Source of the DNA: Nitrospira defluvii
GTDB lineage: Bacteria > Nitrospirota > Nitrospiria > Nitrospirales > Nitrospiraceae
Direction of reading: 5' to 3'
DNA length: 64,000 bases
Assembly: GCA_000196815.1 (NCBI GenBank)
Contig: FP929003.1
Span: 1,821,501-1,885,500 of the forward strand
Of the stretch, positions 1 through 64,000 are shown one piece after another. Position 1 is the first letter of the stretch, and every line of letters begins with the position of its first letter. Both the position numbers and the translations under genes were made by a program. A model generated the notes under the pieces. The model was not told the origin of the DNA. It did no database searches and saw nothing but the letters and a program-made list of their open reading frames with translations.

Positions 1-489
1 CTGTTTACGAAGATCCTTGTCCCGGTGGATTTTTCTCCCTGCTCCGAAGAAGCTTTCCGGCTTGCACTTTCGTTTGCAAAATCGTATCAAGCGGAGGTGC
101 TCCTGCTGCATGTCGTCGATACCAAGAGTTTAGACGCGCTGAATCGACTCGGCCTGGCGCCTGCCACTGAAGCCGCGAAACAGAAAAAACAGTTGCATCA
201 TTTCGCCCGTCTGAATGCCCGGCAACTGTTGGCCAGAGACGACGCGAAGGGGGTGACCATCCGCCGGTTGCTTGCGGACGGCTCCCCCTTCGAGGAAATT
301 GCGCGCACGGCTCGGGTGGAGGGGGTCGATTTGGTGGTCATGGGAAGTTACGGGGGCGCGATCGGCGGGGTCGATAAGATTTTCTTCGGCAGCACGGCGG
401 AGAAGGTCGTCCGGACGGCCGGTTGTCCGGTGCTGACAGTGCCGCTTCCCACGAAACGGGCCAAAGTGAAAACGGGCAAGAGTCTATAA
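1..489 (+). CDS. Universal stress protein (UspA family), 5' end outside window
   Basis: Single-domain UspA-fold protein that probably binds ATP or senses stress in the cytoplasm. The frame is open from the first base and begins with the strand-1 motif KILVPVDFS, so the true start lies at or just before the window edge. A GTG at 25 is in frame but would remove that first beta strand. The C-terminal half carries a recognisable nucleotide-binding motif, GSYGG followed by FFGSTAEKVV and CPVLTVP, although the first glycine loop is less canonical than in its double-domain neighbour at 934. It is followed 12 bp later by the cupredoxin gene and appears to be the first visible gene of the formate dehydrogenase cluster. 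Family assignment is firm; the role is inferred. Confidence 0.88.
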   Translation: MFTKILVPVDFSPCSEEAFRLALSFAKSYQAEVLLLHVVDTKSLDALNRLGLAPATEAAKQKKQLHHFARLNARQLLARDDAKGVTIRRLLADGSPFEEIARTARVEGVDLVVMGSYGGAIGGVDKIFFGSTAEKVVRTAGCPVLTVPLPTKRAKVKTGKSL

Positions 490-501
490 AGGAGGTCATT
501 T

Positions 502-930
502 ATGGGTGTGAGGAAAGTGTCGGGCTTGTTGAGCGGAGGACAGGTATGGTTGGCGGCTTGTTTCGTTCTGGCCCTCTGTTCGCAGGGTGGAGCGCAGGCG
601 GAGCAGCGGATCGAAGTGACGATCAAAGACTCCGTTTTTGTCACCAAACAGGTGCCGCTCCGGTTGGGGGTGGCGACGGTCATTGCCATCGTCAATCAGG
701 ATCAGGTGCGCCATGATTTCGGCTCGACCATGTTCGAAGGGATTCCGACGCGCGTCGAGTCCGGCGGGATCGTGTCGTACGGCAAGCAGATCGGCGGATT
801 GTTTTTGGATGCGAAGAAGGAAGCCGTCGTTCGTTTTACCATGGAGCGGCCGGGCCGGCATGAATTCCGCTGTTCCATCCATCCGAACATGAAGGGCGAA
901 CTGCTCCTGCTGAACGTGGAGGCGGTTTAA
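502..930 (+). CDS. Exported cupredoxin (type 1 copper protein)
   Basis: A 142-residue protein with an N-terminal signal peptide (hydrophobic stretch about residues 15-33, ending AQA). The mature part is a small cupredoxin. His71 (motif RHDF) and the C-terminal loop Cys124-x2-His127-x2-Met130 give a complete type 1 copper ligand set. It is therefore probably a periplasmic electron carrier or copper-binding protein. A good Shine-Dalgarno (AAAGGAGG) precedes the ATG. It sits between two UspA genes upstream of formate dehydrogenase, and only 3 bp separate it from the next gene, so co-transcription is likely. The redox partner cannot be told from sequence. Confidence 0.85.
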   Translation: MGVRKVSGLLSGGQVWLAACFVLALCSQGGAQAEQRIEVTIKDSVFVTKQVPLRLGVATVIAIVNQDQVRHDFGSTMFEGIPTRVESGGIVSYGKQIGGLFLDAKKEAVVRFTMERPGRHEFRCSIHPNMKGELLLLNVEAV

Positions 931-933
931 GTC

Positions 934-1869
934 ATGACCCTGATCAAGCAAGTGCTCGTTGCAACGGATTTTTCGGCCTGTGCGGACCGGGCGATGGGTT
1001 ATGCCTTGGCGATGGCGACGGCCTGGAAGGCGGAGCTCTGTGTGATGACGGTCCTGGAATTCTATCCGGGGATGGATCCGGATTATACCGTCAACAAGAT
1101 GTACCTGGATCACCTGCGCGCCGAGGCCAGTCGTCAGCTGGCGGGGGTGGAGGCACGCGCCAAGGCGGCCGGCCAGCCGGTCACGGTACGTATCGAAACA
1201 GGCATTCCGAGTCAGGCGGTCCAGACCGTCGCTCAAACCATCGGCGCGGATCTGCTGGTAGTTGGTACACATGGGCGCACCGGGTTGGACCATGTCCTGA
1301 TCGGCAGCACGGCGGAGCGGGTCGTCCGTATGGCGCCTTGCCCGGTCCTGGCGGTGAAGGCCGACAAGGGCGGTGTGGCTCTGCCTGCGATGACGAGCAT
1401 CAAGCGGATCGTGGTGCCCATCGATCTGTCGGCCTGTTCGCTGGATGCGTTGGAGTATGCCGTCCAGTTTGCCAAGCCGTTCGGAGCCTCGATCACGATT
1501 CTGCATGCCATGGAGCCGGTGGCCTACGGATTGGATTTCAGTTTGAGCCATGCGAAGGAGTGGAAGGAGCAGCGGGCCTATTTAGAAAAACGCCTCACCG
1601 TGCTGGTCGCTTGTCTGCAGGCGCAGGGTCTGCAGGCCGATCATGTCCTGAAACCGGGACTGCCAGCCGATTCAATCGCGTCCTACGTCACGCAGCAAGG
1701 GTACGACTTGATGATCATGGGGACTCACGGACGGCGTGGCATCTCCCATGTCCTCGTCGGGAGCATTGCCGGCGCGATGCTGCGTCATGCGCCCTGTCCG
1801 GTGCTCACGGTGCGTCAGTTCAATTTCGGCTCGGACTATCATCGTGTCGTGCCTCTCGGGGACACGTAA
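934..1869 (+). CDS. Tandem-domain universal stress protein
   Basis: A 311-residue protein made of two UspA domains, about residues 1-145 and 150-300. Each starts with a strand-1 motif (KQVLVATDFSAC and KRIVVPIDLSAC). Each ends with the ATP-binding glycine loop: GTHGRTGLDHVLIGSTAERV in domain 1 and GTHGRRGISHVLVGSIAGA in domain 2. Both domains end in APCPVL. ATP-binding stress proteins of this type usually act in the cytoplasm. The gene starts 3 bp after the cupredoxin stop and is probably in the same transcript. It is one of two Usp genes here, which suggests the formate cluster responds to energy limitation or redox stress; that is inference. Confidence 0.92.
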   Translation: MTLIKQVLVATDFSACADRAMGYALAMATAWKAELCVMTVLEFYPGMDPDYTVNKMYLDHLRAEASRQLAGVEARAKAAGQPVTVRIETGIPSQAVQTVAQTIGADLLVVGTHGRTGLDHVLIGSTAERVVRMAPCPVLAVKADKGGVALPAMTSIKRIVVPIDLSACSLDALEYAVQFAKPFGASITILHAMEPVAYGLDFSLSHAKEWKEQRAYLEKRLTVLVACLQAQGLQADHVLKPGLPADSIASYVTQQGYDLMIMGTHGRRGISHVLVGSIAGAMLRHAPCPVLTVRQFNFGSDYHRVVPLGDT

Positions 1870-1899
1870 TCAGTCGGCATGTCGTAAAGGAGTCTCCCC

Positions 1900-2124
1900 A
1901 TGAAGCCTAAAGTAAAAAAGCCGTCCGCTCCGCAGTCGAAGGCTCGGGTAGTCAGGCCCTCCGTGACGAATCCCATCGAGTTGCCGGAAGGCATGCGGGA
2001 ACGGATCAATCAGAAAGCCTTTGAATTGTGGCGAGCGCGGGGATACCGGGAAGGCTACGCGCTTCAGGATTGGCTGGATGCCGAAGCAGCCGTCATGGAG
2101 GAGATTCATGAAGCTCGCGAATGA
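1900..2124 (+). CDS. DUF2934 family small protein
   Basis: A 74-residue basic protein. Its C-terminal half (about residues 28-70) has the DUF2934 pattern: a helix with KAFELWRARGYREG followed by a conserved DWLDAEAAV. The function of this family is unknown. An AAAGGAG Shine-Dalgarno lies just upstream of the ATG. The end of the gene overlaps the start of the next gene by 17 bp, which argues for translational coupling within the formate dehydrogenase operon. Confidence 0.75.
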   Translation: MKPKVKKPSAPQSKARVVRPSVTNPIELPEGMRERINQKAFELWRARGYREGYALQDWLDAEAAVMEEIHEARE

Positions 2125-3478
2125 ACGGGTCGTCGGGCGATCGGTGCCGGTGACGAAGGAGCTGGACAGCATACTGATGCGGCTGGATCGGCTGTCGATG
2201 ACGCCGGAGTTTGCCCAGCAGCGGCGGATTGCCTTCACGCGCGCATTGCAAGTGTACGTGGAGCTGGGTAATCAGGCCCCCCTCTCGCCGTTGCCGGAAG
2301 AAGTCGATCTGGCCGATTTGTTGCTCTATGCAGACTTCTACCCGGAAGACGGCCAGCTGACCCTGATCGAGCAGCTGCGTGACGTCATCACCGAGCATAT
2401 TCCGGAGGAAGAACGCGTCTGGCTGGACCCGCTCAAACATTCTTACATGGATCTCGTCGAATTGCTGCCGCAGGAGATCGGGCAGGCACGGCGGACTCTA
2501 CGGTCGATCGGAAACGGGCGCATATACGAGGTGCCGGCCGACAGCCTTGGACCGGACGCAGAAAGCGGACAGGTGTTGTTCTCGAGACTCGTTCGGGAGC
2601 CGGGTGATCCTGAAAGTCCTCTGGCGGTGCCCGCTGGGCCGGTCTTGATGTTGTCGGCGGAGGATGCCCGGGCACTCTACGACACGACCGGTGAGGAGCG
2701 TCGTGAGATGGAGGTCGTCGGAGGCTCATTCGAGCTGGGCGACTGGCCGGAATTCGCCAAACGGTTCGGGCATCTGCTGTTGCGGAATTTTGCGCGCATG
2801 CGCGTAGCGGCGCTGGTCGAGGCGGTGAGCGAGATTCGGTATCGGACCACTGCGGGCGCCCCCTACTTCTACGTCATGGCCCTGTATGAACATCACGAGT
2901 TCACGTTTATCGCCGGAGGTATGGCTGAGCTGGAGGGGTGGAAAGAGGAGGCTCCGGTTCGTTCCGCCGGTGCGACGGGTTCAGGGAAGCTCCGGCGCTT
3001 CGTTCAGGGGAACAATGGGGCGGAGGCGGGAGCAACCCCGTCAGCCAGGGTGACCGTGACGGCGACGGAACTGTTTCTCGAATGTGACTCACGGGAGCGG
3101 CTCGATACGGTCAAGCATAGTCTGGCGGCCGCCTTCGGGTTTTCGTTGCACTTCCGCGGTGAAGCGGTTCAACCGCCGATGCGCCAGGTGACGCAGGCGG
3201 AGTTGTCCGCCGCAGAGCCGTTGACGGTGGTGGTCACGGATGAAGAAGATCGCACCTTGATGAATGCCTTTCTGGAAACCGTCTATCTCGAGTGGGCCGA
3301 CCGTGAGTCTCCCGCAGTCGGCGGTGAGACCCCTCGGCATGTGATGACGACTCAGACCGGCCGCTCTCAGGTGGCGGCGCTGATCGATGAGATGGAGCGG
3401 AATGATTTCGGTCTCCTTCGCACCGGGATTGCTGCCTTCGATTACAACAAGCTCCGCGCGCACGTGGGGCTCTGCTAA
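2108..3478 (+). CDS. Conserved-looking protein of unknown function in the formate dehydrogenase operon
   Basis: A 456-residue soluble protein with no signal peptide, no membrane segment and no cofactor motif that I recognise. The start at 2108 (MKLANERVV) is preferred over the longer frame from 2021 because the longer form would overlap most of the DUF2934 gene and read a different frame of it. The N-terminal 130 residues are acidic and helical. A middle section (about 150-330) is mixed alpha/beta, and about residues 295-330 look like a Gly/Ala-rich linker. It lies between DUF2934 and the NuoE-like gene, so an accessory or assembly role for the dehydrogenase is possible, but nothing in the sequence shows it. 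Confidence 0.75.
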   Translation: MKLANERVVGRSVPVTKELDSILMRLDRLSMTPEFAQQRRIAFTRALQVYVELGNQAPLSPLPEEVDLADLLLYADFYPEDGQLTLIEQLRDVITEHIPEEERVWLDPLKHSYMDLVELLPQEIGQARRTLRSIGNGRIYEVPADSLGPDAESGQVLFSRLVREPGDPESPLAVPAGPVLMLSAEDARALYDTTGEERREMEVVGGSFELGDWPEFAKRFGHLLLRNFARMRVAALVEAVSEIRYRTTAGAPYFYVMALYEHHEFTFIAGGMAELEGWKEEAPVRSAGATGSGKLRRFVQGNNGAEAGATPSARVTVTATELFLECDSRERLDTVKHSLAAAFGFSLHFRGEAVQPPMRQVTQAELSAAEPLTVVVTDEEDRTLMNAFLETVYLEWADRESPAVGGETPRHVMTTQTGRSQVAALIDEMERNDFGLLRTGIAAFDYNKLRAHVGLC

Positions 3479-3494
3479 AAGGTGTTCCTGAAGG

Positions 3495-3560
3495 GTATCT
3501 CGTGAAGCGTGAAGCGCTCCGGAAGTTTTACGAGATACGAGATACGAACGACGAGATACG
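3495..3560. repeat. Palindromic intergenic repeat element, copy 1
   Basis: Between the unknown gene and the NuoE-like gene. The 9-bp arm GTATCTCGT (3495-3503) pairs perfectly with ACGAGATAC (3530-3538). Tandem gagatacga-type words follow to 3560. A related element lies at 5537-5615 in the same operon. The arrangement resembles REP-like dispersed elements; no coding capacity is apparent. Confidence 0.6.
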
Positions 3561-3583
3561 TCATCCTTGGACCGAGCGCACCG

Positions 3584-4033
3584 ATGCATGAGCAGGTGAA
3601 GTCCATTCTCGCGAAGGTTCGCAGTGAGCCGTCCAATATTCTCAAAGCCCTGCTGGCGCTGCAGGAGCAACTCGGGCATGTGCCGACGGAGGCGGTGCCG
3701 GATATTGCTCATGCGTTGGGCGTCACGACCGCGCAAGTCGCCGGGGTGCTTTCCTACTATCCCGATTTACGACTGACGGCCCCGGGCCGGCATCTGATCC
3801 GTGTCTGCATGGGGGAATCGTGCTACGCCAACGGCTGTGGACGGCTGCTGCGGGAATTGCAGGATCGACTTCGCGTGGATGTGGGCGAAACTGCCGCGGG
3901 CGGAAAATTTACTCTCGATACCATGTCTTGTGCCGGCAACTGCGCGGTATCCCCTACGGTCATGATCGATCGCGACCTCCATGGTCGACTGCTGCCTTCA
4001 CAGCTCGATACGTTGCTGGAACGGTACAAGTAG
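3584..4033 (+). CDS. fdsG: NuoE-like [2Fe-2S] diaphorase subunit of formate dehydrogenase (gamma)
   Basis: A 149-residue thioredoxin-like [2Fe-2S] protein of the NuoE/HoxE/FdsG family. It passes electrons between the flavin subunit and the remaining iron-sulfur chain. The N-terminal helical bundle (about 1-75, including QEQLGHVP and GVTTAQVAGVLSYY) is typical. The cluster ligands are visible as VCMGESC (Cx4C) and SCAGNC (Cx3C). ATG 3584 is chosen because the longer frame from 3509 would translate the palindromic repeat. It is followed after 1 bp by the NuoF-like gene, so the two are surely co-translated. A true complex I subunit is less likely because no other nuo genes are present and a formate dehydrogenase catalytic subunit follows. 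Confidence 0.88.
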   Translation: MHEQVKSILAKVRSEPSNILKALLALQEQLGHVPTEAVPDIAHALGVTTAQVAGVLSYYPDLRLTAPGRHLIRVCMGESCYANGCGRLLRELQDRLRVDVGETAAGGKFTLDTMSCAGNCAVSPTVMIDRDLHGRLLPSQLDTLLERYK

Positions 4034-4034
4034 G

Positions 4035-5531
4035 ATGAGCACGGCCACCCGACTCTACCTGTCCAACGATACGTCGGCGCGGGCCGCGGGAGCGGGTGTG
4101 CTGGCGGATGCCTGGTCGGAACATCCTGAGGTCCAACTCATTCGCATCTCCTCGCGCGGCGCGTTCTTTCTTGAACCGATGGTCGAACGCGATAGTCCTG
4201 CCGGCCGCGTCGCCTGGTTCAATGTCACAGCCCAGGATCTACCGCTCATTCTCTCCGGCACAGATGGCACTCCGGTGCGATCCATTCCCTTTCTTGCCCA
4301 GCAAACCAGGTTCACGTTTGCCAACTTCGGCGAGACGGAGCCATTGGCGCTCGATGAATATCAGGCCCGCGGCGGCCTGTCCGGCCTGGAGACGGCCTTA
4401 CGGATCGGCCCGGATGCGATCATCGAAGAACTGCGGGTGTCGCAGTTGCGTGGCCGTGGCGGCGCGGCATTCCCGGTCTGGAACAAGTGGAAGGTGGCGC
4501 AACAGGCGCGGGCCGACGACAAGTACGTGGTCGCCAATGCCGACGAAGGCGACGCGGGAACCTACTGCGACCGGATGATCCTGGAAGGCGATCCGTTCCG
4601 GTTGCTGGAGGGCATGTTGATCTGCGCCAGGGCCATCGGGGCGGGCCGTGGATATGTGTACTGCCGGCAGGAGTATCCGGCGGCTGCGAAGACCTTGCGG
4701 GCGGCCATTCAGAAGGCGGATGAAGCGGAATTGTTGGAGTTGGACGGCGAACCGTTTCCGATCGAAGTGGTGGAAGGCGCTGGTTCGTATGTGTGTGGAG
4801 AGGAAACGGCGCTCCTGGAATCGCTGGAAGGGAAGCGGGGCGTGGTGCGGGCGAGGCCTCCCTATCCGGCGCAGTCCGGCCTGTATGGACGACCGACGAT
4901 CGTCAGCAACGTGCTGACCTTTGCGAGCATCCCGAACATCCTTTCACGCGGCGGCGCCTGGCATGCGGCGCTCGGCACGAAGCAGTCGCGCGGCACCATG
5001 GCCTTACAACTCGGCGGGCGGGTGAAACATCCCGGGTTGGTCGAGGTGCCGTTCGGATTGAGTCTGCATCAGGTCCTGGAGCAGTTCGGCGGAGGCATGG
5101 CGCCCGGATCGCGCTTCAAGGCCGTGCAGGTCGGGGGACCGCTCGGAAGCCTTTTTCCGGCCTCTCAGATGGACATTCCCATTTGTTACGACGCCTTTGC
5201 GAAGGCCGGTGCGGTGCTGGGGCACGGCGGCATCGTCGTCTACGACCATGAGACCGACATGGTCGATCTGGCGCGGCATTTTATGGCGTTTACCGCCGAC
5301 GAATCCTGTGGCAAATGTACGCCTTGCCGAATCGGATCGGTGCGGGGCCGTGAAATTCTCGAACGGATTCAGTCCGGGAGCGGCACCATCGAGGACCTGG
5401 CGCTGCTCCACGATTTGGGCGACACGATGAAGGTCGCCAGTCTCTGCGCCCTCGGCGGGCGCGCGCCTTATCCGGTGCTGACGGCGATCGAACATTTTCC
5501 GGCTGAGTTTCGGAGCAAGCTCAGGACGTGA
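4035..5531 (+). CDS. fdsB: NuoF-like NADH/FMN-binding subunit of formate dehydrogenase (beta)
   Basis: A 498-residue flavoprotein that would reduce NAD+ with electrons from formate. The N-terminal 110 residues look like a thioredoxin-like domain without cluster cysteines. The NuoF core follows: the NAD-binding loop GRGGAAFPVWNKW, the FMN region NADEGDAGTYCDR and GSYVCGEETALLESLEG, and an SLBB-like segment. The C-terminal [4Fe-4S] site is CGKCTPC plus a later Cys in SLCALGG. All expected ligands are present. It starts 1 bp after the NuoE-like stop. Together with the alpha subunit at 5627 this makes an FdsGBA-type soluble NAD-linked formate dehydrogenase. Confidence 0.92.
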   Translation: MSTATRLYLSNDTSARAAGAGVLADAWSEHPEVQLIRISSRGAFFLEPMVERDSPAGRVAWFNVTAQDLPLILSGTDGTPVRSIPFLAQQTRFTFANFGETEPLALDEYQARGGLSGLETALRIGPDAIIEELRVSQLRGRGGAAFPVWNKWKVAQQARADDKYVVANADEGDAGTYCDRMILEGDPFRLLEGMLICARAIGAGRGYVYCRQEYPAAAKTLRAAIQKADEAELLELDGEPFPIEVVEGAGSYVCGEETALLESLEGKRGVVRARPPYPAQSGLYGRPTIVSNVLTFASIPNILSRGGAWHAALGTKQSRGTMALQLGGRVKHPGLVEVPFGLSLHQVLEQFGGGMAPGSRFKAVQVGGPLGSLFPASQMDIPICYDAFAKAGAVLGHGGIVVYDHETDMVDLARHFMAFTADESCGKCTPCRIGSVRGREILERIQSGSGTIEDLALLHDLGDTMKVASLCALGGRAPYPVLTAIEHFPAEFRSKLRT

Positions 5532-5536
5532 GGCGT

Positions 5537-5615
5537 CGCTCGTGAAACGTGAAGCGTATCTCGCGAAGCCAGTCCTGACGAACAACGAGCTACGAGAGAC
5601 GAACGACGAGAAACG
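5537..5615. repeat. Palindromic intergenic repeat element, copy 2
   Basis: Fills the gap between the NuoF-like gene and the alpha subunit gene. It shares the words cgtgaagcgtatctcg and gacgaacgacgaga with the element at 3495-3560. It has shorter imperfect pairings: CTCGT 5539-5543 with ACGAG 5585-5589, and TCTCG 5559-5563 with CGAGA 5593-5597. It ends just before the start of the formate dehydrogenase alpha gene. Confidence 0.6.
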
Positions 5616-5626
5616 GAGCCACCCAG

Positions 5627-8353
5627 GTGAAGCTGGAAATTAACGGGCGTCCGGTGCTGGCGTCGCCGGGCGACACGATTTACAGCGCGGCGAAAAAGGC
5701 CGGGATTGCCATTCCCGGACTCTGTTCGTCGGACGATTTGGCTCCGTTCGGCTCCTGCCGGCTCTGCCTCTGCGAGGTTGAGGGCCAGAGTGGCTTGCCT
5801 GCCTCCTGCACGACTCCGGTGCGCGAGGGCATGGTGGTCCACACTGAGAGCGAGCGGCTGAACCGGCTCCGTCGGAACATTGTCGAACTCTATTTGTCCG
5901 AGCAACCGGCGGGGGATCGGGCTCCGGAATCCCTGCAATGGTTGGCCAAGTCGCTGGGGCTTCGGCAGGTGCGGTATCCGCAGCCTTCCCACCGGCAGGA
6001 TGTCGTCGATCGCTCCAATCCTTTCTTCACTTTCGACAATGCCGCCTGTATTTCCTGCGCCCGCTGCGTACGTGCCTGTGATGAAATTCAAGGGACCCAT
6101 GCGTTGACGATGCTCCATCGCGGCTTCGCGAGCCGGCCGGTCGCGGGGGCTGCGTCGTTAACCGGGGAGGAGGCGGCCGGGTTTGCTTCCTCGAACTGTG
6201 TCTCCTGCGGCGCCTGCGTGAAGGAATGTCCCACCGGGGCCCTGATGGAGAAAACTGTCGCTGAGCAGGGGCCGCCCGAACGGACCGTGCGCACCACTTG
6301 CGCCTATTGCGGTGTCGGCTGTGCCTTCGACGCCGGAGTGGGCGACGGCACAGTCGTGAACATGGTGCCGGCCGACGACGGCCCGTCCAATCAGGGGCAT
6401 GCCTGCATGAAGGGGCGATTCGGCTGGACGTACAACTATGCGCCGGACCGGTTGCGTGTGCCGTTGCTCCGGCAGGGAAACCAGTGGGTGGAGATGTCCT
6501 GGCCGGACGCGTTGGACCGGATCGCACACGAGTGGGTACGTCTGAGAGACACCTATGGGCCCGATGCGCTGGCGACGATTTCATCGAGTCGCGGCACGAA
6601 CGAAGAAAACTATCTGTTCGGGAAATTCATGCGCTGCGTAGTCGGCAGCAATCACATCGACAACTGCGCGCGGGTCTGCCACAGCGCCACCGTGACCGGC
6701 ATGATGGACACGATCGGCGCGTCGGCGGCGACCAATTCCATTCAGGATCTGGATCTGGCGAAGTTGGTCCTGGTGGTCGGGGCCAATCCCACGGAATCGC
6801 ATCCGGTGGTCGGTGCGCGTATCAAACAGGCCGTACGACGGGGTGCCGCGTTGATCGTGATCGATCCCCGGCGCACCGAACTCGCCCGCCTCGCGGATCT
6901 CCACCTGCAACTGCATCCCGGCACGAATGTGGCCCTCTTGAACGGACTCGGGCACATCCTGATACAGGAAGGGTTGATCGATCAGGATTATGTGCGCGAC
7001 CGTACGCAGGGCTTTGAAGAATGGGTGAAGGTGGTGGAGTCCTGCACGCCGGAGACCACGTCGAAGGTGACCGGCGTCCCGGCTCATCTGATTGCCGAAG
7101 CGGCGCGTCGGTATGCCACAAGCGGCGGCTCGATGGCAGTGCATGGCTTGGGCATGACCGAACATCGCTGGGGTAGCCATGGGGTGATGGCGCTGGTGAA
7201 TCTGGCGTTGGCCACCGGCAACATTGGCAAGCCGGGCACCGGCATCAACCCGTTACGCGGGCAGAACAATGTGCAGGGCGCATCGGATGTCGGCTGCTTG
7301 CCGACTTTCTTTGCCGGTTATCAACCGTTCGACAATCCCGAACTGGCGGCCGCGCATCTGGCGATTACGGGGCGGCCCTTGCCGACGACGCGCGGGATGA
7401 AGACGCCGGACATGTGGGATGCGGCAATAGCCGGCACACTGAAGAGCCTCTGGATCATCGGGTACGACGTGGCCCAGACAGATCCCAATCTCAAAAAGGT
7501 GCATGCGGCGCTGAAGAGTCTGGAGTTCCTCATCGTGCAGGATCTGTTTCTTAGCGAGACGGCAAAGCTGGCCCACCTGGTGATTCCGGGCGCCTCTTTC
7601 CTGGAGAAGGACGGGACGTTCACCAATCTGGAGCGGCGTATTCAGCGGATCAGGAAAGCGGTGGAACCACCGGCCGGCGTCCTACCCGATTGGCAGGTGG
7701 TCTGTGAAGTCTCGGCGCGGATGGGGTATCCCATGTGGTACGGACACCCCTCCGCCATCATGGATGAGATTGCGCAGCTGGCGCCGATGTTTGCCGGCGT
7801 GTCGTATGATCGCTTGGAGGCGCCGGAGGGGTTGCAGTGGCCGGTCCCGTCAAAGGAGCATCCCGGCACCTCGTTGATGCACGAGCATTCGTTTCCGAAA
7901 GGCAAAGCGCAGTTTGTGGCGGTCGATTATCTGCCCCCGGGAGAGTCGCCGACGGAGACCTATCCGCTGGTGCTGATCACCGGGCGTATTCTGCAGCACT
8001 ATAATTGCGGCGCCCAGACCAGACGGACGGGCATCATGCAGGTGGTCGATACCGATGTGTTGGAAATACATGCTCGCGATGCGGCGCAGTTGGATTTGCA
8101 CGATGGCGAGATCGTCCGGCTCGTGAGCGCGCGTGGCGAGGCCCGATTACCCGTCATGGTCAGCGACCGGGTGCAGCCGGGGGAACTGTTCACGAGTTTT
8201 CACTTCCCCCACACGGATCTGAACGTGTTGCTTTCCTCCAGTGCCGATGAGAGTTCGAAATGCCCGGAATATAAAGTTTCGACGGTGCGAATCGAGAAAG
8301 TCCTGCCGGCTGGAACTCCTGCTACCCCCATGCGAGTGATGTTGATCACATGA
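5627..8353 (+). CDS. fdsA: NAD-dependent formate dehydrogenase, alpha (catalytic) subunit
   Basis: A 908-residue molybdopterin (Mo/W-bis-MGD) oxidoreductase of the FdhF/FdsA group that oxidises formate to CO2. Order: N-terminal [2Fe-2S] ferredoxin (Cys33, 44, 47, 61); two ferredoxin-type [4Fe-4S] motifs starting at Cys141 (CISCARCVRAC) and Cys191 (CVSCGACVKEC); the catalytic-domain [4Fe-4S] site (Cys225, 228, 232, 260); then the bis-MGD domains. The active site is NCARVCH with Cys351-His352, so this is a cysteine rather than selenocysteine enzyme. The His/Cys3 cluster motif usually found after the ferredoxin domain is not visible around residues 80-115. The start is GTG. The gene ends in an ATGA overlap with the channel gene. 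Confidence 0.95.
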   Translation: MKLEINGRPVLASPGDTIYSAAKKAGIAIPGLCSSDDLAPFGSCRLCLCEVEGQSGLPASCTTPVREGMVVHTESERLNRLRRNIVELYLSEQPAGDRAPESLQWLAKSLGLRQVRYPQPSHRQDVVDRSNPFFTFDNAACISCARCVRACDEIQGTHALTMLHRGFASRPVAGAASLTGEEAAGFASSNCVSCGACVKECPTGALMEKTVAEQGPPERTVRTTCAYCGVGCAFDAGVGDGTVVNMVPADDGPSNQGHACMKGRFGWTYNYAPDRLRVPLLRQGNQWVEMSWPDALDRIAHEWVRLRDTYGPDALATISSSRGTNEENYLFGKFMRCVVGSNHIDNCARVCHSATVTGMMDTIGASAATNSIQDLDLAKLVLVVGANPTESHPVVGARIKQAVRRGAALIVIDPRRTELARLADLHLQLHPGTNVALLNGLGHILIQEGLIDQDYVRDRTQGFEEWVKVVESCTPETTSKVTGVPAHLIAEAARRYATSGGSMAVHGLGMTEHRWGSHGVMALVNLALATGNIGKPGTGINPLRGQNNVQGASDVGCLPTFFAGYQPFDNPELAAAHLAITGRPLPTTRGMKTPDMWDAAIAGTLKSLWIIGYDVAQTDPNLKKVHAALKSLEFLIVQDLFLSETAKLAHLVIPGASFLEKDGTFTNLERRIQRIRKAVEPPAGVLPDWQVVCEVSARMGYPMWYGHPSAIMDEIAQLAPMFAGVSYDRLEAPEGLQWPVPSKEHPGTSLMHEHSFPKGKAQFVAVDYLPPGESPTETYPLVLITGRILQHYNCGAQTRRTGIMQVVDTDVLEIHARDAAQLDLHDGEIVRLVSARGEARLPVMVSDRVQPGELFTSFHFPHTDLNVLLSSSADESSKCPEYKVSTVRIEKVLPAGTPATPMRVMLIT

Positions 8354-9192
8354 CCGCAGAGCCCACTCCTGCCGCCATCAATCCTGTTGCCGACGCCTAT
8401 CCGCCACCGGAGATTGCGGCACGAGTCTGCAAGGTGGGGCTCGCCAAGGTCACCACCCCTGTGCCCACCATGATCGCGTTAGCGGTGTTGGCAGGCGCGT
8501 TTATTTCGTTGGGCGCGCTCTTCTACACCGTGACGATGACGTCCGGGAAAAGCGAACCGGGGTTGCCGTTCGGATTATTGCGCGCGGCGGGAGGCGTGAC
8601 ATTCAGTCTGGGGCTCGTACTGGTGGTCGTGGGAGGCGCGGAACTCTTCACCGGGAATAACCTTATCGCCATGGCCTGGGCCGTCGGTTGTGTACAGACG
8701 CGGCAGGTGGTGAGGAATTGGGTCTGGGTGTACCTGGGAAACCTGCTCGGCGCCGGCGGGACGGCGCTACTGGTCCTGCTCGCGGGCGTGCAGACATTGG
8801 CAGACGGGGCCGTCGGGGAGACGATGGTGCAGATCGCCCGCGGCAAAATCGCGCTGGATCCGGTGTCAGCCTTTGCCCGCGGAATCCTGTGCAACGTGCT
8901 GGTCTGTCTCGCGGTCTGGTTGTGCATGGGCGCGCGGAGCGTGGCGGATAAAATTCTTGCCATTGTGTTCCCGATTACGGCCTTTGTGGCCTGCGGCTTC
9001 GAACATTCCGTGGCCAACATGTTTTTCCTGCCGTTGGGCATCGCGCTGGCCGCCGGCGGATCGGCACCCCTGTCCGTGATGGGTGCTCTGAGCAATCTGG
9101 TGTTGGTGACCCTCGGCAATATCATCGGCGGGACGGTGCTCGTCGCACTGGTCTATTGGTTTGTATATCTCCGGACAGAGCCGGCCTCCTAA
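8350..9192 (+). CDS. Formate/nitrite transporter (FocA/NirC family)
   Basis: A 280-residue integral membrane channel with about six transmembrane helices, of the pentameric FNT family. The pore signature FEHSVANMF contains the conserved histidine, and the paired half-membrane helix motif GAELFTGNN is present. The start codon overlaps the alpha subunit stop (ATGA), so translation is coupled and formate is the likely substrate here. Nitrite remains possible because the family carries both and the presumed host oxidises nitrite. The N-terminal 35 residues are a soluble proline-rich extension. Confidence 0.92.
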   Translation: MTAEPTPAAINPVADAYPPPEIAARVCKVGLAKVTTPVPTMIALAVLAGAFISLGALFYTVTMTSGKSEPGLPFGLLRAAGGVTFSLGLVLVVVGGAELFTGNNLIAMAWAVGCVQTRQVVRNWVWVYLGNLLGAGGTALLVLLAGVQTLADGAVGETMVQIARGKIALDPVSAFARGILCNVLVCLAVWLCMGARSVADKILAIVFPITAFVACGFEHSVANMFFLPLGIALAAGGSAPLSVMGALSNLVLVTLGNIIGGTVLVALVYWFVYLRTEPAS

Positions 9193-9284
9193 CTCACTTC
9201 GCTTAAAATTCTCGATTCTGATGCGCAGGGGAGGCGCGGCGGTGGTATGCTGCACCTCGTGATCTCCCGGTTTCCTTCAATCTC

Positions 9285-10550
9285 ATGAATCGAGCGACCC
9301 TGCGCGCCGTTCTCACGCCACGTCTTGGCATCATGCTGCCCCTGGGCTTCGCTTCCGGGTTGCCGCTGGCCCTCACGGGTGGAACGCTTCAAGCCTGGCT
9401 CACCGAGGCCGGCCTGGATTTGACCACGATCGGCCTCTTCGCTTACGTCGGCCTTCCCTATACGTTGAAATTTCTCTGGGCCCCGGTGATGGACCGCATC
9501 GTGCCGCCCTGGCTTGGTCACCGCCGTGGGTGGATGATCGTCACGCAGACCGGCCTTGCGCTGGCGCTCACGTTCATGGCCTTCATCGGTCCCGGCTCGG
9601 GCGCCCAGATTTTTGCCGCATTGGCGTTGGGCGTGGCGTTTCTCTCTGCATCGCAAGATATCGTCTTTGATGCCTACCGCACTGACTTGCTGAAACCGGA
9701 TGAGCGGGGATTGGGCGCGGCTACCTGGGTGATGGGGTATCGCATCGCAATGATGGCGTCGGGCTCGCTGGCCTTGATTGTCGCGGCGCGTCTGGGATGG
9801 TCCTCGGCTTATCTCTGCATGGCCGGGTTGATGGCGCTGGGTATCGTGACCATTCTCATGATCCCGGAACCGGAGGCGGCGAGGGCGGCCCCGCAGTCGA
9901 TGGCGGAGGCGGTTTGGGGACCCCTGTCTGAATTTTTGTCTCGCCCCATGGCGCTGGCGTTATTGGGATTGATCGTGCTCTACAAGCTGGGCGATGCCTT
10001 CGCCGGCGCATTGACGACCTCGTTCCTGCTGCGCGGGATGGAGTTTTCGTCCGAGGACATCGGCCTGGTCCGGGCCTTCGGTATCGGTGCGACGATTCTC
10101 GGCGCCTTCATCGGCGGCGGCTTGATGCCGCAGTTAGGCCTCTTTCGATCGTTGATGGTCTTCGGGCTGTTACAGGCGCTGTCGAACCTGTCGTTCTTGT
10201 GGCTGGCCTGGGCGGGGAAGAGTTATGCGGTCATGGCCTTCGCCGTCGGATTCGAGAATCTCACCGGCGGCATGGGCACGGCGGCGTTCGTGGCGCTGGT
10301 CATGTCGCTCTGCAATCACCGCTATACGGCGACTCAGTTTGCCTTACTGTCTTCCGTTGAGGCCCTCGGACGGGTCTTTCTCGGCTGGCCCGCTGCAAAG
10401 CTGGTGGGGCTTGCTGGCTGGGGACCCTTCTTCTTCGTGACCTTTCTCGCCGCGCTGCCCGGCCTTTGGCTGCTGTGGGTGCTCCGCAAGCCGGTCACGC
10501 AGCATGGGGAACTGAATGCAGGGAGAGCGGGAGCTGAGGTTCCCTGCTGA
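9285..10550 (+). CDS. AmpG-like MFS permease (muropeptide transporter family)
   Basis: A 421-residue major facilitator protein with about 12 membrane helices. It carries AmpG-family signatures: GFASGLPLALTGGTLQAWL near the N terminus, LPYTLKFLWAPVMDR, and SASQDIVFDAYRTDLL. The family imports anhydromuropeptides from the periplasm for peptidoglycan recycling. No ampD or ampR is nearby, so the exact substrate is inferred from family only. A 92-bp gap separates it from the formate channel gene, and it appears to be a separate unit. Confidence 0.85.
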   Translation: MNRATLRAVLTPRLGIMLPLGFASGLPLALTGGTLQAWLTEAGLDLTTIGLFAYVGLPYTLKFLWAPVMDRIVPPWLGHRRGWMIVTQTGLALALTFMAFIGPGSGAQIFAALALGVAFLSASQDIVFDAYRTDLLKPDERGLGAATWVMGYRIAMMASGSLALIVAARLGWSSAYLCMAGLMALGIVTILMIPEPEAARAAPQSMAEAVWGPLSEFLSRPMALALLGLIVLYKLGDAFAGALTTSFLLRGMEFSSEDIGLVRAFGIGATILGAFIGGGLMPQLGLFRSLMVFGLLQALSNLSFLWLAWAGKSYAVMAFAVGFENLTGGMGTAAFVALVMSLCNHRYTATQFALLSSVEALGRVFLGWPAAKLVGLAGWGPFFFVTFLAALPGLWLLWVLRKPVTQHGELNAGRAGAEVPC

Positions 10551-10590
10551 CAGCTGGATACTGCGATCAGTGTGGGCCTGGGCAGGTCAT

Positions 10591-10617
10591 GAAGGTGACT
10601 CCTCCTACTTCACCTTC
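10591..10617. terminator. Bidirectional hairpin between convergent genes
   Basis: The 8-bp arms GAAGGTGA (10591-10598) and TCACCTTC (10610-10617) pair perfectly around an 11-base loop. The hairpin lies between the convergent AmpG-like gene and the small membrane gene on the minus strand, overlapping the stop of the latter. No clear U-tract is seen, so the terminator function is likely but not proven. Confidence 0.5.
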
Positions 10618-10895
10618 CTCTGTAAAAACAAGATGAACAACATCAGGGTCGGGAGCGGTGCCAGCGCGAAGGGCAGCAGCCAGAGCAGCACGTTCTTCCC
10701 CCGCACGCGGGCTTGATCGAACATCCAGATAAAGACCCATACCAGCAGACCGATGTAATTCACGGCCATCCAGCGGGTGGTGTGAATCTTCAAGCCGCTG
10801 GCCGATTCCGGCTCTCCCTGAATGAGAAAGACTCCGATCAGCAGGACGAACCCTGCCAGGAGGGCTGTCACCAGGCGTTTACTCCACACGAACAT
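10605..10895 (-). CDS. Small membrane protein, unknown function
   Basis: A 96-residue protein with three predicted membrane helices, about residues 7-25, 42-60 and 68-90. It has a basic C terminus (QRKVK). A strong Shine-Dalgarno (GGAAGGAG) lies 5 bp upstream of the ATG. No family is recognised. It is convergent with the AmpG-like gene. Confidence 0.65.
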   Translation of the reverse strand: MFVWSKRLVTALLAGFVLLIGVFLIQGEPESASGLKIHTTRWMAVNYIGLLVWVFIWMFDQARVRGKNVLLWLLPFALAPLPTLMLFILFLQRKVK

Positions 10896-11137
10896 AGGCG
10901 CTCCTTCCGTTACCGTAGAACCAGTGCGATCGAATCAGGCGGCCCGAACCATTCATGAATGCCGCCGCGAGGCGTTGAGACCGAAGCCTGCCGGGGTTGC
11001 TCTCAAGTCCGGGTTAGGGTTCCATTCCTCAGAAATCGGGCGTAAGCTAAACGGATGAGGTCCAATCTGTCAAACCGCCGGATGGTGGTTTCGACGGACA
11101 GGAAGCCTGTGCGCATTGCCCTCGACAAAGGGACACG

Positions 11138-11509
11138 ATGAGTAATTTGACGTTGGCCTGTTTGGTGGGAAGTCTGCTGGTTGCCGTGGGATTGGCGGCG
11201 ACTAATCCGACGATGGATGCCTATGTGCATTTTGTCGAGGCCCGCCTGGTGGCCGAAATCGAAAAGATGGACCAGTCCGGGCCGCGCCACGATCGCGACC
11301 TCATCAAAGCCGTCTTTCGCGCACAGGGCCCCAAACTCGTGGAGGGCGTCGTTCGGCCGAACAGCACGAGGAACAACTGGGGCCTCCTCAGTTTTTTCGA
11401 AACCAATGTGCTGGACCAACCGGTATTGGTGCTGGGTGTGGCCGGTCAATTTGTGCCCTTGCGAGGAGTGGAGGAGGCGACGTTAAAGGTCGGTCGGCTG
11501 GCTTTTTAG
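11138..11509 (+). CDS. DUF4359-like membrane-anchored protein
   Basis: A 123-residue protein with an N-terminal membrane anchor or signal (about 4-21), then a NPTMDAYVHFVEARL segment and a C-terminal FFETNVLDQPVLVLGVAGQF segment. This pattern fits the DUF4359 group of small proteins of unknown function. AAGGGA lies 4 bp before the ATG. It stands alone ahead of the nrdJ promoter region. Confidence 0.65.
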   Translation: MSNLTLACLVGSLLVAVGLAATNPTMDAYVHFVEARLVAEIEKMDQSGPRHDRDLIKAVFRAQGPKLVEGVVRPNSTRNNWGLLSFFETNVLDQPVLVLGVAGQFVPLRGVEEATLKVGRLAF

Positions 11510-11570
11510 CCTGTGCCAGAAATTTTCTCGCCTCCCTGTGAAAAACCTCCTTCCACAGCCTCCGGATCGC

Positions 11571-11644
11571 TGTGGATAACTCTTCGGAAAATGAATAAAA
11601 CCAGCATCAAATCTGGCGTCGGCACTATCACCAGCTTATCCCCA
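11571..11644. promoter_or_regulatory. DnaA-box-like sites upstream of nrdJ
   Basis: TGTGGATAA at 11571-11579 is the exact reverse complement of the consensus DnaA box TTATCCACA. A second site, TTATCCCCA at 11636-11644, differs by one base. They lie 30-120 bp upstream of the NrdR-like operator. DnaA control of ribonucleotide reductase genes is established in E. coli; its use here is inference. Confidence 0.45.
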
Positions 11645-11659
11645 TTAATCACAGGTGTG

Positions 11660-11706
11660 CCACAACATTTTGTTTGACAAAAAAAATGGATCACTATATC
11701 TAGTAG
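11660..11706 (+). promoter_or_regulatory. nrdJ promoter with two NrdR-box-like operators
   Basis: A -35-like TTGACA lies at 11674-11679, with a weak -10-like TATCTA at 11697-11702 (17-bp spacer). Two 16-bp sites resembling the NrdR box (consensus ACACTATATATAGTGT) overlap them: CCACAACATTTTGTTT at 11660-11675 (10 of 16 matches) and TCACTATATCTAGTAG at 11691-11706 (12 of 16 matches). Start-to-start spacing is 31 bp, the three-turn spacing usual for paired NrdR boxes. A leader of about 120 bases follows; no cobalamin riboswitch is recognised in it. Confidence 0.65.
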
Positions 11707-11827
11707 GTAACGCGGTTATGGATGAGATCGACTCCGTTGAGAAACTGTCTTTTCCCATCACACCCCGACACATCATCGCCGACCGTTCTCTGCACCGAAC
11801 GTCTCGCATCTGCCGAAGGAGGAACCA

Positions 11828-14800
11828 GTGAGGATTGAACGAAGATTCACCAAGCGTGGGCAGAGCCCCTATGAGGGTCTTGCGTTCGTAAAACGTTCCT
11901 CGGAGATCCGCAATCCCGACGGATCGACCGTGTTTAAATTGGACCATATCGATATCCCGGAACATTGGACGCAACTGGCGATCGACATTCTGGCGCAAAA
12001 ATATTTCCGGAAAGCCGGAGTCCCGCAAGTCCATGAGGACGGCACGCCGGTGGTCGATGCCGCAGGTAAGCCCGTGCTCGGCGGGGAGCGCGATTCCCGC
12101 CAGGTGTTCAACCGGTTGGCCGGTTGCTGGACCTTCTGGGGCAAGAACCACGGCTACTTCAAGACGCCGGAAGATGCGACCGCGTTCTACGATGAGATGT
12201 GTTACATGCTGGCCTACCAAATGGCGGCGCCCAATAGCCCCCAGTGGTTCAATACGGGACTGCACTACGCGTACGGGCTATCGGGACCGGCACAAGGTCA
12301 CTTCTATGTCGATCCGAAGTCCGGCGAGGTCGTCAGGGCAACCAATGCTTTCGAGCATCCGCAGCCGCACGCCTGCTTTATCCAATCGATTGAAGACGAC
12401 CTGGTGAACGAGAACGGCATCATGGACCTCTGGGTCCGTGAGGCGCGGCTCTTCAAGTACGGGTCCGGCACCGGCACCAACTTTTCGCGCCTGCGCGGAG
12501 ACGGCGAGTCCTTGTCGGGCGGCGGCCGCTCCTCCGGCCTCATGTCGTTCCTGAAGATCGGCGATCGTGCGGCCGGGGCGATTAAGTCCGGCGGGACGAC
12601 CAGGCGCGCAGCCAAGATGGTCTGCCTGGACCTCGACCACCCGGATATCGAAGAGTTCATCGACTGGAAAGTCATTGAAGAGCAAAAAGTCGCCGCCATG
12701 GTGACCGGCTCCAAGATTTGCGCGCAACGGTTGAACACCGTGCTCAAGGCCTGCCTGCTGGTGGATGCGCAGGGCTTGGGGCAGGTCGAATTGGACATGA
12801 AGAAGAACCAGGTCTTGCGGGATGCCGTGACGGCGGCCCGGCGCGACATGGTTCCGGAGGCCTATATCCATCGCATGTTCGACTATGCGAAGCAGGGCTA
12901 CACCCATTTTGTTTTCCATGAGTACGACACCAACTGGGACGGCAAGGCCTACCAGACGGTGTCGGGGCAAAACTCCAACAACAGCGTGCGCATTCCGAAC
13001 GGATTCTTCGACGCATTGGAGGGGGATGGCGACTGGGAATTGCGCCGCCGGATCGACGGCAAGATCAGCAAGACGGTCAAGGCCCGGGACCTCTGGGACA
13101 AGATCGCCTGGGCGGCCTGGATCTGCGCCGATCCCGGCACCCAATACGATACGACGATCAACGAGTGGCACACTTGCCCGGAAGACGGGCGGATCAATGC
13201 CTCCAATCCCTGTTCCGAATACATGTTCCTGGACGATACGGCTTGCAACCTGGCCTCGTTGAACCTATCCAAGTTTTTTAATGTGGAAGGGGAGTTCGAC
13301 CTGGATTCGTTCCGCCATGCCGTGCGTCTATGGACCGTGGCGCTGGAAATCAGCGTGTTGATGGCCTCGTTCCCCAGCCGCGCGATCGCGCAGAAGAGTT
13401 ATGAGTACCGGACGTTGGGATTAGGATATGCCAACCTCGGCACCATCCTCATGAAGCAAAGCGTTCCCTACGATTCATCGAAGGCGACGGCGATCTGCGG
13501 CGCGATCACGGCGATTATGACCGGCGAGTCGTATGCCACCTCTGCGGAAATGGCGGCGGAGATCGGTCCGTTCCCGGGCTACAACCGGAACCGCGAATCG
13601 ATGTTGCGCGTCATCCGGAATCACCGGCGGGCGGCCTACAGCGCAGCGCATGAAGAGTATGAAGGCCTCACGATTCTGCCGACGTCGATTCAGCCGGAAC
13701 ATTGTCCGCCCGCCATGTTGCTCGCGGCGCGGCGTGCCTGGGATCGTGCCTTGGAATTGGGTACGGCCTATGGATTCCGCAACGCGCAGGTGACCGTCAT
13801 TGCCCCGACCGGCACGATCGGACTGGTCATGGATTGCGACACGACCGGTATCGAGCCGGATTTCGCCCTGGTCAAGTTCAAGAAACTGGCGGGCGGCGGC
13901 TACTTCAAGATCATCAACCAGAGTCTGCCGCCGGCCTTGCAAGCGCTCGGGTACACCGATGCCCAGATCCGGGACATCGGGGCCTATTGCGCCGGCCATC
14001 AAACTTTAAAAGGCGCGCCCTTCATCAACCATGAAGTGTTGCGTCAAAAGGGCTTCGACGATGCGGCGTTGGAGCGTTTGGAAGGATCGTTGGCGCAGGC
14101 GTTCGAAATCCAGTTCGTCTTCAACAAGTATACGTTGGGCGAAGACTTCTGCCGGCAGAAACTGGGCATCAGCGATGCGCAGCTGGCGGATCCGACCTTC
14201 AACATGCTCAAGCACCTGGGCTTTACCCAGGAAGATGTGGCGGCCGCGAACGACTATTGCTGTGGCACCATGACGGTCGAGGGCGCGCCCCACCTCAAGC
14301 TCGAGCACCTGCCGATCTTCGATTGCGCCAATCGTTGCGGCAGAATCGGTCAGCGGTATATCGCCGTCGATGCGCATATCCGCATGATGGCAGCCGCGCA
14401 ACCGTTCATCAGCGGCGCGATCAGCAAGACCATCAACATGCCGGCCGATGCCACCTTGGAAGATGTGAAGGCGGCGTATCTGTTCGCGTGGAAGAGCATG
14501 GTCAAGGCCGTGGCGCTGTATCGTGACGGGTCGAAGCTGAGCCAGCCGCTGAACGCCTCGTCCGACAGCGGCAAGGGCGTGGAGGCGTCGCCCAGCGTCA
14601 TGACCGTGGCTGAGAAAGTGGCCGAGCGCGTGCTGGTTCGCTACCTCCATAAACGTCGGTCGCTTCCGGCGCGACGCAGCGGGTACACGCAGAAGGCCAT
14701 CATCGGCGGACACAAACTCTATCTTCGCACCGGCGAATATGAAGACGGGACGCTCGGCGAAATCTTCCTCGACATGCACAAGGAAGGCGCCGCCTTCCGC

Positions 14801-15370
14801 AGCTTGATGAATAACTTCGCCATCGCCATTTCCCTCGGCTTGCAGCACGGCGTACCGCTGGAAGAGTTCGTCGAAGCCTTCGTGTTCACCCGCTTCGAGC
14901 CGAACGGGCCGGTGAAACTGAACGATCGTATCAAGATGGCGACGTCGATCATCGACTACATCTTCCGCGAACTCGCGATCACCTACCTTGAGCGGACCGA
15001 TCTGTCGCAGGTGCGTGAAGAGGACCTGCGCATGGATTCGATGAAGAAGGATGAGCAGGATCCGGAATGCGTGGATGAAGAGGCGGATATGACCGCGCTC
15101 GCCAAGTCGTCGATCCTCACCGAACATCTGCCCGTGCGGCGGAGCGGGATGAACGGCGGCAACGGCCATAGCCACAGACAGGGCAACGGGAGTGTCGCGC
15201 ACAAGGTGGAGCTGAAGCGCGAAACCGTCACCGTCACTTCGGTGCGCCAGGAAGCCAAAGAAAAGGGCTACGAAGGCGATCCTTGCCAGAATTGCAAACA
15301 GTTCACGCTGGTACGGAACGGAACCTGCCTCAAGTGCATGAGCTGCGGGGAGACGAGCGGCTGCTCGTAG
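11828..15370 (+). CDS. nrdJ: Vitamin B12-dependent (class II) ribonucleotide reductase
   Basis: An 1180-residue adenosylcobalamin-dependent ribonucleotide reductase that makes deoxyribonucleotides in the cytoplasm with or without oxygen. Recognisable parts: the NSPQWFNTG substrate-site motif, the redox Cys in PHACFIQS, the [12 protein letters not shown] loop, and the catalytic NPCSE motif (thiyl Cys and Glu) followed by CNLASLNL. Towards the C terminus comes a TSCPD-type domain (about 950-1070) and a Cys-rich tail with two CxxC pairs (CQNCKQF and CLKCMSC) for regeneration by thioredoxin. The start is GTG, with GAAGGAGG 8 bp upstream. NrdR-like and DnaA-like sites lie in its promoter. A strong hairpin follows, so it is monocistronic. 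Confidence 0.96.
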
Positions 15371-15391
15371 TGTAGGCCTCGTTCATCAGAC

Positions 15392-15425
15392 GAAGGGGTC
15401 GCATTTCGAGAAGCGCGGCCCCTTC
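15392..15425 (+). terminator. Intrinsic-type terminator after nrdJ
   Basis: GAAGGGGTCGC (15392-15402) pairs with GCGGCCCCTTC (15415-15425), 11 bp with one T:G wobble. It is followed by AATTTGAT, a weak T-rich tail. Position 20 bp after the nrdJ stop fits transcription termination. Confidence 0.7.
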
Positions 15426-16156
15426 AATTTGATGTCACGAGTTCTGAACATGCCGTGTGTGCAGCCATAACAGGCTCTATTGGGGGACAGGTGTGGGGCA
15501 CTGGAGTCTTCTTTCTGCAGCCCTCCCGCCTGGATTATTCTTGCCTCACATCGAACGGGACATCATGTTCCAAGGCGCATATGCGCGTCTGGGCCATGAA
15601 CCAGCCCGTATTGGCGCGTTGTCAGCCCGCTAAACCGCAGGCTTTGCGATGACCCTGCTTGCCACACTCGAATGCCTTCTTTCATGCCCCAAGATGCCGA
15701 GGTATGTGAGGGCTTTTAGGGCGTCCTTGGCAGTCTTCCTCTCGTTTCAAGACCCAAGCCGCCGCGGAACCTAAGGACTACAGATGCCGATCTGTGTCCC
15801 AGGAAGCGACCGATCCGAACCCTGCAGTGGAGGCCCGCTCAGTGAATCTGCCGACATTCGCAACAATTACGTAGGCTAAGGTGCTGCATAGTGCCACAGG
15901 TTACCTCAGTTGATCGGGGACTTTAGCAAGCAGATTACCATTGCCTACGTATCTAGAGAGATACGGGGGTATCATTCTTAATACTTCCAAAAGTAGCAAA
16001 AGATTGTGACCACTGGCATGCTGCGCCATCCAATGCCATACCTGTTTGAGATTTGAGATCTGCACATCACGATGAGTCGGAAGAAGATCTAGGTATTTTC
16101 CTTGCACGGCTGTAGTAGTTAGGTGAGGTCATAACTTCACGGAGGTATGCTGCAAG
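15426..16156. other. Gene-poor boundary region
   Basis: About 730 bp between the nrdJ terminator and the caspase-like gene. Short open frames at 15455-15652 (+) and 15901-16107 (-) have no ribosome binding site or recognisable domain. Composition becomes more A+T rich in the second half. No tRNA, IS terminal repeat or promoter could be assigned with confidence. It may be decayed sequence at the edge of the accessory block. Confidence 0.4.
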
Positions 16157-16159
16157 GTG

Positions 16160-17191
16160 ATGAATCTTTCTAATAGAACATCCATTGCATGGGTGCTTTT
16201 CGGGCTGCTGCTTGCCCTTCTTGCAGCGCGTCCATCCTCAGCCGGCGTGGAGGGGGGGACGCGCGGGGTCGAGGTCATTTTGAAAGAGCCGGAGGTGATC
16301 CTTCGCTCGCTCTATGATAAATCGTGGGCGATCGTGATCGGCATCAATCACTATCCAGGGGGAGACCGCAACACGCCCAATCTCAACTATGCAGTGTCCG
16401 ACGCCAAGCGGGTGGCTCAAAAGTTGACGGGCCTGGGCTTTGAAGTCAGAACGCTTATCGATGAACAGGCGACTCGTCAGAACATCATTCACCTGCTGGC
16501 GGATGATATCGGCCCGCAGACCAAGGAAAACGACCGGATCGTGTTCTATTTCGCCGGGCATGGGGCGACCAAGGAGAAGGCGGATAAGACCTACATGGGG
16601 TATATCCTCCCCCATGACTACAATCCGGGCAAACATAGTGCGACAGCCATCTCTTTGCAGCAACTGCGGGAGGCCTCCTCGGAAATCAAAGCCAAACATA
16701 TGTTGTACCTGATGGACTCATGTTTCTCCGGAGGGTTGTTGGCCGGTCGTGGGCGGATGCCGACGGCGGGGACGGCGGGCTATCAATATCTGCTGAACAT
16801 TACCAAGGGCCGAAGCCATGTGGTGATCGCCGCTGGGGGCAAGGATCAGACGGTGAAGGAAGAAGGGGGAAGCGGGGTCTTCACCCGAGTGTTTCTCGAT
16901 GCGCTGTCACAACGTTCCGACATGCCCTGGGCCAAGGATGGCTATGTCACCGCGATGGATCTTGCTTCCTATGTCATGAAGCGAGTTCCGGACCTCGCGC
17001 CGCAGCAAACGCCGCAGTATGGACATCTGGAAGGAGAAGGCGATGTCGTAGTCGACATCTTTCAACCACTCGATGTGTCGGGTGGCGACGAGCGGGCCCA
17101 CAAAATCTTTGAAGCTGAACAGGCCCTGAAGGCTGAAGAGGCTCTGCAACGGGCCAAGCGCAAACGCAATATCGTGGCGCCAGGATTTTGA
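16160..17191 (+). CDS. Secreted caspase-like (peptidase C14/metacaspase) protein
   Basis: A 343-residue protein with a signal peptide (hydrophobic segment about 10-23, then ARPSSAG) and a caspase-fold domain (about 52-270). The domain begins SWAIVIGINHY and carries the catalytic pair: His134 in YFAGHG and Cys188 in DSCFSGG. The dyad is intact, so an active Arg/Lys- or Asp-directed cysteine protease outside the cytoplasm is likely. The tail is a charged, helical, Ala/Glu/Lys-rich segment. GTG at 16157 immediately precedes the chosen ATG; GGAGG lies about 15 bp upstream. It leads a probable operon with an outer membrane protein 61 bp downstream and a lipoprotein after that. The substrate is unknown. 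Confidence 0.85.
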   Translation: MNLSNRTSIAWVLFGLLLALLAARPSSAGVEGGTRGVEVILKEPEVILRSLYDKSWAIVIGINHYPGGDRNTPNLNYAVSDAKRVAQKLTGLGFEVRTLIDEQATRQNIIHLLADDIGPQTKENDRIVFYFAGHGATKEKADKTYMGYILPHDYNPGKHSATAISLQQLREASSEIKAKHMLYLMDSCFSGGLLAGRGRMPTAGTAGYQYLLNITKGRSHVVIAAGGKDQTVKEEGGSGVFTRVFLDALSQRSDMPWAKDGYVTAMDLASYVMKRVPDLAPQQTPQYGHLEGEGDVVVDIFQPLDVSGGDERAHKIFEAEQALKAEEALQRAKRKRNIVAPGF

Positions 17192-17252
17192 GACGTGCTC
17201 ACGAGCTGTACGGACGCCCGAATTGCTGTTGCTTGATAGGGAGGCAATAATC

Positions 17253-18146
17253 ATGAAAGGGATCATTCTCTCCTTCGTTCTGACTGTCACCGCCTTATGT
17301 GTTGGATCGTCGTTCGCGAGAGAGCCAGGAAGCCTGGAGCAGGACGAGACAGCCGTGAAACCCATTTTTTCCCTGAAGACAGATGACCGTGAGCCGCTCT
17401 TCGGCGATCGGTTCACGCTAAAGGCCGGCTACAAGATTTGGGTGGCGAAATGGCAAGCACAGGCCAGTGCTGTCCCCACCAGCCAAACACAGGTCAATAG
17501 TGATCATCCGTCAGCCATGAATGGGCCGACTGTCACCGGTATTCTCAAGCTACGAGAGAGTGCATGGTTCAATTCCGCATTCATTAATTTTACATGGCAG
17601 CGTGATGGGTTTGATTTTGCTGAGCAATTCAATAGCGGCGACCATTTTTTTGCAAATCGACGTGACTACTCAATCACCGGTGGAGTGGCTATCTGGGAAG
17701 GCCTCGGGATTTTTGCAGGGTACTACGATAGCCGTCAGGAGTTCACAAACCAACCCAACGCCCCCGGCTCCACTGTCGAACGGCATCCACGATCTTTGAG
17801 GGGACCTATCGTTGGCGTCTTTGCAAACGTTCCGATGTCGGAAAGAGTCTCCTTCTACGGCAACTTGGCCTATGCCCAACTAAAGTTTCGCGGCATTCAG
17901 GTTCCGCCAAATTTCATTGCTGATACAAATTCTGCGCAAGGCTGGATGAATGAAATCGGAGTCTCAATCACTGGGCCACGAGTTTGGAGAATCGGCACTG
18001 AGCTACAGCTTGGATTCCGGGCACAGATCGTTCAAAAGAATTTTGGGGCAGGGGCAACGGGGGGAGCACCTCCGGCAGGGACCAATCAGCATCCGTTACA
18101 TGACCTCACCTATGGGCCGATTTTTGCTGTAAACGCCGTGTTCTAG
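17253..18146 (+). CDS. Outer membrane beta-barrel-like protein
   Basis: A 297-residue protein with a clear signal peptide (MKGIILSFVLTVTALCVGSSFA). Alternating hydrophobic/polar strands follow, and the chain ends in Phe (FAVNAVF), as outer membrane barrels often do. ATG 17253 is preferred over a TTG at 17223 because GGGAGG lies 6 bp upstream. It is located between the caspase-like gene and a large lipoprotein gene (23 bp downstream), so the three are likely co-expressed. No specific porin or transporter family is recognised. Confidence 0.7.
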   Translation: MKGIILSFVLTVTALCVGSSFAREPGSLEQDETAVKPIFSLKTDDREPLFGDRFTLKAGYKIWVAKWQAQASAVPTSQTQVNSDHPSAMNGPTVTGILKLRESAWFNSAFINFTWQRDGFDFAEQFNSGDHFFANRRDYSITGGVAIWEGLGIFAGYYDSRQEFTNQPNAPGSTVERHPRSLRGPIVGVFANVPMSERVSFYGNLAYAQLKFRGIQVPPNFIADTNSAQGWMNEIGVSITGPRVWRIGTELQLGFRAQIVQKNFGAGATGGAPPAGTNQHPLHDLTYGPIFAVNAVF

Positions 18147-18169
18147 CAGTAGGGATGAATGGAGGCGTT

Positions 18170-20569
18170 ATGAAAACTCTATTGGCTGCAGTTATCGCGC
18201 TTGGCATGAGCATATCGCTTTCAGGCTGTTCCTTCTTCTGTTGGGTTTGCGATATCAGCCGTCCATCCGCTCCTGTCAGAGTTTCTCCGGGGCCTCCTGT
18301 TATCTTTTCTGGAAAGATTGTCTCAACCCTAGGTGGTCCGGTCGATGGCGCCATTGTCGAAGTTAATGGAGCAACAACCAAGTCCGATGGGAATGGTTCA
18401 TTCGCGCTGCCGGTTAGTGTGGGCTCACGCTATATTCTGAACATCCATAAAGATGGATTTGCTCCCCTTTCACGCATCGCGGAAGCTGGTGTTCAGAATC
18501 GAACTTACTCCCTAACTCGGGCAACAGTGGCGGAGGTTGATCCTACCCACGATATTGCCTTTAAAGACGAGTTAAGCATCAAAGGCTGTCAAGGCTCACT
18601 TAGTAGTCGGGCCCAGATTGATTGGAAGTCCGTGCTCATTGGAAGTAATCGGCCTTCCGGCTCTCAACTCGAAGAACTCCGAACATTGTTCAATCAGCCG
18701 AAACAATGTAGCCCTGGCGTGGCAGTTTCAATTTCTGCCAATTCGCTCGTCGATGAAAGCGGAAAGCCACCGTCTGGTCCTGTAAGCCTGTCCCTTGCAA
18801 CCGCGGATCTATATGCACCGGACGGAATGCCTGGTGACTTCACGGTGTTTCTTCCCGCTTCGGATACCGATAGGAGAGTATCTGTGCGAAGAGAGGATGG
18901 AACGGGGCAGTATGCCTTTATGGAGAGTTTTGGCGCCGGATCAATCACCGTGACCGCAGGCGGGAAGCACTATCAGCCAAAGGCAGGCTCTCCCGCAACG
19001 ATGACCATCCCCATCGATCCGGCGAGACTCAATTTCATGAAGGCGCAAGGGAAAGAGCCCGACCCAACCATCCCGATTATGTTTTACGACGAAACACGGG
19101 GATGGTGGTACATAGATGGAGCCGGCACCTTGAATGCCGCTAAAGATGCATACATTGCACAATTGGCTCATTTCTCCTGGGTCAACATCGACCAGGAGAA
19201 GCTTCGCCCACGCTGTCTCAAATTTAGTAGTAATAGCCTGCCGGCCAGTTTTGATCTCGTCATATCGTTTCTCGGCTCAGGCACTCCGGATATCACGAGG
19301 GTCGTCTCGAATCCTAGTGGAGATACTCTCCATGCCGTGACCCGGCTAGCAGAGAATACCAACGTCCGGTTGATCGCCTATCAATCAGGTACGGCTAATG
19401 TAATCACGATGACGCAGGTGATCAACACCGGAGTATGGCCGAGCGGCACCACTCCCGTCCCGTTTCCGGCACTACCCTATAACGAGTGTGTCGATGCGGG
19501 AAGTCTCTATAAAGACTTGGCAGCTGTGAACAAACCCACCCTGACCATCACCCAGTTGGCCCAGGGATTTCTCAGGGCTTCCTGGAACGGGAATTGGACA
19601 AGCGAGGTGGTTCCACATCCCAACGATGGCTACACGTTCGAAGAATCAACCGATGGAGGGGGAACTTGGCATGTGGTGAAGGATGACATCACTCTCGCGA
19701 ATATTTTTGCCACATCCGCTGGATCCGGGGGAATCCAGAATGATCGGGCGTCGAAGAGTGCCCCATCTGCTGATCTCCCTGATTTCGCAAAGAAAAGGGG
19801 GTCCTATCAATACCGTGTAAGGGCCTTCTATGGCGCGCTGCCAGGTGCGGATCCTGCCAATCCTGTCTTCTATAAGGACAGCGATACGGTTTCAGTGAAT
19901 ATTCTGGATTCACGCTTGGTAATTATCAACAACATCAATAGCAATGTGGGTAACTATCAAGATATTAATATTTTGCGGCTACGTATCGCACCAGTCCATG
20001 ACCCTGCTCATCCGGGAACATCCCCTCCAGCGACCGAACTAACGAATGGCAACGACGCGGAGCAGATGCCGGTGGACAGCACTTGTGCAACGACCGCAGC
20101 AGCGGCGACAAGTGCGCCGATCAAGCTGTATGAGATTGGTCCCAATGCCCAAAACATGCCGAATAATCTCATTACAACGCTGAGGGCACCTCATTATGAC
20201 ATTTACATAGAGCTAGGCTGGTGGAAGACCAACGCAGGAACCAGCAACCCCAAGATTTATCCATCTAGCGGCGTGTTTTGCTCAGGTGCAGGTAACTCCT
20301 CAAAGCAACTCTATAATATGGCTGGGGTTACAGTCCCATCACACTACCATCGACGATTTGGGGGGAATAGCGGGTATATCCGGATACAGAATCATTACAC
20401 TGGCGATCTAGTCCTAACAATTACAGGGGATCGCAACAATCCACAGATTACCTCAGCCACCTATACGGATCCGACTACTTCCCAAGCTTTCACGAACATT
20501 ACTCCCCTTCTATCGATCCCTGTGCTTCAGAATCCGTCATCTGTTGATCCCGTTACTGTTCCATATTAA
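18170..20569 (+). CDS. Large lipoprotein with carboxypeptidase-regulatory-like domain
   Basis: A 799-residue protein with a lipoprotein signal (lipobox LSGC, Cys at about residue 20). Residues about 42-110 form a carboxypeptidase-regulatory-like beta sandwich (GKIVSTLGGPVDGAIVEVNG through YILNIHKDGF). A long, mostly beta region follows, resembling large surface proteins; a segment around 450-560 has fibronectin-III-like features (TLTITQLAQGFLRASWNG). ATG 18170 is chosen over 18155 because GGAGG lies 4 bp before it. Base composition is visibly richer in A+T than in the formate cluster. It probably anchors on the membrane as part of the caspase-like operon. Specific function unknown. Confidence 0.7.
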   Translation: MKTLLAAVIALGMSISLSGCSFFCWVCDISRPSAPVRVSPGPPVIFSGKIVSTLGGPVDGAIVEVNGATTKSDGNGSFALPVSVGSRYILNIHKDGFAPLSRIAEAGVQNRTYSLTRATVAEVDPTHDIAFKDELSIKGCQGSLSSRAQIDWKSVLIGSNRPSGSQLEELRTLFNQPKQCSPGVAVSISANSLVDESGKPPSGPVSLSLATADLYAPDGMPGDFTVFLPASDTDRRVSVRREDGTGQYAFMESFGAGSITVTAGGKHYQPKAGSPATMTIPIDPARLNFMKAQGKEPDPTIPIMFYDETRGWWYIDGAGTLNAAKDAYIAQLAHFSWVNIDQEKLRPRCLKFSSNSLPASFDLVISFLGSGTPDITRVVSNPSGDTLHAVTRLAENTNVRLIAYQSGTANVITMTQVINTGVWPSGTTPVPFPALPYNECVDAGSLYKDLAAVNKPTLTITQLAQGFLRASWNGNWTSEVVPHPNDGYTFEESTDGGGTWHVVKDDITLANIFATSAGSGGIQNDRASKSAPSADLPDFAKKRGSYQYRVRAFYGALPGADPANPVFYKDSDTVSVNILDSRLVIINNINSNVGNYQDINILRLRIAPVHDPAHPGTSPPATELTNGNDAEQMPVDSTCATTAAAATSAPIKLYEIGPNAQNMPNNLITTLRAPHYDIYIELGWWKTNAGTSNPKIYPSSGVFCSGAGNSSKQLYNMAGVTVPSHYHRRFGGNSGYIRIQNHYTGDLVLTITGDRNNPQITSATYTDPTTSQAFTNITPLLSIPVLQNPSSVDPVTVPY

Positions 20570-20623
20570 GAAGCAATTTTGAGATAGTCACGCGGTGCAA
20601 CGACTAGACAAAAGATCGAGGTA

Positions 20624-21595
20624 TCACTGGTTCCCACGAATACCAGAGAGAAATCGGCTCTGCTCCAAGGCGCCTTTGCTGACGGTGGTCAGGCCGAAGG
20701 CTGTTTCCGCCCACTGAGCCGGCTGGTCAGGGTTGGCCACGAGCGCGACCCCCCGCATCTGGGCGTGAAAGTTCTTCAGATAACCCTGGCTCTCTTCGAC
20801 AGGTTTCTCTGAAGCCAAGAGGGCATCGAGGGCGCGGGTGCTCGCCACCGCCTTGATGGTTTCGGCACCGAACGGACCGGTGATGCGGAACCCCGAGCGC
20901 GCATGCCTGCCGCCGAATGTGTAGGTCTTATTCGCTTGTACAAAAGCGTCGTCTACAAAAAGGTTCGGGACCAGGTGCACGACCGTGCCGTCTGCCTGGT
21001 AGTAGTCGACTCTTAAGAACGCATCGCGGTTCGAGCGAACGGAAATTTCCAACTCCTCGCCCTCTGTATAGACTTCACCTGCCGGTTTGTTCGTCCAGAG
21101 CTGCAAGTCGAAGGAGGAGCCCTCCGTCAGCACGGGGATCTGCGCCGCGTCCGCAACCTGCTTCGCGGTCGCTTTCTGTTGGATCACTTCATCGAATTTC
21201 ACGGGGCTGATCTTGGCGGTGATCGAGACGCAGATTTCCTGCCCCTTCTGCTCCTGCTTGTCGACGTGGATCTGCTCGAGCAGGCCTGAACTGGCCGTCG
21301 TGATGATGTCATCCTCCAACCGCAAATTTTTCACCGTAGACGTGGATTGCACAAACACTCGATGGGTGCGGACCGCCTGCTCCTGAGCCAGGGCCAGGGC
21401 CGCTCGCTTGGCCAGGGCGGGGGTCTGGTTGTCACCATAACTGTAGCAGCCTGTTCCGGAAACAGTCTCCAGCGGTGGAGTCGCCAAGGCAGATTGGCCC
21501 GGCAGGGCCCAGCTTACGACTACTGCTGCCACAGCAAGCAGAATCCGGCCCCATCGAGGCGTCATGGTGGGGAGGGCTGGTCTTTTCGTGGCCAT
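20624..21595 (-). CDS. Exported DUF4384-type protein, paralogue 1
   Basis: A 323-residue protein with an N-terminal signal peptide (after MATKRP, hydrophobic segment ending ALA). The N-terminal half begins with GTGCYSYGDNQTPALAKRAAL, a stress- or lipoprotein-like domain. The C-terminal half has a DUF4384-like beta domain (ELEISVRSNRDAFLRVDYYQADGTVVHLVPN through GPFGAETIKAVAS). It is clearly paralogous along its whole length to the protein at 38607-39551. Start 21595 is chosen for AAAGGA 10 bp upstream; an in-frame ATG at 21631 would bury the signal. DUF4384 domains often accompany caspase-like and kinase proteins, which fits the neighbours. Role unknown. Confidence 0.75.
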   Translation of the reverse strand: MATKRPALPTMTPRWGRILLAVAAVVVSWALPGQSALATPPLETVSGTGCYSYGDNQTPALAKRAALALAQEQAVRTHRVFVQSTSTVKNLRLEDDIITTASSGLLEQIHVDKQEQKGQEICVSITAKISPVKFDEVIQQKATAKQVADAAQIPVLTEGSSFDLQLWTNKPAGEVYTEGEELEISVRSNRDAFLRVDYYQADGTVVHLVPNLFVDDAFVQANKTYTFGGRHARSGFRITGPFGAETIKAVASTRALDALLASEKPVEESQGYLKNFHAQMRGVALVANPDQPAQWAETAFGLTTVSKGALEQSRFLSGIRGNQ

Positions 21596-21810
21596 GGATT
21601 CATCGTCCTTTATCTTGCCGCAATCGTGCATGTCATGTTCCGAAGTGTGGGATCAGAGGACTTCTGCTTCTCGGCGTGATGCAGCTGCCGCATTCCTGGC
21701 ATGGAATAGGATTGGTATCTTCTTGTCAAGAGCAGCACGTCGAGCGCCTCAGGAAGACTCGCCTCGTTGCATCGGTCTGCACCAGTCCGAGAGGCAACCG
21801 TTTTTCGTTG

Positions 21811-22051
21811 ATACGGCCAGCGCTGTGCCACAGAGAAGAGCGACCAATTCAGCAGTTTCGTGCAAGGGGGACGAGACGGTATGCCACTGCAACCAGGAGG
21901 CCTGATTCCGAGCCCGCTTATGCGAGAGCTTGACGCGGCACCGTCGTCAGGGTTCGCAGTCCACCTCAAGTTTTGCCGCGATCCGTCTCGGACTTCCTGC
22001 CTTCGAGCAGGCGTCTCGACCTGAGAGTTCTCTTCCGGCTGTCGATCCTGA
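21811..22051 (+). pseudogene. Relic 3' end of a TpsA (FHA-like exoprotein) gene
   Basis: The DNA from gccagcgctgtgccacagag onward aligns with the 3' end of the intact TpsA gene at 30065-32803 (its 32560-32800), including the segments encoding QFSSF, QPGDLIPSPL and the final GLPxF...GCRS-like tail. Several small insertions and deletions break the frame, and no N-terminal or repeat region remains upstream. It is therefore the decayed C-terminal piece of a fourth TpsA gene. A copy of the leader region that also precedes the third TpsA gene begins right after it. Confidence 0.75.
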
Positions 22052-22088
22052 GCGGTTGAGGGGTTCTGCCGTGGCATCGCTGGTCGGA

Positions 22089-22377
22089 TGCAGCGGCCTT
22101 CGCAGGCCGGTCGATTGTGGAGAATACGTGCATTTTACGAATGTTATGCCTGTTTAACATTGGCGAAGTGAGGAGCAAAGGCTCCATTCTTTTTTTGAGG
22201 GTTCGATTCGGTTCAAATTAGTTGTCCCTATCTGCCTCAGAGCCTCACTCCTCATCTGTAGCATCTTGCCCAGAGTCGCTCCTGCTCTCCTCTTTGAACA
22301 GTCCCGCGATCGTCTGTTTATCCACTATTTTTCGCAATGCCGACTCTGCTCTTGTGAGGCACGGGTATTGATAGATA
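22089..22377 (+). repeat. Duplicated TpsA upstream (leader) region, copy 1
   Basis: Aligns along its length with 29518-29802, sharing words such as ccttcgcagg, tgtggagaatacgtgcatt, cgaagtga, gcctcagagc and ctgtagcatct. Both copies lie 100-270 bp upstream of a TpsA gene whose start context gagttcccatgga is also shared. It contains no open frame of note and is probably promoter or 5' leader sequence duplicated together with the gene. Confidence 0.65.
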
Positions 22378-22484
22378 AGTTTTCATAAATCTGGCGTGGA
22401 AGTCCGTCTGGGACAACGATGTCGGATCAATCATAGGGCATCAACTCGTGTCGTATGCCTTATCTGGAAGAAAGGAGAGTTCCC

Positions 22485-25271
22485 ATGGATGGGAGCCCAA
22501 GTTCGTTACGACCACTCTTCCTTCTAACAGTGATGACGAGTCTATCCCTGCTGTTCTCGGTGACGGGCAGCGAGGGGCAAACCACCTCGATTACGTCGTC
22601 GGGGTTGGGCACGAAGGTCACTCTGAATGGCGGGGCGCCCGTGCCCACATATGACATTACTGGCGGGACCAGACCCGGTAATGGCACGAACCTTTTCCAT
22701 AGCTTTGGCGACTTCAGTGTCGGTACGCATGACATCGCACGTTTTGGAAATGACTCTGGGCTGCCCACCACGAATATTTTGAGCCGGGTAACAGGAGGAC
22801 AGACCTCGAATATTTATGGGACGATTCAGACAGCAGGGTTTGGAAGTGCGGCCTTGTGGCTGATTAACCCGGCCGGCATCGTGTTCGGCCCCACGGCCTC
22901 GTTGAACGTCGGCGGCTCGGTGCACTTCAGCACGGCCGATTATCTACGGCTGGGAAGCGGTAACGATCGCTTCTATGCAGATTTGGGCAAGACGAGCCAA
23001 TTGACGAGCGCACCGGTCACAGCTTTTTGATTTTTGGGTGAGCGTCCGGCAGGTCCTATTACCGTGCAGGGGGCGACGTTGAACACGCACGAACAAGATC
23101 CTACAGCCCATGAACCTCATAGGGCCCTCTCCCTGGTGGGCGGGAATATCTCCCTGTCCGGAGCGAACCTTAAGGCACCGGGTGGAATTGACCTCGTGAG
23201 TATGGTCGTAGCAGGAGAGGTGCGAACAGGGACTGTCAGCGGAGTCACCCCACCAACCTCAGGGACAATCCGGATGGTTAATTCAGTGGTTTTGACTGGA
23301 GACTCGAGCATTCCCAATTCATCCAGCGGTACTATCGTGATCCGCGGGGGACAGCTTGTCATGGAGCAGTCCACTATTAGTGCTTCCATCGACCCCGGAG
23401 CTGCGTTTCAACAATTCGGTGCCGGCCATATCACCCTCCAGCTGAGTGACACTATTCGTGCGAACGAGAGCCATATTGTCAGTAACGGCGGTGGGTTCAA
23501 CCAAGGCACGGTTGCCCTTGAGGCCGGTCAGGCCATTCGCCTGACCAAGAGCACGGTGGAAGTGGATAATGTGTTTGGTGATCCTGGGACAAACCAGGGT
23601 TTTGTAGCCCTCAGTGCACCGGTGATCAATTTGGACGGAAGCCACGTCAGTACGACGGGGCACATTCCATGCTGTGGGGCTTCTGGGGGAGGGTCGATCG
23701 CCATCCAGGCAAACCAATTCGAGATGAAAAATGGTTCGGAACTGACTACCGTGGGAGCCGTCGAGCCAGGGGGTGGCAATATCGTCATCACTGCCACAAA
23801 AAATGTGAGTATTGACCACAGCAAGATTGATGTGAGTGGTGGCGGGAATGCCTCCCCCTTTGGAAATCCAGGAGGAGACGCTGGCAATATCTCCATCACG
23901 GCAGGCGAGACCGTGCGTCTCAACTTCGCGGAGGTCTTGGCTGAAGGCGCCCCTTCCGGCCCCCGCGCTCCTGGTAATGGCGGAAACATCGTGATCGACT
24001 CCGGGAAGAATTTTGTGAGTCAAGCGAGCACGCTGTCAGCCTATTCCGACAATTTGACTGGCGGGAACATCATGATCCAGTCGCTGGAACAGCTCCGTCT
24101 TGAAGGAGGCCTGGTCAGCACAGCTGGTGCGCAGGGTGGAACAGTGAACATGCAGGCGGGGCAATTCGTTCTGGACAATGCCAGGGTCTCTGCAAAGGGG
24201 GTAGAAGGAGGCGGCAAGATCGCGATTGACGCAACGGACAGCGTGGTCCTACGAAATAGCCCGATCGCTCTCGATGTGAGTGGCAGCAATCCGATACCAA
24301 TACCGGCGGCGGGAGGAGAAGTCACGATCCAGGCCAACCGAGTCGTCATCAACGATAGCGGCATCAATGCCAACGGTATGACTGCCGGAGGGACCGTCGC
24401 CATCAAGGCCAACGAGACGATTCGCATGGATGGGAGCCGTGTTGAGACGGGACTTTCCATTTTAGCTGGGGGTGGGACGGCCGGCAACATCAGTATCCAG
24501 GCTGGTGATTCGGTGCGCCTTGTGAACGGCACGGTTCTAGCTGCTGAGAATAGGACGACCGGGAACGCCGGCAACATCCTGATTGATGGCGGTGGGAATG
24601 TCGTCGTGGACGGAAGCCGGTTGACCGTCGAGGCGAGACGTGGGGAAGCGGGACAGATTCAGGTGTCTGCCGGTGACGCGGTGCGGCTCGTCAACGGGAC
24701 GGTGGTGAGTGCAAATAATCTCCGGCAAGGGCCGGCAGGCCAGATCGTCCTTGATGCCGGGGGCAATGTCCTCGTTGATGGCAGCCTCGTCACGGCGGAG
24801 CCCATCGAAGGTCAGCCCGGACAGATACAAATCAGTGCCGGAGAGGCCGTGCGTGTGCTCAATGGCAGCCGACTGACCGTCAATAATAATGGCATCGGCC
24901 CTGCCGGAATCCTCACCGTCGAGGCTGGCACCAGCGTCGTGGGTGAGAACAGCTCCATCGTGGCTCAAACGGGAGAAGGCCATGGAGGTACGATTCAGAT
25001 CACGGCGCCGGATCGTGTTCGACTGAGAAACAGCATCGTCAGTGCTGGAGTGGGAGGTTCAGCCGCTTCGGTGGGCGGTAGCATCGCGATCACTTCAGAC
25101 ACGGTTCGCGTGGAGAACGGACGGATCGTCAGTAACGCCAGCAACGGTTCCGGGGGCAGCATCACGATTCAGACGAATGAGTTCCGCCCCGATGCGGCGA
25201 GTATCGTGGAGGCTCAGTCGCTCAGTGGGGGCGGGACCAACGGCACGGTGACGATTCAGCCGTTGCCGTAA
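22485..25271 (+). pseudogene. TpsA-type exoprotein 1 (filamentous haemagglutinin family), interrupted by one TGA codon
   Basis: A two-partner secretion exoprotein gene of about 928 codons. The signal peptide is followed by the secretion (haemagglutination-activity) domain with INPAGIVFGPTASLNVGG, near-identical to the paralogues at 25425 and 30065. A single in-frame TGA at 23028-23030 replaces the Gly codon (GGG or GGA) found at this place in both paralogues. The frame then stays open for 747 codons of beta-helix repeats. Five exact 56-residue units occupy 24315-25154. It lacks the Cys-containing C-terminal domain of its paralogues. Start: AAAGGAG 8 bp before ATG. As read, only a 181-residue truncated product would be made. 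A sequencing error or a very recent mutation are both possible. Confidence 0.85.
24315..25154 (+). repeat. Five tandem 168-bp repeat units in TpsA 1
   Basis: Units start at 24315, 24483, 24651, 24819 and 24987. Each encodes exactly 56 residues with the pattern G-x-I-x-I/V-x-A ... V-R-L-V-N-G ... A-G-x-I-x-I ... V-x-G-S. Spacing is constant with no indels. The pattern fits two to three rungs of a right-handed beta helix per unit. Confidence 0.75.
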
Positions 25272-25424
25272 TGCGGTGGTTGACACCAAGGGTAAGCATA
25301 CGGTGGCAGGGTGACCGCCTCGATTTTCTGGTCTGCCTCGTGATTGCCAACTGAAGCTCATCCAGAGATGAAGAAAACCCCACGGGGGAAAGGAGTTCCT
25401 GCGAGATCTAGAAGGAAGACTGCC

Positions 25425-28400
25425 ATGGACAGGCGGTGGTATGTCATGCGATCGGTGTGGTTGCTGAGCGTCCAGATCGGGCTGTTGTTGTGGGTGTCGC
25501 TGAGCCAGGCGCAGACCACGTCGATTACATCGTCGGGTCTGGGCACGAAGGTCACCCTGAATGGTGCGGCGCCCGTGCCCACATATGACATTACCGGGGG
25601 AACCAGACCGGGCAATGGCACGAACCTTTTCCATAGCTTTGGCGACTTCAGTGTCGGTACGCATGACATTGCACGCTTTGGAAATGACTCTGGGCTGCTC
25701 ACCACGAATATTCTCAGTCGGGTGACGGGAGGCCAGCCTTCGAACATCTTCGGAACGGTTCAGACAGCCGGGTTTGGAACCGCAGCCTTGTGGTTGATTA
25801 ACCCGGCGGGCATCGTGTTCGGTCCCACGGCCTCGCTCAATGTCGGTGGCTCGGTGCACTTCAGCACAGCGGACTATCTGCGGCTCGGCAGCGGCAATGA
25901 TCGCTTCTATGCGGATTTGGGCAAAACGAGCCAACTGACGAGCGCTCCGGTAACGGCATTTGGGTTTTTGGGTGAGCGTCCGGCAGGTCCTATTACTGTG
26001 CAAGCGGGAAATCCGCTTGCCGTCAGTGAAGGAAAGGCGATTTCCCTGATAGGCGGAGATATCTCAATCACAGGAAGGACTCTTTCCGCCCCAGGCGGAC
26101 AGATAAATGTTGCGAGTGTGAAATCCGCGGCAGAAGCCTTCTTGAACCCTGTGGGGCAATCTCCGGGCCTCGATGTGGTGGCATCCGGTCAAACCAGGAG
26201 TGGGACGCAGCCAACAACGGCGGAAGGTACTGTGTTGATCAGAGGGGGGGCACTGGTGGGAACAGTCACGCTTGGAAACAATGCCGTGTTAAAGGCGGAT
26301 GCTGTTTCAGGAGGCAAGGCTGGCAACATCGACATCGAGGCCAAAACGCTGAATATAACTCCGGGAACCCTCATTTCAGCTGCTACGCGTGAAGCTACTA
26401 TAGATGGAAATTCGTTAATAATTAGCGCGAGCGATCATGTCAGCATGTCAGGCGCTTCGATCTTTAGCCGCACAACTGATTCCGGTGATACTGGCAATAT
26501 CTCAATTACGGCTCCCGCCCTCTCTATGGACTCAGCTGCGAGCATTTCAGTGAACACTACAGCGCGCGGCACTGCCGGCGCCATCACAATAGGTGTTGAT
26601 CTGCTGACCATGACCAATGGAGGAGCGCTTTCAAGTACCAGTAGTAGTCTAGGCGGGGCGGCTGGGTCAGGGGGACAAATTCTCATTCAGGGTCGAAGTG
26701 GAGAAGGAAGTTATGCCCAGAGCGTCAATCTTGACAATAGCACCATCAGCACTTCAGCGAATGCGGGCCCAGGGGGAGCCATTGAGATCAAGGCGGGCAA
26801 CATAGATCTGCGCAATGGCACCACGGTCTCGGCCACCACTCAGGGGATTAACAATGCGGGCAATATCATGCTTACCTCCGATGACAATATTGTCATCACA
26901 AATAGCACTGTTTCGACATCTGCCACCCAAGCGACAGGTGGAAACATTATACTCACGGCGCCGAATATGGTGTGGCTCAATGGTGGGGCTCTTCAGAGCG
27001 ACATCACAGATGCAAATACGGCCGGAACTGGGGGGGGCATTCACATCCAGGCAAATGACGTGCGCGTGGAAGCTGCAGCGACCATTACGGCATCTTTATC
27101 ATGTACGGCGGGTTCGTCATGCGCCGGGAAGGCCGGCGACATCTCAATTATGGCCGGATCGCTCTCTATAAATTCGGGTGCGGCCCTTTCAGCAAACACT
27201 AGAGGGCAAGGAAACGCGGGCAACATCTCAATCACGGCGAGTGATCTCGTTACTATCTATGGCTCGGGTTCTAAGTTGGCAACTGAAACGACGGCTGGTG
27301 GCGCTGCCGGCGCCATCACCATGAATGTGAATCAGTTGACCATGACCAATGGGGGAGAGATTTCGAGTACTAGTAGAAGTCTAGGGGGGTCGGCTGGATC
27401 AGGGGGACAAATTCTCATTCAAGGTCAAGGTGGAAAAGGAACTTACTCCCAAAGTGTCAGTTTGGACAAAAGTAGCATCAAGACTTCAGCGAATGCGGGC
27501 CCGGGGGGAACCATTGAGATCAGAGGAAGCAATATAGAGCTGCGCAATGGCAGCAACGTAAAGGCCAGCACTCTGGGGACGAATGATGCTGGTGGTATCA
27601 CACTGACATCGTCCGACAATATTGCCATTACAAATAGTACTGTTGAAACTTCGGCCATCAGAGGGTCGGGCGGAAATATTACGCTTACGGCTCCGGATAC
27701 GATCAGGGTTACAAATGCGCAGCTCACAAGCTCAGTAGGTGGCTCAAGCGAGTCCGATGCAGGTAACATCCGTATCAATACCATTCACCCTCAGTTTGTC
27801 ATAGTCAGCAATTCCGAGATAAGCGCCAACGCAAATGAGGGAAAGGGCGGCAACATCTTCATTATTCCTCAGTATCAAGTGATTCAGGGAAATACTCGGT
27901 TGCTGGCCAAGGCGGGTGCGGGCATCGGTGGAAAGATTGATGTCATCGCATCGAGAGCTGTGTTAATCGAGCCTGGCAGTGAACTCAATGCTTCAGCGGG
28001 ACCAGCGGGGATCGATGGACAGGTCAATATCCAGGCGCCAATTCAGCAACTTGCCGGCGCCATTGCGCCGTTACCGCAAGCCTTTGCGGTGGCGACCAAT
28101 CTCTACGGCCAGCGTTGTGCCGCAGAGAAGGGGGGCCAATTCAGCAGTTTCGTGCAAGGCGCAAGGGACGGCGTGCCACCGCAGCCAGGAGATCTAATGA
28201 TGAGTCCTGTGTTGGACTTCGACGAAACTACCACCTGGTTAGTGCCTGAGCGGGGTTCGTCGCTCTCTGAAGTGTCAAGCATTGCGGGCAATAAGGCTAC
28301 CGAGGCTCTGGTCAACATACGAAATGTCAGTCCAACCCATCTTCAACTATGGCCCGAGGATCGTGCGGGGGTGTTTCATGTATCTGATGCTTGTCAGTAG
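25425..28400 (+). CDS. TpsA-type exoprotein 2 (filamentous haemagglutinin family)
   Basis: A 991-residue exported adhesin-like protein. Signal peptide (WLLSVQIGLLLWVSLSQA), then a TPS secretion domain of about 200 residues containing INPAGIVFGPTASLNVGG. Next is a long Gly/Asn/Thr-rich beta-helix region with a gapless 133-residue internal duplication (26568-26966 and 27300-27698). A C-terminal domain (AIAPLPQAFAVATNLYGQRC) shared with TpsA 3 follows, then a unique tail ending DACQ. ATG 25425 has GAAGGAAG 6 bp upstream; the longer frame from 25344 would precede the signal peptide. It is expected to cross the outer membrane through the TpsB at 32846. The first 180 residues are nearly identical to TpsA 1. 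Confidence 0.9.
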   Translation: MDRRWYVMRSVWLLSVQIGLLLWVSLSQAQTTSITSSGLGTKVTLNGAAPVPTYDITGGTRPGNGTNLFHSFGDFSVGTHDIARFGNDSGLLTTNILSRVTGGQPSNIFGTVQTAGFGTAALWLINPAGIVFGPTASLNVGGSVHFSTADYLRLGSGNDRFYADLGKTSQLTSAPVTAFGFLGERPAGPITVQAGNPLAVSEGKAISLIGGDISITGRTLSAPGGQINVASVKSAAEAFLNPVGQSPGLDVVASGQTRSGTQPTTAEGTVLIRGGALVGTVTLGNNAVLKADAVSGGKAGNIDIEAKTLNITPGTLISAATREATIDGNSLIISASDHVSMSGASIFSRTTDSGDTGNISITAPALSMDSAASISVNTTARGTAGAITIGVDLLTMTNGGALSSTSSSLGGAAGSGGQILIQGRSGEGSYAQSVNLDNSTISTSANAGPGGAIEIKAGNIDLRNGTTVSATTQGINNAGNIMLTSDDNIVITNSTVSTSATQATGGNIILTAPNMVWLNGGALQSDITDANTAGTGGGIHIQANDVRVEAAATITASLSCTAGSSCAGKAGDISIMAGSLSINSGAALSANTRGQGNAGNISITASDLVTIYGSGSKLATETTAGGAAGAITMNVNQLTMTNGGEISSTSRSLGGSAGSGGQILIQGQGGKGTYSQSVSLDKSSIKTSANAGPGGTIEIRGSNIELRNGSNVKASTLGTNDAGGITLTSSDNIAITNSTVETSAIRGSGGNITLTAPDTIRVTNAQLTSSVGGSSESDAGNIRINTIHPQFVIVSNSEISANANEGKGGNIFIIPQYQVIQGNTRLLAKAGAGIGGKIDVIASRAVLIEPGSELNASAGPAGIDGQVNIQAPIQQLAGAIAPLPQAFAVATNLYGQRCAAEKGGQFSSFVQGARDGVPPQPGDLMMSPVLDFDETTTWLVPERGSSLSEVSSIAGNKATEALVNIRNVSPTHLQLWPEDRAGVFHVSDACQ
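26568..27698 (+). repeat. Internal duplication in TpsA 2
   Basis: 26568-26966 and 27300-27698 encode gapless 133-residue copies (G-x-A-G-A-I-T start, then LTMTNGG, GGQILIQG, SANAGPGG, and LTAP at the end), offset by exactly 732 bp. A different 111-residue segment lies between them. This is consistent with recombinational expansion of the beta-helix stalk. Confidence 0.75.
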
Positions 28401-28547
28401 GTGGCGATCTTTCTCGTCACAGGCGGCAAGAGGGATGGGCTCCAATTACAGTGCTGGCAAACATGCTATCGCCGAATTGGCAGGTAACTTTCCTAGTTGA
28501 AGATCTTAGCTGAATTGGTATAGCCACAATGCCTCTCTGGCATGGGG

Positions 28548-28585
28548 TAGCCACACGTCCCGGACCAAGTCGGGAGGTGTGGCTA
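28548..28585. terminator. Inverted repeat downstream of TpsA 2
   Basis: TAGCCACAC (28548-28556) and TCCCG pair with CGGGA and GTGTGGCTA (ending 28585), with one G:G mismatch and an 8-base loop. It lies between TpsA 2 and the PEP-CTERM gene. It probably acts as a terminator or mRNA-stabilising hairpin, but has no T-tract. A smaller perfect hairpin, CGTTGGA/TCCAACG, sits at 28634-28654 in the leader of the next gene. Confidence 0.5.
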
Positions 28586-28676
28586 ATAAATGTCTGCGCA
28601 GCGGTAACATCTGAGCCAATGACACTGTGATCTCGTTGGATAGAAAGTCCAACGATGGCGAGAGTTAGGAGGGCGC

Positions 28677-29432
28677 ATGGGAAGGATTAGACTGGCATTT
28701 GTTGCATGTGTCTTTTGTCTAGCTTCGACCGCGTCAGTTGGGGCGGTTACTTTTCCATTTGAGCTCGATATCGTCAGCGGTGCTAATTGGCGCAGTGCCA
28801 CAAATCCAGGGCTTGTCGGCCCTGTGAATTTTGACTCGTCCGGATCCTGGACAACGGTAGGGTTTAATGACAATGCTTGGGTACCAGCCGTACCAGTCCC
28901 CAATAACGTTATTACCCCACAGACCGTTGTGCCTGGGACTGCAGCACAGTTCATGTGGTCGCCTCAGGGGATGCAAGGTATTCCGACTGGAAGCAATGGT
29001 AGTGCTGACGCCTATTTCCGATACAAGTTTGCGTTGCCTCAAACTGCTGAGTTGCCTCTCACTGCGATCGCAAAGATTACAGCTGATGATAGATTTGACA
29101 TCTTCGTCAATGGGGATTTCCTAAAGGCAAGTACCCTGGAGTTTAACAGGGATGGTATCAGACCATTACCAAAGACCATCGATTTCGTAGACAAGTTGGT
29201 GTTCGGCGAGAACGTAATAGCCATACGTGGTCGGGATGGCTCTCCTGGAAGCAACCGTGATCCGGGCGATCCATTCTCTGCGGGATTTAGAGTTAACCAA
29301 TTTGTCTTTTTTGATGGGTACGTATCATCAGCTCCTGAGCCGGGTACCATCTTAGTTCTCGGGTCTGGCATGCTGGGGCTGATCGGGTGGCGGTGGAAGC
29401 AGGTCAAGTCGCCGCGTTCCGCTGGGTTTTGA
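28677..29432 (+). CDS. PEP-CTERM sorted exported protein
   Basis: A 251-residue protein with a signal peptide ending around VGA. A beta-rich body with a galactose-binding-like look (DDRFDIFVNGDFLKAS; NVIAIRGRDG) follows. The C-terminal tripartite sorting signal is complete: PEP motif in SAPEPGT, hydrophobic helix ILVLGSGMLGLIGW, and basic tail RWKQVKSPR. Proteins of this type are cleaved and anchored or released by exosortase (EpsH/XrtA) and tend to join extracellular matrix. No exosortase is in this window. TTAGGAGG is 4 bp before ATG. Its location between two TpsA genes suggests a shared role at the cell surface. Confidence 0.88.
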   Translation: MGRIRLAFVACVFCLASTASVGAVTFPFELDIVSGANWRSATNPGLVGPVNFDSSGSWTTVGFNDNAWVPAVPVPNNVITPQTVVPGTAAQFMWSPQGMQGIPTGSNGSADAYFRYKFALPQTAELPLTAIAKITADDRFDIFVNGDFLKASTLEFNRDGIRPLPKTIDFVDKLVFGENVIAIRGRDGSPGSNRDPGDPFSAGFRVNQFVFFDGYVSSAPEPGTILVLGSGMLGLIGWRWKQVKSPRSAGF

Positions 29433-30064
29433 ACTTTGTGAATAGCGATCCTGCCACTCTTTGCCTGGTGTCGAGCCTGAGCTGATGATCCGTGTCAGCC
29501 CAGGCGCTGTTGCCTGAATGCAAAGACCTTCGCAGGCAGGCCGACTGTGGAGAATACGTGCATTTCACGAACGTGCTGCCTATCTAATACCGCCGAAGTG
29601 ACGAGAAAAGGTTCCGTTTCGCTTCTTCAGAGTTCGATTCAGATCAAGTGCCCCTTCATGCCTCAGAGCACACTAGGGCTCTGTAGCATCTCGCCCGTCT
29701 TGCTATCGCCTCTACTTTCCTGAGCTTTTTGTAACCCTCTGTTTTTCTTTCATTCGTATCAATTCGTAGACCATCGCTCATGCGGCACAGGGATTGATAG
29801 TGCAATAGGATCAGGGGACCGAAGTGAGGAATTTTGAAGCTGGGGATCGGCTGTTGGATGTGGGGCTGAGCAATCCTCGGAAGCAAGGGTGAAGTCAGGT
29901 GGCACTTCCGTCTGGACAATTCACCAAGAGAAACTGGAGAGAGCAGGGCCGGAGCTCAAGCTGATGTGCCAGATTGAGAGATCGGGACAGAACCATCAAG
30001 GCCGGGGGATTCAGCGAGTAGAAGTGAAGGCTGGATTCCTCATCAGTCAGCAAGGGGAGTTCCC
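29433..30064. other. Non-coding region upstream of TpsA 3
   Basis: About 630 bp without a supportable gene. Its middle (29518-29802) is the second copy of the duplicated leader. The remainder (29803-30064) is unique apart from the last 15 bases around the shared start context gagttcccatgga. Short open frames here lack ribosome binding sites. Confidence 0.5.
29518..29802 (+). repeat. Duplicated TpsA upstream (leader) region, copy 2
   Basis: Counterpart of 22089-22377. Shared blocks include ccttcgcagg, tgtggagaatacgtgcatt, cgaagtga, gttcgattc, gcctcagagc and ctgtagcatct. It precedes TpsA 3 and follows the PEP-CTERM gene. Confidence 0.65.
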
Positions 30065-32803
30065 ATGGACGGGAGCCCAAGTTCGTTACGAATAGTTTTG
30101 GTTCTGACGGTCATGATGAGTCTACTCTCGGTGACGGTCAGCGAGGGGCAGACCACCTCGATTACGTCGTCGGGGTTGGGCACAACGATATCACCTGCTA
30201 GCATCGACCCTGCCGGGAGGCCAAATTACATCATTACAGGGGGGACTAGGCCTGGCGACGGACCCAATTTGTTCCATAGTTTTGGAGATTTCAGCGTCGG
30301 GACGAACAATGTGGCTCGCTTTTTTAACGAGACCGGCCGCTCCACCACGAACATTCTCAGCCGGGTCACGGGAGGACAGACCTCGAATATTTACGGGACG
30401 ATTCAGACAGCGGGGTTTGGAACTGCGGCCTTGTGGCTGATTAACCCGGCCGGGATCGTCTTCGGCCCCACGGCCTCGCTGAATGTCGGCGGCTCGGTGC
30501 ACTTCAGCACGGCGGACTATTTGCGACTGGGTAGCGGCAACGATCGCTTCTATGCGGATTTGGGCAAGACGAGTCAACTGACGAGCGCCGCTGTAACGGC
30601 GTTTGGATTTCTGGGTGAGCGCCCACCAGGTCCTATTACTGTGCAATCCGGAAACCCACTAACCGTCAGCGAGGGAAAGTCGATCTCTCTGATAGGCGGA
30701 GATATTTCTATCACCGAACGGACTGTTTCAGTGCCAGGTGGGCAGATCAACTTAGCCAGTGTGTCAGGAGCCGGCGAAGTAGTTCCGAATCAGGCAGGCC
30801 AGGCGCCCTCACTTGATCTCGTGAACGTATCCAAACAAGGCATGATTCAACTCGCAGAAGGAGCGATTTTAAGAACGAGCTCTGCCATAAGTGATGCAGG
30901 TGCCATCTTTATCCGGAGTGGTCAATTTGTCATGGAGACTGCGGGCATCGAAGCCAAAACCTCCGCTCCTCTGCAAATAGGCACCACCCCAGGTTCAGAC
31001 ACTGAATTCCCCACAGACTTTGTGGCCTGTTGTAAGGGAGGCACGGTAGACATTGCGGCGAACTTAATTTCGCTTAAAGGCGGAGTGTTTGAGACGACAA
31101 GGCCGCAAACCGGCGAAAAGGTTTTCGGAATTACGATCTGGACCAACAACCAAGGAAATATCACACTGGGGACAAAAAATCTGACACTCGACAATGCGAA
31201 AGTATTTACCGATGGCCAAAATATGCCGGGTTTTCCATTTCCTGAAACGGGGTTCATTCAAATCCATGGCTTGGAAGGGGCGGACTCTCGTGCCGATCAT
31301 GTGTCGCTTCGAAACAATTCCTTATTGGACACGGAGGGGTATTCCGACGACAAAGGTGGGGGCCGAGTTGGTCGTGATATCAACGTGAAGGCTCATAATA
31401 TAGATCTGTCTGATAGTAGGTTATTGTCTGTTGACGGTTCGATCATGCTGGATGTGACAGAGACAATCTTGAGCGGAGGCAACAATTTGATACAGACCAC
31501 GGCAAATGGCGGACACCCTGTCGGTCACATCATGCTGATAGACGATGAGGCCATAGTTTTATCACGAGGCGATCGCGTCGAAAGCATTCTTGGCAGTAGT
31601 GGCCCAAGCCCATTCGTGCGGCTTGGGTCCGTATCTTTAATCGCTCCCAGCATCAACCTCAAGGGTGCACGAATAGAGAGTGTGGGAACTGCGGCAAGTG
31701 GTCACTCAGGATCAGGCGACATCAATCTTCGAGGAAGCAATATTGAAATTACCGATGCGTCGACGATCAACACTTCTGTGCTATCGGGTTTTCCTCCCGG
31801 GAATGTGTCGGGCAATATAAGCATTTCAGGCCAAGATGATGGAACGAGCGCAGAGGCCATCCGAATCCTTGGTGGAAGTTCTCTTACGAGCGGAGGGCCA
31901 AAAGGAGAAAAGACATTTGGGAGACCAGGCCATATCACTCTTGATGGGCAGTTGGTCATTTTTGATGGTTCGAAGGCAACAGTAAGTCAAAGCGGAGCCG
32001 GAGGTAGCGGAGATATTACTATCCGTGCAGGGGAATTAAACATTGTAAACGGCTCGACCATTGAAGCTACCTCTAGCGGGAGTGCCTTCAGTAGCCCTGC
32101 AGGAGCTACCCTCCCAGCAAACGCCGGGAATATTAACTTCACTTCGAGTGGCGATATCCTTATCGCGAATAGTACGGTTTCGACTTCAGCTGCTCAGGGG
32201 ACAGGGGGAGACATTGATCTCACGGCTCCCAACCTAATACGGCTCGTCGGGTCGAATCTCACGAGCTCGGTGAACGGCCCAGCCGACTCCAATGGTGGCA
32301 ATATCACCATCGATACTGCCCACCCACAATTTGTCATCATGCAAGGCAACTCCCAGATACTGGCCAAGGCGAATGCAGGTCAGGGGGGTGCCATCACCAT
32401 TATCGGCGGTGTGGTGCTTCAAGAGCCAGGGAGCGTGCTCGACGCGACAGCAGGACCTGCTGGAATCAGTGGCTCGGTCAACATCCAAGCGCCATTCCAA
32501 CAACTGTCCGGTGCCATCGCCCCTTTGCCGCAAGCCTTTGCGGTAGCAACCAATCTGTATGGCCAACGCTGTGCCACAGAAAAAGGCGGGCAATTCAGCA
32601 GTTTCATGCAAGGGGCGCGGGACGGGGTGCCACCGCAGCCGGGCGACCTGATTCCGAGCCCGTTGCTGCTGGAGTCTGAAGGCACGTCTCCAAGCCTGGG
32701 TTCGCAGCCATCGCCCAATCTCGCAGCTGTCCGGTTAGGGCTTCCTGACTTCGACCATCCGGCGCCTGTGACCTTTCTACTATCCGCTGGATGTCGATCA
32801 TAG
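30065..32803 (+). CDS. TpsA-type exoprotein 3 (filamentous haemagglutinin family)
   Basis: A 912-residue exported protein. The signal peptide resembles that of TpsA 1 (MDGSPSSLR start). It has a TPS secretion domain with INPAGIVFGPTASLNVGG (about 125-145), then a beta-helix body that diverges from the other copies, and a conserved C-terminal domain (AIAPLPQAFAVATNLYGQRC, QFSSFMQGARDGVPPQPGDL) ending in AGCRS. Cysteines in YGQRC and the last five residues may form a terminal disulfide loop. AAGGGGAG precedes the ATG. The TpsB gene begins 42 bp after its stop, so this is the copy most directly coupled to the transporter. Confidence 0.92.
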   Translation: MDGSPSSLRIVLVLTVMMSLLSVTVSEGQTTSITSSGLGTTISPASIDPAGRPNYIITGGTRPGDGPNLFHSFGDFSVGTNNVARFFNETGRSTTNILSRVTGGQTSNIYGTIQTAGFGTAALWLINPAGIVFGPTASLNVGGSVHFSTADYLRLGSGNDRFYADLGKTSQLTSAAVTAFGFLGERPPGPITVQSGNPLTVSEGKSISLIGGDISITERTVSVPGGQINLASVSGAGEVVPNQAGQAPSLDLVNVSKQGMIQLAEGAILRTSSAISDAGAIFIRSGQFVMETAGIEAKTSAPLQIGTTPGSDTEFPTDFVACCKGGTVDIAANLISLKGGVFETTRPQTGEKVFGITIWTNNQGNITLGTKNLTLDNAKVFTDGQNMPGFPFPETGFIQIHGLEGADSRADHVSLRNNSLLDTEGYSDDKGGGRVGRDINVKAHNIDLSDSRLLSVDGSIMLDVTETILSGGNNLIQTTANGGHPVGHIMLIDDEAIVLSRGDRVESILGSSGPSPFVRLGSVSLIAPSINLKGARIESVGTAASGHSGSGDINLRGSNIEITDASTINTSVLSGFPPGNVSGNISISGQDDGTSAEAIRILGGSSLTSGGPKGEKTFGRPGHITLDGQLVIFDGSKATVSQSGAGGSGDITIRAGELNIVNGSTIEATSSGSAFSSPAGATLPANAGNINFTSSGDILIANSTVSTSAAQGTGGDIDLTAPNLIRLVGSNLTSSVNGPADSNGGNITIDTAHPQFVIMQGNSQILAKANAGQGGAITIIGGVVLQEPGSVLDATAGPAGISGSVNIQAPFQQLSGAIAPLPQAFAVATNLYGQRCATEKGGQFSSFMQGARDGVPPQPGDLIPSPLLLESEGTSPSLGSQPSPNLAAVRLGLPDFDHPAPVTFLLSAGCRS

Positions 32804-32845
32804 GGCTCCGCCGCTTGGTATCCAATCGAGGGCTGAGAAGATTAT

Positions 32846-34666
32846 ATGCGTAGCTGCCACCTGCAAGATGTTCAGGGTATGGCCATCTACAAGGCAAAGA
32901 TGAGCCAGGCATGGTGGGGACGTTCATGGTTTTTTAGCACCGCCCTGTTATTCGTGTTGGTATCTCCTGGCCTGTTGCTGCCGGATCGGGGCTCCGCGCA
33001 GGTCGGCCTGCCCCCTGTGATCGATCCTTCCGGTCGGTCCGGCCTTCCACCGCCGGTCGAACAGAAGAAGCCCTTACGGCCGGAGCAACCTCCTACGGAC
33101 ATCCTTCCTCCTGTTCAGCCTCCGCCCAGAGATCTTCGTGAGAAAGGCCCTGTGTTGCGGGTCTTGGTCCGGAAAATCCATGTGATCGGCAGTACGGTCC
33201 TGACGCAAGCCGAGTTACATGAGTTGACCGCGCCCTACGAAAACAGGGAGGTGACGACAGAAGATCTAGAGGAATTGCGAAGACAGATCACGCTGGCCTA
33301 TATCGACAAGGGCTATCCCAATTCAGGTGCGGTGCTTCCTGACCAAGCCGTGGTCGATGGCACGATCACGATGCAGGTGGTGGAGGGGAGGCTCAGTGAC
33401 GTCAAAATTCACGGCACCAAATGGTTTCGTACCTCCTACCTCCGCGACCGGATTGAGCTGAGCGCCGGGCCTCCCTTCAACATGAACCCGCTGCGGGACC
33501 GGCTGCAGTTGCTCTTGCAGGACGACCGGGTGGAGCGTTTGAACGCCGAACTCAAACCGGGCGCAGTTCCCGGAGAGGCCATTCTGGATGTCGCGGTGCA
33601 GGAGACAAACCCCGTCCGGGCCTTTGTCGAGTACAACAACTACATCAACCCGACCGTCGGTGAAAACCAATTGCGCGGGACGGTGGCCCATCGCAATTTT
33701 ACGGGCCGTGGCGATGTGCTGAGTATGAGTTTCGGCGCGTCGGGGCAGGCGTCCCCCGCGAAGATCGGCGTGTTCCCGGCAGTGGATGCGTCCTATGCGA
33801 TTCCCCTCAACCGATACGACACCACCTTCTTTGCCGGCTACCGGTTTTTCAAGTTCAAAGTGGTGGAAGATCCGTTTCGACCGCTCGATATCAAAAGCGA
33901 GACTCAGATCTTTACCCTATCGCTACGCCAGCCGGTCTATCGCACGCTGAATGACGAGGTGGCCATCGCACTGGTGGGCGAATACGAGCAGAACGCGAAC
34001 AGTCTCCTTGGAACCCCATTCGACTTTGTGAACGGCATGAAGAACGGCTTCGGCAACGTCGCGGCGCTCCGCTTTATTCAGGAATGGACTCATCGCACGG
34101 CGGAGTCCGTGTTCTCTGTACGCTCTCGTTTTTCCACCGGAGTTGATGTGCTGGGGGCGACTGTGAACGGCGCGCCGGGAGCGGCGGACGGTCAGTTTTT
34201 TTCCTGGCTCGGGCAGGCGGAATGGTTGAAGCGGTTTGAATCGCGGATCGAGATACTCAATTTTCTGAATATGCAGTTGGCAAATGACCGTCTCTTTCCT
34301 CTGGAGCAAATGGCGGTGGGAGGACGATATAGCGTCCGTGGGTATCGAGAGAACACGCTGCTTCGCGACAACGCCTTCGTGTACCAGTTTGAGACCCGCT
34401 TTCCTGTGTGGAGTTCCAGTGAAGGGTTTCCGTACGTGCAGTTCTGTCCCTTCGCCGATGTCGGCCATTCCTGGTCTGCCAAGGGTGCAAGCGGCGATCC
34501 GCAAACGTTGGCGAGCGTGGGTGCCGGGTTTCGATTCAATATCACCACGGTCGCAAACCTGAATGTGTATTGGGGACGCCGCCTCGTGATGAATAACGTG
34601 TCGAACCCCCATAACAGCATGCAAGATGAAGGGGTGCATATACAGTTTGTGCTCAACGTGATGTAG
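32846..34666 (+). CDS. TpsB outer membrane transporter (ShlB/FhaC/HecB family)
   Basis: A 606-residue two-partner secretion translocator. Signal segment (about 28-50), a Pro-rich linker (VDxx...PPPVEQKKPLRPEQPP), then POTRA domains (about 100-250; VRKIHVIGSTVLTQAEL and VVEGRLSDVKIHG). A 16-stranded barrel (about 255-606) follows, with the conserved GRYSVRGY motif near 490, the family's barrel/loop-6 signature. It would secrete the neighbouring TpsA proteins. Several in-frame ATGs (32846, 32879, 32900) precede the signal; none has a strong ribosome binding site, so the exact start is uncertain. It is the only TpsB in the window for at least three TpsA genes. Confidence 0.93.
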   Translation: MRSCHLQDVQGMAIYKAKMSQAWWGRSWFFSTALLFVLVSPGLLLPDRGSAQVGLPPVIDPSGRSGLPPPVEQKKPLRPEQPPTDILPPVQPPPRDLREKGPVLRVLVRKIHVIGSTVLTQAELHELTAPYENREVTTEDLEELRRQITLAYIDKGYPNSGAVLPDQAVVDGTITMQVVEGRLSDVKIHGTKWFRTSYLRDRIELSAGPPFNMNPLRDRLQLLLQDDRVERLNAELKPGAVPGEAILDVAVQETNPVRAFVEYNNYINPTVGENQLRGTVAHRNFTGRGDVLSMSFGASGQASPAKIGVFPAVDASYAIPLNRYDTTFFAGYRFFKFKVVEDPFRPLDIKSETQIFTLSLRQPVYRTLNDEVAIALVGEYEQNANSLLGTPFDFVNGMKNGFGNVAALRFIQEWTHRTAESVFSVRSRFSTGVDVLGATVNGAPGAADGQFFSWLGQAEWLKRFESRIEILNFLNMQLANDRLFPLEQMAVGGRYSVRGYRENTLLRDNAFVYQFETRFPVWSSSEGFPYVQFCPFADVGHSWSAKGASGDPQTLASVGAGFRFNITTVANLNVYWGRRLVMNNVSNPHNSMQDEGVHIQFVLNVM

Positions 34667-34696
34667 GGAAAGAGCCCGAGCCGCTGCTAAGTACTG

Positions 34697-35539
34697 CTAT
34701 TGTCGAGGGAAAGGGGAGGACACTGTCCCTGAGTAGGGTTCTCCCTGTTGGATGCGACGCAGGTACGGCTGACTGGTTGCGAGCAGAGCCTTCTCACCGG
34801 GCGGAGCGTTGGTCGCGAGTTTGAGCCGGATCAGACAGCCTTGTTGTGAGGTGACCGGAGAAAGCAGGCGAATGGACCATTTCATGCGCAGATTGTCTTC
34901 CCAACAGGTCCTCGAGTCTTCCTGGCAAGCTGGTTGTTGTAAACCGTAACTGACCGTCGTCACTCGCTTCTCTTCTACTCGCATCTCCTGCAATCGACGC
35001 TCAACATCCAACGCCCATTCTCGGCCTATCAGAAAGCTGTATGCTTCTGTCCCGCGCTCATCGCAATAGGCCTCCAGTGTCAGATGCGCCATCGGATTTC
35101 GATCAAGGAGCAGGGCTGTCGAGGCCAGGAGCTCTGCTGCTTCTGCCGCCACGGTGGGATGGTCGTCGGCTAGGTAGAGATCGCCGAGCACGGTGGTTCC
35201 GGTTCCTGAATGAAGGGCGTTCTTTGTGCGGGCAGGCGTGATGTCGCCCGCTCTCGTGCCGGCTACAGGACTGTCTTCCACCGTCGCCACGAGCGGCCCG
35301 GTTTCGACCCGTGGAAAGTATCCGAATTCTTCGCCCGTGAGGTTTGGTGTGACTCGTTCTTTTGGGGAAAGATATGTAAGGGAAGGCCATGAGGAGTGGG
35401 CGGTCGTTGACAGCCCTACTGGGAGGAGCTCTGCTGCCAGAGACAAACGAGCCTCACTGATGGAGTTCGAAAGAATGAACAGACCAATCACAATAGAGAT
35501 GCGGAAGGCAAGCATGGCAATCGGAAAGGGATTGGTCAT
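34697..35539 (-). CDS. Exported OmpA/Pal-like domain protein
   Basis: A 280-residue protein with an N-terminal signal peptide (about 8-30). The segment around residues 125-220 matches the OmpA/Pal peptidoglycan-binding fold: LEAYCDERGTEAYSFLIG, then an ALDVERRLQEM helix and VTTVSYGLQQPAC. It probably binds peptidoglycan in the periplasm. The N-terminal 110 residues and the tail (about 230-280) have no recognised family. It lies convergent with tpsB (30-bp gap) and 198 bp downstream of the CHAT gene on the same strand. Confidence 0.7.
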   Translation of the reverse strand: MTNPFPIAMLAFRISIVIGLFILSNSISEARLSLAAELLPVGLSTTAHSSWPSLTYLSPKERVTPNLTGEEFGYFPRVETGPLVATVEDSPVAGTRAGDITPARTKNALHSGTGTTVLGDLYLADDHPTVAAEAAELLASTALLLDRNPMAHLTLEAYCDERGTEAYSFLIGREWALDVERRLQEMRVEEKRVTTVSYGLQQPACQEDSRTCWEDNLRMKWSIRLLSPVTSQQGCLIRLKLATNAPPGEKALLATSQPYLRRIQQGEPYSGTVSSPFPRQ

Positions 35540-35737
35540 CAGATTTTATGAAGCGCACGGCTCCGTCGGCAGGGGAGATCACGTGCCACGCAAGCAGCAT
35601 CGCTCTCCATTAACTATAGCAGGCGGTTTTCAGCTGGCTAGGAAGGGGAACGAAGGGAGAAGAGTCCCTCTATGCTCGTGGAGGAGCATCAGACTGAGAA
35701 AGGATGTCGATGCAGGAAGTCTGGTCGTGAGGTCGAG

Positions 35738-38317
35738 CTACAACCAATTGTTAATCAACAGAAACGGCGCCCACAAGCCAGGATGGGCTCGCTCGGGATT
35801 CTTCAGCAGCGTGAGCTGGGCCTGTTGCAACGCGACGGCCTTCGAGGCGGCCGGGTCTTGGAGATTCTTGTAGAACTCCGCGATGAGCTCGGCCGTGGCT
35901 TCGTCATCGATAAACCAGAGGGTCGCCAAGGCACTTTTCGCCCCGGCCTTGATTGCCATCCCAGCCAGACCGAGGGCCGCTCGATCGTCACCTGCCGCGG
36001 TCTCGCAGGCACTCAACGTCAATAATTCGAGAGGAACAGTGCGCGCCTCGAACATTCCCACGAGATGGCTCAGTCGGTCCATGGTAATGCGGTCGTCGAA
36101 CGTAAGCACAAAACTCTTCGTGACGTCGCTTTCAACCTTGCCGTGGGACGCAATATGGATCATGTTGAATGGCTGTTCATTGAGGTCATGTTCGACCTTC
36201 CCGGCGCGAAATTCCTCATTCACTACCTGCTTTCCACCGTAAATAGCCTGGACCGCCTTTAATTCGTCGCCCACATAGGGCAAGGCCGGAAATCCCTGCA
36301 CCGATTCGGTCAGCCCCATGGAGAACAAGCGGATCTGCTTCCGGTTGAGCGGTCGTGGATCCGTGAGCGTCAATCCCGGTGTGGTGGCCACCGCATAGCG
36401 CTCGATCAAGAATTTCGTGCCGTCATGCAGCGGAGCCATTGGAATGGTCCTGAGGGGCCCGTCCGGCACAAAGACCAGGGTGGTGATGTGCGCGTTGGCA
36501 AGGTCTGTTTCCATGGGGTGAATCAACCACTGATAGAGCTTCTGGGCATGGGGACGATAGGCATTGTTGGAACGGTCTTCGAGGCCGAGTCTAAAGGCGC
36601 GGATTTCCTCCGTCAGCTCTTCGCCGGTGACCGGCACGATGAATTGCTTCAGGCCGGACGGCATGCTCACGAGCAGCTCCATGCGGTCTGCCAGGATAAT
36701 GGGATAAACAATAGCGGTGGACTTGGATTCTTGGGCGACCGCCGTACTCGTCGAGCGGGCCGTCGCGACACACTCGTCTCGAAAATAGTCTTGCATCTCC
36801 GCCGCTTTATAGAGCTCGACCGTGTCCTGCGCCTGCCCAAGCAGCTGCTGACGGGCCGCAAGGTCTGGCGTTGACGAGGCGCGTTGCAGGAGCAGATCCG
36901 ACAGCTCAAAGAACAGGTTGCCGGTCGTCTCGCGGAAGGAAAATCGGCGATTCTGGCCGCCCACCATGAACTCCGACCGGATGGGTTGCAACGTTTCAAT
37001 TGCTCGCTGGTAGGCAGAAATGGCGTCGTTGATCTGGCCTTTGCTCCGCAGCAGGCGAGCGGTCTGCCAGTGCCATCGGTATAGGGACTCCGGAGAGCTG
37101 ACCCGTTGAGCGGCGAGCAGGGCTCGCCTGGTCAGGTCCAGCGCCTCATCCGTGCGATGCTGCATCTCGTACAGATGACCTAAGTAGCCCCACCCGTAGG
37201 ATTCGTTCCGTGAATCACCGATCTTTGTCGCGACCTGGATCGCATTCCAGTAGGCCTCTGCTGCCTGCCGAATGGCCGGCTCACCTATGTCGGCCTGTTT
37301 TTCGAGGACGGAGGGCGCTGCGCCGGGCTCCTTGGGTGAGGGTGGTTCTTTGGACGGAGTTTCTGTTGCACCTGGAGGCTGGGCAGGAGGAACAGCCCCG
37401 GGCAGGAGTTCAACTCCCCGCGAACTCTTCGCGGCCAGCAGCGTCCTTCGCATATCGGTTCTCGCCGAGACATTGGTGGGGCGAGGTCGGAACATATCTT
37501 CGTACGCGTCCCCAAGGCTCAGCCACGCATTCGCCTTCTCAAACGAATCCGGCATGGAGACGATTTCCTGCGCGGCGATATCTAAGCGTGCCTTTGCCGT
37601 GGTGAGCGAGCCTTCCTGAATCGTGGCTCGGCCGGCATTGATCAGGGTGATGGTTGTCAACGCCGGTTGATGGGAGGCTTTTGCCAGGATGGAAGATTCG
37701 GTATAGGCCGCCACGGCAGAAGAGTATCGTCCGTCGGCTGTGAGAATGTTGCCCTGATCGTTCAGCATGGTCGCGGCAAGGGCCGAATTGTCGAGTGCTC
37801 TGGCCGAAGCGAGACCCTCTTCGATTGCATGCAACGCCTGCTCATTGTCCCCCAGGGCAAATAGGACAGAACCGAGCCGCCCCTCCACAATGGCTTTGAG
37901 GAGCGGATCTCCAATTTGATCCGCGAGTTTGCCGGAATCAACAAGGATCGATCCCGCTTCCTTAAAATGTCCGGTTTGATAGAGCGCTTGCGTGAGATTT
38001 ACTTGTGCCTTGATTTGCTCACGTGTTTTGCCATCCCGTTCATAACGCCGGCCGGCCTCGGTCCAATACTGCATGGCTTGGCTGAAGGCCCCTTGTTGGT
38101 AGGCGGATTGTCCCTGCTCCATCAGCTTCTCGGGAGTGACCGTTTCTTGTGCGAGCGCGTCGGTTGTCCAGGCCTGACCGGCCACTACGATGCAGACAAA
38201 GAAAATCGCAAGAAGCGTCATGGTTTTCATTTCGGGTATCACGTACGATGCCTGGCTGTGAGCGAGTGTCGGTAGGAGTCTATGGTGAACGGTTGGAGGC
38301 TCAAGCACCTTGGCCAT
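35738..38317 (-). CDS. TPR-CHAT caspase-like protease 1, exported
   Basis: An 859-residue protein. A hydrophobic signal-like segment lies at about 33-50 (LLAIFFVCIVVAG), then TPR helices (about 60-460; YQQGAFSQAMQYWTEAG is typical), then a C-terminal CHAT domain (about 560-859), a caspase-clan cysteine protease fold. The catalytic pair is visible: His725 in IASHG and Cys771 in LSACET. Start 38317 is chosen because AAGGAGG lies 7 bp upstream, although it puts 29 residues before the signal segment; ATG 38230 would give a conventional signal peptide but has no ribosome binding site. Substrate unknown. Cyanobacterial TPS loci also carry CHAT genes, which supports a functional link with the TpsA/TpsB genes. 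Confidence 0.88.
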   Translation of the reverse strand: MAKVLEPPTVHHRLLPTLAHSQASYVIPEMKTMTLLAIFFVCIVVAGQAWTTDALAQETVTPEKLMEQGQSAYQQGAFSQAMQYWTEAGRRYERDGKTREQIKAQVNLTQALYQTGHFKEAGSILVDSGKLADQIGDPLLKAIVEGRLGSVLFALGDNEQALHAIEEGLASARALDNSALAATMLNDQGNILTADGRYSSAVAAYTESSILAKASHQPALTTITLINAGRATIQEGSLTTAKARLDIAAQEIVSMPDSFEKANAWLSLGDAYEDMFRPRPTNVSARTDMRRTLLAAKSSRGVELLPGAVPPAQPPGATETPSKEPPSPKEPGAAPSVLEKQADIGEPAIRQAAEAYWNAIQVATKIGDSRNESYGWGYLGHLYEMQHRTDEALDLTRRALLAAQRVSSPESLYRWHWQTARLLRSKGQINDAISAYQRAIETLQPIRSEFMVGGQNRRFSFRETTGNLFFELSDLLLQRASSTPDLAARQQLLGQAQDTVELYKAAEMQDYFRDECVATARSTSTAVAQESKSTAIVYPIILADRMELLVSMPSGLKQFIVPVTGEELTEEIRAFRLGLEDRSNNAYRPHAQKLYQWLIHPMETDLANAHITTLVFVPDGPLRTIPMAPLHDGTKFLIERYAVATTPGLTLTDPRPLNRKQIRLFSMGLTESVQGFPALPYVGDELKAVQAIYGGKQVVNEEFRAGKVEHDLNEQPFNMIHIASHGKVESDVTKSFVLTFDDRITMDRLSHLVGMFEARTVPLELLTLSACETAAGDDRAALGLAGMAIKAGAKSALATLWFIDDEATAELIAEFYKNLQDPAASKAVALQQAQLTLLKNPERAHPGLWAPFLLINNWL

Positions 38318-38606
38318 GACGCAACCTCCTTCTTTCCCCGCTGATCGACAGCATCATGCGTCCCTGCTCTCTATGGCATGACGTGATATGAGGAACATCA
38401 CTTGGATGCGCCATCGATTGTATCGGGAAGCCACAACTGCTGCAATGGTCAAGGTAGAGGATGAGAAGAACCACTGGCCGCTATACGTGCATTTCTGACG
38501 CGGCAGTCCTCGACAAGGAGGGCGGTATTGTCTATATTTTGTGGACTCCATTGGCGGCGCGAGAACAACGATCCTCTTTGCTGGTTGACAGGGTAATGGG
38601 TGTCAT

Positions 38607-39551
38607 ATGAATAAGCTGTGTCCAAGATCCTATGCACCGTTTACGCTCTGCGTAGTCTTGTCGTTCTTCGGCTCTCAGAACGTCCTTGCAGACACGAAGG
38701 CACTGAGTCACGAGCTGGAGACTGTTCGTGGCGCGGGCTGTTACTCTTATGGCGACAACGAAACACCTGCTCAAGCCAAAAGAGCCGCAATGACCATTGC
38801 GCAGGAGGATGCCGTGCGCAACCACCGTGTGTTCGTCGAGTCCACATCGACCGTCCGGAAGCTTCAACTGGAAGACGATCTGATTCACACGGTGAGTGCG
38901 GGGATGCTGGAACAGATCCGGGTGGAAAAGGAAGAAAAGAAAGGACAGGAAATTTGTATTACGGTGAGCGCCAAGCTGAGTCCGGTTTCATTTGAGGATT
39001 TGATCAGGCAACGAGCCAACGCGAAAGAAATTGCGCAAGTGGCTCAGACCCCGTTGATGCCGCAATCACAGGGGTACGGGTTGCGAGTATGGGTCGATAA
39101 CGCCGATGGCCATTACATCGAGGGAGATCGTCTGATCGTGTATGTACAGTCTGAGCGCGATGCCTATCTCAAGCTCGACTATTTTATGGCTGACGGCTGT
39201 GTGGTGCATCTGGTGCCGAATGTGTATCGCGGCCAGGCGCTGATTCATGGTGGACAGACCTATTCGTTCGGGGGCGATGCAGACCCGGAACACATCCTCA
39301 TCACGCACCCGTTTGGTACTGAAACCATCAAGGCCATGTTGAGCGCCGTGCCGATCGAAGATAGCGGTCATGATGCTGGACGGGGGTGCGACGAAAGCCG
39401 AGATTACCTCCAACGCCTGGAGTCTGACATCAGGAAGGGCAGTCGAGGGGCGAGGTTGACCGGCGTGGATCGTTCTGTGCCGTTGGTCACGACCAGCAAA
39501 ACAGTCGATACCTATACCAAGGAAAAGCCTGGACCTCCACGCCGGAAGTAG
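38607..39551 (+). CDS. Exported DUF4384-type protein, paralogue 2
   Basis: A 314-residue protein with a signal peptide ending VLA. It aligns with the protein at 20624-21595 from GAGCYSYGDNETPAQAKRAA through the DUF4384-like half (LIVYVQSERDAYLKLDYFMADG, LVPNVYRGQ, PFGTETIKAMLS). A Cys (GCDES) and a basic C-terminal tail are unique to this copy. It is divergent from the TPR-CHAT gene with 289 bp between, so the two could share a control region. Function unknown. Confidence 0.78.
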   Translation: MNKLCPRSYAPFTLCVVLSFFGSQNVLADTKALSHELETVRGAGCYSYGDNETPAQAKRAAMTIAQEDAVRNHRVFVESTSTVRKLQLEDDLIHTVSAGMLEQIRVEKEEKKGQEICITVSAKLSPVSFEDLIRQRANAKEIAQVAQTPLMPQSQGYGLRVWVDNADGHYIEGDRLIVYVQSERDAYLKLDYFMADGCVVHLVPNVYRGQALIHGGQTYSFGGDADPEHILITHPFGTETIKAMLSAVPIEDSGHDAGRGCDESRDYLQRLESDIRKGSRGARLTGVDRSVPLVTTSKTVDTYTKEKPGPPRRK

Positions 39552-39608
39552 CGGTCCTTTCGTGCCGCAGGCGGGAATGCGCGACCTTCACAGAGCTATG
39601 TGGCAGTG

Positions 39609-40586
39609 CTAAGAAACCGTAGTCACGGCGCCTTCTTCACATACTTGGTCTGAGGTGCCTGAAATGAATCGCAGGGTCAGGACATCTGACAAGCGAACGA
39701 CGGCCCCGGCAGAGATAGGCGTTTCCTCTCCCTTGCAGATGCTTTTTCCATTCACCTCAGTATGTTGAGTCGATACTGAGCGGAGAATCAGTCCTTCCGG
39801 CGTGCGCCGCACTTCAAAATGCCACCGGCTGATTTGCTGCGCCCGAGACGGATCTTTGTGGGTGAGCACCACATCATTCGCGTGCGTCCCGTTCATTTCA
39901 CGTAGCCGGCCGAAGGTAATGATCGGATGCGGAGGTAGCGGGATCTGTTCTCCTGTTTCCTCAATGACCACGGCAATGGGAAAGCGCAGGGGATCAGCCC
40001 AGGTATAAGTAAACGTTTCCATCGGCTCGTTTAGCCCGGCGAGTTTCACCGGCCCGATGGGCCGGCACCGAAGCCGGCGTTGGACAGTCAGTTCGAGAAA
40101 TGCCGGTTTCGTGATGCGGATCTCGCCTGGTTGCGCGGTGGCGGCGAGTTTCGCGCAGAGATTGACCGGATCGCCCGTGACGATGACCCCATCCGTCAAG
40201 ACGACACCCCAATGGATGCCGATTCTGGTTGTCAACTGATGCTCGGGAGCCAGATGGGAATTCTCCTGCAGTCGGAGGGTCTGGAAGCATTCCAATGCTT
40301 CAGCCGGCGCCTCGACAGTCGGGAAGCAGAGAAACACTCCATCCCCGGCTGTATCCACAATGCGGCCGCCTGATCCCTCCAGGCTCTTGACGATGAGGTC
40401 GACATGTCGCTGCTGAAGCCGGCGGCCCGCCTCATTTCCGAAACGAGCAAAATACGCCGTCGAGCCGGTCACATCGCTGAATGCAAGCGCGTGAGTCTTT
40501 TCAAAACGCCGGGCAAGCAAAGCCGACAGCTGATTTTGAAGCCGGATGATTTCGGTTAAGCTGAGAGATTCGAAATCAAGTGACAT
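39609..40586 (-). CDS. Class III nucleotide cyclase domain fused to FHA domain
   Basis: A 325-residue cytoplasmic protein. Residues about 30-195 form an adenylate/guanylate cyclase domain: metal-binding Asp in AFSDVTGSTAYF and in DTAGDGVF, and GDPVNLCAKLA near the C-terminal dimer interface, where Lys replaces the usual Arg after the Asn. Residues about 215-310 form an FHA phosphothreonine-binding domain (FGR, SRWHF, NGKS). It lies 76 bp downstream of a PP2C phosphatase gene on the same strand, so the pair probably forms a phospho-signalling unit. Catalytic activity is plausible but the Arg-to-Lys change is a caution. Confidence 0.87.
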   Translation of the reverse strand: MSLDFESLSLTEIIRLQNQLSALLARRFEKTHALAFSDVTGSTAYFARFGNEAGRRLQQRHVDLIVKSLEGSGGRIVDTAGDGVFLCFPTVEAPAEALECFQTLRLQENSHLAPEHQLTTRIGIHWGVVLTDGVIVTGDPVNLCAKLAATAQPGEIRITKPAFLELTVQRRLRCRPIGPVKLAGLNEPMETFTYTWADPLRFPIAVVIEETGEQIPLPPHPIITFGRLREMNGTHANDVVLTHKDPSRAQQISRWHFEVRRTPEGLILRSVSTQHTEVNGKSICKGEETPISAGAVVRLSDVLTLRFISGTSDQVCEEGAVTTVS

Positions 40587-40662
40587 AGGGTAGGGGGATG
40601 CGCCGGCATCTCCAATTGCGCATGTCTCGACGGATCACGAGCATGCTGTTACTCTCGCTGTT

Positions 40663-41538
40663 TCAGAAAAAGCGCACGACCACCGCTGTGGAATTGTCCT
40701 TCCCTCCGCGCGCATTGGATTCCGCAACGAGATCCTTACACGCCTCGTCCGGTGAATGGGCCGCGTGGCTCAAATGAGCGCTGATCTGCTGATCACTCAG
40801 CATTTTGGTAATGCCGTCGGTGCAGAGCAGTAGTATGTCGCCTGGCTGGATGGCATGCTGGGAAATGTCCGGGTCTGTCTGCCCCTCTATGCCCAACGCA
40901 CGCACAAGAATGTGGCGCTGGGGATGCGTCGCGACCTCCTCAGGTGAAATGCTGCCTCTTGCAAGAAGGTCCTCGACCAGCGAGTGATCACGAGTCAAGA
41001 GTCGAAGTTCCTGGCCCCGGTACAAATACGCCCGACTATCCCCGACATGGCCGATCACCAGTTGTAAGGGAGATAGTGATGACACCACCAGCGCGACGAT
41101 GGTCGTGCCCATGCCGGACAAGGCAGGTTCCTCACGCGCCCTTCCCCGAATGGCCTCGTCGGCCTGTTGAAATGCCCGGCGCAATTGAACTGAGGCCTCG
41201 CCATTGTCTTGCTTGAATACAGCAGGCCCGCCGCGTTGTTTCAAACCTTGAAAGTGGTCGAGGAGAACCTTGACGGTCAGCGCGCTGGCAATATCGCCGC
41301 CGGCTCGCCCTCCCATGCCGTCGGCGACTACCCATAAGCCGAGGCCGTTGTCCACGACAAATGCGTCCTGGTTGGACGAACGCATTAACCCCACGTGGCT
41401 CAGCCCAGCGCCGTGCCAGGGTGGATCTGAGTTCTCTGAATGAGGAATCATGTTGTCCAAGTATGGCTGAGGTGCTACCTGCTCGGAGCCTTGCCTGCCC
41501 TTCTTGGCGAGTCGGCCGGCAGCAAGAACAATTCGCAT
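40663..41538 (-). CDS. PP2C-type serine/threonine protein phosphatase
   Basis: A 291-residue protein (262 if the ATG at 41451 is used; neither start has a clear ribosome binding site). The PP2C core is complete: LMRSSNQDAF, VADGMGGRAGG, GHVGDSRAYLYR, LLCTDG and GGKDNSTAVVV, giving the metal-binding aspartates. It resembles the PppA/Stp1 type that reverses Ser/Thr phosphorylation in type VI secretion and in cell envelope control. It is followed by the cyclase-FHA gene. No intact Ser/Thr kinase is in the window. Confidence 0.9.
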   Translation of the reverse strand: MRIVLAAGRLAKKGRQGSEQVAPQPYLDNMIPHSENSDPPWHGAGLSHVGLMRSSNQDAFVVDNGLGLWVVADGMGGRAGGDIASALTVKVLLDHFQGLKQRGGPAVFKQDNGEASVQLRRAFQQADEAIRGRAREEPALSGMGTTIVALVVSSLSPLQLVIGHVGDSRAYLYRGQELRLLTRDHSLVEDLLARGSISPEEVATHPQRHILVRALGIEGQTDPDISQHAIQPGDILLLCTDGITKMLSDQQISAHLSHAAHSPDEACKDLVAESNARGGKDNSTAVVVRFF

Positions 41539-41736
41539 AAGCTACCGCAAGTAGGTTTGTTTCTCAATGAGCGACTTGCCCGGAAGGGCTGAGAAATACG
41601 TGTAATTATTTTTCTGGAGGAAATAGAGGAATAGTGGTTGAATTTTTTAAGAGTGAGGCGTACCTGTAGCTGCGTTGCCGCAAGGAAGCCATCATACGGC
41701 TGATGTCATCAGCAGCTGTCTGGAAGGGAGGACAAG

Positions 41737-42750
41737 ATGCAACGGATCACAGGAGTTTCGCCAGTCGCTTCCTTCAAGTTGTGGCCAATCCTTCTCGCAG
41801 GTCTTATTGTGGGCTGTGCGGAGACGCCATCGGTTTCCAATGTCATGCCACCGCGTGACTCGACGCGAATTTATGTGGCTAATGAAGGCTCGAACACCGT
41901 CTCGGTCATTGATGGTGACACCTTCAAGCCGGTGGGAGAGATCGAAAGCCTCAACTATGCCACCCACGATCTGGCCTTGACCCGTGATGGTCGAAAATTG
42001 TTTGCGACGAATCTTGCTTCCGGTGCCGTCTCGGTCATCGATACCCCCACATTACAGACTGTTGCATCGATCTATACGGGAAAACGAAGTCATGTCGTTG
42101 CCATCACCAACGACGGCAAACATGCCTGGGTGGCGAACATTGCGGACGGAACTGTTTCCATCGTTGAAACGGTCGGATATCGAGTCCTCGGTGTTATTCC
42201 CGTTCCACAGGCGATGGGCATCACGTTTTCCCAGGATGGGCAATTCGCGTACGTCAGTAGTATGAACAAAACCGTATCAGTTGTGGATGTGGCGGCCCAC
42301 CAGATTATCGAGACAATTCCAGTCGGTACGAATCCGCATTTTCTTGTGCTCGCTCCGAACGGGTACATCTGGGGCACGAATACGGGGCAGAACGATGTGT
42401 TTGTGATTGATCCAAAAGAGAATAAGGTCGTGGGGACGTTGGAGGTCGGTCAGGCGCCACAACAGATTACGTTCGGCTATAAGGGCACGACCGGTCCATT
42501 GGCCTATATATCCGTCGGAGGACTCAACAAAGTCGTGACCACATTGGCAGACCCCAAAAATCTCAAGATCCGGGATCAGATTGATGTCGGAGAGGAACCC
42601 AACGGGATTTGGTCGAATCCTGTGGGCTCGCTTGTCTACGTCGCACATTCAAAATCAAACGATCTCCGGGTGATCGATACGGCGACAAGCCAGGTCCTCG
42701 CGACTGTGCCGTTAGGCCGGAAACCGATTCGTGTTGTGGTCTCTCGATAG
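41737..42750 (+). CDS. YVTN-type beta-propeller lipoprotein
   Basis: A 337-residue protein with a lipoprotein signal (LIVGC, Cys at about residue 27). About seven 40-residue beta-propeller repeats of the YVTN class follow (RIYVANEGSNTVSVIDGDTFK, then similar units with VSVIDT, VSIVET, VSVVDV and VFVIDP). These extracytoplasmic propellers usually act as scaffolds or surface-layer proteins. GGAAGGGAGG lies 5 bp upstream of the ATG. A small FecR-domain gene follows after 82 bp and may be co-transcribed. Confidence 0.85.
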   Translation: MQRITGVSPVASFKLWPILLAGLIVGCAETPSVSNVMPPRDSTRIYVANEGSNTVSVIDGDTFKPVGEIESLNYATHDLALTRDGRKLFATNLASGAVSVIDTPTLQTVASIYTGKRSHVVAITNDGKHAWVANIADGTVSIVETVGYRVLGVIPVPQAMGITFSQDGQFAYVSSMNKTVSVVDVAAHQIIETIPVGTNPHFLVLAPNGYIWGTNTGQNDVFVIDPKENKVVGTLEVGQAPQQITFGYKGTTGPLAYISVGGLNKVVTTLADPKNLKIRDQIDVGEEPNGIWSNPVGSLVYVAHSKSNDLRVIDTATSQVLATVPLGRKPIRVVVSR

Positions 42751-42832
42751 AATCAGAAGGAACGCAATCAGAAACGGCCAGCGCTGATCATGAATTTGAC
42801 CGGCATTCGAACCTATCTGGGAGAACGTCAGC

Positions 42833-43498
42833 ATGTGCAATGAATCGTCTAGGCCATATACTCGTCTGTTTCGATTTCTTGCAGTTGGTGGCCTCGCAAT
42901 CATGGTATTTGGGGGATCGATGCTTTTCGTGGATGAAAAAGCTGAGGCTCAGTCGCAAGCAGCTGGAACCGCGCAAAATGCCGTCGGCTCGCTTCTCATT
43001 GTGAGAAAAGATGGAATTCAAGAGACCCTGCGCGGTAAGGGGGCGGTGTCCCTCTATGAGTTCGATGTGCTGAAGACAGAGCCGGGCAACCAAGCAGAGA
43101 TTCTCCTGGACGGCGCGGTTCAAGTCTACTTGAACGAAGGGACCGAGGTGATGGTGCTCTCTCGATGGGAGAAGCATCGTCCCCTGATCAGAATTCTGCG
43201 GGTCAAGAAAGGCGAGTTACTCGTCAAGATCGCAGAAGGGCCCAAGCCATTGGAAGTCGAAACGCCGGTAGCCAGCGCGCGAGTGAAACAAACCGAATTC
43301 GACATCAAGGTGCAAGAAGATGGAGAAACGACCCTGCGGGTGCTGGAAGGAGTGGTGGAGTTTGGAACGGCTTTCGGCACCTGTCCTATTCGCACGGGCA
43401 CCGTCAGCTACGGTGTTCGGGGGAAGAAATGTACCAAACCGAAAGAGGAGGATTATGCTGCGGCGCTGGACTGGGCAAAGGAACTGGCAAGGAAATGA
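42833..43498 (+). CDS. Small exported FecR-domain protein
   Basis: A 221-residue protein with a signal segment (about 14-38) and a FecR-type beta domain (about 45-170). The domain shows NAVGSLLIVRKDG, LKTEPGNQAEILLDG, LRVKKGELLVKIAEG and a VETPVASARVKQTEFDIKV strand. There is no anti-sigma helix region as in the iron-signalling FecR, so it is a stand-alone FecR-fold domain, perhaps a periplasmic binding or scaffold protein. It converges with the TPR-CHAT 2 gene only 4 bp away. Confidence 0.8.
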   Translation: MCNESSRPYTRLFRFLAVGGLAIMVFGGSMLFVDEKAEAQSQAAGTAQNAVGSLLIVRKDGIQETLRGKGAVSLYEFDVLKTEPGNQAEILLDGAVQVYLNEGTEVMVLSRWEKHRPLIRILRVKKGELLVKIAEGPKPLEVETPVASARVKQTEFDIKVQEDGETTLRVLEGVVEFGTAFGTCPIRTGTVSYGVRGKKCTKPKEEDYAAALDWAKELARK

Positions 43499-43502
43499 AT
43501 CG

Positions 43503-46500
43503 TCACTGGCGTCCTTCTCCAACTAGAAAAAATGCCGCCCACGCAAAAGGATGAGCAAAGTAGGCATGCTCTGGATTCGAGGTTGCTTCTGCCATGACCG
43601 CCAGCATTCCTTGACGAAGAGCCTGCGCCGGGGTGTGCGAACTATTTCCTGCATAGTATTTAAAGGTTTCGGTCATGAGAAACTGAGTCGCTCGATCGTC
43701 CACGCTCCATTGCGATACCAACAGGGCTTTCGCCCCGGCAAAGAAAAACGCTCGCGCCAAACCCGTTAAATTATCCCCGCTATATTCACCTCCTGCAGTA
43801 TTACAAGCCGAGAGAATCACCCAAGTCGTTCTGGCAAGATTCAAATGAAGGATGTCCTCTAGCGAAAGCAGTCCGTCATCCTCATCTGTTGGAGAAGAGG
43901 GGGGAGTCAACACCAGCGCCGGCTGTGTCAAGCCCTGAAGATCACCAGCAAGAAGCCCATGAGTAGCAAAGGACAGCACCTCAGCAGAGCCGAGGCGACC
44001 GGATCGATTGAGTTGACCGACTTGGGTTTCCGTCGCCTCTTCCGACAGAAAGACATGCTCATGGGGCGACACGTTCATAGCGGCAGCAACGGCAAGCAGC
44101 TCTTCGCGAGTGCCGGGCAGGCGATTGAGCAGCTCGAGCTCACTACGTGCAACCCGCACACCTCGATGCTTCGGTATGGATCCTCCGCGCGAAGCTCCAG
44201 TGCCTTGGAGTACCGGGTCACCGAACCCGATAAATCGTTCCTGATGAGCAGTCCGGACCCGAGAGGTCTCTCTCAAGAGTTTTAGTACCGAAGCGGAGGG
44301 AACGACGGTCAGGGTATAGGCAGATCCGAGCCATGGAAGATCTTTATAACGGAGCAGATCTTTAACGGACACCATGCCCCCTGTTCGAGAAAAGTCCGCT
44401 AGTTGTTCGGGGGAACGGTCTGTCTGGTCGCGTATCAAGACGGCAAGCGGGAGGGGCAGAAGCACCGAATCGGGAATCAGGATGAGATGCTCAATTTGCT
44501 GAAGCTGAGAGGAAACCGGTCCAACAAGTAATCGATACAGTTCGCGTGCCGCATCGATGGCAAACGGTGGAAGGCCTGCCACATCTGGAGACGACGTGAA
44601 TGCAGGTGTCAGACTCGTTCTGACTCGATTGACCAGCTCAGCCAATTTGGGTCGGGAGATGAAACTCTCTCGGTAGAGAGGAGGTTGTCCCGATCGCACC
44701 AGCCAGATGCAGACGCGGTCGGGAAGCGTCAACCAACTGATGAGCGCTTCATTTCCCGTAAGCAACGATTGCGTGCCAGATATTGTCGCCGGCTTCGGCA
44801 AGGCAAGTTCGGCATAGCGAGGCGACATACGGTCCAGTTCTTTCGCGTCTGACTCGATTGCTGCCTGGACCGTATAAAGCTCCTGCTTTGCGCTATCGAG
44901 TTCATTTTCGTTTCGCTGTTCAGCTGATTGGGAGTACAACTCGCTTAACTTGGTCCACACTACCTGTCGCTGACGGCGCAAATTATCAAGTTGGCGAGCC
45001 AGCTGGTGCGCGTCTCCTTCAATCGACTGTCTTGCCATGGCTCGCGCTACGGCGGCTTGGATCATCCAGCCGCGAGCTTGTTCGGCAACGAGAAAGCTAT
45101 CGGCGATAGCAGTCGGCGGAGTCGTATCCAGAGAGGGCTTATTGGTCATGGTGGCTAAGAGCAATTCATAGTCATACAGACCCTTCAGTTGTTGGGCCCA
45201 TACCCGAGCCTGAGTGGCCTCATCCAAGTTCTGGTTTGCAGAAATATGCATGAGGGTGATATGGCGCGCGCGTTCATAGTGTTCACGTGCTGCTTTGATT
45301 TTGCCTTGCGCATGAAGGCCCCGAGCTAGATCGAACAGGCTAGCCGCCACGTCCGGATGCGTTGGGCCTAGCAACGCTTCCCTGATTCGAGTGGCCCGTT
45401 CGAAGTGATCTGTCGCTTTCCTCAGATCACCACGCTGAACTTCCAGATAACCTAGGGAGGTTAAGGTTTCGGTGGAGAAGACATGTCCATGGCCAAGTGC
45501 ATGTTCTTGGATCGCAAGCGCCTCTTCGAATAAAGATTTGGCCTCCTCAGGTTTATTCGCCTGGGCCGCCAACTGTCCCAGGGCATTCAATGTCACGGCG
45601 ACAAATGGATGCTGCGGGCCAACAGTGGATTTTTGTATGTGAAGGGCTCGCTCGAAGGACTGCTGTGCCTCGCGCATGTTTCCCAGCGCTCGGTGCATTG
45701 TCCCGATTTCGTTCAAATCACCGGCGATTTCAGCATGATTGGCACCGAGGGATGCTTCATTGATCTGCAATGCACGTTGAAATAGGGGCAGTGCGCCCCG
45801 GTAGTTACCTGTCACGGCCTCGAGCATTCCCATTCGGGATAACGTTCGCGCAACGTGGGGATGCGAGGCCCCGAGAATTCGCTCCCGAATCGAGAGCGAG
45901 CGTTCCAGGGGGACCCGAGCCTCGGCGAATTCGCCCTGCCGGCGCAAGATATTCCCGTAATAATTGAGTCCCATCGCGAGATCCAGTGGCTCATCACGTT
46001 CCAAAGGATCCAGAATGGACAACGCTCGTTCCATCAAAGAGCGAGATTGCTGAAGGTCGCCAAGTTGGCTCACGACAATCGAAAGGTGAATGAGGCTCAC
46101 TGCGACCTCGGGTGCAGTGGGGCTGAGGGCCGTTTCCCGGATGTGGACCGCGTGCTCAAGCAGCGGCCGCGCTTCGGCGAATTGCCCTCCGGCGTACAGC
46201 GTACGGGATAGGTTGGTCAGGCTTTCTGCGATGGCGGAATGAACCGGAGGAAACGCCCCTTGGCGAATTTTGAGGGCGCGCTCAAGTAAAGGACGAGCCG
46301 CCTTATAGTCGGATTCCTGGAGGATAATCCCTAGGGTATTTAGACTTTCCGCAATGAGCGGATCCGTCGGACCGAGAGCCGCCTCTCGAAGTGTCAAGGC
46401 CTCCTTTGCAAGAGGCCGCGCGTCAGCGAATTTTCCAGCGTGGTGGAGCCTGAGCGCGTCACGGTTCAGTTCATCGGCATGCGCGAGTTGCTCGATTGTG

Positions 46501-46628
46501 ACCGGGTGGGAATCGGATACAAGGATCCCTTGACTAGCGCCCCATGCCGGATAGGTGGAGAAAGCTGCTGAGCCCACCAAAATCGCAGCAACGATGGAAG
46601 CGTGAAGCGGTTGTGGCTTGAACCACAT
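43503..46628 (-). CDS. TPR-CHAT caspase-like protease 2, exported
   Basis: A 1041-residue protein (from ATG 46628; an upstream ATG at 46640 and TTG at 46655 are alternatives). Signal peptide (about 10-30), then ten or more Kinesin-light-chain-like TPRs (about 50-460; repeats of A-x-x-L-x-x-L-G and ALxIxE), a helical coiled region (about 540-620), and a CHAT domain (about 680-1041). The catalytic dyad is intact: His890 in FATHG and Cys942 in LSACNT. It lies 60 bp downstream of a TPR-beta-barrel gene on the same strand, so the two are probably co-transcribed. Substrate unknown; peptide or toxin processing are alternatives. Confidence 0.88.
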   Translation of the reverse strand: MWFKPQPLHASIVAAILVGSAAFSTYPAWGASQGILVSDSHPVTIEQLAHADELNRDALRLHHAGKFADARPLAKEALTLREAALGPTDPLIAESLNTLGIILQESDYKAARPLLERALKIRQGAFPPVHSAIAESLTNLSRTLYAGGQFAEARPLLEHAVHIRETALSPTAPEVAVSLIHLSIVVSQLGDLQQSRSLMERALSILDPLERDEPLDLAMGLNYYGNILRRQGEFAEARVPLERSLSIRERILGASHPHVARTLSRMGMLEAVTGNYRGALPLFQRALQINEASLGANHAEIAGDLNEIGTMHRALGNMREAQQSFERALHIQKSTVGPQHPFVAVTLNALGQLAAQANKPEEAKSLFEEALAIQEHALGHGHVFSTETLTSLGYLEVQRGDLRKATDHFERATRIREALLGPTHPDVAASLFDLARGLHAQGKIKAAREHYERARHITLMHISANQNLDEATQARVWAQQLKGLYDYELLLATMTNKPSLDTTPPTAIADSFLVAEQARGWMIQAAVARAMARQSIEGDAHQLARQLDNLRRQRQVVWTKLSELYSQSAEQRNENELDSAKQELYTVQAAIESDAKELDRMSPRYAELALPKPATISGTQSLLTGNEALISWLTLPDRVCIWLVRSGQPPLYRESFISRPKLAELVNRVRTSLTPAFTSSPDVAGLPPFAIDAARELYRLLVGPVSSQLQQIEHLILIPDSVLLPLPLAVLIRDQTDRSPEQLADFSRTGGMVSVKDLLRYKDLPWLGSAYTLTVVPSASVLKLLRETSRVRTAHQERFIGFGDPVLQGTGASRGGSIPKHRGVRVARSELELLNRLPGTREELLAVAAAMNVSPHEHVFLSEEATETQVGQLNRSGRLGSAEVLSFATHGLLAGDLQGLTQPALVLTPPSSPTDEDDGLLSLEDILHLNLARTTWVILSACNTAGGEYSGDNLTGLARAFFFAGAKALLVSQWSVDDRATQFLMTETFKYYAGNSSHTPAQALRQGMLAVMAEATSNPEHAYFAHPFAWAAFFLVGEGRQ

Positions 46629-46688
46629 GGTTTGATCCATCCGATGTACGAACAAACTGGCGGCAGAATTGGTAGTGACTTTATTTCA

Positions 46689-48356
46689 TCAATAGACCCA
46701 GGTCACCAAGCCAGTCGCCACATTCTTTGTGTAATCGTAAATAGCCACATTCGACACGGCGGTGGTGTGAGAGAATTGGGCCGTGATGAGCCAGTGTTCG
46801 CTCAATGCTTTGGTCAGCTGGATTAAGTGGTCGTATTGCGTGTCCTTGCGTTTGGATAAAGCAGCGTCTTTGTCCAGAAACAGCGTTTGAGGGTTTTGAT
46901 AATCCCGGAAATGCAGGCTAAAGGTATAGCCTGCATGCATATCCCAGGGAAGGCGTACCTGGAGTCCGGCCTCTAAGCGATGCCCGTTGTAAGAGAAGGC
47001 TGTGCCTTCCGTTCGTTCGATGTCATATTCGTATCCCACGCGCAGGACGGTCCGATCACTTGCGAAACGAAATGAATGGAACAAGCCAACCATCGTGTTA
47101 TAGCCGTCGCGTTGCTCGGAAGGGAATCGCGGATCGAATTCGCCAAAGAAATTCTTCTTTTGGTATCGGCCAAGCGTGGTCGTCATATGACCGACGCTGC
47201 CCAATAAAGGCACCATCGTATTGGGTTCCACAATCGTCGCGGAGAGCGTTGGGCTGTGCCGGGAAAGAAACCCGTTAAAATCGAGAAACACATAGTCGTA
47301 GGTATAGTCTAATCCCAATTGAAACGGCATGTCGGCTAGAGTCGTTCGATAATAGCTATGGAGTCCGGGTTGATGGCTCTGAATGTTGAAGCGATCCAAG
47401 TTTCCTGCATAGTTGGAGGTCTGCAGAAACGAATAGCTCACAGAACTCTCAAAGCCTTGGTGACGGAGGAAGGAATATTCTGCATTCAGTGTAGCGATGG
47501 CGCCAGGAGAATTTGTCCGGCGCTCTCGAAACTGGTCAACCAATGATCTCACCGCCGGGTCACAGCGGTCACAACGATCCGGATTGATGGCCACGTTGTC
47601 ATCGTAGTAGCCGCCTACGCTGATGCTGGCGCGTAGGCGCCGTTCTTCCCGTTGAACTCCCTGCCGAGCCGCCAGGCTTTCGCTGAGCCTGATCGCCGTC
47701 TGCGTTAACGGATCCACCGCCCGACTACGTTGTAAATCTTGGAAGGCAGCAGTAGCTTCTTGTGTCATTCCCGATACCCCTAAGGCCAGTCCACGGTAAA
47801 AGGTCGCCAGACGTTGGAGATTGGGATCGGTGACATTGCCCCGATCAAAGGCTTCAATCGCCGGCTTGTACTCTTTCTTTCTGTAGCGTGTTACCCCGAC
47901 ATAATAACCGAGATTATCCATACCGGGGTCTTGCTGATAGGCCTGCTCAAAGAGAGGAGAGGCTTCGTCATAGCGATTAGCTGCGAGGTAGGCCACGCCG
48001 AGTTGATACTGGACATTCACATCGGTTGGATGCAGTTGCCTGGCTGCCTCAAGCGGCTCGATTGCGTCATCCGGGTGCTGGAGAGCCAACTGGGTCAAGC
48101 CTAGATAATACAGTCCACGCGCGTTGTGTGGATCATGCGTACGGGCACGGGTGAGGAGGTTCAGCGCTTCATCATATCGCTTCGATTCATACGCGAGGAC
48201 TGCTTGCGCCACCAAGACGTTGCCTTCCGACGGCTGCGCTTGCGCAGAGCCTGGAAGGTACACCTGCATTCCGATGAGCATCACGAAAAGGAGCGTTGCT
48301 GAAATACATGTATTTATTTTTTTCGTTTGTCGAGTCCCTTGACCTCGGAAAGCCAT
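46689..48356 (-). CDS. TPR protein with C-terminal outer membrane beta barrel
   Basis: A 555-residue protein with a signal peptide (about 18-41, ending AQA). TPRs occupy about 45-230 (AYESKRYDEALNLLTRA, DDAIEPLEAARQLHP, YDEASPLFEQAYQQDP). A barrel of about 280-555 follows, with alternating strands and a final aromatic residue (VTWVY), typical of outer membrane insertion. The layout resembles exopolysaccharide or surface-protein exporters such as PelB, PgaA or Slam, but no specific match is recognised. ATG 48356 has AAAGGAGG 8 bp upstream. It is divergent from the FecR giant genes (161 bp) and upstream of CHAT 2. Confidence 0.82.
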   Translation of the reverse strand: MAFRGQGTRQTKKINTCISATLLFVMLIGMQVYLPGSAQAQPSEGNVLVAQAVLAYESKRYDEALNLLTRARTHDPHNARGLYYLGLTQLALQHPDDAIEPLEAARQLHPTDVNVQYQLGVAYLAANRYDEASPLFEQAYQQDPGMDNLGYYVGVTRYRKKEYKPAIEAFDRGNVTDPNLQRLATFYRGLALGVSGMTQEATAAFQDLQRSRAVDPLTQTAIRLSESLAARQGVQREERRLRASISVGGYYDDNVAINPDRCDRCDPAVRSLVDQFRERRTNSPGAIATLNAEYSFLRHQGFESSVSYSFLQTSNYAGNLDRFNIQSHQPGLHSYYRTTLADMPFQLGLDYTYDYVFLDFNGFLSRHSPTLSATIVEPNTMVPLLGSVGHMTTTLGRYQKKNFFGEFDPRFPSEQRDGYNTMVGLFHSFRFASDRTVLRVGYEYDIERTEGTAFSYNGHRLEAGLQVRLPWDMHAGYTFSLHFRDYQNPQTLFLDKDAALSKRKDTQYDHLIQLTKALSEHWLITAQFSHTTAVSNVAIYDYTKNVATGLVTWVY

Positions 48357-48517
48357 TACTGTAGCCTCCTTTCCCGAAATATAGATCGCATTACTACGTA
48401 CTATAGCGTGGTAAATATCAGCGAAAGCCGATGCCCTTGTATAGAACTCACGTATGCCTGTCAAGCACAGATTCACCTCGCGACCGTGAATTCATTTCCC
48501 AGCCGAGGAGTACGATC

Positions 48518-51500
48518 ATGCCGATATCTCCTTTCTTCCGTTTAATTGTGATGACCCTCATCGTGTTGCACCTTGTGGGGCCTGGACTCCTCTGGGCGAT
48601 GGAGCAACGGGGGGTGGAGGTGCGCCGCCACAATCAAGCGGTCGTGTCGGGCATTCGCGGGAGTGCTCTCACTGTATTGGCTGGGGAGACCACGAGACCG
48701 GTGCGCTTTAGTGAACCGATTGCTTTTGGTGAACAAGTGCGGACGGCCCGCGACAGTTCCGCTGAGGTCCTGATCAATAATCAAGCCGTCGTGACCATGT
48801 TGAGCGAGTCCGATGTGGCGTTAGAAGAACGAGACGGCCATACCGTCGTGCATTTATCAAAAGGGAGCGTGTTGGTGTCGGCGGCGGCCAGTGCCTTACG
48901 GGAGGGGCAGACCGTCATCGTAGAAACGCCCGGCGCGCAGCTCTCGACCCGGGGGGGGCTTCTCAAAGCCACGGTCGGCACGGAGCCCCGGCAGACGAAA
49001 TGGAAGCAGGAGTCTGAGGGAGGGGTTCAGTTGGTCTCGTATTCCCCGATCTACCCGGTCCAGACGGAGGCGATGGTCAACGAACGTTTTGAAGTCTATG
49101 AAGGGACGGGGACGATCGGGACTCGAACGGCAGGCGCGACCCCACTCATCATAGAACCGGGTCAGTCGGTGCAGATGACCGGGGGAACACTGGGAACTCC
49201 GGGTGGGATCGAAGGCGCCTTAGCCGGGCCCGGACCAATGGTGCTTGCGGCAACGCGCCATGCCGCGACCCCGCAGGCGGGACTCGAGCTAGTCTCGGCA
49301 CGCCAACTGCAGCAGGTGAGTGCCCTGCAACAGGCTCTCTACGGCGATCCGGATGCGACGGTCGAAGGGAAGGAGAGCCAGAGCGGTACGATTATCTCCA
49401 CCCTATTTGGAACCAACCCGACCCAGGCGCCGCCACCGGATTCGAACAATCCGACCGCGAGTCTATTCGGCACTGGGAGCCCGTACACTGCGGCGCTACT
49501 GAATGCGATCAATCGCTCCGGGGCAGGCGTGGTCAATGACTCAACTGACTCTAGCGGATTTCTCAATGTAATTGCTGTTGGGAGAGCAGGCCCATTGGTG
49601 GAGACCCCCATCGCGGTTGAAGGCGGCCTGGGTCTACTCACAATTGGTGGCCGATCGTCGGGAAATGGATTAGAAAGAATACGAAGTGCGTTTGGGGGGT
49701 CGGAACTTCTGAGTGTTGATGGAGGTGACGTCAACGATGCGCCACACGGTGGGCGTGCTCCCATTAGTACGTTAGCGGCCCGGGGATTGACCGATATTGT
49801 GGCGGTAAAATCTCCTCCCGTGGTAATTCCCATCAATGATGCTGCAAAAGCGACGATTGATCCAATTGGCACGAGATTAACTGCGGACGGCAGGGCACTA
49901 TCTGCCCTCCCTTATGAGGTCACCATCGTTTCGATTAAACCCTTGATTTTTGATTCTGCAACCGGTCAGCTAATCGTGGGATCTGGAACAGGAAAGCCGT
50001 TCCTCGGTCAGGTAGATACAACTTTTGACGTGGTTAATCTTCAATCCCGAGTAAAGCAAACAGTAACAGTAAACACTTCGCCTGGCGGCACTATTGATAG
50101 TGCCGGGAAACTTACGAAGTTGAGCACGTTCCTTAATCTTCCCGAGGGACTTACGACCATAGTCTTAAACGGTGGCGGTGGAGAACTTAAAGATGGGCAG
50201 AAATTTACGTTTGCTGACCCTCCTAGCGCTTCTACAAGAGCAATCGATGGAAACCGCGGGGTAGTACTTACTGCCAGACCAGCCGGAACAGAAACTGCAA
50301 ATTTCCCTGATCCATCAATTGTGATTATTCCAGGAAAGCAAGACAACCGAGCGGTGCTGGAAGGAAGAGGCGCCTCTTCGTTGTTGGATACTGAAGGCAA
50401 ATCAACGGAAGGCCGCGCTACGGCGGATTTTATTCTGTCCGACTTCAGTTCGAGGTCCGATGGGAAGGTCTGCAGTTTTTGTATTTCTCGACCAGGAGCT
50501 ACATTGCCATTTGATGAACGAGCAAGTTTTATAGATGCAGCCATTTCGGCCCGCAGCTCATCGTCGGCGGGATTACCTATTTTTGATGCGGTAGGTTCAG
50601 TCAATGACCGTACGGTTGAGCTTACCGCAGGAGTGGTGTTGACAGAGAAGTCATCTTTCTCGGTTCGAAGTGAAACAACCCGTCGGGACTATACGTATCG
50701 CGAAGATTCCTTCGGCAATGTCGTCGGCACTAAGGGCATCGTTACGTTGCCACCAAAGCCAAGCAACACCAAGGCTTATTTCCAACGACTGGACGGAACT
50801 CCAGAATTTGAAGGGTCTGTGGCGGCAATTGTGGCTAACGAGAACAATTCTGCCTTCGTCAAAATTCATGACCGTGTGCTCGCTGTATTGGATGGGAGTT
50901 CCATTACTCCTGACGTGGTCAACGGAAGAGAGCTTCGGACCTCCTTACTTAGCGTGCTCGATAGCCAATTGATTGGCCCCGAGACACCCAGTAGTACGGA
51001 CGGGAAGCTCCATCGAGAGCTGGTAAAGGGAAAGGCGGAAATCTCCCCCTTACTGGAGGTCGAGGACTCAGCGGTTCGAACCACTTCCGCGGTGGTCGTG
51101 CGGGCGACTGCTTCCGGCATCGGGCCTATTGCCTTGGACCGTGCCTTATTGGATGCGAGTTCTCCCATTTTGACAGTAACGAATAGTCAATTCACCGCCA
51201 CCGGGCATCTGATTGATCTGGCAGGGGTGGGGCCCAGCAAAGAGCTGCTGCGGGCCAATCTCGTCCCGGGCGACGCGTTGGTCCGACTGAACGGGAAGAC
51301 CATGGATGTCGCGGGTAATTTTTTGAATCTGGCGAGGACAAGTGCAACCGTGAATGGCTACCTCTTTTCTCTGGCGAACGCTGGCACCTTAAACATCGGC
51401 GGGACGCTCTTGAGCCTTACGGGGAACTCCATCTTGCGATTGAATAGTGATGCCTTCGGAATCTTTGATCACACCGCCAATACATTTAAGATAACCAACA

Positions 51501-51745
51501 CATTGTGTGCGAGTGGAGAATGCGGGCTTCTGACGGATCATCTCAATGCGCCGTTCCAGTCATCCAACGGTAAAGCCATCCAAGTGGCAGGGAGCAAAAG
51601 CAATGTACAGCTTCCTCAGGGGTTCACGCCCTTCCGGGCACCGTCTGGGACCACTTCCTCTGTGGTATTGGATGAACATGCGGCGCTATTGCATATCGAG
51701 CCCGGCTCTGAGTTACACATCAGCGTGCCGCTGCCCAAAAAATAA
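48518..51745 (+). CDS. Giant exported FecR-domain protein A
   Basis: A 1075-residue protein. Signal peptide (about 8-28), then a FecR domain (about 30-200): GEQVRTARDSSAEVLINNQ, VALEERDGHTVVHLSKGSVLV, VETPGAQLSTRGGLLKATV. A Gln/Pro-rich segment follows, then a variable centre (about 335-780) containing a CxxC pair (KVCSFC). A C-terminal domain of about 295 residues ends in HISVPLPKK. ATG 48518 is chosen because GAGGAG lies 7 bp upstream. The next gene is a paralogue with near-identical ends. FecR domains of this type occur in stand-alone envelope proteins; its partner is unknown. Co-directional with genes at 51805 and 54839. Confidence 0.82.
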   Translation: MPISPFFRLIVMTLIVLHLVGPGLLWAMEQRGVEVRRHNQAVVSGIRGSALTVLAGETTRPVRFSEPIAFGEQVRTARDSSAEVLINNQAVVTMLSESDVALEERDGHTVVHLSKGSVLVSAAASALREGQTVIVETPGAQLSTRGGLLKATVGTEPRQTKWKQESEGGVQLVSYSPIYPVQTEAMVNERFEVYEGTGTIGTRTAGATPLIIEPGQSVQMTGGTLGTPGGIEGALAGPGPMVLAATRHAATPQAGLELVSARQLQQVSALQQALYGDPDATVEGKESQSGTIISTLFGTNPTQAPPPDSNNPTASLFGTGSPYTAALLNAINRSGAGVVNDSTDSSGFLNVIAVGRAGPLVETPIAVEGGLGLLTIGGRSSGNGLERIRSAFGGSELLSVDGGDVNDAPHGGRAPISTLAARGLTDIVAVKSPPVVIPINDAAKATIDPIGTRLTADGRALSALPYEVTIVSIKPLIFDSATGQLIVGSGTGKPFLGQVDTTFDVVNLQSRVKQTVTVNTSPGGTIDSAGKLTKLSTFLNLPEGLTTIVLNGGGGELKDGQKFTFADPPSASTRAIDGNRGVVLTARPAGTETANFPDPSIVIIPGKQDNRAVLEGRGASSLLDTEGKSTEGRATADFILSDFSSRSDGKVCSFCISRPGATLPFDERASFIDAAISARSSSSAGLPIFDAVGSVNDRTVELTAGVVLTEKSSFSVRSETTRRDYTYREDSFGNVVGTKGIVTLPPKPSNTKAYFQRLDGTPEFEGSVAAIVANENNSAFVKIHDRVLAVLDGSSITPDVVNGRELRTSLLSVLDSQLIGPETPSSTDGKLHRELVKGKAEISPLLEVEDSAVRTTSAVVVRATASGIGPIALDRALLDASSPILTVTNSQFTATGHLIDLAGVGPSKELLRANLVPGDALVRLNGKTMDVAGNFLNLARTSATVNGYLFSLANAGTLNIGGTLLSLTGNSILRLNSDAFGIFDHTANTFKITNTLCASGECGLLTDHLNAPFQSSNGKAIQVAGSKSNVQLPQGFTPFRAPSGTTSSVVLDEHAALLHIEPGSELHISVPLPKK

Positions 51746-51804
51746 TGGGTAAGCACTCTGTGTCAAGAAAACCTACGGCTCAATTTGGTCTGAGGAGGCG
51801 ACCT

Positions 51805-54800
51805 ATGATCACCAGGCACAATGGCTCTCGTGTAGCGGTGGGATTCTTGATCGTGTTGCACCTTGTGGGGCCTGGACTCCTCTGGGCGATGGAGCAACGG
51901 GGGGTGGAGGTGCGCCGCCACAATCAGGCCGTCGTGTCAGGTATTCGCGGAAGCGATCTCACGGTATCAGCGGGGGAGACGACAAGATCGGTGCGGTTTA
52001 GTGAACCGATTGTATTTGGTGAACAGGTGCGGACAGCCCGCGACAGTTCCGCCGAAGTGTTGATCAACAATCAAGCCGTCGTGACCATGTTGAGCGAGTC
52101 CGATGTGGCGTTAGAAGAACGAGACGGCCATACCGTCGTGCGTCTCACGAAAGGGAGCGTATTGGTATCGGCGGCGGCCAGTGCCTTACAGGAAGGGCAG
52201 ACCGTGATCGTAGAAACGCCCGGCGCGCAGCTCGCGACCCGAGGCGGTCTTTTCAAAGCCACGGTGGGCACGGAGCCTCGGCAAACCGAACGGAAGCAGG
52301 AGTCGGAGGGACGGGCACAGCTGGTCTCGTATGCTCCGGTCTACCCAGTGCAGACGGAGGCGATCCTCAACGAACGTTTTGAAGTCTACGAAGGGACGGG
52401 AACGATTGGGCCTCGGACGGCAGGCGCGACCCCGATCGTCATCGAACCAGGTCAATCGGTGCAGATGACCGGCGGGGCACTGGGAACTCCGGGTGGGATC
52501 GAGGGCGCCTTAGCCGAGCCTGGACCGGTGTTGCTTGCGGTGACGCACCATGCCGCAACTCCCCAGACGGGGCTCGATCTGGTTTCGCAACGGCAAATGC
52601 AGCAGGTGAGTGCCCTGCAACAGGCTCTCTACGGCGACCCCGATGCGGCAGTCGAGGGCAAAGAAGGCCAAAGCGGTACGATTATCTCGACCCTGTTTGG
52701 CACGAACCCGAACCAGGCCCCGCCACCGGATTCGAACAATCCGACCGCGAGTCTATTCGGCACTGGGAGCCCGTACAGCGCGGCGTTGCTCGCAGCCATC
52801 AATCGGCCTGGGTCCGGATTGGGTGATGATGGAGATGATACTGATGCTGGGCCTACAGTTGAGTCTGGCCTTTCGGTGACGGTGCGAGGTGGAGTTGGGC
52901 TATTGGCATTTACCGAAGGTCCTAACAAGGAATCCAGCGAGTTTAAAGCCTCGGAGTTGTTAATGGTGGATGGTGGTCTAGGTAAGGCTCCTCATAACGG
53001 ACGTCCGCCTCTTAGTACACTTGTGGCGAGAGGTATACAAGAATATGAAGTTCCAAACTTGGGCAATACATCGATTGCTATAGTTGATCCCTCTAAGCTC
53101 ACTTTTCAGCCGTATGAGCTCAAAATCACAGAAGCGCCACAGGTAATTCACGAAACCAAGGAGTTAAGAGATGGAAGGTTTCAGATTTTGAACAGTGTCT
53201 CTCAAGTCGTGCGAGCAGAGGGTCCGGTGAAGCTCGCTCCACGAGATGAATCTCCTGATCTGCTTCTCACAAGAATCGAAGCGACAGTTGATGGTTTAAA
53301 AGTGCTTAAATTTGGATTTCTCCTCGACCCACCAGACTCGACAATTCCCGCCGTTATTAAGTCCGTGCGAAACGCGAATGTTCAATTGCCGATACAGAAC
53401 TATAATCAAGATAACATTGCCGTCCAAACCAAACTCCAAACGGGCATAATCCAACAGGGAGGCGATACCCGACCCGTTGTCCCTGATCGATCTGGGACTT
53501 TTCCAGGCCTGGGGGTAGACACACGCGACTCTCGCTTACCGGTAGATGCTGTTGTGTCTGACTATATCTTGTCGGATTTTAGCTCCTTAGGCAGCGGTAG
53601 GATATGTACCAATTGCGACGTAAATGCAGGAATTCCCCAAAGCGGTGGATCCTATAGCTTTATAGACGCGCGCATTACTGCTAGGAGTAACGGAGAGTCC
53701 CATTCACCAATCCAGTTAGCCGGTGGAGTCGTATTGACTGACCGGTCGGCACTGACTGTCACCAATGCGATCACCCGTGTCTTCGACAAGCTCGGTATAG
53801 AGTTGCCCCCAGATTCTCCACCATTGAATGAACCTAGTCAGACGAGTACCTTCTTTCGTAACAAAGGGCTGTCACCAGCCTTTGACGGATCAGTAGCCGC
53901 CGTAGTGGGCAAAGAGAATCCTGCATTTCTTGAAATCCATGATCGTGTTCTTGCCGTTCTTGATGGCAGCTCCGTAAAGCCTGACGTGGTCAATGGACAG
54001 GAAATTGTTGTCTCCCTGCTTAGCGTGCTCGATAGTCAGTTGATCGGACCGGAGATTGCAAGTAGCACCGTCGGGAAGCTCCATCGAGAACTGGTAGACG
54101 GAAAGGCAGAAATCTCGCCCTTACTGGAGGTCGAGAACTCGTCCGTGCGAACCACGTCGGCAGTAGTCGTGCGGGCGACAGAGTCGGGCATCGGACGCTT
54201 TGCGTTGGACCGTGCCTTATTGGATGCAAGTTCTCCCATTTTGACAGTAACGAATAGTCAATTCACCGCCACCGGGCATCTGATCGATCTGGCAGGGACG
54301 GGGCCCAGCAAAGAGTCGCTGCGGGCCAATCTCGTTCCGGGCGACGCGTTGGTCAGACTGAACGGGAAGACCATGGATGTCGCGGGTAATTTCTTGAATC
54401 TGGCGAGGACCAGTGCAACTGTGAATGGCTACCTCTTTTCTCTGGCGAACGCAGGCACCTTAAACATCGGCGGGACGCTCTTGAACCTCACGGGGAACTC
54501 CATCTTGCGATTGAATAGTGATGCCTTCGGAATCTTTGATGCCACCGCCAATACGCTTAAGGTAACCAACGCATTGTGTGCGAGTGGAGAATGCGGGCTC
54601 CTGACCGATCATCTCAATGCGCCGTTCCAATCATCCAACGGTAAAGCCATCCAAGTGGCAGGGAGCAAAACCAATGTACAGCTTCCTCAGGGGTTCACGC
54701 CATTTCGCGCACCCTCGGGGACAACATCAACGGTGGTACTGGATGAACATGCGGCGCTATTGCGGATCGAGCCCGGCTCCGAATTACGCATCAGCGTACC

Positions 54801-54816
54801 GGTCGTGAAAAAATAA
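51805..54816 (+). CDS. Giant exported FecR-domain protein B (paralogue of A)
   Basis: A 1003-residue protein that matches protein A at nearly identical level over its first ~335 and last ~295 residues. The centre (about 337-710) is divergent and keeps only short shared blocks, for example DYILSDFSS and a CxxC pair (RICTNC). It has the same signal peptide, FecR domain and C-terminal domain. ATG 51805 has GAGGAGG 6 bp upstream; the frame also opens earlier at 51745, overlapping the previous stop. The gene follows protein A after 59 bp and is followed after 22 bp by the 167-residue gene, so a three-gene operon is likely. Confidence 0.83.
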   Translation: MITRHNGSRVAVGFLIVLHLVGPGLLWAMEQRGVEVRRHNQAVVSGIRGSDLTVSAGETTRSVRFSEPIVFGEQVRTARDSSAEVLINNQAVVTMLSESDVALEERDGHTVVRLTKGSVLVSAAASALQEGQTVIVETPGAQLATRGGLFKATVGTEPRQTERKQESEGRAQLVSYAPVYPVQTEAILNERFEVYEGTGTIGPRTAGATPIVIEPGQSVQMTGGALGTPGGIEGALAEPGPVLLAVTHHAATPQTGLDLVSQRQMQQVSALQQALYGDPDAAVEGKEGQSGTIISTLFGTNPNQAPPPDSNNPTASLFGTGSPYSAALLAAINRPGSGLGDDGDDTDAGPTVESGLSVTVRGGVGLLAFTEGPNKESSEFKASELLMVDGGLGKAPHNGRPPLSTLVARGIQEYEVPNLGNTSIAIVDPSKLTFQPYELKITEAPQVIHETKELRDGRFQILNSVSQVVRAEGPVKLAPRDESPDLLLTRIEATVDGLKVLKFGFLLDPPDSTIPAVIKSVRNANVQLPIQNYNQDNIAVQTKLQTGIIQQGGDTRPVVPDRSGTFPGLGVDTRDSRLPVDAVVSDYILSDFSSLGSGRICTNCDVNAGIPQSGGSYSFIDARITARSNGESHSPIQLAGGVVLTDRSALTVTNAITRVFDKLGIELPPDSPPLNEPSQTSTFFRNKGLSPAFDGSVAAVVGKENPAFLEIHDRVLAVLDGSSVKPDVVNGQEIVVSLLSVLDSQLIGPEIASSTVGKLHRELVDGKAEISPLLEVENSSVRTTSAVVVRATESGIGRFALDRALLDASSPILTVTNSQFTATGHLIDLAGTGPSKESLRANLVPGDALVRLNGKTMDVAGNFLNLARTSATVNGYLFSLANAGTLNIGGTLLNLTGNSILRLNSDAFGIFDATANTLKVTNALCASGECGLLTDHLNAPFQSSNGKAIQVAGSKTNVQLPQGFTPFRAPSGTTSTVVLDEHAALLRIEPGSELRISVPVVKK

Positions 54817-54838
54817 GTATTTCGGAGACTGTTGATAC

Positions 54839-55342
54839 ATGAAGCAGGATGAATGGACGGAGGCAATGATTGCTCCCTTGAGGACAGTTCTAATTTGGCA
54901 CTGCATCGTCTTTTTTGCTGCCATGGCAATGTGGGCCAGCTCACCGGCGCGGGCCGATTCCGCTTATGATCCCATCATTGCTCATCTTGACTTTCTTGGA
55001 TATCAAAGCGATGTGGTTGATCAGGGTGTACGGGCACGACATTCCTCCAAGCTACATATCGTAGTGTCATACCAGAAAGGCGGCATTCTGGTTCAAACAG
55101 CTTTTCCAGGAAAAAGCCCTGAACAGGATGTGCCGAAACGCCATGCAGTGGCGAATGGAGTCAATCTGCGGACGCAAGTAGCGCGAGCGGTGTGGACGAC
55201 TGAGGGGCATTTATTTATGAGTGCCTGGATGCCGGGTTTGTATGACAAGACGCGGTTCGCACTATTTATGGAGGCGTGGGAACGCGATAGCCAGGTTCTG
55301 CGGGACGTGGCGTCTGATCTAAAACCCTATTTGAAAGAGTGA
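54839..55342 (+). CDS. Small exported protein of unknown function
   Basis: A 167-residue protein with a signal peptide (about 17-40, ending ARA). A soluble alpha/beta body follows (YDPIIAHLDFLGYQSDVVDQG, LHIVVSYQKGGILVQTAFPG, LFMSAWMPGLYDKTRFALFMEAWERDS). The body may have a YbjN-like or secretion-chaperone-like fold, but I do not recognise a family with certainty. GGAG lies 10 bp before the ATG. It is the last gene of the FecR operon. Confidence 0.65.
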   Translation: MKQDEWTEAMIAPLRTVLIWHCIVFFAAMAMWASSPARADSAYDPIIAHLDFLGYQSDVVDQGVRARHSSKLHIVVSYQKGGILVQTAFPGKSPEQDVPKRHAVANGVNLRTQVARAVWTTEGHLFMSAWMPGLYDKTRFALFMEAWERDSQVLRDVASDLKPYLKE

Positions 55343-55397
55343 AGACGATGCACGAGGATGTAGCTTTGGGGCGCTAATGTCTAAGCTGCCAAGTGGA

Positions 55398-55742
55398 CTA
55401 ATCGGAGTGAAACTGTCCGAGGACCGCATGGTGTAGCTCGTGACCACACACTTCAAAGTTCCACTTGGGACAGTAGAGGGTATTCGAGGGCCAATCGTAG
55501 AATCCTTGCAGGGATTTCAGAGCAGGGATTGCGGTATTTGTTTGCGAAGCGAAGACGATGGCCTGTCGGCCACTGAGCACTTGCCATTCATGTCGAAGAC
55601 TTTCCTCGTCGAGAAACACAACCGTCAGGTGTTTGATTATGTGCCGCTCTTGATAATTTCCCTGTGCGGTAGCGCAACCTTGCAGAGGCAAGACCGCGAG
55701 CAGGGCAAGGGGCAACTTTTTCAGGAGACGGTGTAAGGCCAT
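55398..55742 (-). CDS. Small lipoprotein with HExxH metal-binding motif
   Basis: A 114-residue protein with a lipoprotein signal (LQGC, Cys at about residue 23). Its C-terminal segment CGHELHHAVLGQF contains HExxH, the zinc-binding motif of many metallopeptidases, directly before the end of the protein. The protein is short for an active peptidase, and a third ligand is not evident. It is convergent with the FecR operon. Function unknown. Confidence 0.6.
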   Translation of the reverse strand: MALHRLLKKLPLALLAVLPLQGCATAQGNYQERHIIKHLTVVFLDEESLRHEWQVLSGRQAIVFASQTNTAIPALKSLQGFYDWPSNTLYCPKWNFEVCGHELHHAVLGQFHSD

Positions 55743-56124
55743 AAGTGGTTTGCTATCAAAGCAGAATCTGTACCTGTCTCTTCCCCTGTTTCGTATGTGA
55801 AATTTCCAGCGTCACGCCGCGATTTGTTTCCAACTACATGAGCGACTGGCACCCTGGGCAGGACGATCCGTACATTCCGGATCGGGGCAGACTAAAATTT
55901 GCTCTAAGGAAAAACGGGTAGAAGGTTTATTCCCCCCCCACTTTCATGACAGCTTGCGCGATCAAAACCCGTTCTGAATCTCAGCGGAGCTAGGGATAAT
56001 ACTTCCATTTCGATATCTATGTGCTTGATTTCTTTCGTTGAAAGAGCTACCTTCCGATCCGCCACAGACCACCCAGTCATCTGCATCGATAGTGTGGGCG
56101 TTTGTCCTGGAAGGTGACTGCCCT
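55743..56124. other. Non-coding region ahead of type VI cluster
   Basis: About 380 bp with no supportable gene. A perfect 7-bp hairpin lies at 55864-55884 (CGATCCG/CGGATCG), and a C8 tract at about 55934-55941. The promoter of the type VI secretion genes is probably here, but no convincing -35/-10 or sigma-54 pair was identified. Confidence 0.45.
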
Positions 56125-57435
56125 ATGCCTAATCATGGGCCACACATTCCGTTATTTGGAGCTGCGGCTCCAGATCTTCGATGGGACACCGCCTGTGACC
56201 TGCTAGGTGGAGCCGATTGGTCATCTGTCCCTGAGCTTGTGCAATCGTTCCCTCCATTTCGAGCCAGATTCTCTGTAGGTCGGCAGTTTCTCTTCCAGGA
56301 TGATCCTGTCCGGCTTCCACTGGAATGTTTGTGGTTAAAGCTCAGCGGGTTTGCCTGCCTCTGTCGTGCGACCGCTGAATTTTATCGGCAGCATCAACGT
56401 CCTCATTTGTCTCTAACCCCCGAACAGATCAGGGTGCATCCCAGCGACCCTACGTTTACGTGGCTGCCGGCTCGATGGTTGTTTGCGGTGAATCTAGATG
56501 AAGGGCAAGGGTCAACCCCATTGGTCCATGAAACGATGCGAAAGGAGATGGCTCAGGAAATCTTTGTCTCCTCTGGAGAAATTGATCCCACCTACACTGC
56601 GCCTGCCATAAAGCAATGGCCGATGGGGCGTGAACTTCCGGTTACGGTTCTGCTTCGTTCCGTTGAGCGTATTCCGGATGATGTGGATGAGCAAGCCTCA
56701 CGCGGGCTCATACGAGCCCATATGTTTTCCGATGAGGTAGCATTCGCTGACTTTTCCGAACACGACGTATTTCACATAACCTTAAGGTTGCCTGGGAGTG
56801 GAACGACCAAGATTTCTCTGTGGGCAAGAAAAGTGGAGGAGGCGGAACGAGGGCTGGTCGTCAGCGGTGTGACTGATGCAATCCCACAAGTCGCATGGTC
56901 GCAATTGGAACGGGCCAAACAACAAGTGTTGTCCGATGCCCGGACAGAGGTCTTTCGTGCATTCGATCATGCATGCGACCTCTATAGTTTAGGCACGTTG
57001 CTCTTTCGATGCCTTCTTGTGAATCCATCTCGGCCTTTCGAAGTTGTGCAGCACGAACTGAGTGCCGTACTTGAAAGATTGGAGCCACTCGTTCAGGGCT
57101 TGGAGCCGGATGATCACTGGACTCGCTTCACGCGTGTCAGCGGAAGGTTAAAAGAGCAGCGAGACATCTTTGCTCCACCCTCCGACTGCCTGTCTGAATT
57201 CGCTTGGTACGACGCGTTGATCTATGGATTACGGCTGACGTCACGCATCCCAGGCTTTGGCTTCTGTGGCAATACCGAGTCGAGAGACACGGCAGCTCTA
57301 CCGGGAGCGTTACATGACGCAATGCAAGGCGCAGAACACTTGGCCGAGCAGGCGAGAATAGATTTGTTTGAAGCCGCTGCTCGGCATCGCGAGCTTCTGC
57401 GGATCTGCGATCTCGTGTTAGCCGAGCGTATGTAA
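56125..57435 (+). CDS. Protein of unknown function at head of type VI cluster, with weak kinase-like motifs
   Basis: A 436-residue soluble protein with no signal peptide. The start at 56125 is preferred over 56038 because AAGGTG lies about 10 bp upstream. Two segments resemble parts of the protein kinase fold: RPHLSLTPEQIRVHP (about 97-111) resembles a catalytic loop without the HRD and DFG residues, and CDLYSLGTLLFRCLLVNPSRP (about 290-310) resembles kinase subdomain IX. It ends 9 bp before the tagH gene. A degenerate kinase (pseudokinase) acting with the FHA protein is possible, by analogy with PpkA/Fha; this is inference. Confidence 0.65.
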   Translation: MPNHGPHIPLFGAAAPDLRWDTACDLLGGADWSSVPELVQSFPPFRARFSVGRQFLFQDDPVRLPLECLWLKLSGFACLCRATAEFYRQHQRPHLSLTPEQIRVHPSDPTFTWLPARWLFAVNLDEGQGSTPLVHETMRKEMAQEIFVSSGEIDPTYTAPAIKQWPMGRELPVTVLLRSVERIPDDVDEQASRGLIRAHMFSDEVAFADFSEHDVFHITLRLPGSGTTKISLWARKVEEAERGLVVSGVTDAIPQVAWSQLERAKQQVLSDARTEVFRAFDHACDLYSLGTLLFRCLLVNPSRPFEVVQHELSAVLERLEPLVQGLEPDDHWTRFTRVSGRLKEQRDIFAPPSDCLSEFAWYDALIYGLRLTSRIPGFGFCGNTESRDTAALPGALHDAMQGAEHLAEQARIDLFEAAARHRELLRICDLVLAERM

Positions 57436-57443
57436 CTAGGTCG

Positions 57444-58697
57444 ATGGCTATACGATTGGAAATTCACCCTCCCGAGATTCTCGGCTGCGGCCAGGTGCGG
57501 AAGCATGTCTTTGAGCAAGGAGATGTGACCATCGGACGAGCATCCTCGAACGACGTGGCGTTGGAGGACCCGGGAAGGGTGGTCTCTTCCCGTCACGCCG
57601 AGATCCGGCGGAGAGGTGAGGCTTGTGTACTGGTTGACGTCGGGAGTACTAACGGAACCAGCGTTAATGAGAGGCCGTTGGTCCCGCAGCGTGAGTATCC
57701 GCTACAGGAGGGAGACCGGATACTTATCGGTGATTTCACCATCCTATTTTCATGGCAGAGGCCAGAAACCAATGGCACCGCGCATCGTGTGCTGGAGGGA
57801 TCACGGTCGGCTATTCAAAGCGGAGATGCAGATGCCCTGGCATATCAATTGTGTCGTCGCTACGCAGAACTCAGTCGAGGTACCACGCTCGAACGGGAAG
57901 CGGAGTTATCAGCGATGTTGCGGCCGATTTTGGCAGGACAGGATGCATCGGCCTGTGAGGCGCTGGTAGGAAAAATCCGCGCGGCGTTATGTCACCGATT
58001 GGGTCAGCCGGTGACCGCGACTCCTCCGGAGGTGAGCCCTGAGCCACCAGCGCGTACGCCTCCAACTGCCAACGAGGCCGCGTACCGGGGGCTCCTGGCT
58101 ATTGCGCAGAAGTACTGCATGACGGTTCCCACGCCGATGACCCCTGGATTCATCGGTCAGTTCGCCCTGCGCATCGATCAAGTGCTCCATATTACCTTCG
58201 GCAACCTGCTGGAATCATTGCGAGGAAGGCGGCAGTTCGCCCGCGAATTGGAGGTGGAAGCAACCCGCATCCTCAATTGGGCGCCAAATCAACTTAAGCA
58301 GTCGGAAAGCGAACAGCAGGTGGGAGCCTATCTTCTCGACGTGCTGTCCAATCCTAAGGAAGCAGAAGTCGTGATGGCGGATCTCGAACGTGTCTTTCGC
58401 GATTTGGCTCTCCATCAAATCGGGCTGATCAAGGGGTTCGAAGAAAGTCTTCGTGCCGTCCTACGAGAGTTCGATCCTGCGGCAATTGAAGCCGACCTCG
58501 CACGCACTCCTCTACAAATCGGCCCCCTGCGACTTCCTCCGTCCTTTCGCCTCGTTAAGCGTTGGGGCGCTTGGGCGCAGTTCAAACGGAAGCATCGTCG
58601 ATTTACCGAGGAAGAGGTCAGGATCTTTGAGCAAATACTGGCACCACATTTCGCGAAAGGGTATTTGGATGTTCAGAAGACGCAACGCAGTCTTTAA
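57444..58697 (+). CDS. tagH: Type VI secretion FHA-domain protein TagH
   Basis: A 417-residue protein. The N-terminal FHA domain (about 20-105) shows TIGRASSNDVAL, VSSRHAEI and VGSTNGTSVNERPL, the residues that bind phosphothreonine. A flexible linker (about 190-215) and an alpha-helical C-terminal domain follow; its WGAWAQFKRKHRRFTEEEVRIF and FAKGY pattern is characteristic of TagH/Fha1. In Pseudomonas this protein links kinase signalling to assembly of the type VI secretion system. Its 3' end overlaps tssJ by 29 bp, so translation is coupled. Confidence 0.88.
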   Translation: MAIRLEIHPPEILGCGQVRKHVFEQGDVTIGRASSNDVALEDPGRVVSSRHAEIRRRGEACVLVDVGSTNGTSVNERPLVPQREYPLQEGDRILIGDFTILFSWQRPETNGTAHRVLEGSRSAIQSGDADALAYQLCRRYAELSRGTTLEREAELSAMLRPILAGQDASACEALVGKIRAALCHRLGQPVTATPPEVSPEPPARTPPTANEAAYRGLLAIAQKYCMTVPTPMTPGFIGQFALRIDQVLHITFGNLLESLRGRRQFARELEVEATRILNWAPNQLKQSESEQQVGAYLLDVLSNPKEAEVVMADLERVFRDLALHQIGLIKGFEESLRAVLREFDPAAIEADLARTPLQIGPLRLPPSFRLVKRWGAWAQFKRKHRRFTEEEVRIFEQILAPHFAKGYLDVQKTQRSL

Positions 58698-59160
58698 CCT
58701 GTCTGTCTGCCTGCTCATGCTCCTCATGGGGGGGATCACAGTCGGCTGCGGAAGCGGGGTGAAGGATGTCCGCGTGACCCTTCTGCCGACCCACCGACTG
58801 AATCCAGATGAATCTGGTGCTCCCTTGTCCGTCATCGTGCGCGTCTATCAGTTGAAAAATAGAGAGCGGTTTGAGCGGGCTGATTTTCGGGCGCTCTGGA
58901 AAAATGATGAGAAAGTCCTAGAGGGAGACTTGCTCGAACGACAGGAGGTCACCGTCTACCCCGAGACCAAGACCTCTGTCGAATTGCAGGTGGATCAGAA
59001 AAAGGGTGTGCAGTTCCTGGGAATCATGGCGTTGTTTCGCAAGCCGGAAGGGGAGTTGTGGCGACAGGTCACGTCTTCGGACGTGTCCTCGTGGGTTCCG
59101 TTTCGGACTCCGAGAGTGAAATTTGTCCTGGATGAACACACGATCAAACTGAAGGACTAA
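58669..59160 (+). CDS. tssJ: Type VI secretion outer membrane lipoprotein TssJ
   Basis: A 163-residue lipoprotein (lipobox TVGC, Cys at about residue 27) with the TssJ beta sandwich: LSVIVRVYQLKNRERFERADF, an acidic loop, and VTVYPETKTSVELQVDQ. TssJ anchors the TssJLM membrane complex at the outer membrane and binds TssM. Start 58669 is chosen because the lipoprotein signal follows directly and the start lies within the end of tagH. Its position before tssK-tssL-tssM is the usual order. Confidence 0.88.
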   Translation: MFRRRNAVFNLSVCLLMLLMGGITVGCGSGVKDVRVTLLPTHRLNPDESGAPLSVIVRVYQLKNRERFERADFRALWKNDEKVLEGDLLERQEVTVYPETKTSVELQVDQKKGVQFLGIMALFRKPEGELWRQVTSSDVSSWVPFRTPRVKFVLDEHTIKLKD

Positions 59161-59184
59161 CAAGGAAGGGCGCCGGATATCACG

Positions 59185-60525
59185 ATGGAGAACAACCAAC
59201 GAGTCGTCTGGAGTGAGGGGATGCTGCTCACTCCCCAGTTGTTTCAACAGTGGGACCAATATTACGAGCGTCATCTGAATGAGCGTTTCCATGCGTTGAT
59301 CGCCTTCGGCTACGGTGTGCTGCGTCTGGACTTCGATCACGACGGTTTGTCGAACGGGCGAGTCACCTTGCTCGGCTGTCATGGGGTATTGCCGGATGGA
59401 CTCATCGTGAGGATTCCTGAAGATGATACGGCCCCGCAAACGCGTCTCATCGGCGATTTGTTCCCGGCTTCGGTCGATCACCTGGATGTCTTTCTGGCAG
59501 TCCCGGTTGAACAGACGGAGGGCGTCAACTGTGTGTTGGAGGGCGATTCGGGATCGCGAGCCGCCCGATATTCGTCGGCCTACATAGAACGGAAAGACAC
59601 TACGACGGGCGGCAATCCGCGTGAGATCCTGGTCGCAAAAAAGAACCTCCGCATTGTGTTTTCCGGCGAACCAACAACCGACATGGTGGTCCTGAAGATC
59701 GGCGAGTTGCTTAGAACGCAGGCCGGCGCCATCGCTCTGAAGGAAACCTATATCCCCTCGTGTTTATGGATTTCCGCTTCTCCGTATCTGCTGCGACTGC
59801 TCCGCGGCCTGATTGAACTCTTGACTGCTCAAATCGGATCGTATGGAAATGCTCAGCGGGGGATATTGGAAGCTATCGGGATGGATTTAGGCAAATATCA
59901 CCTCATCGCCTCGCTCGTGGCCAGTTTGCCGGCCCTGCAGCACATGAGTCTCGTCGAAAAGGTGCATCCGGAACATCTCTACCTCCTTCTTGCCCGGCTG
60001 GCTGGAGCCCTCACGATGCTGGCGGGTCCGATGGAGACGCTGGAGTTGCCCCCCTATCATCATGACAACCTGTCGGCCACGTTCGAGGATCTGGACCACC
60101 GTATTCGTGCCATCGTAGACCGCTTCCAGCCGACGCACTACCTGACCATCCCACTTGAGGCAAGCGGGGACAATGTATGGGTCGGGCGAGTACCGGAAAG
60201 CCGCCTGTTCGCTTCGTCTCAATTCTTCTTAGTGGCTGCGGGGGATCTCAGCGAGGATCAGATTCGCCAGCAGGTGCCGCAATTCATCAGGATCGGCTCG
60301 CCGACGAAGCTGAAAGAGATTGTGGCTGCCGCGATGCCGGGAGTCCGGCTGTACCATACGCCGCGGCCTCCGGCGACATTGCCGGTTCGGGTAGGCCAGC
60401 AATACTTTCGCCTGGATGATCGAGGCGTGTTCTGGGAAGAGATCAAGAAGTCGCAGATTGTTGCCTTGCATGTTCCCCAAAGCTTGCAATCGCTCCGGTT
60501 GCAGCTGCTGGCCACGAAGGAGTGA
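59185..60525 (+). CDS. tssK: Type VI secretion baseplate protein TssK
   Basis: A 446-residue protein matching the TssK family from end to end. It has the characteristic start VVWSEGMLLTPQLFQQWDQYYERHL, the LLRGLIELLTAQIG region and a LYHTPRPPATLPVRVGQQYFRL segment towards the C terminus. TssK connects the baseplate to the membrane complex in the cytoplasm. AAGGAAGG lies upstream of the ATG. tssL begins 6 bp after the stop. Confidence 0.93.
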   Translation: MENNQRVVWSEGMLLTPQLFQQWDQYYERHLNERFHALIAFGYGVLRLDFDHDGLSNGRVTLLGCHGVLPDGLIVRIPEDDTAPQTRLIGDLFPASVDHLDVFLAVPVEQTEGVNCVLEGDSGSRAARYSSAYIERKDTTTGGNPREILVAKKNLRIVFSGEPTTDMVVLKIGELLRTQAGAIALKETYIPSCLWISASPYLLRLLRGLIELLTAQIGSYGNAQRGILEAIGMDLGKYHLIASLVASLPALQHMSLVEKVHPEHLYLLLARLAGALTMLAGPMETLELPPYHHDNLSATFEDLDHRIRAIVDRFQPTHYLTIPLEASGDNVWVGRVPESRLFASSQFFLVAAGDLSEDQIRQQVPQFIRIGSPTKLKEIVAAAMPGVRLYHTPRPPATLPVRVGQQYFRLDDRGVFWEEIKKSQIVALHVPQSLQSLRLQLLATKE

Positions 60526-60531
60526 GCAACG

Positions 60532-61230
60532 ATGGCTACCGTTCAAGTCGAGACGACGGGTTCTCTGAGCGACGTGTTCAACGATCTCCTGGTGCTGGGC
60601 GTACAACTCCGTGATGCGACTAATCCAGGAAGCGTCGAGAGCCTGCGTACCCGGCTTCATCAATTGTTTCAATCGGCAGAGGAAAACGGGCGTACTGCCG
60701 GCTTGTCGCAAGAGACGTTGACCCAAGCGCGCTACGCTGTCGCCGCGTTTACTGACGAGATGCTCATCAATTCGCGCTGGCCGCACAAGGACGAATGGGC
60801 AGCGCGGCCGCTCCAATATGAATTTTTCGGCGAATTTGTAGCGGGAGAAGGGTTCTTTAAACGCCTGGAACATATTCGAGGTGGAGTTCCGGTCAATGCC
60901 GATCTGCTCGAACTCTATACCTATTGTCTGATGCTCGGGTTCGAGGGACAGTACAAACTGGAAAATCGTGAACGGCTGCGTGGTCTGGTTGAAGATCTGA
61001 CACGCCAAATTCAGGGAAAGCGCGGGGAGATCCCACCGCTTTCGCCGCGGGGACGGCGTCCGGAAGAGTTGCTTGAGATGGTCAAGCGTGAACTCCCCGT
61101 CTGGGTCATTGTGGTGACCAGCGCCGCCCTGGTTCTCTTGTTCTACGCGGGATTGTCTTTCCTGATCGGACAAGATGTCGGCTATGTGGATCATGAATTG
61201 AAGCGCCTTTTGCAGGAGGTGCGAGGGTGA
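60532..61230 (+). CDS. tssL: Type VI secretion inner membrane protein TssL (DotU family)
   Basis: A 232-residue DotU/TssL protein: cytoplasmic helical domain (about 10-175; FAAFTDEMLINSRWP-like DEM motif, FGEFVAGEGFF, LELYTYCLMLGFEGQY) and a single C-terminal membrane helix (about 197-215). The peptidoglycan-binding OmpA domain found in some TssL proteins is absent, so another protein must contact the wall. Its stop overlaps the GTG start of tssM (GTGA). Confidence 0.93.
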   Translation: MATVQVETTGSLSDVFNDLLVLGVQLRDATNPGSVESLRTRLHQLFQSAEENGRTAGLSQETLTQARYAVAAFTDEMLINSRWPHKDEWAARPLQYEFFGEFVAGEGFFKRLEHIRGGVPVNADLLELYTYCLMLGFEGQYKLENRERLRGLVEDLTRQIQGKRGEIPPLSPRGRRPEELLEMVKRELPVWVIVVTSAALVLLFYAGLSFLIGQDVGYVDHELKRLLQEVRG

Positions 61231-64000
61231 TCGGAATCTTTTCGAAGATAAGGTCGATCGTGGTGGCCATACTCCGGCATCCGCGTTTGGTGATCGAGTT
61301 CGGAGTGGTCTGTCTGATTTGGCTGGTGTGGTTGATCGGGCCCCAGATAGGTCTGGAATCAGTCGAAAGCCGAGTACAGGTGATCATCGTCATCGGCCTG
61401 CTTCGGTTCGTGTTCTATATCGTTCACCATCTCGTCTCGCAGCGCCGTGCCACCCAATTGGAGGCATCGCTTCAACAGCAAGCGCAACTACAGGTGGCGG
61501 CGGCCAGAGCAGATCATAAGGAGGAGCTGGAAGCGCTGCGTCGCCAGTTCGATAAGGGCGTGGCGGCGTTGAAAGAGTCCACCATCGGAAAGGGGCTTAA
61601 GGGGAAAGCGGCTCTCTATGCGTTGCCCTGGTATATGTTCATCGGCCCGCCTGCGTCGGGAAAGAGCACGGCCCTGCGGCATTCCGGGTTGCAGTTTCCC
61701 TATCTCGGCGAATCCGGACAGGGACTTCAGGGCATGGGAGGCACGAGAAACTGCGATTGGTGGTTTACCAATGACGCCGTCCTGCTGGACACGGCCGGTC
61801 GCTATGTCACGCATGAGGAAGATCAGAAAGAATGGCTGGGCTTTCTCGATCTGTTGAAGCGATGTCGGAAGGAGAAACCCATCAACGGAATCCTTGCGGC
61901 GATCAGTATCGCTGATCTGATGCAGGCCAGCGAAGAAGAGTTAGAGGCTCATGCCAAGAAAATTCGCAGCCGGGTTGATGAATTGATGACACATCTCGGG
62001 ATCACCTTTCCCGTCTATCTCATTTTTACCAAGTGTGACTTGGTGAGGGGCTTTGTTGAATTTTTTGAGGAGCTGACCAAGACCGAACGGGAGAAAATCT
62101 GGGGCTGTACCTTCTCCAAGAGTTCCGCCAAGGAACCGGCGCATGTGCGCTTTAAGGCCGAGTTTGATCAGTTGCTCGCCGCCGTGAAATCCAGGCGGCT
62201 CGCGCGCCTCGTGAACGCGCGGGGACCGTACAAGCTCAATATTTTCACGTTTCCTCTCCAGCTCGCCTCTGCGACCGACAAGTTGAACCATTTTGTGGAC
62301 GTGTTGTTTCAATCAAATCCCTATCAGGAAAATCCGATGTTCCGGGGATTCTATTTGACGAGCGGGACACAGGAGGGCGCACCGATTGATCGGATCCTGG
62401 GGGCCATCAGCAGGGCTTCCGGACTCGGAGAGATGGTCGCCTCAATGTTCTCGCCGGCAGAGACAAAGAGCTATTTCCTGAAGGACCTCTTTACCGAAGT
62501 GATCTTTCCCGATCACTTTCTGGCCGGGCCTACGACTACCATACACAAGCAACGGGGGTTCCTGCGTGTTGCCTCCTTTGCCGCGGCGACGGTGTTTATC
62601 GCAATCTCCGTCGTCGCACTCGCATGGTCGTATGTCGGAAACAAGGCGCTGGTCAGCAGTACCTTGTCCGCAGCGTTGAATGCCCCCGACGTCGCATTGA
62701 CAGATGCGGCAAGTCTTGAAAGGAACACGGAGTACCTTGATAAGCTGGGCGATCGTTTCGACGAGCTTCTTTCCTATACCCAGAACGGCGCACCTCTGCG
62801 TTTATGGGGTTTTTATCGTGGCGAGCGTCTTCTTGACGATCTTCAGGAGGTCTATGCGAGACAGTTCGAGAAGATCTTCCTCATTCCCACCAAGCGCTAT
62901 ATGGAAGACGAGTTATATCGGTTTACGGCAGGAGACGTCCCCAGAACGACAGCGCATTCGAGTGATTATTACTACGCCATGCTCAAGGCGTACATCATGC
63001 TGGGTGAGCCCAAACGTGTGAGCACCGCATACCTGGAGCGGTGGCTGACGGCGCACTGGAGCGAGCAGCTGAGCCGTCTGTATGCGACCTATGCTGTTCC
63101 GGACTGGGTGCAATCAAGTATCAAGCGGCACATGATCCTCTATGCCAGGTATCTGGCCCGAGTGCAGCAGGGACGGGTCGAATTAAATAAGCACCTCGTG
63201 GCAAGTGTGCAGGAACAGTTGCGCGATATTCCCATCGTGGAACGTCTCTACGGCCTCAGTCTTCGTGAAATCGACGAATCGTTGCGCCCCTTCTCGGTGG
63301 AAACCGCACTTCAGGGCAGTCATCAAGGTAGTGTGGTCAGCGACTATATTGTCCCGGGGGTGTTCACCTTAGAGGGGTGGAAGGGGCCGTTTCAGAGTGC
63401 AATGACGCGGGTGCTCGAAGGTCTAGGAAATGAAGCCTGGGTCATTGGTGAGCCTGATACGAAACAAGTCGATCTCGAGCGGGGGATCAAGAAGCTGTAT
63501 TTTCAGGATTATGTGCTTCATTGGCGGGCATTCCTCAAGTCACTGAAACTCGGGCCGGCCGTCACTCCGGCGAATATGGAAGAATTGCTCTCAACGCTGA
63601 GCCAGACAGATTCACCTGTTATGAGAATATTGGAAGCGGTCGACCACAACACCGTGCCTGAGCCGGAAGGCATCGCAAAACTCCAGGACACCGCTGCCGG
63701 CCTGTTGGGAAAGGTCAAAGAGAAGTTAGGGTTGGAATCCGTCGGCAAGAAATTTGAGAAGACAAAAAGAGACCCGGATACCGCTGAGTTTCCCGGCGGG
63801 GTGACCATACACTTCCTCGCCATGCATAACCTGATCGCGGCCCAGAAGGATGCGAAAGAGGAGGCTCCCTTTATCCAATATCTGGCAGAGTTACGAAAGG
63901 CGCATCAGGTGTTTCGACCACTTCTCCGTTCGGAGACCGTCGGGCCGGACACGAAAACCCTTGCGAAGAGCATTGTGGCGGGAGAGCCCAACGACCTTCT
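61227..64000 (+). CDS. tssM: Type VI secretion inner membrane protein TssM (IcmF family), 3' end outside window
   Basis: At least 924 codons, open to the end of the window. GTG 61227 overlaps the tssL stop. Membrane helices lie at about residues 18-38 and 50-70, and a third at about 447-470. Between them is the cytoplasmic NTPase-like domain with Walker A GPPASGKST (about 140-148), Walker B-type DTAGR (from 188) and TKCDLV. The periplasmic part begins after residue 470. TssM forms the core of the membrane complex with TssL and TssJ. An ATP- or GTP-binding motif is intact here. The remaining T6SS genes (tssB, tssC, hcp, clpV) are expected downstream. Confidence 0.94.
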   Translation, partial: MIGIFSKIRSIVVAILRHPRLVIEFGVVCLIWLVWLIGPQIGLESVESRVQVIIVIGLLRFVFYIVHHLVSQRRATQLEASLQQQAQLQVAAARADHKEELEALRRQFDKGVAALKESTIGKGLKGKAALYALPWYMFIGPPASGKSTALRHSGLQFPYLGESGQGLQGMGGTRNCDWWFTNDAVLLDTAGRYVTHEEDQKEWLGFLDLLKRCRKEKPINGILAAISIADLMQASEEELEAHAKKIRSRVDELMTHLGITFPVYLIFTKCDLVRGFVEFFEELTKTEREKIWGCTFSKSSAKEPAHVRFKAEFDQLLAAVKSRRLARLVNARGPYKLNIFTFPLQLASATDKLNHFVDVLFQSNPYQENPMFRGFYLTSGTQEGAPIDRILGAISRASGLGEMVASMFSPAETKSYFLKDLFTEVIFPDHFLAGPTTTIHKQRGFLRVASFAAATVFIAISVVALAWSYVGNKALVSSTLSAALNAPDVALTDAASLERNTEYLDKLGDRFDELLSYTQNGAPLRLWGFYRGERLLDDLQEVYARQFEKIFLIPTKRYMEDELYRFTAGDVPRTTAHSSDYYYAMLKAYIMLGEPKRVSTAYLERWLTAHWSEQLSRLYATYAVPDWVQSSIKRHMILYARYLARVQQGRVELNKHLVASVQEQLRDIPIVERLYGLSLREIDESLRPFSVETALQGSHQGSVVSDYIVPGVFTLEGWKGPFQSAMTRVLEGLGNEAWVIGEPDTKQVDLERGIKKLYFQDYVLHWRAFLKSLKLGPAVTPANMEELLSTLSQTDSPVMRILEAVDHNTVPEPEGIAKLQDTAAGLLGKVKEKLGLESVGKKFEKTKRDPDTAEFPGGVTIHFLAMHNLIAAQKDAKEEAPFIQYLAELRKAHQVFRPLLRSETVGPDTKTLAKSIVAGEPNDL

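What the first reader, a model, noticed from the sequence alone, without database searches (positions are those of the whole stretch)
48518..54816. Tandem giant FecR proteins with near-identical ends and divergent centres
The first ~335 and last ~295 residues of the two proteins are nearly the same, with long identical DNA runs (for example around 51165-51230 and 54230-54300). The centres (about 49520-50850 and 52815-53930) retain only short blocks, including a CxxC pair. This pattern fits gene conversion of the ends with diversifying or cassette-swapped centres, as in antigenic or self/non-self recognition proteins.
Basis: partly seen in the sequence, partly recalled or inferred. Interest (0 to 1): 0.72.

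Follow-up and report, generated by a model that had tools for sequence, protein, structure and literature searches.

The report
Mosaic bacterial surface protein pair
Two neighbouring genes in a Nitrospira bacterium encode large, probably surface-exposed proteins whose ends are nearly identical but whose middles are very different and look much older, a pattern that recurs in related species and suggests that the middle is the part under pressure to differ.

Summary
The tandem genes at 48518-51745 and 51745-54816 share ends (88-92% aa) and differ in the centre (about 40% aa, many indels). At aligned identical residues the same codon is used in 74% (N end) and 84% (C end) of cases but 23% in the centre, the random level, so the centres have a different, apparently older history. 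Single-copy orthologs in two other Nitrospira species, and another ortholog pair, repeat this: ends as diverged as neighbouring genes, centres saturated. Conversion between the tandem copies is therefore not the whole story, and no silent donor cassettes exist in the genome. The centre also has low GC3 (0.43 against 0.66). The protein has a FecR-fold N-domain, a variable region (not modelled) and a C-terminal right-handed beta-helix. A divergent TPR-beta-barrel protein distantly similar to Slam/T11SS lies beside it at every locus where that side is present; a TPR-CHAT protein with intact His/Cys is usually near. Best reading: a surface recognition or adhesin protein with a diversifying centre, exported by the TPR-barrel. 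Function and selective agent are not shown, and a local mutation-rate effect is not excluded.

The parts
48518..51745 (+). giant A: Sec-type signal peptide by eye, FecR-fold domain, linker, variable centre, C-terminal beta-helix (1075 aa from this start; ORF opens at 48431)
51745..54816 (+). giant B, tandem paralog with shared ends (1023 aa)
48560..49500 (+). conserved N part of A (FecR domain and linker), about 88% aa to B
49520..50860 (+). divergent centre of A; GC3 0.43, synonymous sites saturated against B and orthologs; CxxC
50876..51742 (+). conserved C part of A (right-handed beta-helix by homology to the model of B)
51850..52790 (+). conserved N part of B (FecR fold in the model)
52815..53930 (+). 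divergent centre of B; GC3 0.44; CxxC
53944..54813 (+). conserved C part of B, beta-helix with pLDDT about 75-95 over most of it
46689..48476 (-). TPR + beta-barrel outer-membrane protein, divergently transcribed, distantly Slam-like (Pfam SlipAM above cut-off); candidate exporter
43503..46655 (-). TPR-CHAT protease-like protein with conserved His/Cys pair and apparent signal sequence
42833..43498 (+). small FecR-domain protein next to CHAT, conserved with the cluster in G025 and G032
54839..55342 (+). 167-aa protein of unknown family that accompanies the giant in many loci

Best explanation
A and B are exported surface proteins: the N-terminal FecR-fold domain and linker are the part shared with short partners of the same TPR-barrel family and probably engage that barrel, the C-terminal beta-helix is a stalk or scaffold, and the centre is the exposed, diversifying face. 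In Nitrospira populations there are several old versions of the centre; recombination through the conserved ends moves them between otherwise ordinary gene copies, and in this genome two versions sit in tandem. The neighbouring TPR-CHAT protein may process or act on the giant or its ligand. Shown: the different histories of ends and centre, the conserved linkage, the predicted folds of the two ends. Inferred: surface location, export by the TPR-barrel, recognition role, role of CHAT, and that recombination of old alleles (not a local mutator) made the centre.
For: Synonymous saturation in centres against 53-84% same codon in ends for A-B, A-C, B-C and F-H. Ends and flanking genes have similar age between G000 and G025. 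The centre of J (another genus) is as close to A-D (40-53% in c1 and c4) as A-D are to each other, although its ends are only 33-38% alike; grouping J with B is rejected in the N part (p = 6e-7) but not in the centre (p = 0.41). Centre GC3 0.43/0.44 against 0.66/0.65 (p = 1.6e-13 and 2.5e-10). A TPR-barrel gene lies within about 5 kb of the giant in all 15 relatives' loci where that side is present. FecR fold Z 16.5, beta-helix Z about 12. SlipAM or TPR_Slam hits in the TPR-barrel family. The short FecR partner at the second TPR-barrel locus lacks centre and beta-helix.
Against: The centre tree of class-2 relatives keeps species and paralog groupings (F+H 99/97, E1+E2 89/88), with very unequal tip lengths (E1 1.84, E2 0.16; F 1.79, H 0), which fits locally accelerated evolution as well as swapped alleles. 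The A+B clade is not rejected in any region. Few centre codons are reliably aligned (33-39). The centre could not be modelled (pLDDT 31.5). No strain-level data. Surface exposure is not shown.
Confidence: 0.5

Rival explanations
1. The centre is a locally fast-evolving region (relaxed or diversifying protein selection plus a raised local mutation or indel rate), evolving vertically in place; no exchange of old alleles is needed.
For: Centre trees of class 2 keep lineage groupings with very unequal tip lengths. Many indels, and lower GC3 in the centre of nearly all family members.
Against: Synonymous sites at conserved codons are saturated in the centre but not in the ends of the same genes, which a change in protein constraint alone cannot give; a mutator would have to act on synonymous sites too. 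The only reverse transcriptase found in the genome lies about 0.9 Mb away, so a linked DGR-type mutator is not supported.
Confidence: 0.27
2. Old tandem duplication with recurrent intragenomic gene conversion of the ends only; the centres are simply the unconverted remainder.
For: A-B ends share slightly more codons (73-80%) than A-C (59-68%). The G074 pair has about 255 identical codons at the N end beside older sequence.
Against: Single-copy orthologs in G025 and G032, and the F-H pair, show the same contrast without a tandem partner. A+B is not favoured over other groupings in either end.
Confidence: 0.12
3. T6SS-linked self-recognition protein, comparable to the Ids system.
For: The cluster lies beside T6SS genes in the four genus genomes with context, and all five giant-bearing genomes of the genus are among the six of 29 that carry the T6SS-side gene p465.
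Against: Giants with the same partners occur in genomes of other genera and another family with no TssK hit. The site next to the T6SS holds a different gene in G021, so adjacency looks like a shared insertion site.
Confidence: 0.06
4. A FecR-type signalling protein (anti-sigma regulator) with an unimportant, decaying centre.
For: FecR domain and PupR-like fold.
Against: No FecI-type sigma factor or TonB receptor among the neighbours scanned; the FecR domain follows the signal peptide directly and is fused to a beta-helix; the centre keeps conserved blocks and an invariant CxxC and stays open in the relatives.
Confidence: 0.05

Closest known systems
Type XI secretion (Slam/DUF560) and its cargo (PMC8406197, PMC12282271)
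   Same: Adjacent genes for a TPR + beta-barrel outer-membrane protein and an exported protein with a variable part and a conserved part; Pfam SlipAM/TPR_Slam similarity of the barrel protein.
   Different: Known cargo carries a C-terminal (or central) eight-stranded beta-barrel; here the C part is modelled as a beta-helix, the N part is a FecR fold, and sequence similarity to Slam is weak.
FecR/PupR cell-surface signalling regulators
   Same: Fold of the N-terminal domain (6ovk Z 16.5; Pfam FecR).
   Different: No sigma factor or TonB receptor partner seen, no cytoplasmic anti-sigma part, fused to a large beta-helix.
Two-partner secreted filamentous haemagglutinins with a CHAT neighbour
   Same: Exported beta-helix protein next to an outer-membrane barrel and a TPR-CHAT protein; such a cluster lies at 30065-38317 in the same window.
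   Different: The giants lack a TPS domain and sit beside a TPR-barrel instead of an FhaC/ShlB protein.
Antigenically variable surface proteins with conserved ends (from own knowledge)
   Same: Conserved ends, diverged and recombining-looking middle.
   Different: No silent cassettes; variation seen between species and between two tandem copies, not yet within a strain.

Membership tests
Type XI secretion (Slam) | outer-membrane protein with N-terminal TPRs and DUF560/SlipAM barrel | tested here: inconclusive
   Window protein matches SlipAM at 26 bits (cut-off 22) over the last part of the barrel; 4 of 19 relatives match SlipAM, 8 of 19 TPR_Slam
Type XI secretion (Slam) | cargo with an eight-stranded beta-barrel domain | tested here: not met
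   C part is modelled with good confidence as a right-handed beta-helix; the centre is not modelled
FecR anti-sigma regulators | FecR-fold domain | tested here: met
   Pfam FecR E 2e-6 in B, marginal in A; 6ovk Z 16.5, rmsd 2.4 over 133 residues
FecR anti-sigma regulators | adjacent FecI-type sigma factor and TonB receptor | tested here: not met
   none among the neighbours scanned with Pfam
Two-partner secretion exoproteins | N-terminal TPS domain | tested here: not met
   Pfam finds only FecR in A and B, but finds TPS in the separate protein at 30065-32803
Silent-cassette antigenic variation | donor copies of the variable part elsewhere in the genome | tested here: not met
   only A and B match in the complete genome by protein profile; the DNA of A's centre finds only itself and chance matches
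Silent-cassette antigenic variation | variation of the expressed gene within a strain or species | not testable with these tools
   only one genome per species is held
DGR target proteins | linked reverse transcriptase | tested here: not met
   RT matches only at about 2.778 Mb, about 0.9 Mb away; adenine-specific change and template repeat not tested
T6SS self-recognition (Ids-like) | constant linkage with T6SS | tested here: not met
   giant-bearing genomes of other genera and of another family have no TssK match

The most novel reading that the evidence does not exclude
An undescribed surface recognition system of Nitrospirota: FecR/beta-helix giants with a pool of old, diversifying central alleles kept across species, exported by a new Slam-like TPR-barrel branch and acted on by an exported caspase-like CHAT protease.
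Probability: 0.25. Interest if true: 0.75.

Novelty: new variant of a known kind. Interest (0 to 1): 0.5.

Why it matters
Nitrospira are key nitrifiers that are hard to grow, and what their cells recognise or are recognised by (phages, neighbours, surfaces) is little known. A surface protein whose middle is diversified across species, with a defined candidate exporter and protease, would give a concrete handle on that, and might show a further branch of TPR-barrel secretion.

Tried and rejected
Cassette swapping between genera in class 2: looked likely from raw identities (E2-H, H-I), but the centre tree keeps F+H and E1+E2 and rejects E2+H (p = 4e-5) and H+I (p = 2e-4). Silent cassettes: none. 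Linked DGR: none. T6SS effector role: not general. Anti-phage defence families: only generic TPR matches, and a weak hit on the second CHAT protein. Pfam on the central insert: nothing credible. Structure of the centre: failed (pLDDT 31.5). PDB relatives by sequence for the giant: none. Plasmids and phages: no relatives. A weak LapA-retention match of the N part and a Foldseek row for a surface-anchoring domain (5ix9) were not followed; the former overlaps the FecR match. Papers: the searches run found nothing on this cluster. An attempt to fetch the annotated GenBank record failed, as it is not in the collections.

Full report
Setting. The window lies in a single-contig 4,317,083-bp genome; the size fits 'Candidatus Nitrospira defluvii' from my own memory, and relatives in GTDB are Nitrospira MAGs.

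Observation. The two ORFs exist as described. Aligned, they share an N part of about 310 residues at 88% and a C part of about 220-290 residues at 90-92%, while the centre is about 40% with many indels. Exact DNA runs reach 77 nt in the N part and 56 nt in the C part; in the centre no exact run exceeds 11 nt.

Two histories. If a centre were only changing faster at the protein level, codons of residues that stayed the same should be as similar as in the ends. They are not: at reliably aligned identical residues A and B share the codon in 74% (N), 23% (centre, random expectation 28%) and 84% (C) (similar; Fisher p = 2e-9). The centre also drops in GC3 from 0.66 to 0.43.

Relatives. A family search found single-copy orthologs in two species of the genus (G025 = C, G032 = D), more distant single copies in G043 (F), G017 (H), G060 (I), G015 (J) and a part in G144, and another tandem pair in G074 (E1, E2); more occur in a second family of the order. 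Between G000 and G025 or G032 the neighbouring genes share 55-80% of codons at identical residues; the giant's ends are in that range for A-C and B-C, while the centres are at or near saturation. D's N part is itself more diverged (64-66% aa, 42-48% of codons). F and H, from two other species of the genus, repeat the contrast (55%, 28%, 53%). So the unusual part is the centre, in single-copy genes too, and conversion between tandem copies is not needed to explain most of it. In G074 about 255 codons at the N end of the pair are identical in DNA next to much older sequence, a clear recent homogenisation, with the caveat that it is a MAG.

Old alleles or local mutation. J, from another genus, is as close to A-D in the centre as they are to one another, although its ends are only 33-38% alike. 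In the N part a B+J grouping is rejected; in the centre it is not, and the centre tree is star-like. This fits old central alleles carried on shared ends. Against it, the class-2 centre tree keeps lineage groupings with very uneven tips, so a locally raised rate remains possible. No silent cassettes and no linked reverse transcriptase were found.

Anatomy. AlphaFold2 on B gives a FecR-fold N domain (PupR Z 16.5), a low-confidence centre and a C-terminal right-handed beta-helix (tailspike- and lyase-like, Z about 12). A model of A's centre with the first helix rungs failed. Class 1 (A-D, J) has an extra central insert of about 120-150 aligned residues, the most variable part (21-35% identity), and an invariant CxxC.

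Neighbours. A TPR-beta-barrel gene, usually divergently transcribed, lies near the giant in all 15 relatives' loci where that side is present, a TPR-CHAT gene in most, a 167-aa protein in many. The TPR-barrel family is wider (42 of 175 family genomes), and its second copy in this genome pairs with a short FecR protein lacking centre and beta-helix, which suggests that the FecR part is what goes with the barrel. Distant Slam/T11SS similarity is seen in the barrel protein, but the cargo feature of T11SS is not met. The CHAT His and Cys are conserved in 10 of 10 sequences, and several start with an apparent signal peptide or lipobox (by eye).

Genomic site. In the genus the cluster sits between a PP2C/cyclase flank and T6SS genes. 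In G043 the site holds a class-2 cluster in the opposite orientation, in G021 a large WD40 protein with a TIR-like start (by eye). The site is thus a place of exchange; T6SS itself is absent from giant-bearing genomes of other genera.

Verdict. The pattern is real, repeated and unusual in its two histories. The most likely function is a surface protein with a diversifying centre; the exporter and protease roles are proposals. The general phenomenon is known; this family and its partners were not found described in the papers I could search.

Noticed in passing
window 30065-38317: A TPS haemagglutinin-like protein, ShlB/FhaC transporter, OmpA protein and a second TPR-CHAT protein form a cluster that parallels the giant/TPR-barrel/CHAT cluster.
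   Followed up: partly
L087 10625-14260 (G021): At the same T6SS-flanking site G021 carries a 1211-aa protein with a TIR-like start (by eye) and WD40 repeats instead of the giant cluster.
   Followed up: partly
L042 2887-12596 (G043): The T6SS-side gene p465 is 90% identical to the window's, but the adjacent giant cluster is a different class in inverted orientation.
   Followed up: partly
L073 7423-10382 (own genome, about 1.40 Mb): A second TPR-barrel gene is divergently paired with a short 362-aa FecR protein; similar pairs occur in other genomes of the genus.
   Followed up: partly
L043 7337-11719: The giant of G015 continues past the usual C end into a long repeat-rich beta-helix-like stretch and is cut by the contig end.
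   Followed up: no
window 48632-48850: The N part of giant A weakly matches the LapA retention module (NCBIfam E 6e-4, below cut-off).
   Followed up: no
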